Virus record (IMG/VR): IMGVR_UViG_3300017917_003570
Span: 1 to 36,066 of that record
Source of the DNA: a virus
DNA length: 36,066 nucleotides
Direction: 5' to 3' (one strand)
Shown: positions 1-36,066 of the stretch, piece after piece
Numbering within the stretch: position 1 is the stretch's first letter
How the letters are laid out: every line of letters begins with the position of its first letter
Notes under the pieces: model-generated
What the model was told of the DNA's origin: nothing
Seen by the model: the letters and a program-made list of their open reading frames with translations, nothing else
The model's database searches: none
Translations under genes and position numbers: made by a program

Positions 1-99
1 ATCATCCCGGTGATGAGCAATGGCGGGCCGCGCGGTCCATCGCTGGCGCCGTTGCAGATGCCCGGCAACTTCCAGCTCAACGAGATGATCCGGAAGGAC
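1..99. repeat. Terminal direct repeat, left copy (circular genome overlap)
   Basis: Bases 1-99 are identical to 35968-36066. The repeat lies inside the portal gene, and the frame is kept when the ends are joined. An exact 99-bp overlap inside a coding gene is the usual mark of a circular or circularly permuted genome assembled with a fixed overlap length. It is therefore probably not a biological terminal repeat. The unique genome is 35,967 bp. Confidence 0.95.
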
Positions 100-690
100 C
101 TGCAAACCTCGGTCCGGCAGGTGATGTTCGACGACCCCCTGCCGCCCGAGGTCCAGGCCGGATTGACCGCGACCGAGGTCATCGAGCGGGTGCGCCGCTT
201 CCAGCAGGACACCGGGGCCTTCGCGCGCTTGCAGGCGGAATTCGTGACGCCGCTGATCGCCCGCGTGCTGGACATCCTGGAGGCCGCCGGGGAACTGGCC
301 GATCCGCGCTTCCAGGGCATCATGGAGGCGGTGCAGAACGACGCCGTGCGCATCATCGCCACGGGCCCGCTGGCCCAGGCGCAGGATCGCGCGGACGTGC
401 AGGCGCTGATGCAGGCCATGACCGCCTTCGGCGCGCTTGGCCAGCTGGGGATGCAGCTGATCCAGTCCACCTTCAACCTGGACGCCATCGGCCCCTACAT
501 CGCCGAGCGCATGGGATCGCCCCACCAGCTGCTGCTGACCGACAAGCAGCGCGAGCAGATGAAGGCGGACCAGGCGAAGCAGTCGCAGCAGGCCGAGATG
601 CTGCGCTCGCCCGTCGCGGCGCAGGTCGCCGGCGCGCTGGCCGGCGCCGCGGCCGAACAGATGAAGCCCGGCGCGGGAGCCCCGACATGA
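1..690 (+). CDS. Portal (head-tail connector) protein, C-terminal part
   Basis: This is the C-terminal 230 codons of the portal gene that starts at 35017. The frame is open from base 1 with no start of its own, and the first 99 bases are the overlap. Joined, the protein is 546 residues, close to T7 gp8 (536). It belongs to the T7-like head-tail connector family: a dodecameric ring at one capsid vertex that docks the terminase and passes DNA. This part holds the helical stem/crown region and ends in a Gln/Lys/Ala-rich tail. The stop overlaps the next start (ATGA at 687). Scaffold and capsid genes follow directly, as expected for a portal. Confidence 0.93.
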   Translation: MIPVMSNGGPRGPSLAPLQMPGNFQLNEMIRKDLQTSVRQVMFDDPLPPEVQAGLTATEVIERVRRFQQDTGAFARLQAEFVTPLIARVLDILEAAGELADPRFQGIMEAVQNDAVRIIATGPLAQAQDRADVQALMQAMTAFGALGQLGMQLIQSTFNLDAIGPYIAERMGSPHQLLLTDKQREQMKADQAKQSQQAEMLRSPVAAQVAGALAGAAAEQMKPGAGAPT

Positions 691-983
691 GCGACGATCC
701 CTTCCGCGCCACGCTGGCCGCCACCGCGCGAGGCGAAAGCGCCGAGGCTGCGATGCAGCGCCAGCAGCGGCGCGCCGATCGCATCGCATCGGCGCAGGCC
801 GCCCTGGACCACCCCGCCGGCCGCGCCTTCCTGACCCGCCGGCTGGAGGAGGAGCGCGCTGCCGCCCCCTGGCAGCCCGGCGACACGCTGGAGGCCGTCG
901 CCCACCGCGCCGGCCGCGTGGCGCTGCTGCGCGAATTGCTGGCCGAGATCGCCGAAACACCCCCCGCCACCCCAGGAGCATGA
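687..983 (+). CDS. Bbp19-like small phage protein
   Basis: A 98-residue protein whose ATG overlaps the portal stop. The pattern P-x-G-R-x-F-L followed by an acidic helix, then A-H-R-A-G-R-V-A-L-L-x-E-L-L, resembles the short Bbp19-like family. That family sits between portal and scaffold genes in temperate podoviruses of the BPP-1 type. The function is not known to me; the position suggests a head-assembly or minor virion role. The protein is charged and helical, with no signal peptide or membrane segment. The family match is from memory of the pattern and is moderately sure; the gene itself is well supported by position and coupling. Confidence 0.75.
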   Translation: MSDDPFRATLAATARGESAEAAMQRQQRRADRIASAQAALDHPAGRAFLTRRLEEERAAAPWQPGDTLEAVAHRAGRVALLRELLAEIAETPPATPGA

Positions 984-986
984 TGA

Positions 987-1910
987 ATGGCCGAGGAAAC
1001 CCCATCGCAGACCGCTGCCGCGGCCGATACCGCCGCGACCGCCACGCCCGCCAGCGGCGCCGCCCCGCCCGCCGCCGCCACGTCGCAGCAGGACGCCGCC
1101 GCCGGCGGCGCCGATCAGCAGCAGGCCGCGCCGAAGGCCGACGCCGGCGACGGCACGACGCTGTTCGACCTGGCCGACGAAGCCGACGCCACCATCCCGA
1201 AGGGCGCCGACGGCAAGGCCACGCGCCCCGATTGGCTGCCCGAGCAGTTCTGGGATGCGGAGAAAGGCGAAATCCGCACGCGCGATCTGGCGAAATCCCA
1301 GGCCGATCTGCGCGCCAAGGTCAGTCGCGGCGAAGGCAAGGTGCCTGACAAGGCCGAGGGCTACGCCCTGCCCAAGGTCGAGGGCCTGCCGGCCGATGCG
1401 GTGAAGTCCGACGACCCGCTCTGGACCAAGGTACGCACCGCAGCCCATGGCGCCGGGATCACCCAGAAGCAGCTCGACGCCGTGCTGGCGCCCTATCTTG
1501 AATACGCGCGCGACCAGGTGCTGAACAAGAACCCGACCGCCGACCGCGACGGCATGAAGCGTGCGGCCGAGGAGGAGATGAAGAAGCTCGGCCCGAATGG
1601 CCGCGTGCTGGTCAAGGACATCGGCGCATGGCTTGCCGGCATGGAGGCCAATGGCTCGATCACCGAGGGCGAGCGCCGCGCCGCCATGGCGATCGGCAGC
1701 GCCGACGGCATCAACTTCCTGCTCAAGATGCGCGAGGCCAAGGGCGAGAAGCCCATGCCGCTCGACCATCTCGTGGCCGACACCATGAGCGAGAGCGACG
1801 CGCGCAAGCTGCTGCTGGAGGGCAAGCGCAAGGGCGACCAGGGATCGGTGGACCGCGCGCTGGCGGCGCTGCGCCGGCTCGACCAGGCGGGCGTGCTGCG
1901 CGCGAGCTGA
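987..1910 (+). CDS. Scaffolding (capsid assembly) protein
   Basis: A 307-residue protein with a low-complexity Ala/Thr/Pro/Gln-rich first 50 residues, an acidic stretch, then a helical body (residues about 85-300) with the motif R-P-D-W-L-P-E-Q-F-W-D. That motif is frequent in phage scaffolds of the T7 gp9 class. Such proteins guide procapsid assembly on the portal and then leave. I chose the ATG at 987 because AGGAG lies at 974-978; two earlier overlapping ATGs give out-of-frame products. It lies between portal and major capsid protein, the standard order. It is followed by an unusual 266-nt non-coding leader before the capsid gene. Confidence 0.88.
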   Translation: MAEETPSQTAAAADTAATATPASGAAPPAAATSQQDAAAGGADQQQAAPKADAGDGTTLFDLADEADATIPKGADGKATRPDWLPEQFWDAEKGEIRTRDLAKSQADLRAKVSRGEGKVPDKAEGYALPKVEGLPADAVKSDDPLWTKVRTAAHGAGITQKQLDAVLAPYLEYARDQVLNKNPTADRDGMKRAAEEEMKKLGPNGRVLVKDIGAWLAGMEANGSITEGERRAAMAIGSADGINFLLKMREAKGEKPMPLDHLVADTMSESDARKLLLEGKRKGDQGSVDRALAALRRLDQAGVLRAS

Positions 1911-2176
1911 AAAAAGACTTGCAGTCACAATAGCCGGCGCCATGGTGGTGCCGGTCAGCAAGACCGTCCTTTCCCGATTTGCCGGCGGGTCCCCCGATAT
2001 GGCCCGCCGGCAGCCCGGACCGGACACTTCCCGACTGCCGCTGGCGCAGGCCAGCCGGACGCCCCCACGGACGGGGGAAGCGGGCGACCCGCCGCCGGGC
2101 CTATCCGGACCACCGGACCCCATGGCGATGCGGCCTCTCGATCGCGAGCAACGCAATTCATGCTCGGAGATCGAAG
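1911..2176 (+). promoter_or_regulatory. Hairpin-rich leader between scaffold and capsid genes
   Basis: This is the only long gap in the late operon. Six inverted repeats follow one another: 1934-1941/1947-1954 (8 bp, one G-U), 1981-1989/2003-2011 (9 bp), 2062-2066/2073-2077, 2080-2084/2088-2092, 2104-2108/2113-2117 (5 bp each), and a two-part stem 2138-2150/2161-2174. The last stem holds the capsid Shine-Dalgarno GGAG (2166-2169). I see no convincing protein in any frame. It may set capsid level by RNA processing, transcript stability or translational masking. The hairpins are seen; the role is inferred. Confidence 0.5.
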
Positions 2177-3004
2177 ATGGCCATCGGCCTTTCGACCATT
2201 GCACAGATCGAATACGACGCCGAGGTCAAGGCGGCGTATCAGTCCATGGGCCTGCTGCGCCCCCATGTCCGCGTGAAGACCGGCGTGATCGGCGGCACCG
2301 CCAAGTTCCGCCGCTATGCCCGCGGCGTCGCCCAGCCCCGCATCCCGCAGACGGATGTGGTGCCGATGAACACCGCGTACGCCGAGGCGACGGCGACGCT
2401 GGCCGACTGGCAGGCGGCGGAATACACCGACCGGCTCGACCAGGCGCTGGTCAACATCGACGAGCGCAAGGTGGTGGTGGCGAACATCGCCGGCGCCGTC
2501 GCGCGCCGCGCCGACCAGATGATCCTGGACGCGCTGGACGCGGCCAATGGCTCGGCCACCATCGCCGCCGGCGGCACCGGCCTGACCTACGACAAGATCA
2601 GGCGCGCCAAGTCCACGCTCGACGCGCGGGCCGTGCCGCAGGGCCGACGCAAGCTGGTGATCAGCGCGCGCGGCGCCGAGGACATCCTGGGCGAGAACCG
2701 CTTCATCAGCCGCGACTGGGTCTCCGCCCAGCATGTCGAGCAGGGCACGCTGCCGAAGGTGCTGGGCTTCGACGTGATCGTCATCGACGACCGCGACGAG
2801 GGCGGCCTGCCGCTCGTGAGCACCACCCGCACCTGCTACGCCTTCGACGCGGATGCGATGGGGCTGGCGATCGGCACGGAGATCGCGCTGGAGGTCAACT
2901 ACGTTCCCGAGAAGACCTCCTGGCTTTCCAACCAGATGATCAAGGCCGGCGCCGTCGCCATCGACGCGCTGGGCGTGATCGAAATCGCCACCGTCGAAAG
3001 CTGA
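2177..3004 (+). CDS. Major capsid protein
   Basis: A 275-residue coat protein. It has the recognisable pattern of compact phage coat proteins found in temperate podoviruses (Phage_capsid_2-like): A-R-R-A-D-Q-M-I-L-D-A-L near residue 110, a Gly-rich loop, I-S-A-R-G-A-E-D-I-L, then an R-D-E-G-G-L-P segment and a C-terminal V-P-E-K-T-S-W-L. Residue positions are approximate. The start is ATG 2177, with GGAG at 2166-2169 inside a hairpin. The frame is open upstream to 1979, but that extension has no coding character and would read through the hairpins. Scaffold precedes it and a decoration-like protein follows. Confidence 0.9.
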   Translation: MAIGLSTIAQIEYDAEVKAAYQSMGLLRPHVRVKTGVIGGTAKFRRYARGVAQPRIPQTDVVPMNTAYAEATATLADWQAAEYTDRLDQALVNIDERKVVVANIAGAVARRADQMILDALDAANGSATIAAGGTGLTYDKIRRAKSTLDARAVPQGRRKLVISARGAEDILGENRFISRDWVSAQHVEQGTLPKVLGFDVIVIDDRDEGGLPLVSTTRTCYAFDADAMGLAIGTEIALEVNYVPEKTSWLSNQMIKAGAVAIDALGVIEIATVES

Positions 3005-3021
3005 TCGAGGAGCCCTGACCC

Positions 3022-3336
3022 ATGGCATTCACGCCCCGCACCTTCCAGCCGATCGGCGGCCAGTCCTTCCGCGGCGGCTCCGGCCTCGGCGCCTCCTCGC
3101 CCGGCGCGCCGCAGATCTTCAGCTACCGCACGGAGGACACCGCGGCGACGGTGGACACGGCCGGCTACTTCAACGCCGTCCGCCAGCTGCTGGAGATCGG
3201 CGACATCATCTTCCGCACCACGGTCAACAGCTCCGGCGTCGTGCAGACCGTCGGCATGCATGTGGTGATGACGAAGAGCAGCACCGCCGTGGACGTCGCC
3301 GACACGCTGGCGCTGACGGTCACCAACACCGACTGA
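3022..3336 (+). CDS. Small structural protein, possible capsid decoration protein
   Basis: A 104-residue protein starting 17 bases after the capsid stop, with GAGGAG at 3007-3012. It has an S-Y-R-T-E-D-T-A-A-T-V-D-T-A-G-Y-F segment and a C-terminal run of beta-prone V/T/A residues. Similar short proteins lie after coat genes in related phages and may decorate the capsid or form head fibres. That role is inferred from position; I do not recognise a catalytic motif. A GC-rich hairpin follows at once. Confidence 0.75.
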   Translation: MAFTPRTFQPIGGQSFRGGSGLGASSPGAPQIFSYRTEDTAATVDTAGYFNAVRQLLEIGDIIFRTTVNSSGVVQTVGMHVVMTKSSTAVDVADTLALTVTNTD

Positions 3337-3342
3337 GCCCGG

Positions 3343-3373
3343 CGCGGGGGCTGCGGCCCCCGCGTCCTTCCTT
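3343..3373 (+). terminator. Candidate terminator after the capsid genes
   Basis: A perfect 9-bp GC stem (3343-3351 with 3356-3364, loop TGCG) is followed by the pyrimidine run TCCTTCCTT. There is no clean U tract, so it may be a partial terminator or a transcript-stabilising 3' end for the abundant capsid message. Late genes continue 19 bases downstream with no obvious promoter, which favours attenuation over full stop. Confidence 0.5.
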
Positions 3374-3391
3374 GCAGCCGATGGGGGACCG

Positions 3392-3730
3392 ATGGCCAAG
3401 ATCGACACGGGCGGCAGCACGCCGGACCGCACCCGCGCCAGGCTGACCGGCACCTTCGGCGCGACCGGGCAGAGCGCCAGCGTGGTGCTGAGCGGCCCGT
3501 TCAACTTCAGCCTCTGGGGAACCTTCGTCGCGACGGTCAGCCTGGAACGCAGCTTCGACGGGGGCACCACCTGGCACAATATCACGCGCAACGATGGCGC
3601 CGCGAACGCCTTCACAGCGCCCGTCTCCCTGGCGGTGCCGGGCGATGAAAGCCAGGAAGCCGATGTGCTCACTCGGCTGAACTGCTCCAGCTACACGAGC
3701 GGAACGGTCAACTACCGGATCAGCCAATGA
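3392..3730 (+). CDS. Phage structural protein, Ig-like beta fold suspected
   Basis: A 112-residue protein, predicted all-beta. It has N-F-S-L-W-G-T-F near residue 42, S-L-E-R-S-F-D-G-G-T-T-W, and a C-terminal Y-T-S-G-T-V-N-Y-R-I-S-Q. The F-D-G-G-x-T-W block and the final Y-R-I-S/L-S-Q are common in small prophage proteins near capsid or tail genes, and I associate them with an Ig-like or carbohydrate-binding-like fold. Function unknown; a virion-surface role is inferred from the neighbours. The stop overlaps the next start (ATGA at 3727). Confidence 0.75.
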   Translation: MAKIDTGGSTPDRTRARLTGTFGATGQSASVVLSGPFNFSLWGTFVATVSLERSFDGGTTWHNITRNDGAANAFTAPVSLAVPGDESQEADVLTRLNCSSYTSGTVNYRISQ

Positions 3731-4323
3731 GAGGCTTCTGGGGCGATACGCCCGCGCCTGCATGGCCGGGCTTCAAGGACGGCATTTTCTATCGCGCGCG
3801 CGAGGCGACCGCGAACCAGAACGGCGTCCTGGCCGCTAACATCGCGGCGTTCCACTATTTCTTCGTCGAAGAGCCCGGCGAGATGGACTTGCTGGCGCTA
3901 TCGATCCAGGCCGGCGCCGCTGGGCTTTGCAAGTTGGCGGCCTACGAATGGCGCCGTGACGGCGGAGCGGTCAAGCTCGGCGAGACGACCGCGGACATGT
4001 CAACCGCCGCGGCCGTGTCGCTGGAGGGCTCCTTCGCGGCGCGCGTGCCGGTCCGGCGCGGCTCGCTGCTGTTGGCGAGCTGCTTTTCCGGGACGCCCAC
4101 CGCGCGCTGCCAGGCCGCGCAGTCGCCCGGCCCGGTGGCGACGCTGGGCAGCGCGACATCGGATAACGCGCTCGGCAACACGAACCTGACGACCGGCTTC
4201 ACCATGGCGCTGACCTATGTCGCGGGCCCGACGCCGTTCTTCCCCGCGACCATCGCCGCGGGGTCGCTCGCGCGATCCATTTACGCCAACGTCCCGGTCA
4301 TCACGCCGAGGTTCCGCACATGA
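3727..4323 (+). CDS. Unknown structural-region protein
   Basis: A 198-residue protein translationally coupled to both neighbours by ATGA overlaps. The N-terminal G-F-W-G-D-T-P and the Thr/Ala/Ser-rich beta-prone C-terminal half suggest a surface or fibre-like virion component. No enzymatic motif, signal peptide or membrane helix is visible. It lies between a beta-sandwich-like protein and a tail-associated small protein, so a head-fibre or tail accessory role is possible. I do not recognise the family. Confidence 0.7.
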   Translation: MRGFWGDTPAPAWPGFKDGIFYRAREATANQNGVLAANIAAFHYFFVEEPGEMDLLALSIQAGAAGLCKLAAYEWRRDGGAVKLGETTADMSTAAAVSLEGSFAARVPVRRGSLLLASCFSGTPTARCQAAQSPGPVATLGSATSDNALGNTNLTTGFTMALTYVAGPTPFFPATIAAGSLARSIYANVPVITPRFRT

Positions 4324-4661
4324 GCCAAGCCATCCATCGCTATGGCCCAGACGGCACGCTGACGATCATCGACGGTCGCACGCTGGCCGAAGCCCAGGCC
4401 AGCCGCATCGCCGGGATCAAGGCAGAGGCCCGCGACCGAATTCTGGCTGTCTGCCCCGAATGGCGCCAGGCGAACCTGACCGCCCGTGCCGCGGAGATGG
4501 CGCTGGCCGGCGGTCCCCAGACCAGTGCCGAGCGCGCCGAAGTCGCCGCAGGCCGAGCCCTGTGGGACCAGATCAAGGCGATCCGGGCGGCCAGCAACGA
4601 CGCCGAAGCCGCCGTGCTGGCCGCGACGAGCAATGCGGCTGCCGACATGGTGACCTGGTGA
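4320..4661 (+). CDS. Small tail-associated phage protein
   Basis: A 113-residue protein with a short N-terminal beta segment (H-R-Y-G-P-D-G-T-L-T-I-I-D) and a helical body. The body has R-D-R-I-L-A-V-C-P-E-W-R-Q-A-N-L-T-A-R, then A-A-G-R-A-L-W-D-Q-I-K-A-I-R. The P-x-W-R-Q-x-N-x-x-A-R block is widespread in small prophage proteins next to tail-fibre or lysis genes, sometimes labelled tail fibre assembly-like. Function unproven. It is coupled upstream by ATGA; its stop shares one base with the next start (TGATG at 4659-4663). Confidence 0.7.
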   Translation: MSQAIHRYGPDGTLTIIDGRTLAEAQASRIAGIKAEARDRILAVCPEWRQANLTARAAEMALAGGPQTSAERAEVAAGRALWDQIKAIRAASNDAEAAVLAATSNAAADMVTW

Positions 4662-4900
4662 TGCCCGGAGAAATGGCAGACGCGCACACCCTCTGGAACG
4701 GCGTGCTGACCGCCATGGCCGGCGGCGCGGCCTGGATCATGCGGTCCTTCGCGACCCGGGTGGACGAGCACCAGAAGGACATCGCCTCGACGCGCGAGCT
4801 GCTGCTGCGCGACTACGTGCCCAAGGCGGAACTGCTGCCGCGCCTCGACAAGATCGACGAGAAGCTGGACCGCATCATTGCAACCAAGAAGGAGAACTGA
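4661..4900 (+). CDS. Small membrane-anchored lysis-cassette protein
   Basis: A 79-residue protein with one hydrophobic N-terminal segment (L-W-N-G-V-L-T-A-M-A-G-G-A-A-W-I-M) followed by a charged coiled-coil-like helix. The start ATG overlaps the upstream stop by one base. Proteins of this shape (membrane segment, then a D-Y-V-x-K-A-x-L block and a heptad helix) commonly precede the holin in prophages and recall XhlA-type holin accessories. It may help the holin next door. The family assignment is tentative. Confidence 0.7.
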   Translation: MPGEMADAHTLWNGVLTAMAGGAAWIMRSFATRVDEHQKDIASTRELLLRDYVPKAELLPRLDKIDEKLDRIIATKKEN

Positions 4901-4902
4901 CC

Positions 4903-5070
4903 ATGTCCCAGGACATGATCATGGGCGTGATCCGCGCCCTTCTGGCCGCCATCGGCGGCGGGCTTGTCTCGAAGGGCTACGTCGATGAGGCGACGAGCAA
5001 CACGATCATCGGCGCGGTGATCACGCTCGGGACGGCGGCATGGTCCATCGCGGCCAAGAAGAAGACGTGA
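4903..5070 (+). CDS. Holin, Pam3-gp28-like
   Basis: A 55-residue protein with AAGGAGAA just before the ATG (4889-4896). It has two hydrophobic segments (I-R-A-L-L-A-A-I-G-G-G-L-V, then T-I-I-G-A-V-I-T-L-G-T-A-A-W-S-I-A) joined by a short K-G-Y-V-D turn, and a basic K-K-K-T end. This pattern closely matches the short Pam3-gp28 type of putative holin. Holins open the inner membrane at a set time to release endolysin. Context agrees: spanins and endolysin follow. The stop overlaps the GTG of the next gene. Confidence 0.8.
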   Translation: MSQDMIMGVIRALLAAIGGGLVSKGYVDEATSNTIIGAVITLGTAAWSIAAKKKT

Positions 5071-5306
5071 CGGCGTGGCTTCCGATCGCGGTGATCGCGG
5101 CTCTCGGGCTGGTGGCCCTTGGTGCCGGGGTTGCTGCGGCCCGTCTTTTCGGCAGCGGGCAGCGCGACGGGAGAGAGGAAGCGGAAGCGGCTGCCGCCCG
5201 CGCCATAGCGGAGAAGCGAGATGAAGCAGATGGCATTCGCCGCGCTGCTGATCGTGAGCCTGACCCCATTGACGGGCTGCGCGGCTGGTCCCGGCCCGAC
5301 CGATAG
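5067..5306 (+). CDS. Rz: Inner-membrane spanin (Rz-like)
   Basis: A 79-residue protein. GTG at 5067 is chosen because it makes a GTGA overlap with the holin stop; an ATG at 5040 in frame would give nine extra polar residues. The N-terminal segment W-L-P-I-A-V-I-A-A-L-G-L-V-A-L-G-A-G-V is a signal anchor, followed by a charged Glu/Ala/Arg helix as in i-spanins. Spanins fuse inner and outer membranes in the last step of lysis. The partner lipoprotein starts inside this gene in another frame (5221), the classic Rz/Rz1 layout. The pair lies upstream of the endolysin gene. Confidence 0.8.
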   Translation: MTAWLPIAVIAALGLVALGAGVAAARLFGSGQRDGREEAEAAAARAIAEKRDEADGIRRAADREPDPIDGLRGWSRPDR

Positions 5307-5472
5307 CTTCTGTGCCGTGGCGCAGCCGGTGCGCCCCTATCTTCCGCCGCGCGAGCAGAGCGTCACGTTCGGCCCGGACGAGCGCCCAGGCGACTATGAC
5401 CGCCTGACGCCGGCCACAGCCCGCGCCATGCTGGCGCACAACCAGATCGGGAGAGCGCTGTGCAACTGGTGA
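5221..5472 (+). CDS. Rz1: Outer-membrane spanin lipoprotein (Rz1-like)
   Basis: An 83-residue protein starting within Rz in a different frame, overlapping it by 86 bases. It has an N-terminal hydrophobic signal and a lipobox L-T-G-C with the lipidated Cys at residue 20, then a short Pro-rich periplasmic part. This is the hallmark of Rz1 o-spanins. Its end overlaps the endolysin start by 13 bases. Confidence 0.82.
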   Translation: MKQMAFAALLIVSLTPLTGCAAGPGPTDSFCAVAQPVRPYLPPREQSVTFGPDERPGDYDRLTPATARAMLAHNQIGRALCNW

Positions 5473-5894
5473 CGAACCGCGGCATGCTGCTGCCACGCGA
5501 CGAGATGCGCCTGGCAGGCGTGCATCCCGACCTGGTACGCGTGGTGCGCCGCGCCCGCCTGGCGCTGTCCTTCATCGTGTGCGAGGGCCTGCGCACGCCC
5601 GAACGCCAGGCGCAGCTTGTCGCCGAGGGCAAAAGCCGCACCCTGCGCAGCCGCCACCTCACGGGCCATGCCGTCGATCTGGCCGCCTGGGACGACGTGA
5701 ACTCCGATGGCATCGTCCAGGCGGGAGAAATCCCGTGGTCCCAATGGGGGCGCTTCGCCGCCATCGCCGGCGCGATGAAGGCGGCGGCCGCCGTGGAGGC
5801 CGTGCCGGTCGAGTGGGGTGGCGACTGGCGCGGCTTCCCGGATGGCCCGCACTTCCAACTGCCGTGGGAGAGCTATCCGGCGCAGGACGGCTGA
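5460..5894 (+). CDS. Endolysin, M15-family peptidase
   Basis: A 144-residue cell-wall peptidase of the VanY/M15 type, which cleaves peptide links in peptidoglycan (L-Ala-D-Glu endopeptidase or D,D-carboxypeptidase class). The S-R-H-L-T-G-H-A-V-D motif gives zinc ligands H66 and D73; the P-D-G-P-H-F motif gives the likely catalytic acid D128 and third ligand H131. W119-G-G-D-W is typical. It has no signal peptide, so release depends on the holin. The GTG at 5460 is used because GGGAGAG lies just upstream; an in-frame ATG at 5484 is the alternative. Length is normal for a single-domain M15 endolysin. Confidence 0.88.
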   Translation: MQLVTNRGMLLPRDEMRLAGVHPDLVRVVRRARLALSFIVCEGLRTPERQAQLVAEGKSRTLRSRHLTGHAVDLAAWDDVNSDGIVQAGEIPWSQWGRFAAIAGAMKAAAAVEAVPVEWGGDWRGFPDGPHFQLPWESYPAQDG

Positions 5895-5897
5895 CCC

Positions 5898-6512
5898 ATG
5901 GCCCTGCCCTCCATCCAGCTTGCCAACGAGGCGCTGCGACTGCTCGGCGAAATGTCCATCGCCTCGCTGGACGAGGGCACCGACCTGGCCGAGACCGTCA
6001 ACCTCCTGCAGAACCCGCTCATCGAGCACCTGCTGACCTGCCATCCCTGGCGCTTCACCATGGAGAAGGCACAGCTCGCCCGCTTATCCGACGCGCCGAT
6101 CAACGAATGGCGCTACATGCACGCCAGGCCCGCCGGGGCGCTGCTGATCCGCGCGATCTATCCGACCGCCGCCGTCGGCGCGCAGCCGCTGCGCGAGTTC
6201 GAGATTTTCCAGGACCGCATCTACTCCAACAACCTCGACCTCTGGGCGGATTACCAGGTGAACCGGGACCCGGCCGCCTGGCCGCCATATTTCCGCCAGC
6301 TGGTGCGCAACGCGCTGGCATCGGAGTTCGCCATCCCCGTCGGCGCGGCGACGACGGCAGCGGAATTCTACCGCGTCAAAGCCTTCGGCTCCCCCAGCGA
6401 AGCCGGCGAGGGGGGGCTGATGCGCGTGGCCAAGCGCCAGGACAGCATGCAGCAGCCGCCGCAGGCGATCCGCGACTTCCCGCTCGCCCGCGCCCGCTTC
6501 GGCCGCGGGTGA
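5898..6512 (+). CDS. Tail tubular protein A (T7 gp11-like adaptor)
   Basis: A 204-residue protein with the gp11 signature: I-Q-L-A-N-E-A-L-R-L-L-G near the N terminus, an H-P-W-R-F-T motif near residue 51, I-Y-P at about 90 and a C-terminal R-x-K-R-Q-D-S-M block. In T7-like phages this forms the dodecameric adaptor between portal and nozzle. It sits directly before the gp12-like nozzle gene, which supports the call. It starts three bases after the endolysin stop. Confidence 0.88.
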   Translation: MALPSIQLANEALRLLGEMSIASLDEGTDLAETVNLLQNPLIEHLLTCHPWRFTMEKAQLARLSDAPINEWRYMHARPAGALLIRAIYPTAAVGAQPLREFEIFQDRIYSNNLDLWADYQVNRDPAAWPPYFRQLVRNALASEFAIPVGAATTAAEFYRVKAFGSPSEAGEGGLMRVAKRQDSMQQPPQAIRDFPLARARFGRG

Positions 6513-6515
6513 CGC

Positions 6516-8441
6516 ATGCGGCCCATCCGCTCCATCCAGACCAGCTTCACCTCCGGCGAGATCGGCCCGACGCTCGCCGCCCGCATCGAGGTGGCGAAAT
6601 ACTATGCCGGGATGGAGATGGCCCGGAACGTGCTGGTGCGCCCGCAAGGCGGGGTGCGCCGCCGGCCCGGCATGCCGCACGTCGGCAACCTGACCGGCGG
6701 CACCACGGGCGTGCGGCTGATCCCCTTCGCCTTCAACACCGAGCAGACCTACGTCATCGCCCTGACCGACGGCGCCTTCCGCGTCTTCCGCGGCCCCGAT
6801 GGCGTCGAGCTGGCCTATGTCACCGGCTGTCCGTGGAACGCGGCGCAGGCCGCGCAGATGAACTTTGCGCAATCGGCCGACACGCTGCTGCTGACCCATC
6901 CCGACGTTGAGCCCCAGCGCATCCGCCGCGGCGTGGTCGAGACCAGCTGGACCCGCGACGCGGTGCCGCTGACCAACCTGCCGACCTATGATTTCGGCGC
7001 CGTCACGCCTTCCGGCACCATGACCGCCAGCGCGACAAGCGGCACCGGCATCACCATCACGGCGTCCGTCGCCACCTTCACGGCCGGACATGTCGGCTGG
7101 ACCGTCGTCGGCAATGGCGGCGCGGCCATCATCACGGCGTACATCGACAGCATGAATGTGACGGCCGACACCCGCACCAGCCGGCCCTTCGCGAACACCT
7201 CCGCTTTCTCGGCCTGGACGCTGGAGGAGCCGGTCATCTCGGCCAGCCGCGGCTGGCCCGAATGCGTGACATTCCATGAGGCGCGGCTTTGGCTCGCCGG
7301 GTTCAAGTCCCGCCCGGCCAGCTTCATCGCCAGCAGGATCGCCGATTTCTGGAATTTCGACACGGCGGCGGGGCTCGACGACGAGGCGATCTACGCCACG
7401 ATCGACACCAACCAGGTGAACGCGATCCACCAGCTCGCCTCCGGCCGCGCGCTGCAAATCTTCACCGCAGGGTCCGAGCACATCATCACCGGCGATCCGA
7501 TCACGCCGAAGAGCATCGGCCGGCAGGAGCAGACGCGGCGCGGCATCAAGCGCTACGTCCCCGTGGCCGAGGTGGATGGCGCGCAGCTCTTCATCCAGCG
7601 CGGCGGCGCGGCGCTGCGGCAGTTCCTCTTCATCGACCTGGAGCAGGCATGGCGCGCCGATGTGGCATCGCTGCTGGCGCCGCATCTCATCCTTGATCCC
7701 GTGGACATGGCGGCGCGCAAGGCGGCAGCGCAGGACGATGCCGACCATGTGCTGCTGGTCAATCCGTCCGGCACCGTCACCGCCATGACGACGCTGCGCA
7801 GCCAGGAGATCGTGGGCTTCACGCGCTGGGAAACCGATGGGCAGATCAAGGCGGTCTGCTGCCTGCTGTCCGGCGAGGTGTATTTCGCCGTGCTGCGCGA
7901 CGCGACCGTCCGGCTCGAGCGATGGGACGCGGCGCGCTACCTGGACGCCTGCGTCCACTGGACCGGCGCGCCCAGCGCGACGATTTCCGGCCTCTCCCAC
8001 CTCAACGGGCTGACCGTCGGCTGCATCGGCGATGGCAATTGGCAGGGCACCTTCACTGTCAGCGGCGGCCAGATCACCCTGCCGCGCGCGGTGACGGAAG
8101 CCGAAGTCGGGCTGCTGAGCGATCTGCGCGTGCGCCCGATGCCCTACGAACCGCGCGACCCGTCCGGCAACCTGCTCGGCCGCCGCGTGCGCCCGGCCGA
8201 GATCACGGCCCGCGTGGTCAACACCTCGATCTTCCAGATACGAGGCCAGAACGTCATCGGCCGCACCGTGGGCAGCGCGCCGGCATCGCCGCTGGACAGC
8301 CCGCAGCCGATCCTGACCGGCGACATCGTCGTGCGCGGCCTGGTCGGATGGGAGAAGCGCTCGGTCACGGAAATCTCCCAGCCGATCCCCGGGCCGTTCG
8401 AGCTGCTGGCCCTGTCCACGAAATATCAGCTGGGGGAGTAA
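6516..8441 (+). CDS. Tail tubular protein B (T7 gp12-like nozzle)
   Basis: A 641-residue protein opening with S-F-T-S-G-E-I-G-P-T-L-A-A-R and R-N-V-L-V-R-P-Q-G-G-V-R-R-R-P-G, the family's fixed N-terminal signature. The rest is beta-propeller-like with repeated W and G turns. In T7-like particles six copies make the tail nozzle through which DNA leaves. The length is somewhat below T7 gp12 (about 790). Its TAA shares one base with the next ATG at 8441. Confidence 0.9.
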   Translation: MRPIRSIQTSFTSGEIGPTLAARIEVAKYYAGMEMARNVLVRPQGGVRRRPGMPHVGNLTGGTTGVRLIPFAFNTEQTYVIALTDGAFRVFRGPDGVELAYVTGCPWNAAQAAQMNFAQSADTLLLTHPDVEPQRIRRGVVETSWTRDAVPLTNLPTYDFGAVTPSGTMTASATSGTGITITASVATFTAGHVGWTVVGNGGAAIITAYIDSMNVTADTRTSRPFANTSAFSAWTLEEPVISASRGWPECVTFHEARLWLAGFKSRPASFIASRIADFWNFDTAAGLDDEAIYATIDTNQVNAIHQLASGRALQIFTAGSEHIITGDPITPKSIGRQEQTRRGIKRYVPVAEVDGAQLFIQRGGAALRQFLFIDLEQAWRADVASLLAPHLILDPVDMAARKAAAQDDADHVLLVNPSGTVTAMTTLRSQEIVGFTRWETDGQIKAVCCLLSGEVYFAVLRDATVRLERWDAARYLDACVHWTGAPSATISGLSHLNGLTVGCIGDGNWQGTFTVSGGQITLPRAVTEAEVGLLSDLRVRPMPYEPRDPSGNLLGRRVRPAEITARVVNTSIFQIRGQNVIGRTVGSAPASPLDSPQPILTGDIVVRGLVGWEKRSVTEISQPIPGPFELLALSTKYQLGE

Positions 8442-8953
8442 TGGCGGATTTCGGCATCGGCGAGGCCATCATGCTCATCGGCGCTGTCGCCAGCGCCGGA
8501 TCAGCGGTCATGGGCGCCCAGCACCAGGCCGGCGTCATGCGCACGCAAGCGCGCATGGCCGATTTCAACGCGACCACGGAAGCGATCCGCGGCCGCATCC
8601 AGGCCAACCAGACCAGGCAGGCGATGCTGCGCACGCTGGCCGCGCAATCGGCCCGCTATGCCGGTTCCGGCCTGGCGCTGGAGGGCACGCCCGATCTTGT
8701 CGGCGAGCAGACCATCCAGGAAGCCGAGCGCCAGCTGACCATCGACCAGACCAATGCCACTCTGCGCGCCGAGGCGCAGCGCCAGCGCGCGCGGTTGCTG
8801 GAAGACGACGCCGGCTGGGCCGAGACCGGAGGCTACCTGCGCGGCGGGCTCAGCCTGCTGAACGCCGGCAGCCGGATGTATGACCGTTGGCCCGGCAGTT
8901 CTTCCGGCAGCGGCGGTAATGGTGGCGACCCGTATTCGCTCGGTGACCTCTGA
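8441..8953 (+). CDS. Internal virion protein, T7 gp14-like
   Basis: A 170-residue protein with an N-terminal hydrophobic segment (A-I-M-L-I-G-A-V-A-S-A-G-S-A-V-M-G-A), then long Gln/Arg/Ala-rich helices and a Gly/Ser-rich end. The block S-A-R-Y-A-G-S-G-L-A-L-E-G-T-P recurs in gp14-like internal proteins. In T7 this smallest ejected protein lodges in the outer membrane to start the DNA channel. It comes first in a run of ejection proteins of increasing size, as in T7 gp14-gp15-gp16. It overlaps both neighbours by one base. Confidence 0.75.
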   Translation: MADFGIGEAIMLIGAVASAGSAVMGAQHQAGVMRTQARMADFNATTEAIRGRIQANQTRQAMLRTLAAQSARYAGSGLALEGTPDLVGEQTIQEAERQLTIDQTNATLRAEAQRQRARLLEDDAGWAETGGYLRGGLSLLNAGSRMYDRWPGSSSGSGGNGGDPYSLGDL

Positions 8954-11900
8954 TGCCCGCGCGCCTGCCGCCCGCCCCGGACTTCGTCAGCCGCGCCTTG
9001 CCGGAGCCAGCCCCGGTGCCGACCGAAGGCGGCGTCGCCGGCCAGGTGCTGACCAACCTGTCCGAGCGCATCGACGGCATGCTCGCCCAGCGCAACCGCA
9101 CGCTGGACCGCCGCGCCGAGCAGCGCGCCTTCGATGCCGGCATCGCCGCCGGCGAGGGCCAGCCCGGCGCGCAGATGACGGGCGGCGGGGAGCTCTACCG
9201 CAGCGCCTTCAACCGCGGCGCCGACGAGGCTTCGCGCAACCGGCTGGAAATCTCCGCCCGCTACGAGTTCGAGCGCCTGGCCCGCCAGCACGCCGCCAAC
9301 CCGGAAGCCTTCGGCGCCGCGGTGACGGAATGGCGCGACGCGCAGCTTTCCACGCTGCCCGAGAATTTGCGCGTCCGCCTGGCGCCGAGCCTGGACAACA
9401 TCGCGCGCCCCTATCTGAGCGTCATCGTGCAGCAGCAGGACCGCGCCGTGGCCGACGAGCGGCTGGGCTCCTTCCAGGTGCTGCTGCCCCAGCGCCTCGG
9501 CGAGATCACGCGCCTGGCCGAGCGCGGCCTGGCGGACCCCGAGGCGCAGACCCGCATCGCGGAAGTGCGGGCGCAGACCGAGCGCGACCTGATCGCCCTC
9601 GGCCCGCGCCACGCCTTCACCTTCAACGGCCGCAGCTACCCGGCCGACCCGTCCCGCGCCGGCGCGTATTCTCTGGTGCAGATCGCCCGCCACCTGAACG
9701 AGAGCCAGGACGCCGAGCTGGAGGGCCTGGCCCGCGGCGAATGGCGGCGCAGCCCGCGCACCGAGGCCTGGATCACCGAGTTCGAGGATCGCGGCGTCCG
9801 GGGCGACATCCCCGGCCTGCGGCCCGAGCAGGCGCGCAGCCTGGCCGCCGCCTTCCGCCGTGAGCGCGGGCAGGAACGCGCCGCCGCCAGCGAAGGCCAG
9901 CGTGAGGCGCGACGCGATCTGCAACCGACGCTGGACGCCAACCGCGCCGCCTATCTGGAGACCGGCGCGCCGATCGAGACGATCAGCGACGAGCGCTTGC
10001 AGGCCGCCGGGATCGACGTGCGGACGCATCGGGCGCAGGAGACCACCTGGCGCAACGCCTGGCAGGCACGCCAGGATTTGAACGGCATGACCGACCCGGC
10101 GGGCGCCCAGGCCGTCGCCGACCGCTTCGCGCCCGGCACGGCGCTGTTCGCAGCCGACCCGCAACTGGCCGTGCGCATCCGGGAGGAAGCCCGCCAGCGC
10201 GGGGCGCGGATCGCCGCGGCCTCGCTGGACCAGGCGCTGCGCGATGGCGTGGCCAGCCTGACCGCCGGCGGCGCCGCCGCCGTGCGCAACGCCAGGGCCG
10301 TGCCGGAAGCGTGGATGCCCTACATCCAGGCCGGCGCGCAGCGGCACGGCCTGCCCGTCTACATGCTGCGGGCGCAGTTCGGCACGGAGAGCGGCGGCAA
10401 CGCGCGGGCGGTCAGCCCGGCTGGCGCGACCGGGGCGGCACAGATCCTGCCCAGCACCGCGGCCAACCCCGGCATGGGCATGGCGCCGCTGCCGGCCGAG
10501 GCGCTGACCGATCCGGCCCGCGCCCTGCCATGGGCCATCGAGCTGATGGCGCGCCTGCGCGACCGCTACAACGGCAACCTGGAATACGCCCTGGCCGCCT
10601 ATAACTGGGGCTCTGGCCATGTGGACCGCTGGATCGCCGCCGGCGCCGACCGGTCCCGCCTGCCGCGGGAGACCCAGCAATACGTCTCCATCATGATGGC
10701 CGCGGCGCATGTGGAAGGCGTCACGGGCCCGGGCGGCGACCCGCGTGCCGGCCCGCCCGGATCGCCCGGCACCAGCGCGACCATGCCACCGCTGATCCCG
10801 CCGGAGCAGGCCCGCGCCGCCGGCATGTCGCCCGAGGAGATGGCGCGCGCCAACGCCCAGGCCGAGGAGATGATCCGCGCGTCCCGCATCCGCGAACTGG
10901 TACGGACCGGCACGCCGGAGGAGCGCGCGGCGGCCGAGGCGCAGCTTTCCGCCATCGGCCCGCGGGCGCATGAGGACCAGCAGCTGAGCCGGGTCTGGGC
11001 GGAGACGTATGCCGAACGCCAACGCGGCATTCGTGACGACGCGGCGGCCTATTTCGCGCAGTTCAGCCCGGCCATGCAGCAGATGCAGCAGCGCGTGATG
11101 CAGGGCGATCTGGCCGCGTTGCCGCAGCTGATCGCCACCGTCGGCGCCGAGCAGGAACGCCAGCAGGTGCCCGAAGCGCAGCGCCGCGTGCTGCCGCAGA
11201 ACGTCATGCAGGGCCTGGTGCAGCACGTCATGCAGCCGGCCCAGGAGGCCGAACGCCTGCCGCGCCTGCAACGCATCCTGGCCGCCGTGCCGGACCCGGA
11301 CCAGCGCCAGGCCCTGCTGTCCGGCCTGGCCGCCGCCGAGTTGCCGGCGCATCTGGCGACCGCCGCGGCCATCGCCCCGCGCACCGGCGGCGCGACATCG
11401 GCGCGCATCGCGGCGGAGCTTTCGACCGACATCCGCAGCCTGCACCTGACCGCCGCCTTGACCCGCGACATTCGCACGCAGGTGCGCACGGCATGGGCGG
11501 CATCCGACGCCGCCGGCGGGCTGCGCGCCGAACAGTACAACCACACCGGCAACGCCCAGTTCTTCAGCCGCGCAGCCGAGGACGAGGCGCGGCTGCAGCA
11601 CGTTGTCTCCGTCCGCGCCGCACCGGCCGGCGCTGTCACGGCCGCGACCGTGACCGGCGCCTATCGCGACCTGTATGGCGGCGTTGAGCCGGTGAACCGC
11701 GACGGCGTGCTGGCGCTGCTGCCGCGCGGCGGCGATGTGGACCGCCTGGCCCGCGGCCTGGCCACCATCCGCGACCGAGCGCTGGCCGAACGCTACCCGG
11801 GCACCGAACGCGCGGCCGTGACGGCGCGCACGGCGACGGCCAATGGCGGCCGCTGGATCGACGTGGCGCCGGGCCTTCTCGCCTTCTTCCCGCCGGGCTC

Positions 11901-12192
11901 GCCCTATCCCGAATTGCGCGGCGACGGCACGCCGCTGGTGGTGCGCATCCAGGACGCGCTCGCCGCCGCACCGCCAGACGCGGCCCCCGCCCGCGCCAGC
12001 CCGGAGCAGATCTGGCAGCGCATGAACCATGACCGTCGCCGGCCGCTTTCCGCGGCCGATGCCGCCGACCTGACGGTCCGCCGCAGCGAAGCGCCACCGG
12101 ACCCGCAACCGCCGCCACCGCCGCGCCCCGCCCGCGCCCCCGTGCGACAGCCGATCTATGGGCCCGATCCGGCGGAAGCCACTTCCCCATGA
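8953..12192 (+). CDS. Internal virion protein with lytic transglycosylase domain
   Basis: A 1,079-residue ejection protein. The first 450 residues are long Ala/Arg/Glu helices. Residues about 455-565 form an SLT lytic transglycosylase domain: F-G-T-E-S-G-G-N with catalytic E479, then A-T-G-A-A-Q-I-L-P-S-T-A and A-Y-N-W-G-S-G near 550. The C-terminal half is helical and ends in a Pro-rich tail. This combines the wall-digesting role of T7 gp16 with the tube-forming architecture of gp15: it is ejected to breach peptidoglycan and extend the channel. Its start overlaps the gp14-like stop by one base; its stop overlaps the next ATG (ATGA). Confidence 0.88.
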   Translation: MPARLPPAPDFVSRALPEPAPVPTEGGVAGQVLTNLSERIDGMLAQRNRTLDRRAEQRAFDAGIAAGEGQPGAQMTGGGELYRSAFNRGADEASRNRLEISARYEFERLARQHAANPEAFGAAVTEWRDAQLSTLPENLRVRLAPSLDNIARPYLSVIVQQQDRAVADERLGSFQVLLPQRLGEITRLAERGLADPEAQTRIAEVRAQTERDLIALGPRHAFTFNGRSYPADPSRAGAYSLVQIARHLNESQDAELEGLARGEWRRSPRTEAWITEFEDRGVRGDIPGLRPEQARSLAAAFRRERGQERAAASEGQREARRDLQPTLDANRAAYLETGAPIETISDERLQAAGIDVRTHRAQETTWRNAWQARQDLNGMTDPAGAQAVADRFAPGTALFAADPQLAVRIREEARQRGARIAAASLDQALRDGVASLTAGGAAAVRNARAVPEAWMPYIQAGAQRHGLPVYMLRAQFGTESGGNARAVSPAGATGAAQILPSTAANPGMGMAPLPAEALTDPARALPWAIELMARLRDRYNGNLEYALAAYNWGSGHVDRWIAAGADRSRLPRETQQYVSIMMAAAHVEGVTGPGGDPRAGPPGSPGTSATMPPLIPPEQARAAGMSPEEMARANAQAEEMIRASRIRELVRTGTPEERAAAEAQLSAIGPRAHEDQQLSRVWAETYAERQRGIRDDAAAYFAQFSPAMQQMQQRVMQGDLAALPQLIATVGAEQERQQVPEAQRRVLPQNVMQGLVQHVMQPAQEAERLPRLQRILAAVPDPDQRQALLSGLAAAELPAHLATAAAIAPRTGGATSARIAAELSTDIRSLHLTAALTRDIRTQVRTAWAASDAAGGLRAEQYNHTGNAQFFSRAAEDEARLQHVVSVRAAPAGAVTAATVTGAYRDLYGGVEPVNRDGVLALLPRGGDVDRLARGLATIRDRALAERYPGTERAAVTARTATANGGRWIDVAPGLLAFFPPGSPYPELRGDGTPLVVRIQDALAAAPPDAAPARASPEQIWQRMNHDRRRPLSAADAADLTVRRSEAPPDPQPPPPPRPARAPVRQPIYGPDPAEATSP

Positions 12193-14678
12193 GCGACACG
12201 GCATTGAGCTATCTCGGCGCGCCGACCATGGGCCTGCCCGTGGACGCGGCCGGCCGGCTGATCGAAGAGTTCCGCAGCCCGCTCGGCCAGTTCCTTGGCG
12301 CCGCCGCCGGCGAGAACTTCTGGGCCACCATCGCCGGCCAGGTCCGGGCGGATGATCGCGTGCGCCTGGCCGAGCGCACCGCGCCGGAACCCGAACTGGC
12401 GCCGATGCCCGAAGACGAGTGGCGCAGTTCGGAACACTTCCGCGAAGGCGTGCCCTATCGCCGCGGCATGACCCGCGCCGCGGCGCGCGTGCTGGCCGAC
12501 GTATCGGACGAGCAGCGCGAGCGCGAGCGCATCCTGGGGTCGCGCCACGACTGGGGCAGCGCCGCGCTCGCCTTCGGCGCGGGCATCGTCGGCTCCCTGC
12601 CCACGCCGGAGAACTTCCTGCCCTTCGCCGGCCCGGCGCTGGAGGCAGCGCGCGCCGGCTATCTCGGCCGCCGCTTCGCGCAATTCGCCGCATCGGCGGA
12701 GGCCGCGCGCACCGGCGGGGCCGGCGCCCGTGCGGCCTTCGGCGCCGGCGCCGGCGCGATGGACGCCACGCTCGGCACCGCCATCGCCATGCCGATGGTC
12801 AATGCGGGACGCGCATCCTTTGGCGACGATGTGACCTGGTCCGAGATCGCGCTGGACCTGGCGCTGGGCTTCGCCGCCGGCGGCGTGCTCGGCGGCGCGA
12901 TCGGCGCGGCCATTCCCGCCCGGCGCGCGGGCGCCCCGGCGGGCGCCAGCGGCGCCGAGACACCCCTGGCGGCCCTGCCGCCCGTGCCGGCGCAGGACGC
13001 CGCCCTGCACGCCATGACAGCCGGCGCCGTGCAACTGGCCGAGGGCGGGCATATCGACCTGAGCCTGACGCCGCCCGCCGTCCGCCAGCAGCTGGAGGGG
13101 TTGCTGGCCGAGAACCGGCGCCTTCAGGCAATGGTCCTGCCGACGGCCGAGGACGGCGCGGGCGTCTCGGCCCGCACCGCTGCCCGCGTTCCGGTGGGCG
13201 CCGCGGCCGCGCGTCCGGGCGCTGAAGGCAGGGCATCCACCCCAGCCGGGACCGAGGTGAGCTTCCGCTATGAGGTGGTCGAGGCGGCCGATCTGGTGCC
13301 CAGCCACGACCCGCTGAGTTTCGCCGAGAACCCCGCTTTTCCGCAGGAACTGCAACCGCGCGACCGCAACCTGCCGGAGCGCCAGCAGCAGGTCCGCGAC
13401 ATGGCGGCCAGGCTGCGCCCCGAGGAGCTGGAGGCATCGGCCAGCACCACCACGGGCGCGCCGCTCATCGGCCCCGACGGCCTGGTGGAAAGCGGCAATG
13501 GCCGCACCATGGCGATCGTCAACGCCTACGCCCAAGGACTGCCGACCGCGCAGGCCTATCGCGCCAGCCTGGTGCGTGCCGGCTTCGACCAGGCGGCGAC
13601 GATGCAGCGCCCGGTGCTGGTGCGCCGCCGCACGTCGGAACTGACGCCCGACGCGCGCCGCCGCTACGTCGAGGAAAGCAACGTCGCGCAGATCGACCGC
13701 GCCACGGCGGCCGAGCAGGCGCGCACCGATGCGCGCCGCGTGACGCTTCCCATGCTGCAAATGCTGCGCTCGCCCGACCTGGCCGCCGCCGGCAATGGCG
13801 ATTTCGTGCGCGCCTTCATCGGCCAGCTGCCTGCCGGCGAGGCTCGCGATCTGTCCACCAAGGGCGAGCTGACGCCGGACGGCCTGGCGCGTATCCAGCG
13901 CGCGCTTGCCGCCAGGGCCTATCAGAACCACCAGCTGATCCAGCGCCTGACACAGAGCCGCGAGGGCGCGGCCGAGGCCATGGGCCGCGCGCTGATCGAC
14001 GCCGCCCCCGCCATCGCGCATCTGCGCGCCGCGGTCGAAGCCGGCCAGGTGCGTGCCGGCCTGGACGCGACCGATGCGCTGGTGCGCGCGGTGCGCCGCA
14101 TCAACGATGCCCGCGACGCCGGCAAGCCGCTGCGCAGCGTGCTCGACCAGCTCGACATCTTCGGCGACGATGCCAGCCCGGCCGAGCGCGCCTTCCTGGA
14201 ATTGCTGTTGCGCCACCCGATCCGCCAGGAGATCGGCGGCCTCGGCCGGGAAACCATCGCCGCGCGACTGGAGGCCTACGCACGCCACGCCTTGGAGGCA
14301 CCGCAGACGCCGGACGCCTTCGGCATGCCGCCGCCTGGCCTCGGCGACGTGCTGCGCGCCGCCTTTCGCGAGGCGGGCCTGGACCCGCCAGCTGCGCTTC
14401 GCGGGCTCGACGCCGACACCTACACCCCGCCCGCCGCGCCGCCCCCCGAACCGTTGGCGCCGATGCGCAGCGCCGATCCCGTTGCCGCGGCCGCCGAACG
14501 CATGGGCCTCGACATCGAGGGGGCGGCCCATCTGGCCGAGGCCAACCGCCTGGCCGAGCGCGGCGATCTGCCGGACGACCTGCGCGCTATGCTCGACGAG
14601 ACCGCCGAACTGCGCGCCAAGGTCGAACATGCCGACGAAAGCTGGCAGGCCGCGGCGGCCTGCGTGATCAGGGGCTGA
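12189..14678 (+). CDS. Giant internal virion protein with DdrB/ParB-like polyvalent domain
   Basis: An 829-residue protein between two other large ejection proteins and coupled to the first by ATGA. Residues 1-240 are helical with glycine/alanine-rich hydrophobic stretches (for example about 220-242) that could enter membranes. Residues about 357-455 match my memory of the DdrB-like ParB-superfamily domain of phage polyvalent proteins: Q389-P-R-D-R, then G-A-P-L-I-G-P-D-G and E434-S-G-N-G-R-T. The rest is helical. It may be injected with the DNA and act on DNA or nucleotides on entry. The domain call needs a profile search; the ejection role is inferred from position. Confidence 0.72.
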   Translation: MSDTALSYLGAPTMGLPVDAAGRLIEEFRSPLGQFLGAAAGENFWATIAGQVRADDRVRLAERTAPEPELAPMPEDEWRSSEHFREGVPYRRGMTRAAARVLADVSDEQRERERILGSRHDWGSAALAFGAGIVGSLPTPENFLPFAGPALEAARAGYLGRRFAQFAASAEAARTGGAGARAAFGAGAGAMDATLGTAIAMPMVNAGRASFGDDVTWSEIALDLALGFAAGGVLGGAIGAAIPARRAGAPAGASGAETPLAALPPVPAQDAALHAMTAGAVQLAEGGHIDLSLTPPAVRQQLEGLLAENRRLQAMVLPTAEDGAGVSARTAARVPVGAAAARPGAEGRASTPAGTEVSFRYEVVEAADLVPSHDPLSFAENPAFPQELQPRDRNLPERQQQVRDMAARLRPEELEASASTTTGAPLIGPDGLVESGNGRTMAIVNAYAQGLPTAQAYRASLVRAGFDQAATMQRPVLVRRRTSELTPDARRRYVEESNVAQIDRATAAEQARTDARRVTLPMLQMLRSPDLAAAGNGDFVRAFIGQLPAGEARDLSTKGELTPDGLARIQRALAARAYQNHQLIQRLTQSREGAAEAMGRALIDAAPAIAHLRAAVEAGQVRAGLDATDALVRAVRRINDARDAGKPLRSVLDQLDIFGDDASPAERAFLELLLRHPIRQEIGGLGRETIAARLEAYARHALEAPQTPDAFGMPPPGLGDVLRAAFREAGLDPPAALRGLDADTYTPPAAPPPEPLAPMRSADPVAAAAERMGLDIEGAAHLAEANRLAERGDLPDDLRAMLDETAELRAKVEHADESWQAAAACVIRG

Positions 14679-14680
14679 CC

Positions 14681-17600
14681 ATGGCCGCTTCCCCCGAATG
14701 CGTCGCCGCCATCGTGGACGCCAGCCAGGGGCGCATGAACGACCGCGAGGCGGCCGAGCTGCTGCGCTACATGGCGACGCTGCACCAGGCCGAGCAGGCA
14801 CGGGGCGACCTGCCCAATCTCGAAGCGCGGGTGCGGCAGCGCGCGGCCGAGGACGCCGAGCGCGCCCGCGTCGCCGCCGCCGTCGCCCAGATGCATGCGG
14901 CAAAATCCGCCGTGGCCTACGCCCAGGGTTTGCAGGACCTGCGGGCGCTGCGCGACCAGGGGCTGACCTGGCGCAAATCCATGCTTGCCTTCCTGGAGGG
15001 CGTGATCCAGCCGGTGACGGGCGGCCGCGCCAGCATCGCGCGCCTGGCGATGGCGAACATCGCGCGGTACACGGAAGCCTGGAACCTCGCCATCGTACGC
15101 AGCCCCGAGCTGGCCAAGCGGATGCGCGACCCTGACTTCGGCCGCCTGGTGACGCGCGAGATGCGCGAGCTGCGCGAAGGCGGCCAGCCGGGCGTCACAG
15201 GCGACCCCGCTGCGCAGCAGCTGGCCCGCGTCTATGCCGACGTCGCCGAGCTGGCGCGCACCGACCTCAACAGGCTCGGCGCCACGATCGGACGGCTGGA
15301 CGGCTGGAGCCCGCAGGGCCACGACGCCGGGCGCATCGTGCGGGTCGGACCGGATGAATGGATCGGCCACATCCTGCCGAGGCTCGATCTGGAGCGCAGC
15401 TTTCCCGGCGCGGACGAGGCGCTGGCCCGGCGCTTCCTGCGCGACATCTATGACGAGATCACCACCGGCGTTGACCGCAACGGCCTGACCGCCGAGACGA
15501 CCGGCCGAGCGCAGACGCCGGCCAATCTGGCCAACAGCCTGAGCCGCAGCCGCACCCTGCATTTCCGCGACGCCGAGGCGGCGCTGACCTATGCCGACCG
15601 CTTCGGGTCCGACATCCACTCCGCCATGCTCGGCCACCTGACGGCGGCGGCCAAGGCGGCAGCGCAGATGGAGCGACTTGGCCCCAACCCGCGAGCAACG
15701 CTGACCCGCCTGCTGGCGACGCTGATGCGCGAGGCGTCGCAGGACAAGCGCCTGACACCGCGCCAGCGCCAGGCGCAGGCCCGCGCGCTCGATCCGAACA
15801 ACGCGCATGGCTCGCTTGCGAGCAGTTGGGCGGAGGTGTCTGGCCTGACCGCGGCGCCGGTCAGCCTGACCTGGGCGCGCATCGGAACCATGGCGCGCAC
15901 GGTGCAGAGCATGGCCAAGCTCGGCCGCGCCGTCGTCAGCAGCCTGGGCGGCGATGTCGCGACGGGCGCGATCGCCATGCGCTTCGAAGGCATGCCGCTG
16001 TTGCGGGCATGGGGCGAGAACTTGCGCGCCGCGGTGCCAGGCCGACTGAGCCGCGAGCAGCGCGAGATCGCCGCCATGCTGAACGCTGGCATGGATGGCA
16101 TCCGTTCCCGCCTGCTGGCGCAGGGCATGGCCGACGATGCGCCCATGGGGCTGATCAGCAAGACCAGTGCCTTCTTCTTCCGCATCCAGGGCATGACAGC
16201 CTGGCAGGACCTGCGGAAGAGCGGCGCCGCCGAGATGCTGTCGCGCTGGATGGGCTTCAACCGCGACCGCGCCTTCGATGCCCTGCCGCCGAAATATCGC
16301 TCGATCCTGCGCCAGAACGGCATCAGCGCCGCCGAATGGGACATGATCCGCGGCACCGCCCGCCAGATCGATGGCGCGCACTACGTCACGCCGGACATGA
16401 TCGCGGCGCTGCCGACGCGCAGCTTCGCCGGCCTGGCACGCGAGGGGCTGGAGGATCTGCAGAAGGGCATGACCGAGCGCATGGCCCGCCGCAGCGCGGC
16501 TGACCAGGCCGAGGCGGCATGGGTCCGGAAACGCACCGAGCGGTTCGAGGCCGAGCTGGCCCGGGCAGAGCAGCGCATGGAGGCGTGGAGCAAGCAGAAG
16601 GGCGAGACGGCCGCGCGCCAGGTCGCTGTCATCCGCCAGCAGATGGACCAGGTGCGGCAACGCCTTTCGGAACTCGCCGAATTCCACGAAGCATTAGCCG
16701 AGGGCCGGACATGGGTTCCCGCCACACCCGAGCCTGAGGCGCGCCGGCCCGGCATTCGAGCATCCGAAGCCTACCTGCACGCCGCCACCCCGCCCGAACA
16801 TGCCGTGCTGCGCGCCGAGGGCGAAGCCCGCGCCCGTCTGGATCGCCTGCAACGCGCCATCGGCCGTGTGCGCCAGGAAGCGACGCGTGGCGATGTTGCC
16901 GCCATGGATGCCTTCGACCTGGCCTGGCGCGGCAAGCGCGCCGAGATCGACGAGTTCATCGTCCGCATGCAGACGCGCGCCGATCAGCGCGCCGCGGCCA
17001 CCGCGGCCGAACAGGCCGACTGGTCCCCGCGCGCCGAGCGCGTGCTGGAGGATGCCCGCCGCCGGCTGGAGTTGAAGCTGCGCGGCTTCTTCGCCGACGA
17101 GATGGGCTTTTCCTTCGTCGAGACCGACAGCGCCAGCCGCCGCATGGCCTTGCAGGGCACGCGACCGGGAACCGTGACGGGCGAGCTGCTGCGCGCTCTG
17201 ACACAGTTCAAGGGCTGGCCGATCGCCTTCACCAACCGCATCGTCGGGCGAACCGTCACAGAGAGCGGCAATCGCACGCCGCTCGACCGCATGCTGAGCG
17301 TCGCCCATGTCGGCGAACTGATCGCCACCATGGCCTTCGTCGGCTACCTGTCCATGACGCTGAAGGACCTGTTGCTGGGCTATGGCCCGCGCGATCCGAC
17401 GCATCCGGCCACGCTGATGGCGGCCATGCTGCAAGGCGGCGGCGCCGGCATCTACGGCGACTTCCTGTTCGCGGAAGCCAACCGCGTGCAGCAGCACCCG
17501 ACCCTTACGGCCGCAGGTCCGCTGGCCGGGGCCATCGGCGATCTGGTGAAGCTGTTCCAGGCCGCGCGAGAAGGCGACATCCGATCCGGCCGCGCGCTCA

Positions 17601-17776
17601 ACATCGCGCTGCAAAATACGCCCTTCGTCTCGCTTTGGTATCTGCGCCCGGCGCTTGACTTCTTGATCCTGAACAGCCTGCGCGAGGGCCTGAGCCCGGG
17701 CTTCCTGTCCCGCCAGGAACGCGATCGCCTGCGCGACTATGGCCAGCGCCGCATCCTGTCCGCCACCGCCTATTGA
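14681..17776 (+). CDS. Very large internal virion protein (T7 gp16-like position)
   Basis: A 1,031-residue protein, mostly helical. Visible marks are Q-G-H-D-A-G-R-I with W-I-G-H-I-L-P-R-L-D near residue 220-235, a long coiled-coil stretch around 590-670, and T-R-P-G-T-V-T-G-E-L-L-R-A-L-T-Q-F-K-G near 830. A hydrophobic segment lies near 880-900. Related giants end the internal-protein block of T7-like prophages and are presumed to be ejected and to reach the inner membrane. There is no transglycosylase motif, as that is in the 8953 gene. The start follows the upstream stop by two bases. Confidence 0.75.
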   Translation: MAASPECVAAIVDASQGRMNDREAAELLRYMATLHQAEQARGDLPNLEARVRQRAAEDAERARVAAAVAQMHAAKSAVAYAQGLQDLRALRDQGLTWRKSMLAFLEGVIQPVTGGRASIARLAMANIARYTEAWNLAIVRSPELAKRMRDPDFGRLVTREMRELREGGQPGVTGDPAAQQLARVYADVAELARTDLNRLGATIGRLDGWSPQGHDAGRIVRVGPDEWIGHILPRLDLERSFPGADEALARRFLRDIYDEITTGVDRNGLTAETTGRAQTPANLANSLSRSRTLHFRDAEAALTYADRFGSDIHSAMLGHLTAAAKAAAQMERLGPNPRATLTRLLATLMREASQDKRLTPRQRQAQARALDPNNAHGSLASSWAEVSGLTAAPVSLTWARIGTMARTVQSMAKLGRAVVSSLGGDVATGAIAMRFEGMPLLRAWGENLRAAVPGRLSREQREIAAMLNAGMDGIRSRLLAQGMADDAPMGLISKTSAFFFRIQGMTAWQDLRKSGAAEMLSRWMGFNRDRAFDALPPKYRSILRQNGISAAEWDMIRGTARQIDGAHYVTPDMIAALPTRSFAGLAREGLEDLQKGMTERMARRSAADQAEAAWVRKRTERFEAELARAEQRMEAWSKQKGETAARQVAVIRQQMDQVRQRLSELAEFHEALAEGRTWVPATPEPEARRPGIRASEAYLHAATPPEHAVLRAEGEARARLDRLQRAIGRVRQEATRGDVAAMDAFDLAWRGKRAEIDEFIVRMQTRADQRAAATAAEQADWSPRAERVLEDARRRLELKLRGFFADEMGFSFVETDSASRRMALQGTRPGTVTGELLRALTQFKGWPIAFTNRIVGRTVTESGNRTPLDRMLSVAHVGELIATMAFVGYLSMTLKDLLLGYGPRDPTHPATLMAAMLQGGGAGIYGDFLFAEANRVQQHPTLTAAGPLAGAIGDLVKLFQAAREGDIRSGRALNIALQNTPFVSLWYLRPALDFLILNSLREGLSPGFLSRQERDRLRDYGQRRILSATAY

Positions 17777-17787
17777 GGAGCTGACGC

Positions 17788-19218
17788 ATGACCATCACCT
17801 CGATCCCGGCCGATGATCGCTATGAACGCTTTGTCGCCAGCGGCGGGCAGACTGTCTTCCCCTACAACTTCCCGATCTATGCCGATGCGGACATCACCGT
17901 CTCGCGCGAGCGGGCGGGCGTTGCCACCACCCTGGCCTATGGCACCGACTACACGGTGAGCGGCGCCGGCACCGACGCGGCCGGCAATGTCACGCTGACC
18001 GCCGGCGCCACCGCCGGGGACATCATCGTGCTGGCCGGCAGCCAGGCCGTGGCGCGCACCACGAGCTTCGCCAATGGCGGGGACTTCAATGCCGACGACG
18101 TGAACGCGGAATTCAACCGCCTGGTCATCGTGCTGCAGCAGCTGCTGAACGCGCAGAGCCGCACCATGCGCCTGCCGACGACCGACCCCGCGACCGTGAT
18201 GGAACTGCCGAAGAAGGCGGACCGGCTCGGCAAGGTGCTGGGCTTCGATGCGGTGACGGGCCAGCCCGCGGCCGTCGCGGCGCCCGGGCCATCGGGGCTG
18301 ATCACCTCGACCTTCATGGCGACCGTGCTGTCGGCGGCCGATGCGGCCGCGCTGCGCTCCGCCTTCGGCGCCACGGCGCTCGGCGATGCGCTGATCACCG
18401 CGGCGAACGCGACCGCCGCGGCAGCCGCCTTCGGGGGCGGCGCCGAGGTGGCCGCCTTCCTGGCTGCCGCCAGCGCCTCGGCCGCGCGCGGCGCGATCGG
18501 CGCGGCGCCGAGCGCGGCGCCCACCTTCACCGGCCAGGCGCGCATGGCAGCCGGCACGCTGGCGGCGCCGGCGCTGGCGCTCGGCGCGGCGCAGGATGGC
18601 TTCTGGATACCGACGGCCGGCGAGATCGGCATCGCATCGGGCGGCGCCGAAATGGCGCGCTTCCAACCCGCCGGCCTGAAACTGGGGGCCAATGCGACCG
18701 ACGCGCAGCACGCCATGCCGCGCCGCCAGGTCGGATGGGAAGTGATCAGCGAGAGCGTGTCCGCCAGCGCGCTGGCGACGGTGACCTTCGGTAGTCTGTC
18801 CACCAGCTTCCTGGCCTTCCGGCTGGAGATCGACGATCTGACGCCGGCGACCGCCAACCAGAACCTACAACTGCTGGTGTCCGACGATGGCGGCAGCACG
18901 TGGAAGGCAGCGAATTATTCCTGGGCAGCGAGCGGCCATGCCGTCGGCGTGGGCTACCAGTCCGGCGGATCGGGGTCGACCTCCGCTTTCCAGCTCAACC
19001 ACAACCCGCTGGGCAACACGGGCTTCGCGGCGAAGGTGGAGATCACCCAGGCGGGGCTGGCGAAGTGGCTGGGCGCCTACCTCAACAACACGCCGATCTT
19101 TTGTAGCGTGCAGGGCGGCGGACGCTATACGGCGGCGATCGTGATCAACGGGCTGAGGCTGATCATGTCGAGCGGCAACGTGGCGTCGCATCGGGTGCGG
19201 CTGCTGGGCCGCAGGTAA
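17788..19218 (+). CDS. Tail fibre protein
   Basis: A 476-residue receptor-binding fibre. The N-terminal 130 residues (Y-E-R-F-V-A-S-G-G-Q-T-V-F-P-Y, then V-N-A-E-F-N-R-L) match the virion-attachment domain of T7 gp17-like fibres. A long Ala/Gly-rich shaft (about 180-280) follows. The C-terminal part has S-D-D-G-G-S-T-W and ends G-G-R-Y-T-A-A-I-V-I-N-G-L-R, a beta-rich tip seen in several prophage fibres. GAGGAG lies at 17775-17780. It closes the late operon; attP begins a few bases after the stop. No variable-repeat/reverse-transcriptase system was seen. Confidence 0.85.
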   Translation: MTITSIPADDRYERFVASGGQTVFPYNFPIYADADITVSRERAGVATTLAYGTDYTVSGAGTDAAGNVTLTAGATAGDIIVLAGSQAVARTTSFANGGDFNADDVNAEFNRLVIVLQQLLNAQSRTMRLPTTDPATVMELPKKADRLGKVLGFDAVTGQPAAVAAPGPSGLITSTFMATVLSAADAAALRSAFGATALGDALITAANATAAAAAFGGGAEVAAFLAAASASAARGAIGAAPSAAPTFTGQARMAAGTLAAPALALGAAQDGFWIPTAGEIGIASGGAEMARFQPAGLKLGANATDAQHAMPRRQVGWEVISESVSASALATVTFGSLSTSFLAFRLEIDDLTPATANQNLQLLVSDDGGSTWKAANYSWAASGHAVGVGYQSGGSGSTSAFQLNHNPLGNTGFAAKVEITQAGLAKWLGAYLNNTPIFCSVQGGGRYTAAIVINGLRLIMSSGNVASHRVRLLGRR

Positions 19219-19230
19219 GGCCGGATCAGC

Positions 19231-19322
19231 GGGCCAGAGTTGGATAGCGCATTGAGCGCGCTCGTTTTCAGAGCGCACTCTTAATCAGCGGGTCCAAGGT
19301 TCGAGTCCTTGTGCGCCCACCA
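19231..19322 (+). other. tRNA-Lys(CTT) remnant carrying attP
   Basis: The 3' part reads as a good tRNA: anticodon loop CTCTTAA (CTT, Lys), variable region, T arm CAAGG/CCTTG around TTCGAGT, acceptor strand TGCGCCC and ACCA. Upstream, AGTTGGATAG resembles a D loop, but neither a D stem nor an acceptor 5' strand (GGGCGCA expected) is present, and a foreign hairpin (19258-19263/19271-19276) occupies the anticodon-stem region. So this is not a working tRNA. It looks like an attachment-site copy with a decayed 5' half. Confidence 0.75.
19277..19322 (+). other. attP core (identity to host tRNA-Lys 3' half)
   Basis: From the anticodon loop to CCA the sequence fits an intact tRNA-Lys(CTT) 3' half of about 46 bp, the usual crossover segment for a tyrosine integrase targeting a tRNA gene. 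Insertion would restore the host tRNA. The integrase gene begins at 24214 and ends at 22889, so about 3.5 kb of accessory genes lies between attP and int, more than is usual. The core edges are inferred because no host sequence is available. Confidence 0.75.
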
Positions 19323-19363
19323 TAATTTCCGGGGCTTTGTCCCGTGAACACCACAAGAACGAG

Positions 19364-19394
19364 AGTTGGACGTCCAACTAGCCGACAGTTGGAC
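19364..19394. repeat. AGTTGGAC repeats beside attP (possible integrase arm sites)
   Basis: AGTTGGAC occurs at 19364-19371 (+), 19372-19379 (-, forming a perfect 16-bp palindrome with the first) and 19387-19394 (+). The cluster is 42-72 bp from the attP core, a distance and arrangement that suit arm-type sites for the integrase N-terminal domain. The palindrome also spans the stop of the leftward 64-residue gene and could end that operon. Function is inferred. Confidence 0.45.
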
Positions 19395-19572
19395 GAGTTA
19401 GGGCCTCCCGCGCGATGCGTCCCGAGTGCGCGGTGATGAACGGATCTGCCAGGATCGCCCGCAGCGCACCCCGCAGGCTCTCGATCTGCATGGCAGCGGC
19501 GCGCTCTGCGGCCTGGTAGCCCAGCGCATAGGCGTCGGCGACCGGGTTTCCTGGGGTCGATTGCCGCGTCAT
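19378..19572 (-). CDS. Small unknown protein, end of leftward accessory operon
   Basis: A 64-residue, Ala/Arg-rich helical protein (A-D-A-Y-A-L-G-Y-Q-A-A-E-R-A-A-A-M-Q-I near the middle). Its ATG overlaps the stop of the gene upstream (ATGA at 19569-19572). The frame continues upstream, but the extension has no coding character. Proteins of this kind are common last genes in small phage operons; no function is known to me. Confidence 0.55.
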   Translation of the reverse strand: MTRQSTPGNPVADAYALGYQAAERAAAMQIESLRGALRAILADPFITAHSGRIAREALTRPTVG

Positions 19573-19853
19573 TGCCTCGCCACTCCTGCCGTCAGGAACC
19601 CGTGCCAGATGCCCTCTGCGTTGACCGAGGGCGAGAGTGTCGGCGCATCCTCGGGGCCGCTGAGTGTCCACGTCGCGCCGACGCCATTCCGCTGCGGGGC
19701 GATCGGGGCTTGCAGCGGGCACCGGCTGTCTCGGGGCCAGAAGTGCAACCACTTCACGCGCCCGTCGTCGGCGCGTGAATAGCAAAACTCGCCGGGCTCT
19801 AGGTCCACCCAATCGTCGGTGTCGCGGCGCAGGGCCAGCGGCGCGTCAGCCAT
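19569..19853 (-). CDS. DUF6527-like small protein
   Basis: A 94-residue protein. Its C-terminal pattern W-T-L-S-G-P-E-D-A-P-T-L-S-P-S-V followed by W-H-G-F-L-T-A-G resembles DUF6527, small phage proteins with W-x-F-x-G ... P-T-x-x-P-S ... C-H-x-F. The first Cys-His pair of the family is not clear here, so any metal site may be lost. The ATG at 19853 lies inside the end of the upstream gene (8-bp overlap). Function unknown. Confidence 0.6.
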   Translation of the reverse strand: MADAPLALRRDTDDWVDLEPGEFCYSRADDGRVKWLHFWPRDSRCPLQAPIAPQRNGVGATWTLSGPEDAPTLSPSVNAEGIWHGFLTAGVARQ

Positions 19854-20067
19854 CGCGGAGCCTCCGGGCCATCTGTTCCGTGGTGGGCCAGTCGGTGCCC
19901 GCCGCACCGACGCGGGCCTGCCCGATGGTGCGCCGCTCCAGCCGCGCGACGCGCTCGCGCAACTCTGTCACCGTGTCGATCAGGCGGCGGTATGTGTCCC
20001 CGGTCAACGCGCGGTCGCCGCCGCAGCACGGGCAGCGGGTCGTTGGCCGGTCATGCTCCGAGGTCAT
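19846..20067 (-). CDS. Small zinc-motif protein
   Basis: A 73-residue protein with C-P-C-C-G-G near residue 12, which could be half of a zinc site, then a coiled-coil-like helix (L-I-D-T-V-T-E-L-R-E-R-V-A-R-L-E-R-R). It overlaps the regulator gene upstream by 17 bases and the DUF6527-like gene downstream by 8. A role as a partner of the regulator is possible but only by association. Confidence 0.55.
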   Translation of the reverse strand: MTSEHDRPTTRCPCCGGDRALTGDTYRRLIDTVTELRERVARLERRTIGQARVGAAGTDWPTTEQMARRLRDG

Positions 20068-20422
20068 CGGGCGGGTCCTCCTCTCTCTCGCGCATCTTCG
20101 CGTAGGCCGTGGTGCTGCTCATGCCGAGGCGCTTCGCCGCCTGCGTCACCGGCAGGCCCTCCCCGCCCTCGGCTTCGTCCCGCACCAGGCGCAGCAGCTC
20201 GTCCACCACGTCCGGCGTGATCCGCGTCGCGCGGCCGCACATGGGGCCGGAAGGCTTTTCGGACGACTTACCGGACGCTTCGTCGCGTTCCAGCTTCTCG
20301 TCCACCGCCTGTCGGATGAACGCAGCCATCCGGTGATCGCCGACTAGAGCCGCGATCCGGCGACGCACGGCATCCGTCAGCCGGACGACGGTGGGCTTCA
20401 CGTTGAGCGTCGGCCTTCCCAT
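20051..20422 (-). CDS. Regulator with ribbon-helix-helix and helix-turn-helix domains
   Basis: A 123-residue protein. Residues about 12-47 (V-R-L-T-D-A-V-R-R-R-I, then M-A-A-F-I-R-Q-A-V-D-E-K-L) look like a CopG/Arc-type ribbon-helix-helix. Residues about 88-112 (L-P-V-T-Q-A-A-K-R-L-G-M-S-S-T-T-A-Y-A-K-M) are a helix-turn-helix of the resolvase/LuxR sort. Two DNA-binding modules in one small protein are uncommon. It heads the leftward operon and faces the methyltransferase across an operator-like repeat, so autorepression and control of both operons are likely. The ATG at 20422 has no clear ribosome site; an in-frame TTG 14 codons upstream (20464) behind GAGGG is possible. Confidence 0.68.
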   Translation of the reverse strand: MGRPTLNVKPTVVRLTDAVRRRIAALVGDHRMAAFIRQAVDEKLERDEASGKSSEKPSGPMCGRATRITPDVVDELLRLVRDEAEGGEGLPVTQAAKRLGMSSTTAYAKMREREEDPPDDLGA

Positions 20423-20437
20423 TCGCGAAGACGTAAC

Positions 20438-20506
20438 CGGTATCGGAAATCCTGCCAAGGAACCCTCATAAGCGATATCGGCTATTGATAACCGATACCG
20501 CTTATG
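20438..20506. promoter_or_regulatory. Operator-like inverted repeat between regulator and methyltransferase
   Basis: Two 15-bp arms, 20467-20481 and 20492-20506, are inverted copies with one mismatch, separated by 10 bp. A third half-site, CGGTATCGG, lies at 20438-20446, matching the right arm in inverse. All lie in the 97-bp gap between divergent genes. This suits a dimeric or two-domain regulator binding the common CCGATA element and controlling both directions. No well-matched -35/-10 pair is clear. Confidence 0.65.
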
Positions 20507-20519
20507 GTAGGCAAGGGGA

Positions 20520-21683
20520 ATGTCGTTGTCCGTCGGCTCCGTCTGTTCAGGCATTGGCGCACCGGAGTGCGCATGGGAGCCGCTGGGCTGGCGCTTCGCG
20601 TGGTCGGCTGACATTGAGCCATTCCCCAACGCCGTCCGCGCGCACCACTGGCCGCACGTCTCGAACTTGGGCGACATGACCGCCATCGCCGCCCGCATCG
20701 AAGCGGGCGAGGTCGAGGCGCCCGACGTGCTGGTGGGCGGCACCCCCTGCCAGTCCTTTTCCGTCGCCGGCCTTCGCAAGGGCCTAGCCGACGCCCGTGG
20801 CAACCTCGCGCTGGAGTTCATCCGCCTTGCTGATGCAATCGACGCTGTTCGACGCGCTGCTGGAAAGCCGGCTGCCTGGATTCTCTGGGAAAATGTCCCA
20901 GGCGTCCTCTCCGATGCCGGAAACGCCTTCGGCGCCTTCCTGGCGGGAATGGTCGGAAGCGATGCCGCCATCAGCCCGCGCGGACGGTGGACAGACGCGG
21001 GTGTGGTTCATGGACCCACGCGATGCGCCGCATGGCGCATCCTGGACGCCCAGCACGTCGGACTGGCTCAACGACGGCAGCGGGTCTTCATGCTCGCTCG
21101 CGGAGGTGCTGGAGCCTGGTCCGCCGCCGACGCGCTACTTCCTGTCATCCCGCGCGTGCGCTGGCATCCTGCGCCGCGCCGAGAAGCGCGGGAAGCAGTT
21201 GCCCGCCCAATTGCTGCGGGCTCTCCAGGCGGTAGTGGCTACCGCAACGACGCCGACACAGCCGACAACCTGATTGCGGCTTTCGGCGGCAACAACACCG
21301 CCGGGCCCATCGACGTGGCCGCCGCGCTCAACGCCTGCCCCACGGCCGCCGGGCGGCAGGACTTTGAGAGCGAGACGTTCATCACCGAGCTGGCGCCAAC
21401 CCTGCTCGCGAACGGAAAAGCCGCCGGCAGCGCGACGCAGCAGGATGCCGAGACGGAGCGGCCAGAGGGCGCCGCAGTCGGACATTTCATACCAGCCGCG
21501 ATGGCGGTGCGCCGCCTGACGCCGACCGAGTGCGAGCGGCTGCAAGGTTTCCCCGACGGCTGGACGGCCGTGACCTACCGCAACAAGCCCGCCGCCGACG
21601 GTCCGCGCTATCGCGCTCTCGGCAATTCCATGGCCGTCCCGGTCCTCGCGTGGATCGGGCGGCAGATCGAACTTTTCCGCTAA
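20520..21683 (+). CDS. DNA (cytosine-5) methyltransferase
   Basis: A 387-residue C5-MTase that transfers methyl from SAM to cytosine in a specific site. Motif I is V-C-S-G-I-G-A-P-E (residues 8-16). Motif IV is G-G-T-P-C-Q-S-F-S with catalytic C77. Motif VI is E-N-V (124-126), motif VIII Q-R-R-Q-R-V-F (184-190), and motif X G-N-S-M-A-V-P-V near the end, with L-Q-G-F-P-D before it. All needed motifs are present. As a lone phage enzyme it probably protects phage DNA from host restriction; no restriction partner is visible. An AAGGGG sits only two bases before the ATG. A second ORF is nested in another frame across residues 105-251. Confidence 0.92.
   Translation: MSLSVGSVCSGIGAPECAWEPLGWRFAWSADIEPFPNAVRAHHWPHVSNLGDMTAIAARIEAGEVEAPDVLVGGTPCQSFSVAGLRKGLADARGNLALEFIRLADAIDAVRRAAGKPAAWILWENVPGVLSDAGNAFGAFLAGMVGSDAAISPRGRWTDAGVVHGPTRCAAWRILDAQHVGLAQRRQRVFMLARGGAGAWSAADALLPVIPRVRWHPAPRREAREAVARPIAAGSPGGSGYRNDADTADNLIAAFGGNNTAGPIDVAAALNACPTAAGRQDFESETFITELAPTLLANGKAAGSATQQDAETERPEGAAVGHFIPAAMAVRRLTPTECERLQGFPDGWTAVTYRNKPAADGPRYRALGNSMAVPVLAWIGRQIELFR
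20833..21273 (+). CDS. Nested gene inside the methyltransferase (second frame)
   Basis: A 146-residue ORF lying wholly within the methyltransferase gene. Its product carries Y-F-L-S-S-R-A-C-A-G-I-L-R-R-A-E-K-R-G-K followed by Q-L-P, preceded by S-L-A-E-V-L-E-P-G. I recall that block from separate small phage proteins found with cytosine methyltransferases. So both frames appear to code. No strong ribosome site precedes the ATG at 20833; an upstream in-frame start at 20797 is possible. Function unknown, with a basic helical C terminus that could bind nucleic acid or the enzyme. Confidence rests on the motif, not on codon analysis. Confidence 0.55.
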   Translation: MQSTLFDALLESRLPGFSGKMSQASSPMPETPSAPSWREWSEAMPPSARADGGQTRVWFMDPRDAPHGASWTPSTSDWLNDGSGSSCSLAEVLEPGPPPTRYFLSSRACAGILRRAEKRGKQLPAQLLRALQAVVATATTPTQPTT

Positions 21684-21707
21684 ACCCCGATCCGCAGGAG
21701 AGCCTCA

Positions 21708-21953
21708 ATGCTGAAAGTTTGCCTGTCCATGAACGGCGGCGAAGGGTTCGTCGCGACGGTAGAGACGCAGGATGATGACGAGTTGTGGCTTCCCCTCTCG
21801 GATGACCACGAAGGCGATGCGGCCGGCGCGTGCCAGGAAGCCGCCCGCCTGCTCCGCGAGGCGGCAGCGCGGTTCGACTTGCTTGCCGCCGAACAGAAGC
21901 CGGTCCACGTCAAGACACACGCCCGCGTCAACGCGGCGCGCGTCTCTGTGTAA
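21708..21953 (+). CDS. Small acidic unknown protein
   Basis: An 81-residue protein with CAGGAG at 21695-21700, eight bases before the ATG. The N-terminal half is acidic (E-T-Q-D-D-D-E-L-W-L-P-L-S-D-D-H); the second half is an Ala/Arg/Glu helix ending in a short beta-like V-H-V-K-T-H-A-R-V. It is the second gene of the methyltransferase operon. The acidic charge hints at a DNA-mimic or protein-binding role, but this is speculation; I do not recognise the family. Confidence 0.65.
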   Translation: MLKVCLSMNGGEGFVATVETQDDDELWLPLSDDHEGDAAGACQEAARLLREAAARFDLLAAEQKPVHVKTHARVNAARVSV

Positions 21954-21976
21954 GCCAACCCCCGGAGGACCAAGCC

Positions 21977-22162
21977 ATGTGGCCCACTCATCCTGACGGC
22001 AGGAACAAGAAGATCGGCGAGATGACCAACGCCGAGCGCGACGCCGTGACGCGCGCCGCTGCGGCCCGGTTGCAGGCCGAAGCCGACGACCCAACCTCGA
22101 CGTTCCACCGCGCCTGCGCCGCGATCCTGACCGGACCCGCGTCAAGCCGGCCTGCCCGCTAA
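21977..22162 (+). CDS. Small unknown protein
   Basis: A 61-residue protein preceded by GGAGG (21964-21968) at good spacing. A basic start (M-W-P-T-H-P-D-G-R-N-K-K-I-G-E) leads into a helix (N-A-E-R-D-A-V-T-R-A-A-A-A-R-L-Q-A). No membrane segment or known motif. The three small genes after the methyltransferase each have their own strong ribosome site, in contrast to the overlap-coupled late genes. Confidence 0.6.
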   Translation: MWPTHPDGRNKKIGEMTNAERDAVTRAAAARLQAEADDPTSTFHRACAAILTGPASSRPAR

Positions 22163-22178
22163 ACCCCGGAGGCCCGCG

Positions 22179-22421
22179 ATGTCCCCAGCCCTTGACGCTC
22201 TCTGCCGGCAGAAGGCAGGCAAAGGAGACGACTGGAGCCCTTACGCATTCACCTGCATCCCTCGGGGCTCCGCAATGGCGACGCACGTCGAGATCACCGG
22301 GGCTCGCCACCGGCTCGCTTCGCGCGGCCCGCGGAAAGGCCAACGCATTTGGGGCAATGAAGACAAGGCGACCGTGATCCTGTCCCTCGACGAATACCGC
22401 TCCTGCTTTTCGTCCCACTAA
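22179..22421 (+). CDS. Small unknown protein, last gene of methyltransferase operon
   Basis: An 80-residue protein with CCGGAGG just before the ATG. The second half is basic and beta-prone (T-H-V-E-I-T-G-A-R-H-R-L-A-S-R-G-P-R-K-G-Q-R, then A-T-V-I-L-S-L-D-E-Y). An internal ATG at 22275 could give a shorter form. Function not recognised. It ends 9 bases before a strong bidirectional hairpin. Confidence 0.6.
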   Translation: MSPALDALCRQKAGKGDDWSPYAFTCIPRGSAMATHVEITGARHRLASRGPRKGQRIWGNEDKATVILSLDEYRSCFSSH

Positions 22422-22430
22422 TCCCGAAAC

Positions 22431-22470
22431 GCAAAGCGCCCGGCGAGGTAGCCCCCGCCGGGCGCTTTGC
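22431..22470. terminator. Bidirectional terminator between convergent operons
   Basis: A perfect 15-bp inverted repeat (22431-22445 with 22456-22470) encloses a 10-base loop. The stem ends in CTTTGC on the plus strand and has the same form on the other strand. It lies between the rightward methyltransferase operon (ends 22421) and the leftward integrase operon (ends 22489). It lacks a long U tract but is the strongest hairpin seen in an intergenic space here. Confidence 0.75.
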
Positions 22471-22488
22471 AATTCAGCGGCGCGCTGA

Positions 22489-22674
22489 TCAATCGTCCGG
22501 CACCAGCAGAACCTTGCAGCCCATAACGCGGACGCCGGCTTCGACAACCCGCCGCTCTTCGCGGGCTGACCTGGCGGCCGCCCGCAGCGCCTGCTCCACC
22601 TGCGCCTGGCGCTCGGCAATGGCGCGCTCGGATGCGACGCGCAGGCCGGCGATGAAATCGTCCGCGTAGCTCAT
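22489..22674 (-). CDS. Small helical unknown protein
   Basis: A 61-residue Ala/Arg/Glu-rich protein, almost all helix (A-I-A-E-R-Q-A-Q-V-E-Q-A-L-R-A-A-A-R-S-A), ending in a hydrophobic K-V-L-L-V-P-D-D. Its start overlaps the stop of the gene upstream (22671-22674). Last gene of the integration operon. No recognised family. Confidence 0.55.
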   Translation of the reverse strand: MSYADDFIAGLRVASERAIAERQAQVEQALRAAARSAREERRVVEAGVRVMGCKVLLVPDD

Positions 22675-22892
22675 GCCGGCGCCCAGTTAGGCAGCTTGGT
22701 CGGGTCGCCGCCGTCCGGGACTTCCAGACGCAGCTCGCGCACGGGCCGCCCTTCCGCGTCCCGGTCCCAATATTCGACGAACCGCCACTTCCGCCCGCCT
22801 AGAATTGCCGCTGTGCCGCGGGTGTAGTGCAGCGACGTGGTGCCGATGGTTTCCTGCCGACTGCTACCCGGAATATTGCGCACGACCTTCAT
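22671..22892 (-). CDS. Small unknown protein downstream of integrase
   Basis: A 73-residue, beta-prone protein (T-I-G-T-T-S-L-H-Y, then W-R-F-V-E-Y-W-D-R-D). Its ATG overlaps the integrase stop (ATGA at 22889-22892), so it is probably co-translated with integrase. No motif is recognised. Coupling to int might mean a role in recombination control, but nothing in the sequence proves it. Confidence 0.6.
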   Translation of the reverse strand: MKVVRNIPGSSRQETIGTTSLHYTRGTAAILGGRKWRFVEYWDRDAEGRPVRELRLEVPDGGDPTKLPNWAPA

Positions 22893-24214
22893 CCCTGATC
22901 CCCCTCCGCCGCCAGGCGCTTGCGGAAGGCGCCCTCGGCGGCCTTGGCGGTGCGGACGATGTAGTGCCGGTCCAGGATGCTGCGCACGCTCGCCGGGGTG
23001 TGGCCGGTGATGCCGGCGATGCCGTTGTCATCGACGCCCGCCTCATGCAACCGGGTCACCGCGGTGTGGCGCAATTCCATAAAGCGGAGATCCCCGCAGG
23101 CGGGCATAGGCTCCAAAGTGAAGCGGGTGAGTTGGGCGGGTGGGTTAGCCAACTCACCCGCCCGGGACAGATCGGACATATCCGACAGATCCGATCTGTC
23201 CCGTTCGATCTGCTCTCGCAACTCAATCCCTGTGGCAGCGGCGGCGCGCACTGCGCTGAAAACGTGGCGGAAGGTGTGTTCATTCCAGCGCTCGCCGGTG
23301 CCCTCATGCAGCAGCAGATACGCGCGGGCATCGGCATGCGGCAGGGCCACCACCTTGGCGGCGTCCCGCCGTGCGGCCTCGGCGCGCAGGCGCTCGACCA
23401 GGTGGGGGACCAGGTGCACGGGCAGGCTGACCAGCCGGCCCGTCTTGCCCTGGCGGATCACCAGGTTGTCGGCTTCCACCCGCCAGGGCGGCAGGCGCAG
23501 CACGTCGCCCTCGCGCTGGCCGATCCATTCGTTGAGCAGGATCGCCGTGCCCATGCTGCGCCAGCCCAGCCGATCGGCGGCCTCGGCCATGTGGCGCACG
23601 GCTTCCGGCGACCACAGCACCGGCTCCCGCGCGCGGCGCAGGCTGATGCCGGGGCGCTCGGCCGGGTTGCTGGTCAGGTAGCCGAGGCGCCGGCCCACGC
23701 CCAGCAGCAGGCGCAGCACGCGCACGGCAGCGGCGGCCTTGGCCGGGGTCTCGATCACCTGGCGCTTGCGGCCCGTGCCTTCCACGCGCCGCAGCTGGCC
23801 TTCGTAGAAAGCCTGCACCGCGGGCGGCGTGATCGCGCGGGCGGGCATGTCGCCGGCCCAGGCCTCGATCGCATCGAGTGCCCAGCCGTAGTCGCCGCGC
23901 GTCTTGGGCGCGAGCTTCGACCACCAGCGGCTGGCGCGGTAATCCTGGATCAGCGCGGCGACGCTGCCTGCCGGGTGCTTTCTGGCCCGGGCCTTGACCG
24001 GCGCCGGCGCGTTCGGCGCCACCTCGCCACGGCGCCAGGCGTCCACATCGGCATTCAGCGCCTCGGCGCGGGCGATCGCGGACTCGAGCGCATCGGGCAG
24101 GCGCTCGGGGCGCCAGCCCTCGGCGGCGAGCGCGGCGGCGGGTTGCCAGTAGTAGCGCACGCCGCCCCGCGCGCCGCGACGTTCGACCAGGTGGCGGATT
24201 TTTTTCGTGGCCAT
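22889..24214 (-). CDS. int: Tyrosine recombinase (phage integrase)
   Basis: A 441-residue integrase that joins attP with the host tRNA-Lys attB. The N-terminal 70 residues form the arm-binding region, about 83-185 the SAM-like core-binding domain, and about 200-430 the catalytic domain. Catalytic set: R234 (G-Q-R-E-G-D), K257 (Q-G-K-T-G), R382 (M-E-L-R-H-T), H405 (I-T-G-H-T) and nucleophile Y418 (D-R-H-Y-I). The usual His three residues before R382 is Met379. Residues about 332-372 are an extra segment with S-D-L/S-D-M/S-D-L repeats, encoded by two DNA hairpins. The excisionase-like gene lies just upstream. Confidence 0.92.
   Translation of the reverse strand: MATKKIRHLVERRGARGGVRYYWQPAAALAAEGWRPERLPDALESAIARAEALNADVDAWRRGEVAPNAPAPVKARARKHPAGSVAALIQDYRASRWWSKLAPKTRGDYGWALDAIEAWAGDMPARAITPPAVQAFYEGQLRRVEGTGRKRQVIETPAKAAAAVRVLRLLLGVGRRLGYLTSNPAERPGISLRRAREPVLWSPEAVRHMAEAADRLGWRSMGTAILLNEWIGQREGDVLRLPPWRVEADNLVIRQGKTGRLVSLPVHLVPHLVERLRAEAARRDAAKVVALPHADARAYLLLHEGTGERWNEHTFRHVFSAVRAAAATGIELREQIERDRSDLSDMSDLSRAGELANPPAQLTRFTLEPMPACGDLRFMELRHTAVTRLHEAGVDDNGIAGITGHTPASVRSILDRHYIVRTAKAAEGAFRKRLAAEGDQG
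23123..23202. repeat. Two adjacent perfect 13-bp hairpins inside int
   Basis: The first stem pairs 23123-23135 with 23149-23161 around a 13-base loop; the second pairs 23164-23176 with 23190-23202, also around 13 bases. Only two bases separate them. They encode residues about 338-364, in a segment absent from usual integrases just before the R382 motif. Matching stem and loop lengths suggest an inserted palindromic element kept in frame. Confidence 0.8.
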
Positions 24215-24238
24215 GGCAAGCGTCCCTTCGTCCCGATC

Positions 24239-24505
24239 CTACGCGGCCAGGCTGGCCTGCGCACGGCGCACCAGCTCGGCCTCCATGCCCGCCAGGTCCT
24301 CGGCCGCGCGGGCCGTGGCGCTGGCGGGGTCCTGGCGCGCGATCCAGCGTTCGACCGCGGCCAGATCCCACACCGTCCCCAGCCCCGGCAGAGGCTGGGG
24401 GAAGCCGTGCTCCGCCACAAGCCGCGCGCGGCGGCAGTGGAAGGCGCGCACGGTCAGGCCGAGCAGGGCAGCCACCTGCGCCGCCCGGCCGCCGCGCGGT
24501 GTCAC
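24239..24505 (-). CDS. Excisionase-like (AlpA/MerR-type) DNA-binding protein
   Basis: An 88-residue winged-helix-type protein: A-A-Q-V-A-A-L-L-G-L-T-V-R-A-F-H near the N terminus, G-F-P-Q-P-L-P-G-L-G-T-V-W-D at the wing, and V-E-R-W-I-A. This is the form of phage excisionases and AlpA regulators. They bend att DNA and turn integrase toward excision. The GTG start at 24505 overlaps the upstream stop (GTGA). The integrase follows 24 bases downstream. Confidence 0.75.
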   Translation of the reverse strand: MTPRGGRAAQVAALLGLTVRAFHCRRARLVAEHGFPQPLPGLGTVWDLAAVERWIARQDPASATARAAEDLAGMEAELVRRAQASLAA

Positions 24506-24789
24506 GACACCACCGCGCCGACGCGGGCGAGCAGCGTCACGCCGGCCGTCGTAGCGCTGATGCAGCGGCGCCGCCGGTCCTCACCATCCGTCACGCGATC
24601 GACCAGGCGGTGATCGGCCAGCCGATCGATGGCCCGCATGACCGCCGGCTTGCTGATGCGGCAGGCGGCGGCGATATCCAGCACGGACTGGCCGGGATGG
24701 CGCTGCGCATGCAGCAGCACGGCCAGCTGGCGGAGCGTATAATCGGCGCCGGATTGCACCAGCGTCAGGCATCCATCGGCGAAGGTCAT
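24502..24789 (-). CDS. MarR-like winged-helix regulator
   Basis: A 95-residue protein with Y-T-L-R-Q-L-A-V-L-L-H-A-Q near residue 18, the recognition helix region V-L-D-I-A-A-A-C-R-I-S-K-P-A-V-M-R-A-I-D-R-L (as separate short blocks: V-L-D-I-A-A and S-K-P-A-V-M-R-A-I-D), and a wing D-G-E-D-R-R-R-R. This is the MarR-type wHTH pattern but shorter than MarR, without the dimer arms. The ATG at 24789 overlaps the upstream stop (ATGA). It may tune the integration operon; target unknown. Confidence 0.72.
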   Translation of the reverse strand: MTFADGCLTLVQSGADYTLRQLAVLLHAQRHPGQSVLDIAAACRISKPAVMRAIDRLADHRLVDRVTDGEDRRRRCISATTAGVTLLARVGAVVS

Positions 24790-25046
24790 GCCGCGGCTCC
24801 CCCGGTCACGGGCAGGCCATGGCGGCGCTGCGCGCGGGCGATGTCCAGCCGGGCGATGCCGGCGGGCAGCGTGCCGCAAAGCGGCGGCGGCACGGGCTGG
24901 TCCTCCATGGCAGCGACCTGCGCGGCCAGCGTGCGGAACTCGGCGGACAGCAGCTGCGCCACCCGCGGTTCCATCACCGTGGGGGTGCGCTCGGCCCCCC
25001 AACAGGCGAAGTATTCGGCGAAATTCGCCAGTTGCGTCGATACCAT
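24786..25046 (-). CDS. Unknown first protein of the integration operon
   Basis: An 86-residue protein. ATG 25046 is chosen because GGAGG lies about nine bases upstream; an in-frame ATG at 25106 would fall within the promoter and operator. A helical N terminus (L-A-N-F-A-E-Y-F-A-C-W-G) and a Pro-rich middle (Q-P-V-P-P-P-L-C-G) are visible. No family recognised. It overlaps the MarR-like gene by ATGA. Confidence 0.55.
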   Translation of the reverse strand: MVSTQLANFAEYFACWGAERTPTVMEPRVAQLLSAEFRTLAAQVAAMEDQPVPPPLCGTLPAGIARLDIARAQRRHGLPVTGGAAA

Positions 25047-25077
25047 TTCTGCCCCGCCTCCATTCCGGGTGGCGGGA

Positions 25078-25106
25078 AGATAACTCCGAAAATCTGAGTA
25101 ATGCAA
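25078..25106 (-). promoter_or_regulatory. Promoter of the integration operon
   Basis: On the minus strand a -35 TTGCAT (25101-25106) and a -10 TTATCT (25078-25083) are set exactly 17 bp apart. The spacer holds operator copy A (25084-25098). The first gene starts at 25046. The layout repeats that at 25807-25835, so the same repressor probably silences both. Confidence 0.6.
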
Positions 25107-25129
25107 GAAGAGAATTCAGAAAAACGGAA
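25084..25129. promoter_or_regulatory. Repressor operator sites A and B
   Basis: Site A (25084-25098, CTCCGAAAATCTGAG) and site B (25115-25129, inverse strand TTCCGTTTTTCTGAA) both fit YTCCG-N5-CTGAR. Site A fills the promoter spacer; B is 31 bp upstream. The same motif occurs twice at the repressor/Cro promoter region. Confidence 0.65.
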
Positions 25130-25138
25130 CCGCCAAGA

Positions 25139-25405
25139 TCACCGGCAATCGAACTGTATGGATCCGATGCCGAAGGTGCGCTGCTGGCCGGTCATGTAGG
25201 GCTGGCGACCATGCCGCTGACAATGCTCCGCAGCCACAGGCGCCAGCAGCGACGGATTGGTCAATGCCCGGTCATATTCGATCACGATCTGAGACGGCGT
25301 GGCGTTGATGACAGCATAAGAGCCGCCCCACGTTAACGGAGCGCAGGCCGACGTACCAATGCAGGCGGCGAAGAACAGCGATCGCAGCGAAGGCCGCGGC
25401 GCCAT
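25139..25405 (-). CDS. Small lipoprotein next to the repressor (possible lysogenic conversion gene)
   Basis: An 88-residue secreted protein. The N terminus R-P-S-L-R-S-L-F-F-A-A-C-I-G-T-S-A-C has a signal peptide and a lipobox-like S-A-C, giving Cys21. The mature part has Y-A-V-I-N-A-T-P, I-V-I-E-Y-D and a C-terminal F-D-C-R, and two Cys could pair. Similar small lipoproteins occur in bacterial genomes. It starts three bases after the repressor stop, so it should be made with the repressor in lysogens. A superinfection-exclusion or host-fitness role is an inference. Confidence 0.65.
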   Translation of the reverse strand: MAPRPSLRSLFFAACIGTSACAPLTWGGSYAVINATPSQIVIEYDRALTNPSLLAPVAAEHCQRHGRQPYMTGQQRTFGIGSIQFDCR

Positions 25406-25408
25406 CGC

Positions 25409-25774
25409 TTATTTCGCCGCGCGCCGAGGCGCCGGCGTGGCAGCGGGCGCGGCGTCCGCCAGATGCTGGCTGATGCGTTCCCGGACATCCCACCGAAGCG
25501 CGCCATCGACGCCGTAAAACACAAAATCCGAAGTGACCTGCAGGATCGGCAGGATGCGGCCGAGCTGGTCCACGCGCGGGCGATTTGCCCCTCCCTCCCA
25601 GTTGGCCAGCGTGGATGTGCTCAGACCCGCGGCATTCGCCAGCGCGGTGGGAGAAAGACCGGCCGCCAGGCGGGCAGCAACAAGCCGGCGCCCCACCGCG
25701 ACGAGATCGAGCGCCGCCAGTTCAAGGTCGCGGCCAGTGCGCACATCAATCATGCGAATAATGATAGCACTCAT
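25409..25774 (-). CDS. XRE-family repressor (CI-like)
   Basis: A 121-residue repressor. The HTH_XRE domain spans about residues 25-88: V-G-R-R-L-V-A-A-R-L-A-A-G-L-S, then A-L-A-N-A-A-G-L-S-T-S-T-L-A-N-W-E. The C-terminal part is short and Ala/Pro-rich with no S24 peptidase domain, so classical RecA-stimulated self-cleavage is not expected. The ATG at 25774 is chosen; an in-frame ATG at 25753 is possible. It diverges from a Cro-like gene across two operator sites, the standard switch layout. Confidence 0.78.
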   Translation of the reverse strand: MSAIIIRMIDVRTGRDLELAALDLVAVGRRLVAARLAAGLSPTALANAAGLSTSTLANWEGGANRPRVDQLGRILPILQVTSDFVFYGVDGALRWDVRERISQHLADAAPAATPAPRRAAK

Positions 25775-25789
25775 GCCGCCTGAACTCCG

Positions 25790-25829
25790 CTCAGCAGAAC
25801 GGAAGCTTGACATCTTCCGAAATTCTGAG
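25790..25829. promoter_or_regulatory. Repressor operator sites D and C
   Basis: Site D (25790-25804, inverse strand TTCCGTTCTGCTGAG) and site C (25815-25829, TTCCGAAATTCTGAG) share the YTCCG-N5-CTGAR motif with sites A and B. They lie between divergent repressor and Cro-like genes, 25 bp centre to centre. C fills the early promoter spacer; D sits before the repressor start and could autoregulate it. Confidence 0.7.
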
Positions 25830-25835
25830 CAAGCC
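25807..25835 (+). promoter_or_regulatory. Early rightward promoter (PR-like)
   Basis: A perfect -35 TTGACA (25807-25812) is followed by a 17-bp spacer that contains operator C. The -10 position (25830-25835, CAAGCC) matches the consensus poorly, so activity may be weak or need a host factor. The Cro-like gene starts at 25843, allowing only a very short leader. Confidence 0.5.
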
Positions 25836-25842
25836 TCCCGCC

Positions 25843-26139
25843 ATGGCGTCCCTTCCCTCCGCGTCGGACCTGCGCGCCGTGGTCAAGGCCCTTGGCGGCC
25901 CGGGCGTGGTCGCGCGCGCCCTCGGCACCTCGGGCCCCAATGTCGGCAACTGGCAGATCGCCGGCGAGGTGGCGGCCAGCTGGCGGCTGGAATTCTGGCG
26001 GCTGTGCGCGGCGCGTGGCATCGCGTGGCATCCCCCCGGCTTCGAGACCGTCAGGCTCGTCGTGACGGAAGCCGCAACGGTCCCGCGCGATTGTGGCGAA
26101 ACAACGGAGCCCCTTTCGCAACCGGGGCGCGCGGCATGA
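25843..26139 (+). CDS. Cro-like helix-turn-helix protein
   Basis: A 98-residue protein. L-G-G-P-G-V-V-A-R-A-L-G-T-S-G-P-N-V-G-N-W-Q near residues 17-37 (helix, turn, recognition helix) has the form of YdaS/Cro-type regulators. W-R-L-E-F-W-R-L-C-A-A-R-G-I-A-W-H and P-P-G-F-E follow, also typical. It is the first gene under the early promoter and opposes the repressor. A TTG start at 25807 is in frame but coincides with the -35 box. The stop overlaps the next ATG. Confidence 0.75.
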   Translation: MASLPSASDLRAVVKALGGPGVVARALGTSGPNVGNWQIAGEVAASWRLEFWRLCAARGIAWHPPGFETVRLVVTEAATVPRDCGETTEPLSQPGRAA

Positions 26140-26501
26140 TCGTGCAGGGCGGCCTGGTCGTCTCGGTCGAGCCCGTGCCCACGCTGCTGCGCGACCAGCC
26201 GAACGCGCTGCTGACGGTCGAATGGAACGAGGATGGCCAGCTGGTGCGCGCCGAGCCGCGCCGCCTGCCGCGCCATGCCGAGACGCCCAGCGACCGCGAG
26301 GCCCATGACCTGGCGCTGGCCGCCCATCGCCTGCTGCGCAGCCTCGGCACCGCCCAGGCCGCGCTGGACGAGGCGCGCCGCCAGGGCCGCGAGGCCGCGC
26401 TGCTCGACTTCCTGCGCCAGCTCGTCGCGCTGGAAGACATCCACGGCGAGGAGGCGCGGCGCCGCCTGGCCAGCCAGCGCCGCCGGCCAGGGGTGGCATG
26501 A
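26136..26501 (+). CDS. Unknown early protein
   Basis: A 121-residue protein. The N-terminal part is beta-prone (G-G-L-V-V-S-V-E-P-V-P-T-L-L); the rest is a long charged helix (A-A-H-R-L-L-R-S-L-G-T-A-Q-A-A-L-D-E-A-R) ending in an Arg-rich tail. It is coupled to the Cro-like gene by ATGA. No motif recognised; an early regulatory or host-interaction role is a guess from position. Confidence 0.65.
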   Translation: MIVQGGLVVSVEPVPTLLRDQPNALLTVEWNEDGQLVRAEPRRLPRHAETPSDREAHDLALAAHRLLRSLGTAQAALDEARRQGREAALLDFLRQLVALEDIHGEEARRRLASQRRRPGVA

Positions 26502-26946
26502 TGCGCGCGCCGCCTTGCCCGGCCGTCCTGTCTGCTGCCCTCGGCGCGGGCGCGGCGCGGCGCCGTTTCACTCCCGCGCCCACAACCGGGGATAGCGATC
26601 ACCGGGCCGGCGCCGAGGGGCCTTCGCCGCCGGGTTGCGGGTCCGGGGGTGAAAATCGTGGAATATCAACGCTGTCACGCATGTCACGCAGTGTCACGCT
26701 GAGCTGTGACAGGATTTCGCCAGCCGGATCAAGGGCTTGCGCGATCTGTCACGCTTGTCACGCTTGGGGAGGCCTCACGTGCGCGCGCGCTGGTGCGCGC
26801 GGGGTTTGCGTGACACTCGTGACACGGGGGAAAAAGCGTTCAAGAACAAGGGCTTGGGCGCAACGCGGCCGCGTGACAAGGCGTGACAGCGCGTTACAGC
26901 GTTGGAAGGGCTCGTTTTTTCGGCTTTATGCCGTGGCGGTGCGGGC
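26502..26946 (+). other. Non-coding early region holding the iteron-like array
   Basis: Between the second early gene and the 26947 gene lie 445 bp without a convincing protein. The open frame at 26498-26950 is Arg/Cys/Gly-rich and reads the repeats as C-H-A-C-H-A-like strings. The stretch contains ten TGTCACGC-type elements and two purine or T tracts (near 26828-26850 and a T6 at 26914-26919). A replication origin or packaging signal is the leading idea. Confidence 0.6.
26673..26898. repeat. Opposed TGTCACGC iteron array (candidate replication origin)
   Basis: Forward TGTCACGC is at 26673, 26682, 26692, 26747 and 26756. Inverse copies are at 26808 (GCGTGACA), 26817 (TCGTGACA), 26871, 26881 and 26891 (GCGTTACA). 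Copies within a group are 9 or 10 bp apart, close to one helical turn, as for cooperative protein binding on one DNA face. The left half is all forward and the right half all inverse, giving a large dyad centred near 26785. Primase and helicase genes follow. Confidence 0.75.
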
Positions 26947-27447
26947 GTGAGCGGCGGCGGGCAGTCGCCGCAGGCGGCCTATGACGAGCGCCAGCGCGCG
27001 GAGCGGCGGGCCGTGGCCGAGGCCGCGGCGGCCAGCCTGCCCGCGCCGGCCGAGCAGCCGGCGCTGCTGCCCGAGCTGCCCGCGCCGCGCGCCGGTGGCC
27101 GGCCGAAGGGCGCCAGCAGCCGGTCCACGCGCGAGTGGGTGCGCTTCCTGATCGAGACCAAGGGCTCGCCGCTGGAGGAGCTGCTGCGCATCGGCTTCAG
27201 CGACCTGGAGGCGCTGCGGCGGGAGATCGGCGCGGACACCAGGCTGGAGGCGTTCGACCGGCGCCTGACCGCGCTGCGCGAGGCGCTGCCCTACCTGCAC
27301 CAGAAGCTGCCGCAGGCCATCCAGATCGAGGGCGCGCCGCTGATGGCGGTGCAGATCGCGGTGTCGCCGGCGCTCGCCGAGCGCCTGGCGCAGCGGCCGG
27401 TGACAATCGAGGCAGATCAAGGGGTTGGCGAGGGAGAGCCGGCATGA
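26947..27447 (+). CDS. Conserved phage DNA-binding-like protein (possible small terminase)
   Basis: A 166-residue protein. It has a basic G-G-R-P-K-G-A-S-S-R-S-T-R-E-W-V-R-F-L motif near residue 52, then S-P-L-E-E-L-L-R-I-G, and L-P-Y-L-H-Q-K-L-P-Q-A-I-Q near 115. The G-R-P-K-G...W...L-x-x-Y-L-H-Q-K combination recurs in prophage proteins that I have seen near packaging or replication genes. It could be a small terminase or an iteron-binding initiator; it directly follows the iteron array. The GTG at 26947 lacks a clear ribosome site, and an in-frame TTG at 26902 is an alternative. Confidence 0.65.
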   Translation: MSGGGQSPQAAYDERQRAERRAVAEAAAASLPAPAEQPALLPELPAPRAGGRPKGASSRSTREWVRFLIETKGSPLEELLRIGFSDLEALRREIGADTRLEAFDRRLTALREALPYLHQKLPQAIQIEGAPLMAVQIAVSPALAERLAQRPVTIEADQGVGEGEPA

Positions 27448-27752
27448 GTTGGACGGGTGCGAGTTGGACGGGTTGCGGGCAATGCCCGTTGCTGCCGCGT
27501 CTCCTGCCTGCCCGGCCGCTGATTGCGGATCAGCCGGCCCGCGCCGCCGCCGGCGCGCCGCACCCCCGGGGGGTCGCGCGCCGGCCCCCCCGTGCCCCCG
27601 CCCCCCCGGGCACCCCCGCCCGCCCGCGCGCCCGCTTGTCCGCCCCTGCGCACGGAGATTTTCACGCGAAAACAGGACCCGCTCCGCGGGCGGGGAAGGG
27701 AAAACAACCTCGGCTCCGCAGCGGGGCCAGGGGAAAGGGGCGCGGGCGATGA
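27444..27752 (+). CDS. Doubtful Pro/Arg/Ala-rich ORF
   Basis: A 102-codon ORF whose ATG overlaps the upstream stop (ATGA, 27444-27447) and whose stop overlaps the next ATG (27749-27752). Exact coupling at both ends favours a gene. The product, however, is low complexity (Pro, Arg, Ala, Gly) with an S-W-T-G-A-S-W-T-G repeat at the start and no fold I know. The DNA is C-rich (runs of C near 27580-27610). Alternatively this is a 300-bp spacer. The start covers two AGTTGGAC repeats (27447, 27462). Confidence 0.35.
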   Translation: MSWTGASWTGCGQCPLLPRLLPARPLIADQPARAAAGAPHPRGVARRPPRAPAPPGTPARPRARLSAPAHGDFHAKTGPAPRAGKGKQPRLRSGARGKGRGR

Positions 27753-28126
27753 GCGGCGGCCGGCCCTGGACCGATGCCGAGCGGCTGATGGTCCGCCAGT
27801 GGGTCGAGGCGGGGCGCGGCCGCGGATGGACCGTGAAGCAGAGCTGCACCGCGGTTGCCAAGATGCTGGCGCCGCGCACGGCGCGGGCGATCCAGCAGGA
27901 AGCCTATCGCCTCGGCATTGCCCAGCGCCTGCCAGCACCCGAGCCGAAGCCGCGCCGCAGCCAGGCCGGGAAGGAGCGCAAGCCGCAACAGGTGATCCGG
28001 CCGGGCCCGGCGATCCGGGCCTGCCTGACCTGCCGGCATAGCTTCACGCCAGAAGACCGCTTCGATTTCGTCTGCGACGGGTGCGAGCGCAGCCGCGCCT
28101 GGCGCTACGGGGCGGCGCTGGCATGA
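27749..28126 (+). CDS. SANT/Myb-like plus zinc-motif DNA-binding protein
   Basis: A 125-residue protein. The N-terminal W-T-D-A-E-R-L-M-V-R-Q-W and R-T-A-R-A-I-Q-Q-E-A-Y-R-L-G-I resemble a Myb/SANT- or GcrA-like helix-turn-helix. A basic linker leads to two Cys pairs, C-L-T-C and C-D-G-C, about 20 residues apart, forming a likely zinc knuckle. Early position before primase suggests DNA replication or transcription control. AGGGGAAAGGGG lies upstream. Its stop overlaps the primase ATG. Confidence 0.68.
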   Translation: MSGGRPWTDAERLMVRQWVEAGRGRGWTVKQSCTAVAKMLAPRTARAIQQEAYRLGIAQRLPAPEPKPRRSQAGKERKPQQVIRPGPAIRACLTCRHSFTPEDRFDFVCDGCERSRAWRYGAALA

Positions 28127-29190
28127 GCGAGCGCCGGCTGCACTCCGTCCCCGAGATCGCCGAGCTGCTGAACGCGCAGATCCAGGCGCTGGTGGAGGAG
28201 CTGCTGCCGGCCGGCCGGCGCGAGGGCCACGAGTGGCGCGTCGGCTCGATCGCCGGCGAGCCCGGGCAGAGCCTTGGCGTGCATCTGCAGGGGACGCGGC
28301 GCGGCGTGTGGCGGGACTTCGCCGGGCCGCCGGACCATCAGGGCGACGCGCTCGACCTGGTCGCGCAGGTGCGCTTCGGCGGGAACAAGAGCGAGGCGCT
28401 GCGCTGGGCGCGCGCCTGGCTCGGCCTGTCCGGCGCCAACCCGGCCGCCTTCGGGCGGGTGCCGGCGGCGCGGCCCGAGAGGCCGGACCATGCCGAGCTC
28501 GACCGCGAGGGCAAGCGGCAGAAGGCCATAGCGCTGTGGCTGCAAGGCCAGCCCATCGAGGGCACGCCGGTGGAAGCCTACCTTGCCGCGCGGGGCATCG
28601 ACCTGGCCGCGCTCGGCCGCGTGCCGCGCGCGCTGCGCTTCCTGCCGAACGCCTGGTGCCAGGAGGCCGAGGGCCAGCTGCCGGCGATGGTGGCCGCGAT
28701 CACGCGCCGCGGGCATCACGTCGCGACGCATCGGACCTATCTGGCCGAGGAGCGCGGCACCTGGCGCAAGGCGCCGCTGCGCAAGGCGAAGAAGGTGCTC
28801 GGCGCCTATGCCGGCGGGATCATCAGCCTGGTGCGCGGGCCATCCGGCAAGCCGCTGGCGCAGGCGCCGGACGACGACCAGGTGGCGATCGCCGAGGGCA
28901 TCGAGGACGCGCTGACCGTCGCGCTGCACGAGCCGACGCTGCGCTGCCTGGCCTGCATCAGCCTGTCCAACATGGCCGCCGTCGAGCTGCCCGAGCGGCT
29001 GGCCGACGTGGTGCTGGTGTTCGACCGCGATGGCGAGAACCCGCAGGCCCGCGCGGCGCGGGAGCGCGCGGTGCGCACCTTCCTGGAGCAGGGGCGCAGC
29101 GTGCGGGAGGTGCGCCCGGCCGAGGGCTTCAAGGACTTCAACGCCTGGCACCAGGCGTTGCGGGACCAGGGAAAGGGACACGCCGCATGA
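28123..29190 (+). CDS. Toprim-domain DNA primase
   Basis: A 355-residue protein. The N-terminal part has a G-V-W-R-D-F-A-G block and G-D-A-L-D-L-V-A, usual in the zinc-less/CHC2-like front of phage primases. A Toprim-like C-terminal half has V-A-I-A-E-G-I-E-D-A-L-T-V-A (catalytic Glu in A-E-G near residue 262) and V-V-L-V-F-D-R-D-G-E-N (metal-binding D-x-D near 300). It makes primers for phage replication. ATG 28123 overlaps the upstream stop. The helicase-like gene is farther down in the same operon. Confidence 0.85.
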   Translation: MSERRLHSVPEIAELLNAQIQALVEELLPAGRREGHEWRVGSIAGEPGQSLGVHLQGTRRGVWRDFAGPPDHQGDALDLVAQVRFGGNKSEALRWARAWLGLSGANPAAFGRVPAARPERPDHAELDREGKRQKAIALWLQGQPIEGTPVEAYLAARGIDLAALGRVPRALRFLPNAWCQEAEGQLPAMVAAITRRGHHVATHRTYLAEERGTWRKAPLRKAKKVLGAYAGGIISLVRGPSGKPLAQAPDDDQVAIAEGIEDALTVALHEPTLRCLACISLSNMAAVELPERLADVVLVFDRDGENPQARAARERAVRTFLEQGRSVREVRPAEGFKDFNAWHQALRDQGKGHAA

Positions 29191-29194
29191 CCGA
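29170..29194. repeat. 25-bp direct repeat, copy 1
   Basis: These 25 bases (GGAAAGGGACACGCCGCATG, then ACCGA) recur exactly at 29478-29502. Each copy spans a gene end, a ribosome site and the next start, so both upstream proteins end in K-G-H-A-A. The repeats flank the 29187 gene, 308 bp apart. Confidence 0.9.
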
Positions 29195-29498
29195 TGAAGA
29201 ATACTTGCGCGGAGTAGCCGAGCTGACGCGGCAGACGGCGGCCATCCCGAACGGCTGTTTGCAGGTCAGACCCGCGCAGATGGAAAAGCTCCTGTCGATC
29301 ATTGAGGCGCTGCGCCGCGAAGTGGCCGAAGCGCACAAACGCGCAGGCGCCGCCGAGCGCAAGGCCTTGAACGCTGAAATCCGCGTGCAGTCGATCATGG
29401 CCGGGGCACGGAAGCGGGCGGGCAACATGCTTGGCCACGTGCGCAATCTTCAACGCGCGGTAGCGAAGACAAGCGCCGGAAAGGGACACGCCGCATGA
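29187..29498 (+). CDS. Coiled-coil protein on a repeat-flanked cassette
   Basis: A 103-residue helical protein (M-E-K-L-L-S-I-I-E-A-L-R-R-E-V, then K-R-A-G-A-A-E-R-K-A-L-N-A-E) with heptad character and no known motif. Its start and end lie in the two copies of a 25-bp direct repeat, so the whole gene could be gained or lost by one recombination event without harming its neighbours. It is coupled to primase by ATGA. It may be an accessory to replication, but that is not shown. Confidence 0.65.
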   Translation: MTDEEYLRGVAELTRQTAAIPNGCLQVRPAQMEKLLSIIEALRREVAEAHKRAGAAERKALNAEIRVQSIMAGARKRAGNMLGHVRNLQRAVAKTSAGKGHAA

Positions 29499-29502
29499 CC
29501 GA
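29478..29502. repeat. 25-bp direct repeat, copy 2
   Basis: Exact second copy of 29170-29194, again covering a ribosome site (AAAGGGA) and the ATG of the next gene (29495). Deletion between copies would remove the 29187 gene and fuse primase to the next gene's start in the same ATGA arrangement. Confidence 0.9.
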
Positions 29503-29902
29503 CCAGACCAGCATTGCCGACGGCGCCGAGACCAAGGTGCGATCGCGCCTGGCGCAGCACCTGCAGGAGCCGCACAGCGCGATCCGGCTGAAGGCGAGCG
29601 ACCTGGTCAGGCTGCTGGAGGAGTTCGAGCAGCTGCGCGCGCAGCTGGCCGGCGCGACCGCGGCGCATGTGACGCAGGTGGCGGAGATGCAGGCCAACCT
29701 GGACGTCGCCAATGACACCATCGCCGCATTGGATCGCCAAGCTGCCGATCACGCAGCGCGGGCTGATCTGGCCCAGCGCGTCAACGCTTCGCTGGTGCAG
29801 GACTTCGATCAGGTCGCCGCGCGCTACGCGCAGTATCGGACCGATCTGGAGCGCAAGGTCCACCGCCTCCAGCGCGAATTGCGCGCCGCGCGGGCGGCCT
29901 GA
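29495..29902 (+). CDS. Long coiled-coil protein
   Basis: A 135-residue protein, almost all coiled coil (L-V-R-L-L-E-E-F-E-Q-L-R-A-Q-L-A-G near residue 38; L-E-R-K-V-H-R-L-Q-R-E-L-R at the end). No catalytic motif or membrane segment. It could be a scaffold for replication proteins or a helper of unknown role. Its ATG overlaps the upstream stop. Confidence 0.65.
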   Translation: MTDQTSIADGAETKVRSRLAQHLQEPHSAIRLKASDLVRLLEEFEQLRAQLAGATAAHVTQVAEMQANLDVANDTIAALDRQAADHAARADLAQRVNASLVQDFDQVAARYAQYRTDLERKVHRLQRELRAARAA

Positions 29903-29904
29903 CC

Positions 29905-30237
29905 ATGCGCGCGGGCCCCGACAACCTGCCCTTCCGATCGGCCGAGCAGGCATGGTTCTGGACCATGGGCGCGCTGCTGCGCCGCCAGGATGGCGGCAGC
30001 GTCGGCGGCGACGGGCGGAAGATCTGCACGCCGGACGACATCGTGACCGTGCTCGACCAGCTCTACCGCGAGAAGCGGATCAGCCTGGAGCAGGCCCATG
30101 TGCTGCGCCACTACGGCGAGAAGCACGCCCCGCCGGCGCCGCGGACCGAGCACCACGCCCTTTGGCGCGACGCCATGGTGAAGATGCAGGCGGCGCTGGA
30201 GCGGCGCGGCATCTGCCAGCGGAGGGTGCCGGCATGA
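29905..30237 (+). CDS. Conserved alphaproteobacterial phage protein
   Basis: A 110-residue protein with F-R-S-A-E-Q-A-W-F-W-T-M near residue 10, C-T-P-D-D-I-V-T-V-L-D-Q-L-Y-R-E-K-R-I in the middle, and V-L-R-H-Y-G-E. The pattern F-R-S-A-x-x-A-W-F-W ... P-D-D-I ... L-Y-R is one I know from short conserved proteins in alphaproteobacterial genomes and prophages, function unknown. It supports the host inference. Spacing from the upstream stop is two bases. Confidence 0.7.
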   Translation: MRAGPDNLPFRSAEQAWFWTMGALLRRQDGGSVGGDGRKICTPDDIVTVLDQLYREKRISLEQAHVLRHYGEKHAPPAPRTEHHALWRDAMVKMQAALERRGICQRRVPA

Positions 30238-30461
30238 GCGAGAAGCTGCCGCTGCCCTACACCTTCGCCAGCCATTCCTGGCACTGCATCGCCTGCGGTG
30301 CCGCCGGCGAGGACGAGCAGGCGCGGCCGGCCATCTGCCCGCAATGCGGCTCGGCCTACACCGAATATGCCGACACCTGGGATTACGGCGATGACGAATG
30401 GCTCGGGAACGAAGTCACCCCGGCCGACGCGCCCGACGCCCCGGCGGCGCCAGCCCCATGA
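30234..30461 (+). CDS. Small zinc-ribbon protein
   Basis: A 75-residue protein with H-C-I-A-C-G and I-C-P-Q-C-G, two Cys pairs 17 residues apart that form a rubredoxin-like zinc ribbon. An acidic tail (D-Y-G-D-D-E-W) and a Pro/Ala-rich end follow. Such proteins often bind nucleic acid or a polymerase partner. ATGA overlaps join it to both neighbours, the ATPase gene being next. Confidence 0.7.
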   Translation: MSEKLPLPYTFASHSWHCIACGAAGEDEQARPAICPQCGSAYTEYADTWDYGDDEWLGNEVTPADAPDAPAAPAP

Positions 30462-32257
30462 GCGAGAAGGTCACCCCGATCCGCGGCGCGCTGGCCGAGG
30501 CGCAACCCTCGCGGCGCAAGCGCGGCAGCATCGGCCTGCCGGAGGACTGCCCGGTGACGGCGCTCGGCTCCGATCCCGACAACGCCTACTTCCTGAACGC
30601 CGTCGGCATGTTCCAGCAGGTGCCGATCAAGAGCTTCGCCGGCAACCAGCTGATCGGGCTCTACGCGCCGCAGATGACCTGGCTGGAGAAGAACTGGCCG
30701 CGCTACGACAAGGAGGGCAACCCGATGCCGGGCTCCTTCGACGTGCGCAAGGCCGTGGTGAGCCATATCAGCGCCGCGCGCGACGAGCCCCACTGGCGCG
30801 GCGAGGACTGCATCCGCGGCCTTGGCGTCTGGCCGGGCGAGGATGACGACCTGGTGGTCCACCTCGGCAACACCTTGCAGGTGCGCGGCCAGCGCGAGCG
30901 CCCGGGCCGGCGCGATGAATTCGTCTATCCGGTGCGGCACAACCGCGCGCCGCCTTCCATCCATCGCCAGCCCGCCGGCGCCGAAGGCCCGGGCGAGCAG
31001 CTGCTGTCCCTGCTGCGCTGCTGGCGCTGGCGCCGGCCGGAGGTCGATCCCATCCTGCTGGCCGGCTGGATCGCGGCCGCATGGCTATGCGGTGCGCTGC
31101 GCTGGCGGCCGCAGGCCTGGCTCGCCGGCCAGCGCGGCACCGGCAAGTCCACGCTGATGGAAACCATCGCGCTGATCCTGCACCGGGGCGAATATGCCCG
31201 GCTGGTGGCCGATGCCTCGGCGCCCTCGATCCGGGCGGCGCTGATGCACGACGCGGCGCCGGTGCTGCACGACGAGGCCGAGCCGAGCGAAGACAACACC
31301 CGGCTCAACGCCAAGATCGAACTGATGCGGCTGGCGGCCAGCGGCGGACACATCATGCGCGCCACGGTGGACCAGCAGGTGATCATGCAGCAGGCGCGCT
31401 TCATGGCGCTGCTCGCTTCCGTCATCCGGCCGCCGCTGAAGGCGCAGGACGCCAGCCGCATCGTCTTCCTGGACCTGGTCCGCAACCCGGGCGCCCGCGC
31501 GCCGGACATGCGGCAGGATGCGCTGCGCACGCTCGGCCAGCAGATCTTCCGCCGGATGGTGGATGGCTGGCACGATTTCCGCGCCCAGCTTCCCACCTGG
31601 CGGGATGCGCTGATCGCCCGCGGCATGGATGCGCGCGGCGCCGACCAGTACGGCACGTTGCTGGCCGCCGCCGACCTGCTGCTGCACGACGGCGCCCCGG
31701 ACAGCGACACGCTCGATAAATGGGCCAGCGCCTGCGCCACCGCGACGCAACAGGAACGCCAGGAAGAGCGGCCGGAATGGCGCTGGTGCCTGGACCACCT
31801 GACATCGTCCATCGCGCCGCAATGTCGCAGCGGCGACCAGAAGGCGATCGGCGCGCTGGTCGCGATCGCGGCCGGGCGCGAGGTGATGACCGACGAGCAT
31901 GGCAAGCCGAAGCGCCCGCATGGCGGCGACCGCCAGGACGCGGCGCGGGCGCTGGCGACGCTCGGCCTGCGCTGGATGCCGCGGGTGGAGAACCATCGCG
32001 TGCTGGTGGATGCCGAGCACAACGAGATCGGCACGCTGGCGGTGGCCAACGCCAATGCCGGGCTGGGAGCGGTCTATCGCGGCACGCATTGGGCGCCGCG
32101 CTCCGGCGCCTCCGGCGGCTGGAAGACGGCGCTCGAGCAGGCGCCCGGCGCGGCGCCGGCCGGAAGCATCCGCTTCGGGGGCGTGACCAGCCGGGCCGTG
32201 CTGGTGCCGGTCGGGCTTGTGCTGGACGGCGGCGAAGGCGAGGGGGCCGACGGATGA
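30458..32257 (+). CDS. Replicative ATPase / helicase-like protein
   Basis: A 599-residue protein. Walker A is G224-Q-R-G-T-G-K230-S-T; Walker B is P-V-L-H-D272-E273. A conserved S-G-G-H-I-M-R-A-T and R-I-V-F-L-D-L follow. The layout (N-terminal domain of about 200 residues, then a P-loop core) resembles DUF927/VirE-type or superfamily-3 phage helicases that unwind the origin with primase. The ATG at 30458 gives an ATGA overlap; the frame is open upstream without coding character. Whether it is a true helicase is not settled by the motifs. Confidence 0.78.
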   Translation: MSEKVTPIRGALAEAQPSRRKRGSIGLPEDCPVTALGSDPDNAYFLNAVGMFQQVPIKSFAGNQLIGLYAPQMTWLEKNWPRYDKEGNPMPGSFDVRKAVVSHISAARDEPHWRGEDCIRGLGVWPGEDDDLVVHLGNTLQVRGQRERPGRRDEFVYPVRHNRAPPSIHRQPAGAEGPGEQLLSLLRCWRWRRPEVDPILLAGWIAAAWLCGALRWRPQAWLAGQRGTGKSTLMETIALILHRGEYARLVADASAPSIRAALMHDAAPVLHDEAEPSEDNTRLNAKIELMRLAASGGHIMRATVDQQVIMQQARFMALLASVIRPPLKAQDASRIVFLDLVRNPGARAPDMRQDALRTLGQQIFRRMVDGWHDFRAQLPTWRDALIARGMDARGADQYGTLLAAADLLLHDGAPDSDTLDKWASACATATQQERQEERPEWRWCLDHLTSSIAPQCRSGDQKAIGALVAIAAGREVMTDEHGKPKRPHGGDRQDAARALATLGLRWMPRVENHRVLVDAEHNEIGTLAVANANAGLGAVYRGTHWAPRSGASGGWKTALEQAPGAAPAGSIRFGGVTSRAVLVPVGLVLDGGEGEGADG

Positions 32258-32397
32258 TCGACCGGATGCTGGGCTTCGCGCTGCTGCTGACCGTCGCGGC
32301 CATCATCGCCGGGCTGGCGACGGCGCCGCGGCCCCCGGAGGCGCGCTGCGCCGGCCTGACCGTGCTGCCAGCCTGCGCGGAGGCGCTGCGGCATTGA
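32254..32397 (+). CDS. Very small membrane or secreted protein
   Basis: A 47-residue ORF: a hydrophobic segment (M-L-G-F-A-L-L-L-T-V-A-A-I-I-A-G-L-A-T-A) then a short tail with two Cys. It overlaps the helicase stop (ATGA) and the terminase TTG (TTGA). Exact coupling at both ends supports a real gene; function unknown. It could be a single-pass membrane peptide. Confidence 0.55.
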   Translation: MIDRMLGFALLLTVAAIIAGLATAPRPPEARCAGLTVLPACAEALRH

Positions 32398-33890
32398 CCG
32401 GCGCACCCGTTCCGCTGACCTGGCACCCGCCTGGCCCCGTGGCGCAGGCCTTCGTCGAGGACATCGACACGCCGATCACGCTCTGCATGGGGCCGATCGC
32501 CGGCGGCAAGACCACGGCCGGGCTGATGAAGGGCATGGTCCACAGCTACGCCTGGCCGATCGGCCCGGGCGGCGTGCGGCGGTGCAAATTCGGCATCATC
32601 CGCCGGCTCTACAAGGACCTTGAGGCGACCACCATGAAGTCGTGGAACGAATGGTTCCCGCGCTCCATGGGTGTCTGGCGCGGCGCGGCAGGCGATCCCG
32701 CGACGCATGAGCTGCGGCTGGCGCATCCGCAGGACGGGCTGCCGATCGAACTGACCGTGCAATTCATCGCGCTGGGCGACCAGCGGGTCGAGGAAGCGAT
32801 GCGCGGCTGGGAGGGCAGCTTCGCCTATATCGACGAGATCGACCTGATGGCGCCGAACACGCTGGCCTGGGTGTGGTCCCGCTGCAAGCGTTTCCCGAAG
32901 GAGACGCTGGAGACCAACCCTCAGCGGTGCTGGGCATCCTGCAACGCGCCCGATTTCGACAGCTGGGTGGTGAAGGACTTCATGGAGGAGCCGCGCCCCG
33001 GCCATCGGCTCTACCGCCAGCCCGGCGGGCTGGAGCCGGACGCCGAGAACCTGGCGGTGCTCGGCCCGAACTACTATCGCGACCTGGCCGCCGTGCTGCC
33101 CGCCGACGAGAAGCGCCGGCTGGTGGACAACATGCCCGGCATCAGCCGATCCGGCGCACCGGTCTATCCCGAATACAACGACGACTGGCATTTCAGCGCC
33201 ACGCCGCTCGACGTGCTGCCCGGCCGTCCGCTGATCATCGGCATGGATGCCGGCGGCACCCCGGCGGCGGTGATCTGCCAGCGCGCGCCGGATGGCCAGT
33301 GGCGCGTGCTGGCCGAGCTGACCACCCACGAGAAGATCATGGACAGCGTGACCGGCCCCAACCGCTTCGGCGAGATGCTGGCCGAGATCATGGCCGAACG
33401 CTTCCGCGGCATGAAGGCGCATGCCATCGCCGACCCGTCCGCCGGCCACGGCGCCGACACCGCGAATGGCGAGGCCAGCTGGATCGACATCGTCGGGCGC
33501 GTCGCGCGCATCCCGGTGCAGCCGGCGCCGACCAATGACCCGACGCCACGGCAGGAGGCGCTGCGCCTGCCCATGAAGAACACCATAGATGGCCGGAAAT
33601 ACGGCCTGGCCATCGACCCGTCCTGCCGCGCCGTGCGGCGGGCGCTGGCGAAGGACTACATGTTCCCCTTCATCCGCGGCGCCGGCCAACTGCGCCGCGC
33701 CGACCAGCCGCTGAAGAACTGGGCCAGCCACCTGATCGAGGCGCTGCAATACGCCTGCCTCGACGGCGGCGCCTATCACGAGGTCATGGCGCGCGGCCAG
33801 GCGCGCGACCGTGCCAAGGCCGCGGTGCGCAGCGCCAGCGCGCCGTGGAACCCCTGGACCACCCCCCATCCGCAAAGGATCACCGCATGA
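32394..33890 (+). CDS. terL: Terminase large subunit
   Basis: A 498-residue packaging motor. The ATPase domain has G-P-I-A-G-G-K39-T-T (Walker A) and F-A-Y-I-D147-E148 (Walker B). The RNase-H-like nuclease has I-I-G-M-D285-A-G-G and, farther on, A-I-A-D-P-S. A C-terminal N-W-A-S-H-L-I-E-A-L-Q-Y is typical. It packages DNA into the head through the portal. The start is TTG at 32394 (TTGA overlap with the upstream stop); a longer frame exists upstream but has no coding character. The rare start may lower its level. No small terminase stands next to it. Confidence 0.92.
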   Translation: MTGAPVPLTWHPPGPVAQAFVEDIDTPITLCMGPIAGGKTTAGLMKGMVHSYAWPIGPGGVRRCKFGIIRRLYKDLEATTMKSWNEWFPRSMGVWRGAAGDPATHELRLAHPQDGLPIELTVQFIALGDQRVEEAMRGWEGSFAYIDEIDLMAPNTLAWVWSRCKRFPKETLETNPQRCWASCNAPDFDSWVVKDFMEEPRPGHRLYRQPGGLEPDAENLAVLGPNYYRDLAAVLPADEKRRLVDNMPGISRSGAPVYPEYNDDWHFSATPLDVLPGRPLIIGMDAGGTPAAVICQRAPDGQWRVLAELTTHEKIMDSVTGPNRFGEMLAEIMAERFRGMKAHAIADPSAGHGADTANGEASWIDIVGRVARIPVQPAPTNDPTPRQEALRLPMKNTIDGRKYGLAIDPSCRAVRRALAKDYMFPFIRGAGQLRRADQPLKNWASHLIEALQYACLDGGAYHEVMARGQARDRAKAAVRSASAPWNPWTTPHPQRITA

Positions 33891-34255
33891 GCCGCCTGAC
33901 GCTGCTGCCCGGCGAAGCCGACCCGAATACGAATGTCGCCGCGCCGCCGGCCTCCGGCCCCTTCGACGACCACCAGGCCGCGGCCGAGGCCGCGCTGCGC
34001 GAGGCGCGCGACCGCGCCACCGTGCCCGTCGCGCAGCCCGAGACGGAGGACCCGCGCATCCCCGTGGTGGTCATGCTGAAACCGTTCCACCACGCCTATC
34101 TCGCGCAACGCGCGGCGATGCATGGCGAGCCGATCGCGCGCCACCTGGAGACGATCCTGCGCCAGTTCCGCGCGCATCACGACAATGCCCGCCCGGATCA
34201 CCAGCGCCCGGCACCCGATGTGGGCATGCCGGCGACGGCCCGACGTGCCGGCTGA
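33887..34255 (+). CDS. Unknown protein between terminase and portal
   Basis: A 122-residue protein. The first half is acidic and loose (Q-A-A-A-E-A-A-L-R-E-A-R-D-R). Residues about 58-95 (R-I-P-V-V-V-M-L-K-P-F-H-H-A-Y-L-A-Q, then I-A-R-H-L-E-T-I-L-R-Q-F) recall a CopG-like ribbon-helix-helix. It could be a DNA-binding partner of terminase, even a diverged small subunit; this is weak. Its ATG overlaps the terminase stop. Confidence 0.6.
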   Translation: MSRLTLLPGEADPNTNVAAPPASGPFDDHQAAAEAALREARDRATVPVAQPETEDPRIPVVVMLKPFHHAYLAQRAAMHGEPIARHLETILRQFRAHHDNARPDHQRPAPDVGMPATARRAG

Positions 34256-34676
34256 GCCCGCAGCGTGGTTCATCCTGTTCCCCGCGAAGCCGCGCTATCC
34301 GGGGCCGCTGCCCTGGTACATCCGCCTGCTGCGCCGCGGCTGGCGGCATTGCTACGCGGCACGCGCGGACGGCCCGGGACGGACCGTGGCGATCGAACAT
34401 GGCGGCCAGGCCATGCTGGCCGAGACCTTCGACGTGCCGGTGCAGGAGTTCGTGCGCTTCATGGCCGAGCGGCAGGCCGCCTTCGTGCTCTTCGTGCTGG
34501 ACCAGGGCGCGCCGCGCCGGCCGCATTGGCGCGGCCCGATGTCCTGCGTCGAGGCGACCAAGGCGCTGCTGGGCATCGCCGCGCCCTGGATCATCACCCC
34601 GCGCCAGCTCGCGCGGCATCTGCGCCGGCGCTGCGGTGCGCTGGCGGTGGCTTCCATCACAACGACAGGGGAGTGA
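34245..34676 (+). CDS. Unknown protein, conserved phage type
   Basis: A 143-residue protein, rich in Trp and Arg: W-F-I-L-F-P, W-R-H-C-Y-A-A-R, and A-L-L-G-I-A-A-P-W-I-I-T-P-R-Q-L-A-R-H-L. This outline occurs in small proteins encoded before portal genes in temperate podoviruses. GTG 34245 gives an 11-bp overlap with the gene before; ATG 34218 is an alternative. Function unknown. Confidence 0.6.
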   Translation: MPAEPAAWFILFPAKPRYPGPLPWYIRLLRRGWRHCYAARADGPGRTVAIEHGGQAMLAETFDVPVQEFVRFMAERQAAFVLFVLDQGAPRRPHWRGPMSCVEATKALLGIAAPWIITPRQLARHLRRRCGALAVASITTTGE

Positions 34677-34680
34677 GAGC

Positions 34681-35013
34681 ATGAGCTTCGGCGATAGCGG
34701 GGGCGGCCCGAGCGACGCCCAGATCCAGGCGCAGCAGACGCAGGAGCGGCTGGCGCGGCAGCAGGAGGCGCAGTTGCAGCAGCAGGAGACCGAGCGCCTG
34801 GCCTCCATCCGCGCCCGCGCCGGGCGCATGGGCGGGCGATCCCTGCTGATGATGGACGAGACCGGCTTCTTCACCGACCGGGAGACCGGGCTGCAGAAAC
34901 GCCTCGGCACCGGTTGGCGCGCGCCCCCGACGCCGACGCCGACGCCCCAGACCCCCTCGGCCGGCCGCTCGCTCCTGGGCGATACGGCCACCACCTGGCT
35001 GGCGGCGGCCTGA
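34681..35013 (+). CDS. Small Gln-rich structural-region protein
   Basis: A 110-residue protein. A Gln/Glu-rich coiled coil (Q-A-Q-Q-T-Q-E-R-L-A-R-Q-Q-E-A) is followed by R-M-G-G-R-S-L-L-M-M-D-E-T-G-F-F and a Thr/Pro-rich tail with a T-P-T-P repeat. The G-G-R-S-L-L-x-x-x-E-T-G block is common in proteins just upstream of T7-type portals. AGGGGAGTGAGAG precedes the ATG. Confidence 0.68.
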   Translation: MSFGDSGGGPSDAQIQAQQTQERLARQQEAQLQQQETERLASIRARAGRMGGRSLLMMDETGFFTDRETGLQKRLGTGWRAPPTPTPTPQTPSAGRSLLGDTATTWLAAA

Positions 35014-35016
35014 GCC

Positions 35017-36066
35017 ATGCCAGAACGCGACATCGAGCAGCTGATCAAGCGCGCCCAGCGCGCGCGCGACAAGCGCGACGCCTTCGCCACCATGATGCGC
35101 GACGTGTTCCGCTACGCCATGCCGGAACGTGACGGCTGGGCCGGCTACGGCTACGGCCAGGACCGCCGCGTGGCGGTGTGGGACAGCACGGCGACCGTCG
35201 CCGCGGCGCGCTTCGCCAACCGGGTGCAGCAGAACCTGGTGCCCGCCAGCCAACGCTGGGCGCGCCTGGCCCTGCCGCCGGAACTGGCCGATGTGGAGGC
35301 GGCGCAGGCGCTTCAGGTCGATCTGGAATTGCTGAGCGAGCGGCTGTTCCGCCACGTCCACACCAGCAATTTCGACCAGGTCGCGCAGGAATGGGCGCAG
35401 GATTTGGCCGCCGGCACCGCCGCCATCCTGGTGGAGAACGGACGCCATGCGCAGCGCCGCCGCGCCGGCCCGCTGCTGCGCTTCCAGGCCGTGCCGTCTT
35501 CCCGCATCGCCTTCGATGAAGGCCCCTTCGGGCGGGTCGAGGGCGTGTTCTACGACCAGTGCCTGCCGGCCCGCATCGTCGAGCGCACCTATCCCGACGC
35601 CAAGCTGCCCGAGGCCATCACGAAGGCCGCGCGCGACGAGCCGGAGAAGGAAATCTCCCTGCTGCAGGCCACCTATTACGACGCGGCCGAGCATGAATGG
35701 TCCTTCGAGGTCATCCACGAGGAGACCAAGCAATGCCTGCTCGAACGCAGCTATCGCACCAACCCCTGGATCGTGACGCGCTGGATCAAGGCGCCGGGCG
35801 AGACCCATGGCCGCGGCCCGCTGACCCAGGCGCTGCCCGATATCCGGATGCTGAACTACCTGGCCGAACGCGCCGCGCTGGCCGCGGGCTTCGCCACCGA
35901 GGGCGCGTGGACGGTGACCGATGACGGGGTGACCAACCCCGACACGGTCAAGATCGCCCCCGGCGCCATCATCCCGGTGATGAGCAATGGCGGGCCGCGC
36001 GGTCCATCGCTGGCGCCGTTGCAGATGCCCGGCAACTTCCAGCTCAACGAGATGATCCGGAAGGAC
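35017..36066 (+). CDS. Portal (head-tail connector) protein, N-terminal part
   Basis: The first 350 codons of the portal gene, which continues in frame at base 100 of the window. Signature blocks: R-D-V-F-R-Y-A-M-P-E-R near residue 28, V-W-D-S-T-A-T-V-A-A-A-R-F-A-N-R-V-Q near 53-70, L-A-A-G-T-A-A-I-L-V-E, and G-R-G-P-L-T-Q-A-L-P-D-I near 270. All fit T7 gp8-like connectors. The start is ATG 35017, three bases after the preceding stop. Confidence 0.93.
   Translation, partial: MPERDIEQLIKRAQRARDKRDAFATMMRDVFRYAMPERDGWAGYGYGQDRRVAVWDSTATVAAARFANRVQQNLVPASQRWARLALPPELADVEAAQALQVDLELLSERLFRHVHTSNFDQVAQEWAQDLAAGTAAILVENGRHAQRRRAGPLLRFQAVPSSRIAFDEGPFGRVEGVFYDQCLPARIVERTYPDAKLPEAITKAARDEPEKEISLLQATYYDAAEHEWSFEVIHEETKQCLLERSYRTNPWIVTRWIKAPGETHGRGPLTQALPDIRMLNYLAERAALAAGFATEGAWTVTDDGVTNPDTVKIAPGAIIPVMSNGGPRGPSLAPLQMPGNFQLNEMIRKD
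35968..36066. repeat. Terminal direct repeat, right copy
   Basis: Exact copy of bases 1-99. Remove one copy to obtain the circular map. Confidence 0.95.

Follow-up and report, generated by a model that had tools for sequence, protein, structure and literature searches.

Operators of one family in the leftward and rightward early promoters point to a lambda-like immunity region in a temperate phage

The window, i.e. the whole stretch of DNA analyzed here, is a viral record of 36,066 nt with a 99-bp direct terminal repeat (1–99 and 35968–36066), and because of this repeat the record is probably a complete, circularly assembled phage genome. The relatives of the phage are prophages in Acetobacteraceae, and its host is probably a member of that family. 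Two operator clusters belonging to a single family stand on either side of its cI gene, with the gene order OL-PL-int, rex position, cI, and OR-PR-cro. An ORF elsewhere in the record (20520–21683, plus strand) reads like a DNA cytosine methyltransferase, as judged by eye. The region was compared across 12 immunity regions, namely those of the window, L005 (IMGVR_UViG_3300044940_000274), L006 (IMGVR_UViG_3300045136_000451), L027 (IMGVR_UViG_3300045922_000692), L028 (a prophage of Roseococcus thiosulfatophilus RB-3), and L054–L060 (genomes of the same family). The features of the locus in the window are:

22889–24214, minus strand: tyrosine integrase, the last identified gene of the leftward operon (phrog_1, E 3e-18; 51–65% identical in L005, L006, L028, and L054)
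24239–24505, minus strand: small protein weakly similar to the excisionase/regulator family phrog_66 (E 0.001), directly upstream of int
24502–24798, minus strand: MarR-like winged-helix protein of the leftward operon (Pfam MarR_2, E 8e-14)
24786–25046, minus strand: first gene of the leftward operon, 86 aa, without assigned function, homologous in L005, L006, and L054
25078–25106, minus strand: core of promoter PL by direct reading, with −35 TTGCAT (25101–25106), a 17-bp spacer (25084–25100), and −10 TTATCT (25078–25083)
25084–25098, plus strand: predicted operator OL1, CTCCGAAAATCTGAG, an exact motif match within the PL spacer, with a cognate dyad at the same position in 8 relatives
25115–25129, minus strand: predicted partner operator OL2, TTCCGTTTTTCTGAA, an exact match 31 bp (three helical turns) from OL1
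25139–25405, minus strand: small ORF with a lipoprotein-like product, lying between cI and OL in the "rex" position (ORF reading)
25409–25774, minus strand: short CI-type repressor of 121 aa (Pfam HTH_31, E 4e-10; HTH_3, E 6e-7)
25770–25784, minus strand: weak candidate operator OR3, TTCAGGCGGCATGAG, 45 bp from OR1
25790–25804, minus strand: predicted operator OR2, TTCCGTTCTGCTGAG, an exact match 25 bp from OR1
25807–25835, plus strand: core of promoter PR by direct reading, with −35 TTGACA (25807–25812), a 17-bp spacer, and the nonconsensus CAAGCC at the −10 position
25815–25829, plus strand: predicted operator OR1, TTCCGAAATTCTGAG, an exact match starting 2 bp (TC) past TTGACA, with the equivalent position occupied by a cognate dyad in the other 11 immunity regions
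25843–26139, plus strand: Cro/YdaS-like DNA-binding protein, the first rightward early gene (phrog_8008, E 3e-6; weak YdaS/P22_Cro), with homologues at the equivalent position of the other 11 immunity regions

On the left side, the −10 of PL is followed by a ribosome site (GGAGG, 25057–25061) and then by the ATG at 25046, and the genes of the leftward operon (86-aa, MarR-like, excisionase-like, and integrase) overlap or almost touch. No homologue of the MarR-like gene was found in L005 or L006, which have other small genes there instead. The left operator overlaps the promoter of the int-containing operon, an arrangement common to the window, L005, L006, L028, and L054. A first-pass annotation of this DNA had described an operator that exactly fills the gap between the −35 and −10 of an "integration promoter." The TTGCAT and TTATCT hexamers, the 17-bp spacer, and the site inside it are as described, but the site takes up 15 of the 17 bp. 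The promoter does lie ahead of the int operon, but leftward early promoter, PL, is the better name because it also drives the three small genes before int.

The inverted partner site that had been pointed out in each region is real and partly conserved among the relatives. Specifically, the distance from the leftward spacer site to its upstream partner is 31 bp in the window and in L027, 33 bp in L006, and 32 bp in L028. In further relatives the spacing is 33 bp (L054), 31 bp (L057), and 32 bp (L058), with a weak site at 31 bp in L055, while no upstream partner of the leftward spacer site was found in L005. Pairs of the OL1/OL2 type are three helical turns apart, with one site on each side of the −35. 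A terminator-like hairpin (25128–25150, minus strand) stands 3′ of the 25139–25405 ORF, and its T-tail overlaps OL2. Given this overlap, the cI transcript may end just ahead of PL.

The protein encoded at 25409–25774 has the Cro/C1-type HTH fold of the short HTH_3/XRE phage repressors. Its profile matches ImmR of ICEBs1, P22 C2, and P2 C when compared with solved structures (PDB), and its predicted model (mean pLDDT of 80) has disordered residues 1–9 followed by an HTH, short helices, and a disordered tail. The model also resembles C.AhdI, C.BclI, 434 Cro, and P22 C2, albeit weakly (Foldseek E no better than 0.005). Pfam finds the HTH only, with no C-terminal dimerization or autocleavage (peptidase S24) domain in the 121 residues, which makes lambda-type SOS cleavage of this repressor unlikely. 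The start of the protein may be the second ATG, at 25753, rather than the one at 25774. The window, L005, and L028 share TATCAT-N7-ATG before cI, which suggests a leaderless cI message that would begin at this second methionine. The neighboring ORF in the rex position has no family match in Pfam and PHROG searches, and L005, L006, and L027 are without a gene there; a role of the lipoprotein-like product in superinfection exclusion is possible.

On the right, cro is divergent and its promoter overlaps the right operator. The −35 of this promoter is clear, while a −10 is not recognizable in the window. Here the first-pass annotation had again placed one copy of the motif in the promoter spacer: TTGACA and the site at 25815–25829 are both present, but CAAGCC at the −10 position matches TATAAT at only 1 of 6 positions. 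An automatic sigma-70 scan returns no promoter at PR, a scan that is blind to promoters of both the PL and PR type in this phage. The cro ATG (25843 in the window) lies 36–39 nt past the first T of the −35 and lacks a ribosome site in the window, L005, L006, and L027 alike. The cro message is leaderless by appearance, and L056 has TATGAT-N7-ATG ahead of cro. The TTG at 25807 was considered as an in-frame cro start and rejected, as this TTGACA has a counterpart in L005 that is not in frame. The weak site at 25770–25784, which was absent from the earlier list, falls within the spacer of what is presumed to be the cI promoter, the −10 of which (TATCAT, 25761–25766) ends 7 nt before the ATG at 25753. 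A site at the OR3 position, 44–45 bp from OR1, is also found in L005 (449–463) and L027.

The 36-kb phage harbors four exact copies of YTCCG-N5-CTGAR, all inside 746 bp—i.e. 25084–25098 (plus), 25115–25129 (minus), 25790–25804 (minus), and 25815–25829 (plus)—with the coordinates and orientations originally given. A scan of the whole 36,066-nt record yields no fifth exact match, and the many random matches elsewhere that would have counted against the proposal are absent for the exact motif. By comparison, 100 dinucleotide shuffles of the record give a mean of 0.45 matches (maximum of 3), and the 4.1-Mb Roseococcus genome with a related prophage contains 30, or ~0.26 per 36 kb. When 2 mismatches are permitted, the motif is not enriched (114 vs. 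123 expected), so the strict motif alone carries weight. Furthermore, the consensus was drawn up after the sites had been seen, and as such it needs an independent test. Together with the overlap of one partner site with the terminator T-tail, these two points speak for a chance origin, in which near-palindromes are common in GC-rich sequence and the consensus was fitted to four accidental matches. We regard this explanation as extremely improbable, given that the positions of the sites are conserved in 12 immunity regions and that a matrix derived independently from L005 places the same four sites at the top of 36,052 positions.

That matrix was built from the two spacer sites of L005 only. 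In this relative, the repressor shares 70% and the integrase 51% identity with the respective window protein, and the arrangement is the same. Its cro-side promoter reads TTGACA-CG-TTCCGGATTTCTGAG and its int-operon promoter TTGAGC-G-TTCAGAATATCTGAG-A-TAGGAT, both with the dyad in the spacer. The four sites of the window rank 1–4 with this matrix, which is a noncircular confirmation of them, and the OR3 candidate ranks about 6 of 36,052. When the comparison is turned around, a scan of L005 puts its PR and PL sites first and the presumed cI-promoter site third. The operator common to both phages takes the form of an imperfect 15-bp dyad, TTCNG-N5-CNGAA.

Relatives with other repressors have other operators in the same places. 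L006 carries the dyad TACAG-N5-CTGTA behind the −35 of PL and PR, and L027 carries TACAC-N5-GTGTR behind the −35 of both promoters. L005, L006, and L027 have nearly the same leftward-operon starts and Cro HTHs that are 83–89% identical, while their repressor HTHs share 20–50% identity and their operators are three different ones. The window and L005, by contrast, have the same operator and repressor HTHs that are 84% identical, with Cro HTHs only 34% identical. The operator therefore goes with the repressor and not with Cro, since L005 and the window share both repressor type and operator, whereas L005, L006, and L027 share Cro yet differ in repressor and operator. This comparison backs the initial proposal that one operator family lies in both promoters and is read by the 25409–25774 repressor. 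The corresponding segments of L005 (385–885), L006 (2260–2850), and L027 (5470–6000) look like natural immunity variants in almost identical flanking DNA, with the exchanged segment running approximately from the PR spacer to the PL spacer.

Across the survey, a 15- or 16-bp dyad stands behind a TTG −35 in PR in all 12 regions, and in PL in 9 of the 9 regions where this promoter was located. A TTG lies 15–18 nt upstream of the dyad center for 21 of 21 spacer dyads, compared with 4.9% in the background; some of the dyads of distant relatives had been chosen by eye before this count, and an unguided test was therefore added. In this search for dyads shared between the 75 nt upstream of cro and 200 nt on the PL side, 8 of 9 loci reach significance (P < 0.05; Fisher P ~ 1e-8). 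The search missed the L028 site, and in L057, whose leftward site is poor, it returned a pair that differs from the one chosen by eye. At more distant cro-like loci, L023 (5900–5990; TTGACA-18-TTTAAT) has the PR-spacer dyad TTCAT-GCCAC-TTGAA and L024 (5930–6003; TTGACT-18-TATACT) has TTCAA-GTGGC-TTGAA. From these two loci, the spacer-dyad arrangement may be wider than this phage group.

We find a significant and positive correlation between the similarity of the repressor recognition helix and that of the operator half-sites (Mantel r = 0.42, P = 0.002). The similarity of the Cro HTH also correlates with that of the operators, more weakly (r = 0.36, P = 0.02), and repressor and Cro similarity are not correlated with each other among the 12 regions; these regions are few, and the Mantel correlations serve as supporting evidence only. 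Because of the Cro correlation, Cro very probably uses the same sites as the repressor. One could go further and view the sites mainly as Cro operators, read by the 25843–26139 protein instead of the repressor. Cro and CI normally share operators, and L005 differs from L006/L027 in the recognition-helix residue P/Q, which together with the weak correlation would suit such a view. It is nevertheless very improbable, as the window and L005 keep one operator despite their divergent Cro HTHs, and the near-identical Cro HTHs of L005, L006, and L027 go with three operators.

The MarR-like (24502–24798) or excisionase-like (24239–24505) protein could also be imagined to bind the sites, resulting in autoregulation of the int operon with cross-talk to PR, and a MarR-type wing-HTH is indeed encoded in the operon that PL controls. 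However, L005 keeps the operators without a MarR-like homologue, and L006 has a leftward-operon start and a cro nearly like those of L005 with different operators, so that we consider this proposal very unlikely indeed.

The analysis directly establishes that the sites exist, where they lie, that they are conserved, and that they vary together with the repressor. Their best explanation is, very probably on the basis of the sequence comparisons, a lambda-like immunity region of a temperate phage in which the repressor binds 15-bp dyads in the PL and PR spacers and shuts both operons. Specifically, the 121-aa HTH repressor would bind as a dimer to TTCNG-N5-CNGAA dyads, and as OL1 and OR1 cover the DNA between −35 and −10, repressor and RNA polymerase would be mutually exclusive. 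With a spacing of 31 bp on the left (OL2 upstream of OL1) and 25 bp on the right (OR2 to OR1), the partner sites probably add cooperative binding, and the weak OR3 in the cI promoter may provide autoregulation. In a lysogen, the repressor would then silence the leftward operon (three small genes and the integrase) and the cro-led early operon together, and its loss would open both. The joint shut-off of int and the early genes by a single repressor, as first proposed, is well supported by what the relatives show, and its logic is that of lambda.

In lambda, the same repressor blocks the leftward (int) and rightward promoters (PMC6022878), and of its three right-hand sites OR3 lies over PRM and gives autorepression (PMC3708714). 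As in lambda, cI of the window stands between two operator clusters, with int in the leftward early operon and cro in the rightward one, and a gene in the rex position. A weak candidate for a third right-hand site is located over the presumed cI promoter. Unlike in lambda, the repressor is a 121-aa HTH protein without a cleavage domain, two left sites only were found, 31 bp apart, three small genes and ~0.8 kb separate int from PL, and no N or CII was recognized in the window. The window repressor would work like lambda CI but is outside the lambda CI protein family.

Immunity swaps such as imm434 and imm21 are found among lambdoid phages. L005, L006, and L027 are likewise heteroimmune cassettes in a shared backbone, though as natural metagenomic variants that were compared in silico only. 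In the switch regions of phage TP901-1 and Staphylococcus phage 13, CI has several palindromic sites whose half-sites are short (PMC8516035). The window resembles them in its several palindromic repressor sites with short half-sites, but their OR, OL, and OD are placed around cI and mor, whereas in the window cI lies between the two clusters, the left of which controls the int operon. In Cluster A mycobacteriophages (L5 and Bxb1), operator and repressor have diverged together, and the operator sequence delimits the immunity groups (PMC6550527). The operator sequence varies with the repressor here as well; however, those phages carry 20–30 mostly asymmetric stoperators genome-wide, and the sites of the window are confined to the immunity region.

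Searches of phage and plasmid records with the repressor gave no relative, a DNA search of phage records gave no match to the region, and nothing was found with the repressor alignment against genome contigs. Cro and the first leftward gene retrieved no viral relative when used as single-sequence queries; alignments later did. A scan of viral contigs with an extended right-operator pattern returned L005 and also L014, L015, L017, and L018; these last four show no immunity-gene homologues, and their matches are read as chance. A literature search for operators of Acetobacteraceae or Roseomonas phages returned nothing relevant.

The silencing of int and the early genes by one repressor through OL and OR is textbook lambda logic and not a new principle. 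What is new is the assignment in a group for which the searches gave no annotated phage relative of this region, together with the rule that the operator lies in both spacers and is linked to the repressor. Operators, promoters, and a repressor are hereby assigned in a phage group for which the phage collection searched holds no relative of the region. The rule is testable—i.e. the repressor type predicts the operator, and the operator sits in the PL and PR spacers—and L005, L006, and L027 are natural heteroimmune variants suited to specificity tests. More tentatively, and with slightly less than even confidence, we suggest that OL-cI-OR is a specificity cassette swapped en bloc while the promoter scaffold stays fixed, with the dyad always behind the −35 of PL and PR and a further left site upstream at a distance of three helical turns, such that two repressor dimers would bracket the −35 of the integration operon. 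If this is true, the operators, and hence the immunity groups, would be readable from the sequence of any member, even in metagenomes.

Follow-up and report, generated by a model that had tools for sequence, protein, structure and literature searches.

An array of short iterons at positions 26673 to 26898 of the window, which is an entire IMG/VR virus record (36066 bp, 71% GC), is very probably the replication origin of this phage, with the phage's own AAA+ helicase (30398 to 32257) as its initiator. No binding or replication data bear on this proposal. What we observed is the array and its dyad, its conservation with a helicase family, a concerted switching of its unit among relatives, and a statistical coupling between the unit and the helicase C-terminal domain. 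A sequence-only reading of the same DNA had offered two guesses, an origin or a cooperative regulator site, and the first is now well supported by the conservation of the array, by helicase-linked arrays at about 63 of 78 surveyed loci, by covariation with the C-terminal domain and by a layout like that of satellite origins.

Genome context and architecture of the array

Counting from the array, the gene order is TerS-like protein, SANT-like CxxC protein, Toprim/DUF7146 primase, small genes, AAA+ helicase, TerL and head-tail adaptor (portal-type), and a CI-like repressor and a Cro/YdaS-like gene lie ahead of the array. The genes that matter here are the following.

22889 to 24214, minus strand: tyrosine-recombinase-like (integrase-like) ORF; Pfam match slightly under the cut-off
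25409 to 25813, minus strand: CI-like HTH repressor
25807 to 26139, plus strand: Cro/YdaS-like regulator
26947 to 27447, plus strand: TerS-like protein of 166 aa; among 37 phages with this family its gene mostly comes directly after the array
27749 to 28126, plus strand: small protein with a SANT/Myb-like segment and a CxxC motif; SANT likeness judged by eye, no family match
28081 to 29190, plus strand: Toprim/DUF7146 primase
30398 to 32257, plus strand: AAA+ helicase (phrog_21086 / phrog_35358), proposed self-loading initiator
31754 to 32254, plus strand: helicase C-terminal domain, about residues 453-619, proposed iteron binder, with R592 in a predicted beta-hairpin wing
32217 to 33890, plus strand: terminase large subunit (TerL)

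Assignment of the helicase to the P-loop AAA+ proteins relies on a conserved Walker A motif (GQRGTGKST) together with matches to phrog_35358 and phrog_21086, one of which has no functional name; the Pfam AAA_16 match was only weak. The window encodes its own TerL, portal and tail proteins and thus lacks the dependence on helper particles that marks a satellite. The presence of the integrase-like ORF makes the phage plausibly temperate, and the temperate label of the sequence-only reading is supported by this ORF together with the CI-like repressor and the Cro/YdaS-like gene. Elsewhere the window holds a MarR-family regulator ORF (24502 to 25002, minus strand), an unusual phage cargo; an 829-aa protein, encoded among the virion genes (12189 to 14678), that carries a ddrB-like ParB domain; a DNA methyltransferase ORF (20520 to 21683); and, just past the tail-fibre gene, a small group of AGTTGGA(C) repeats facing both ways (19238 to 19394, score 9.7).

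The array itself lies in a 445-bp non-coding island, between an upstream ORF stop at 26501 and a downstream start at 26947, and comprises the following elements.

26673 to 26898, no strand: iteron array and proposed replication origin, dyad centre near 26785; non-random and kept in relatives
26673 to 26699, plus strand: outer left triple of exact TGTCACGC units, at 26673, 26682 and 26692
26704 to 26711, minus strand: inverse unit CTGTGACA within the left half; an inverse is also found in L008, L011 and L013
26727 to 26743, no strand: ATCAAGGGCTTG element, conserved in relatives, with a degenerate direct repeat at 26844 to 26860
26747 to 26763, plus strand: inner left pair of exact TGTCACGC units, 9 bp apart (26747, 26756)
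26780 to 26802, no strand: GC-alternating dyad centre; in relatives CGCGCGC elements flank the centre
26808 to 26824, minus strand: inner right pair, one exact (26808) and one TGTCACGA (26817)
26859 to 26866, plus strand: degenerate twelfth site CGCAACGC, inferred; mirrors 26704 to 26711
26871 to 26898, minus strand: outer right triple, exact at 26871 and 26881 and TGTAACGC at 26891

The island, the ten units exactly where they had been placed and the 9-10 bp spacing inside groups all agree with the sequence-only reading. Its description of five forward copies followed by five inverse ones was right about the ten units but overlooked the inverse copy at 26704 to 26711; because this CTGTGACA lies within the forward half, the array is not strictly five forward and five inverse. 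At the position mirroring CTGTGACA we sought and found the degenerate forward unit CGCAACGC, which carries three mismatches and, having been searched for at that position, is an inferred site; the equivalent position in Bdellovibrio phage phi1422 also carries a degenerate unit. With both sites added the order becomes FFF R FF / RR F RRR, split at the dyad, and the six mirror pairs all have midpoints between 26785.0 and 26785.5. Each half of the array also contains one copy of GATCAAGGGCTTGCGCG (26727 to 26743 and 26844 to 26860, a repeat at 88%), and this repeated GATCAAGGGCTTGCGCG/ATCAAGGGCTTG element may be the site of a second protein.

Other origin-like properties were mixed. GC skew, proposed earlier as a check, gave a raw cumulative minimum beside the array (26587, 86 bp away), but after detrending the minimum moved to 22913, away from it. 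Of the arrays in the survey described below, 72% contain a 30-mer that ranks within the top 5% of its locus for AT content, with the caveat that non-coding DNA is generally AT-rich; in the window this element is weak (53% AT, rank 0.13).

Arrays in close and distant relatives

Absence of the array from close relatives would have counted against an origin, but all close relatives with a contig spanning the site have kept it. In these phages, whose helicases are about 58% identical to that of the window, the island again separates Cro from the TerS-like gene, and its layout is preserved, with linker elements (ATCAAGGGCTTG, CGCGCGC flanks) that are still recognisable. Their units differ from TGTCACGC but are largely uniform within each array: TGTTACGC in L002, L003, L005 and L010, and TGAAACGC in L008, L011 and L013. 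Such a constant layout with wholesale respelling is expected if a single protein with drifting specificity reads all the sites. In a comparison of the TGTTACGC and TGAAACGC groups, identity is 80-84% for the helicase, the primase and the TerS-like protein, against about 57% for the Cro and CI proteins and 50-56% for the SANT-like protein, the fastest-changing protein of the replication cluster between unit types. L005 has two CI-like repressors in tandem (1764 to 2527, minus strand), whereas the window has one. A nucleotide search of the 445-bp island among phages returned no match, a genome-contig scan with the helicase alignment found no relative, and matches to the pattern CGCGCGCATGTAATG in L015, L016, L017, L020, L021 and L024 were dismissed as chance.

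Helicases only about 23-33% identical are also accompanied by arrays, built from other units. In phi1422, an array with ten copies of TGTTACC starts 10 bp past the primase-helicase gene, 7.5 kb from TerL, and its twelve sites follow the same order of orientations as those of the window. Array units in other phages were TGTGAGC (MinM1), TGTAACA (Acjo_20), TGTAAGC (KLER1-1), GGTAGCG (ST4, 5.6 kb from the primase), GGTAACG (MT835930, with a CGCGCG centre) and GGTTCTG (MT835534). A chance pattern match also turned up an array of the same design, TTACACT/TATTACACTT, in the AT-rich contig L018 (4680 to 5046), where it adjoins a gene for an 879-aa CHC2 primase-helicase. Several loci, among them most of the ~90-kb myoviruses tested, had no array near the helicase; PBb002 and five myoviruses of about 90 kb had none within the stretch examined.

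For a family-wide survey, a profile scan yielded 577 related IMG/VR loci, of which 80 were kept and 78 analysed. A two-orientation array score of at least 9 was reached at 65 of the 78 helicase loci, compared with none of 78 Markov-shuffled loci. Since two of the 65 (L104 and L114) proved to be ordinary tandem repeats, genuine two-orientation arrays number about 63. L081 was counted through its second-ranked cluster, its top-scoring repeat being an ordinary tandem repeat, and all three loci were left out of the covariation statistics. About 30 tandem six-bp copies (ACGGCT) lie at 3557 to 3760 of the L081 phage contig and are probably coding. The surveyed arrays often start 0-50 bp after the helicase stop codon and otherwise within a few kb, and typically contain 12-13 sites in about 250 bp (median 13), most commonly split six left and six right; the unit is spelled in many different ways among loci. 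An inner inverted pair-of-pairs was present in 47 of 60 phages, where a permutation null gave a mean of 7.5 and a maximum of 15; orientation symmetry across the family did not exceed chance (17 versus 11.9).

The reader of the unit and competing readings of the array

In partial Mantel tests on 60 phages, the array unit tracks the helicase C-terminal domain when the other helicase regions are controlled (r=0.185, p=0.003), and the association is also seen for the winged part of that domain (r=0.222, p=0.0015). The N-terminal, middle and motor regions showed no correlation with the unit once the C-terminal domain was controlled (motor, r=-0.014). For the 37 phages with both proteins, the winged part remained associated with the unit given the TerS-like protein (r=0.339, p=0.001), whereas the TerS-like protein given the winged part did not (r=0.064, p=0.21). 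R592 had the strongest unit association of 521 helicase columns (r=0.416). R599 and S590 likewise scored high, and an AlphaFold model of the C-terminal domain (63 sequences, pLDDT 91.9) places all three in a terminal beta-hairpin. These effects are modest (r about 0.2), and label permutation leaves some phylogenetic structure. Only six of the 25 most unit-associated helicase columns fall in the C-terminal domain, and among the 30% closest pairs this domain predicts the unit no better than the motor does. The covariation supports binding of the iterons by the C-terminal domain, although no binding was measured.

This domain is probably a winged helix. Modelling of the whole helicase with three sequences was of low confidence (pLDDT 33). 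Foldseek found no significant match to the domain in the PDB, and VIA-align gave DNA-binding proteins as best matches but with Z scores of at most 3.9, too weak to rely on; its list contained neither P4 alpha nor a SaPI Rep domain, which does not exclude kinship with the P4 domain. A BFVD search returned only two matches, both helicase-sized phage proteins. Of the two other proteins suggested earlier as binders, the TerS-like product of 26947 is less likely, since controlling for the helicase removes its covariation with the unit. The SANT-like product of 27749 is also less likely; it diverges unusually between unit types, and a family-wide test of it was impossible.

The main rival to the origin reading is a pac-type packaging site bound by the TerS-like protein. 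Proximity speaks for it: the TerS-like gene follows the array in the 37 phages with this family, mostly within 5-100 bp; array, TerS and TerL are often consecutive; and in the window clade the TerS-like gene (26947 to 27447) stays beside the array even though TerL is 4-5 kb distant. We nevertheless consider a packaging site unlikely, because the covariation between unit and TerS vanishes with the winged domain controlled while the reverse association holds, and because phi1422, L094, L097, L105-L107 and L115, in which no member of this TerS family was found, have the array right next to the helicase gene and TerL 3-7.5 kb off. The AT-rich element, too, suits an origin better. A little less likely still is a cooperative operator for a CI/Cro-like, SANT-like or other regulator of the replication or late operon. 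The array does sit between the CI/Cro-like switch and the operon, and the SANT-like, CI and Cro proteins are those most divergent between unit types. Yet the unit tracks the helicase C-terminal domain; the CI-Cro intergenic region lacks units except for one single-mismatch match at 25805; phi1422 and many others have the array after the helicase gene, without that switch-and-operon setting; and a search of the array's surroundings gave no sigma70-type promoter, a weak test at 71% GC.

With its short iterons in two groups, the array could be likened to centromeres of the ParR/Omega type. A partition centromere or other structural site is nonetheless highly improbable: the phage has an integrase-like ORF, a partition pair was not identified, and the array is linked to a helicase. 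That the array is a chance repeat in GC-rich DNA can be regarded as already refuted. Ten TGTCAC cores fall within 230 bp, where 300 Markov shuffles of the window gave at most three; the arrays of relatives, the survey and the pair-of-pairs null also speak against it, and nothing was found in favour of chance.

Proposed mechanism and relation to known replicons

For the array as an origin, we propose that initiation would fall to the phage's AAA+ helicase itself, with the 7-8 bp unit recognised by its C-terminal domain, which is probably a winged helix. On the inverted half-arrays, ideally with six sites apiece, two helicase hexamers would be loaded in head-to-head orientation over the dyad; these hexamers would melt the DNA, and the neighbouring Toprim primase could then start bidirectional synthesis. 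Binding, hexamer loading, melting and bidirectional replication at the array are all inferred, and the 6+6 mode is, by inference, compatible with two hexamers.

This scheme has a precedent in satellites. The iterons bound by SaPI Rep helicases lie just downstream of the helicase gene; binding is through the C-terminal domain and apparently involves two hexamers (PMC7581432). The layout of the window array matches the PICI/SaPI satellite origins of PMC6092414, a paper that ran a plasmid maintenance test for EcCICFT073. A 2018 paper described the satellite pri-rep-ori organisation as known in no other bacterial replicon. The phages described here differ in being tailed phages of full size that carry terminase, portal and tail genes themselves, in a helicase without D5_N, Pox_D5 or DUF5906 above Pfam cut-offs and, in the window clade, in an origin that lies upstream, beside the TerS-like gene. 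The window does not have its array immediately 3' of the initiator gene but 3.5 kb ahead of it, a point against the origin reading; in many relatives the 3' placement holds (0-350 bp downstream). Two inverted sets of sites are present in the window as in the 47 phages noted above, with an AT-rich element that is clear in most relatives and weak in the window. Because the helicase shows no D5_N, Pox_D5 or DUF5906 above those cut-offs, we class these phages as working like satellite replicons and not as members of that group.

Phage P4 offers a similar combination of Toprim primase, helicase and origin binding, with 8-bp iterons that face both ways at intervals of about 9-10 bp and a crr directly after the alpha gene. 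It differs in its unit (TGTTCACC), in having two separate sites (ori and crr) about 5 kb apart, and in an alpha protein that matches D5_N, DUF5906 and Pox_D5, none of which is found above the Pfam cut-off in the window or its relatives. The same array scan recovered P4 crr and ori as a positive control. Kinship of the helicase C-terminal domain with P4 alpha was not detected (hhalign probability 0.2%, no profile match). Phage lambda shares the order of repressor, Cro and replication genes and the combination of iterons with an AT-rich element. Its iterons lie within the initiator gene O, and it depends on the host helicase, whereas the array is non-coding in the window and its close relatives, and there was no sign of an O-like protein. 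Iteron plasmids likewise have tandem iterons read by an initiator of diverging specificity; here units of 7-8 bp, spaced 8-10 bp apart, form an inverted dyad that is probably read by an AAA+ helicase. We found no earlier description of such origins in phages in the open-access literature.

These results suggest that an origin design said earlier to be unique to satellites is widespread among full-size tailed phages, and they provide a testable origin and candidate initiator for a large phage group whose replication start was unknown. The roughly 60 natural pairs of domain and site variants may allow a recognition code to be derived, which could be tested by domain swaps. Whether the phages form a large undescribed class, with satellite-type origins for self-loading helicases (6+6 sites, two hexamers), units that switch with the helicase wing, groups of distinct replication specificity and perhaps a role as a source of satellite replicons, is in our judgement evenly balanced.
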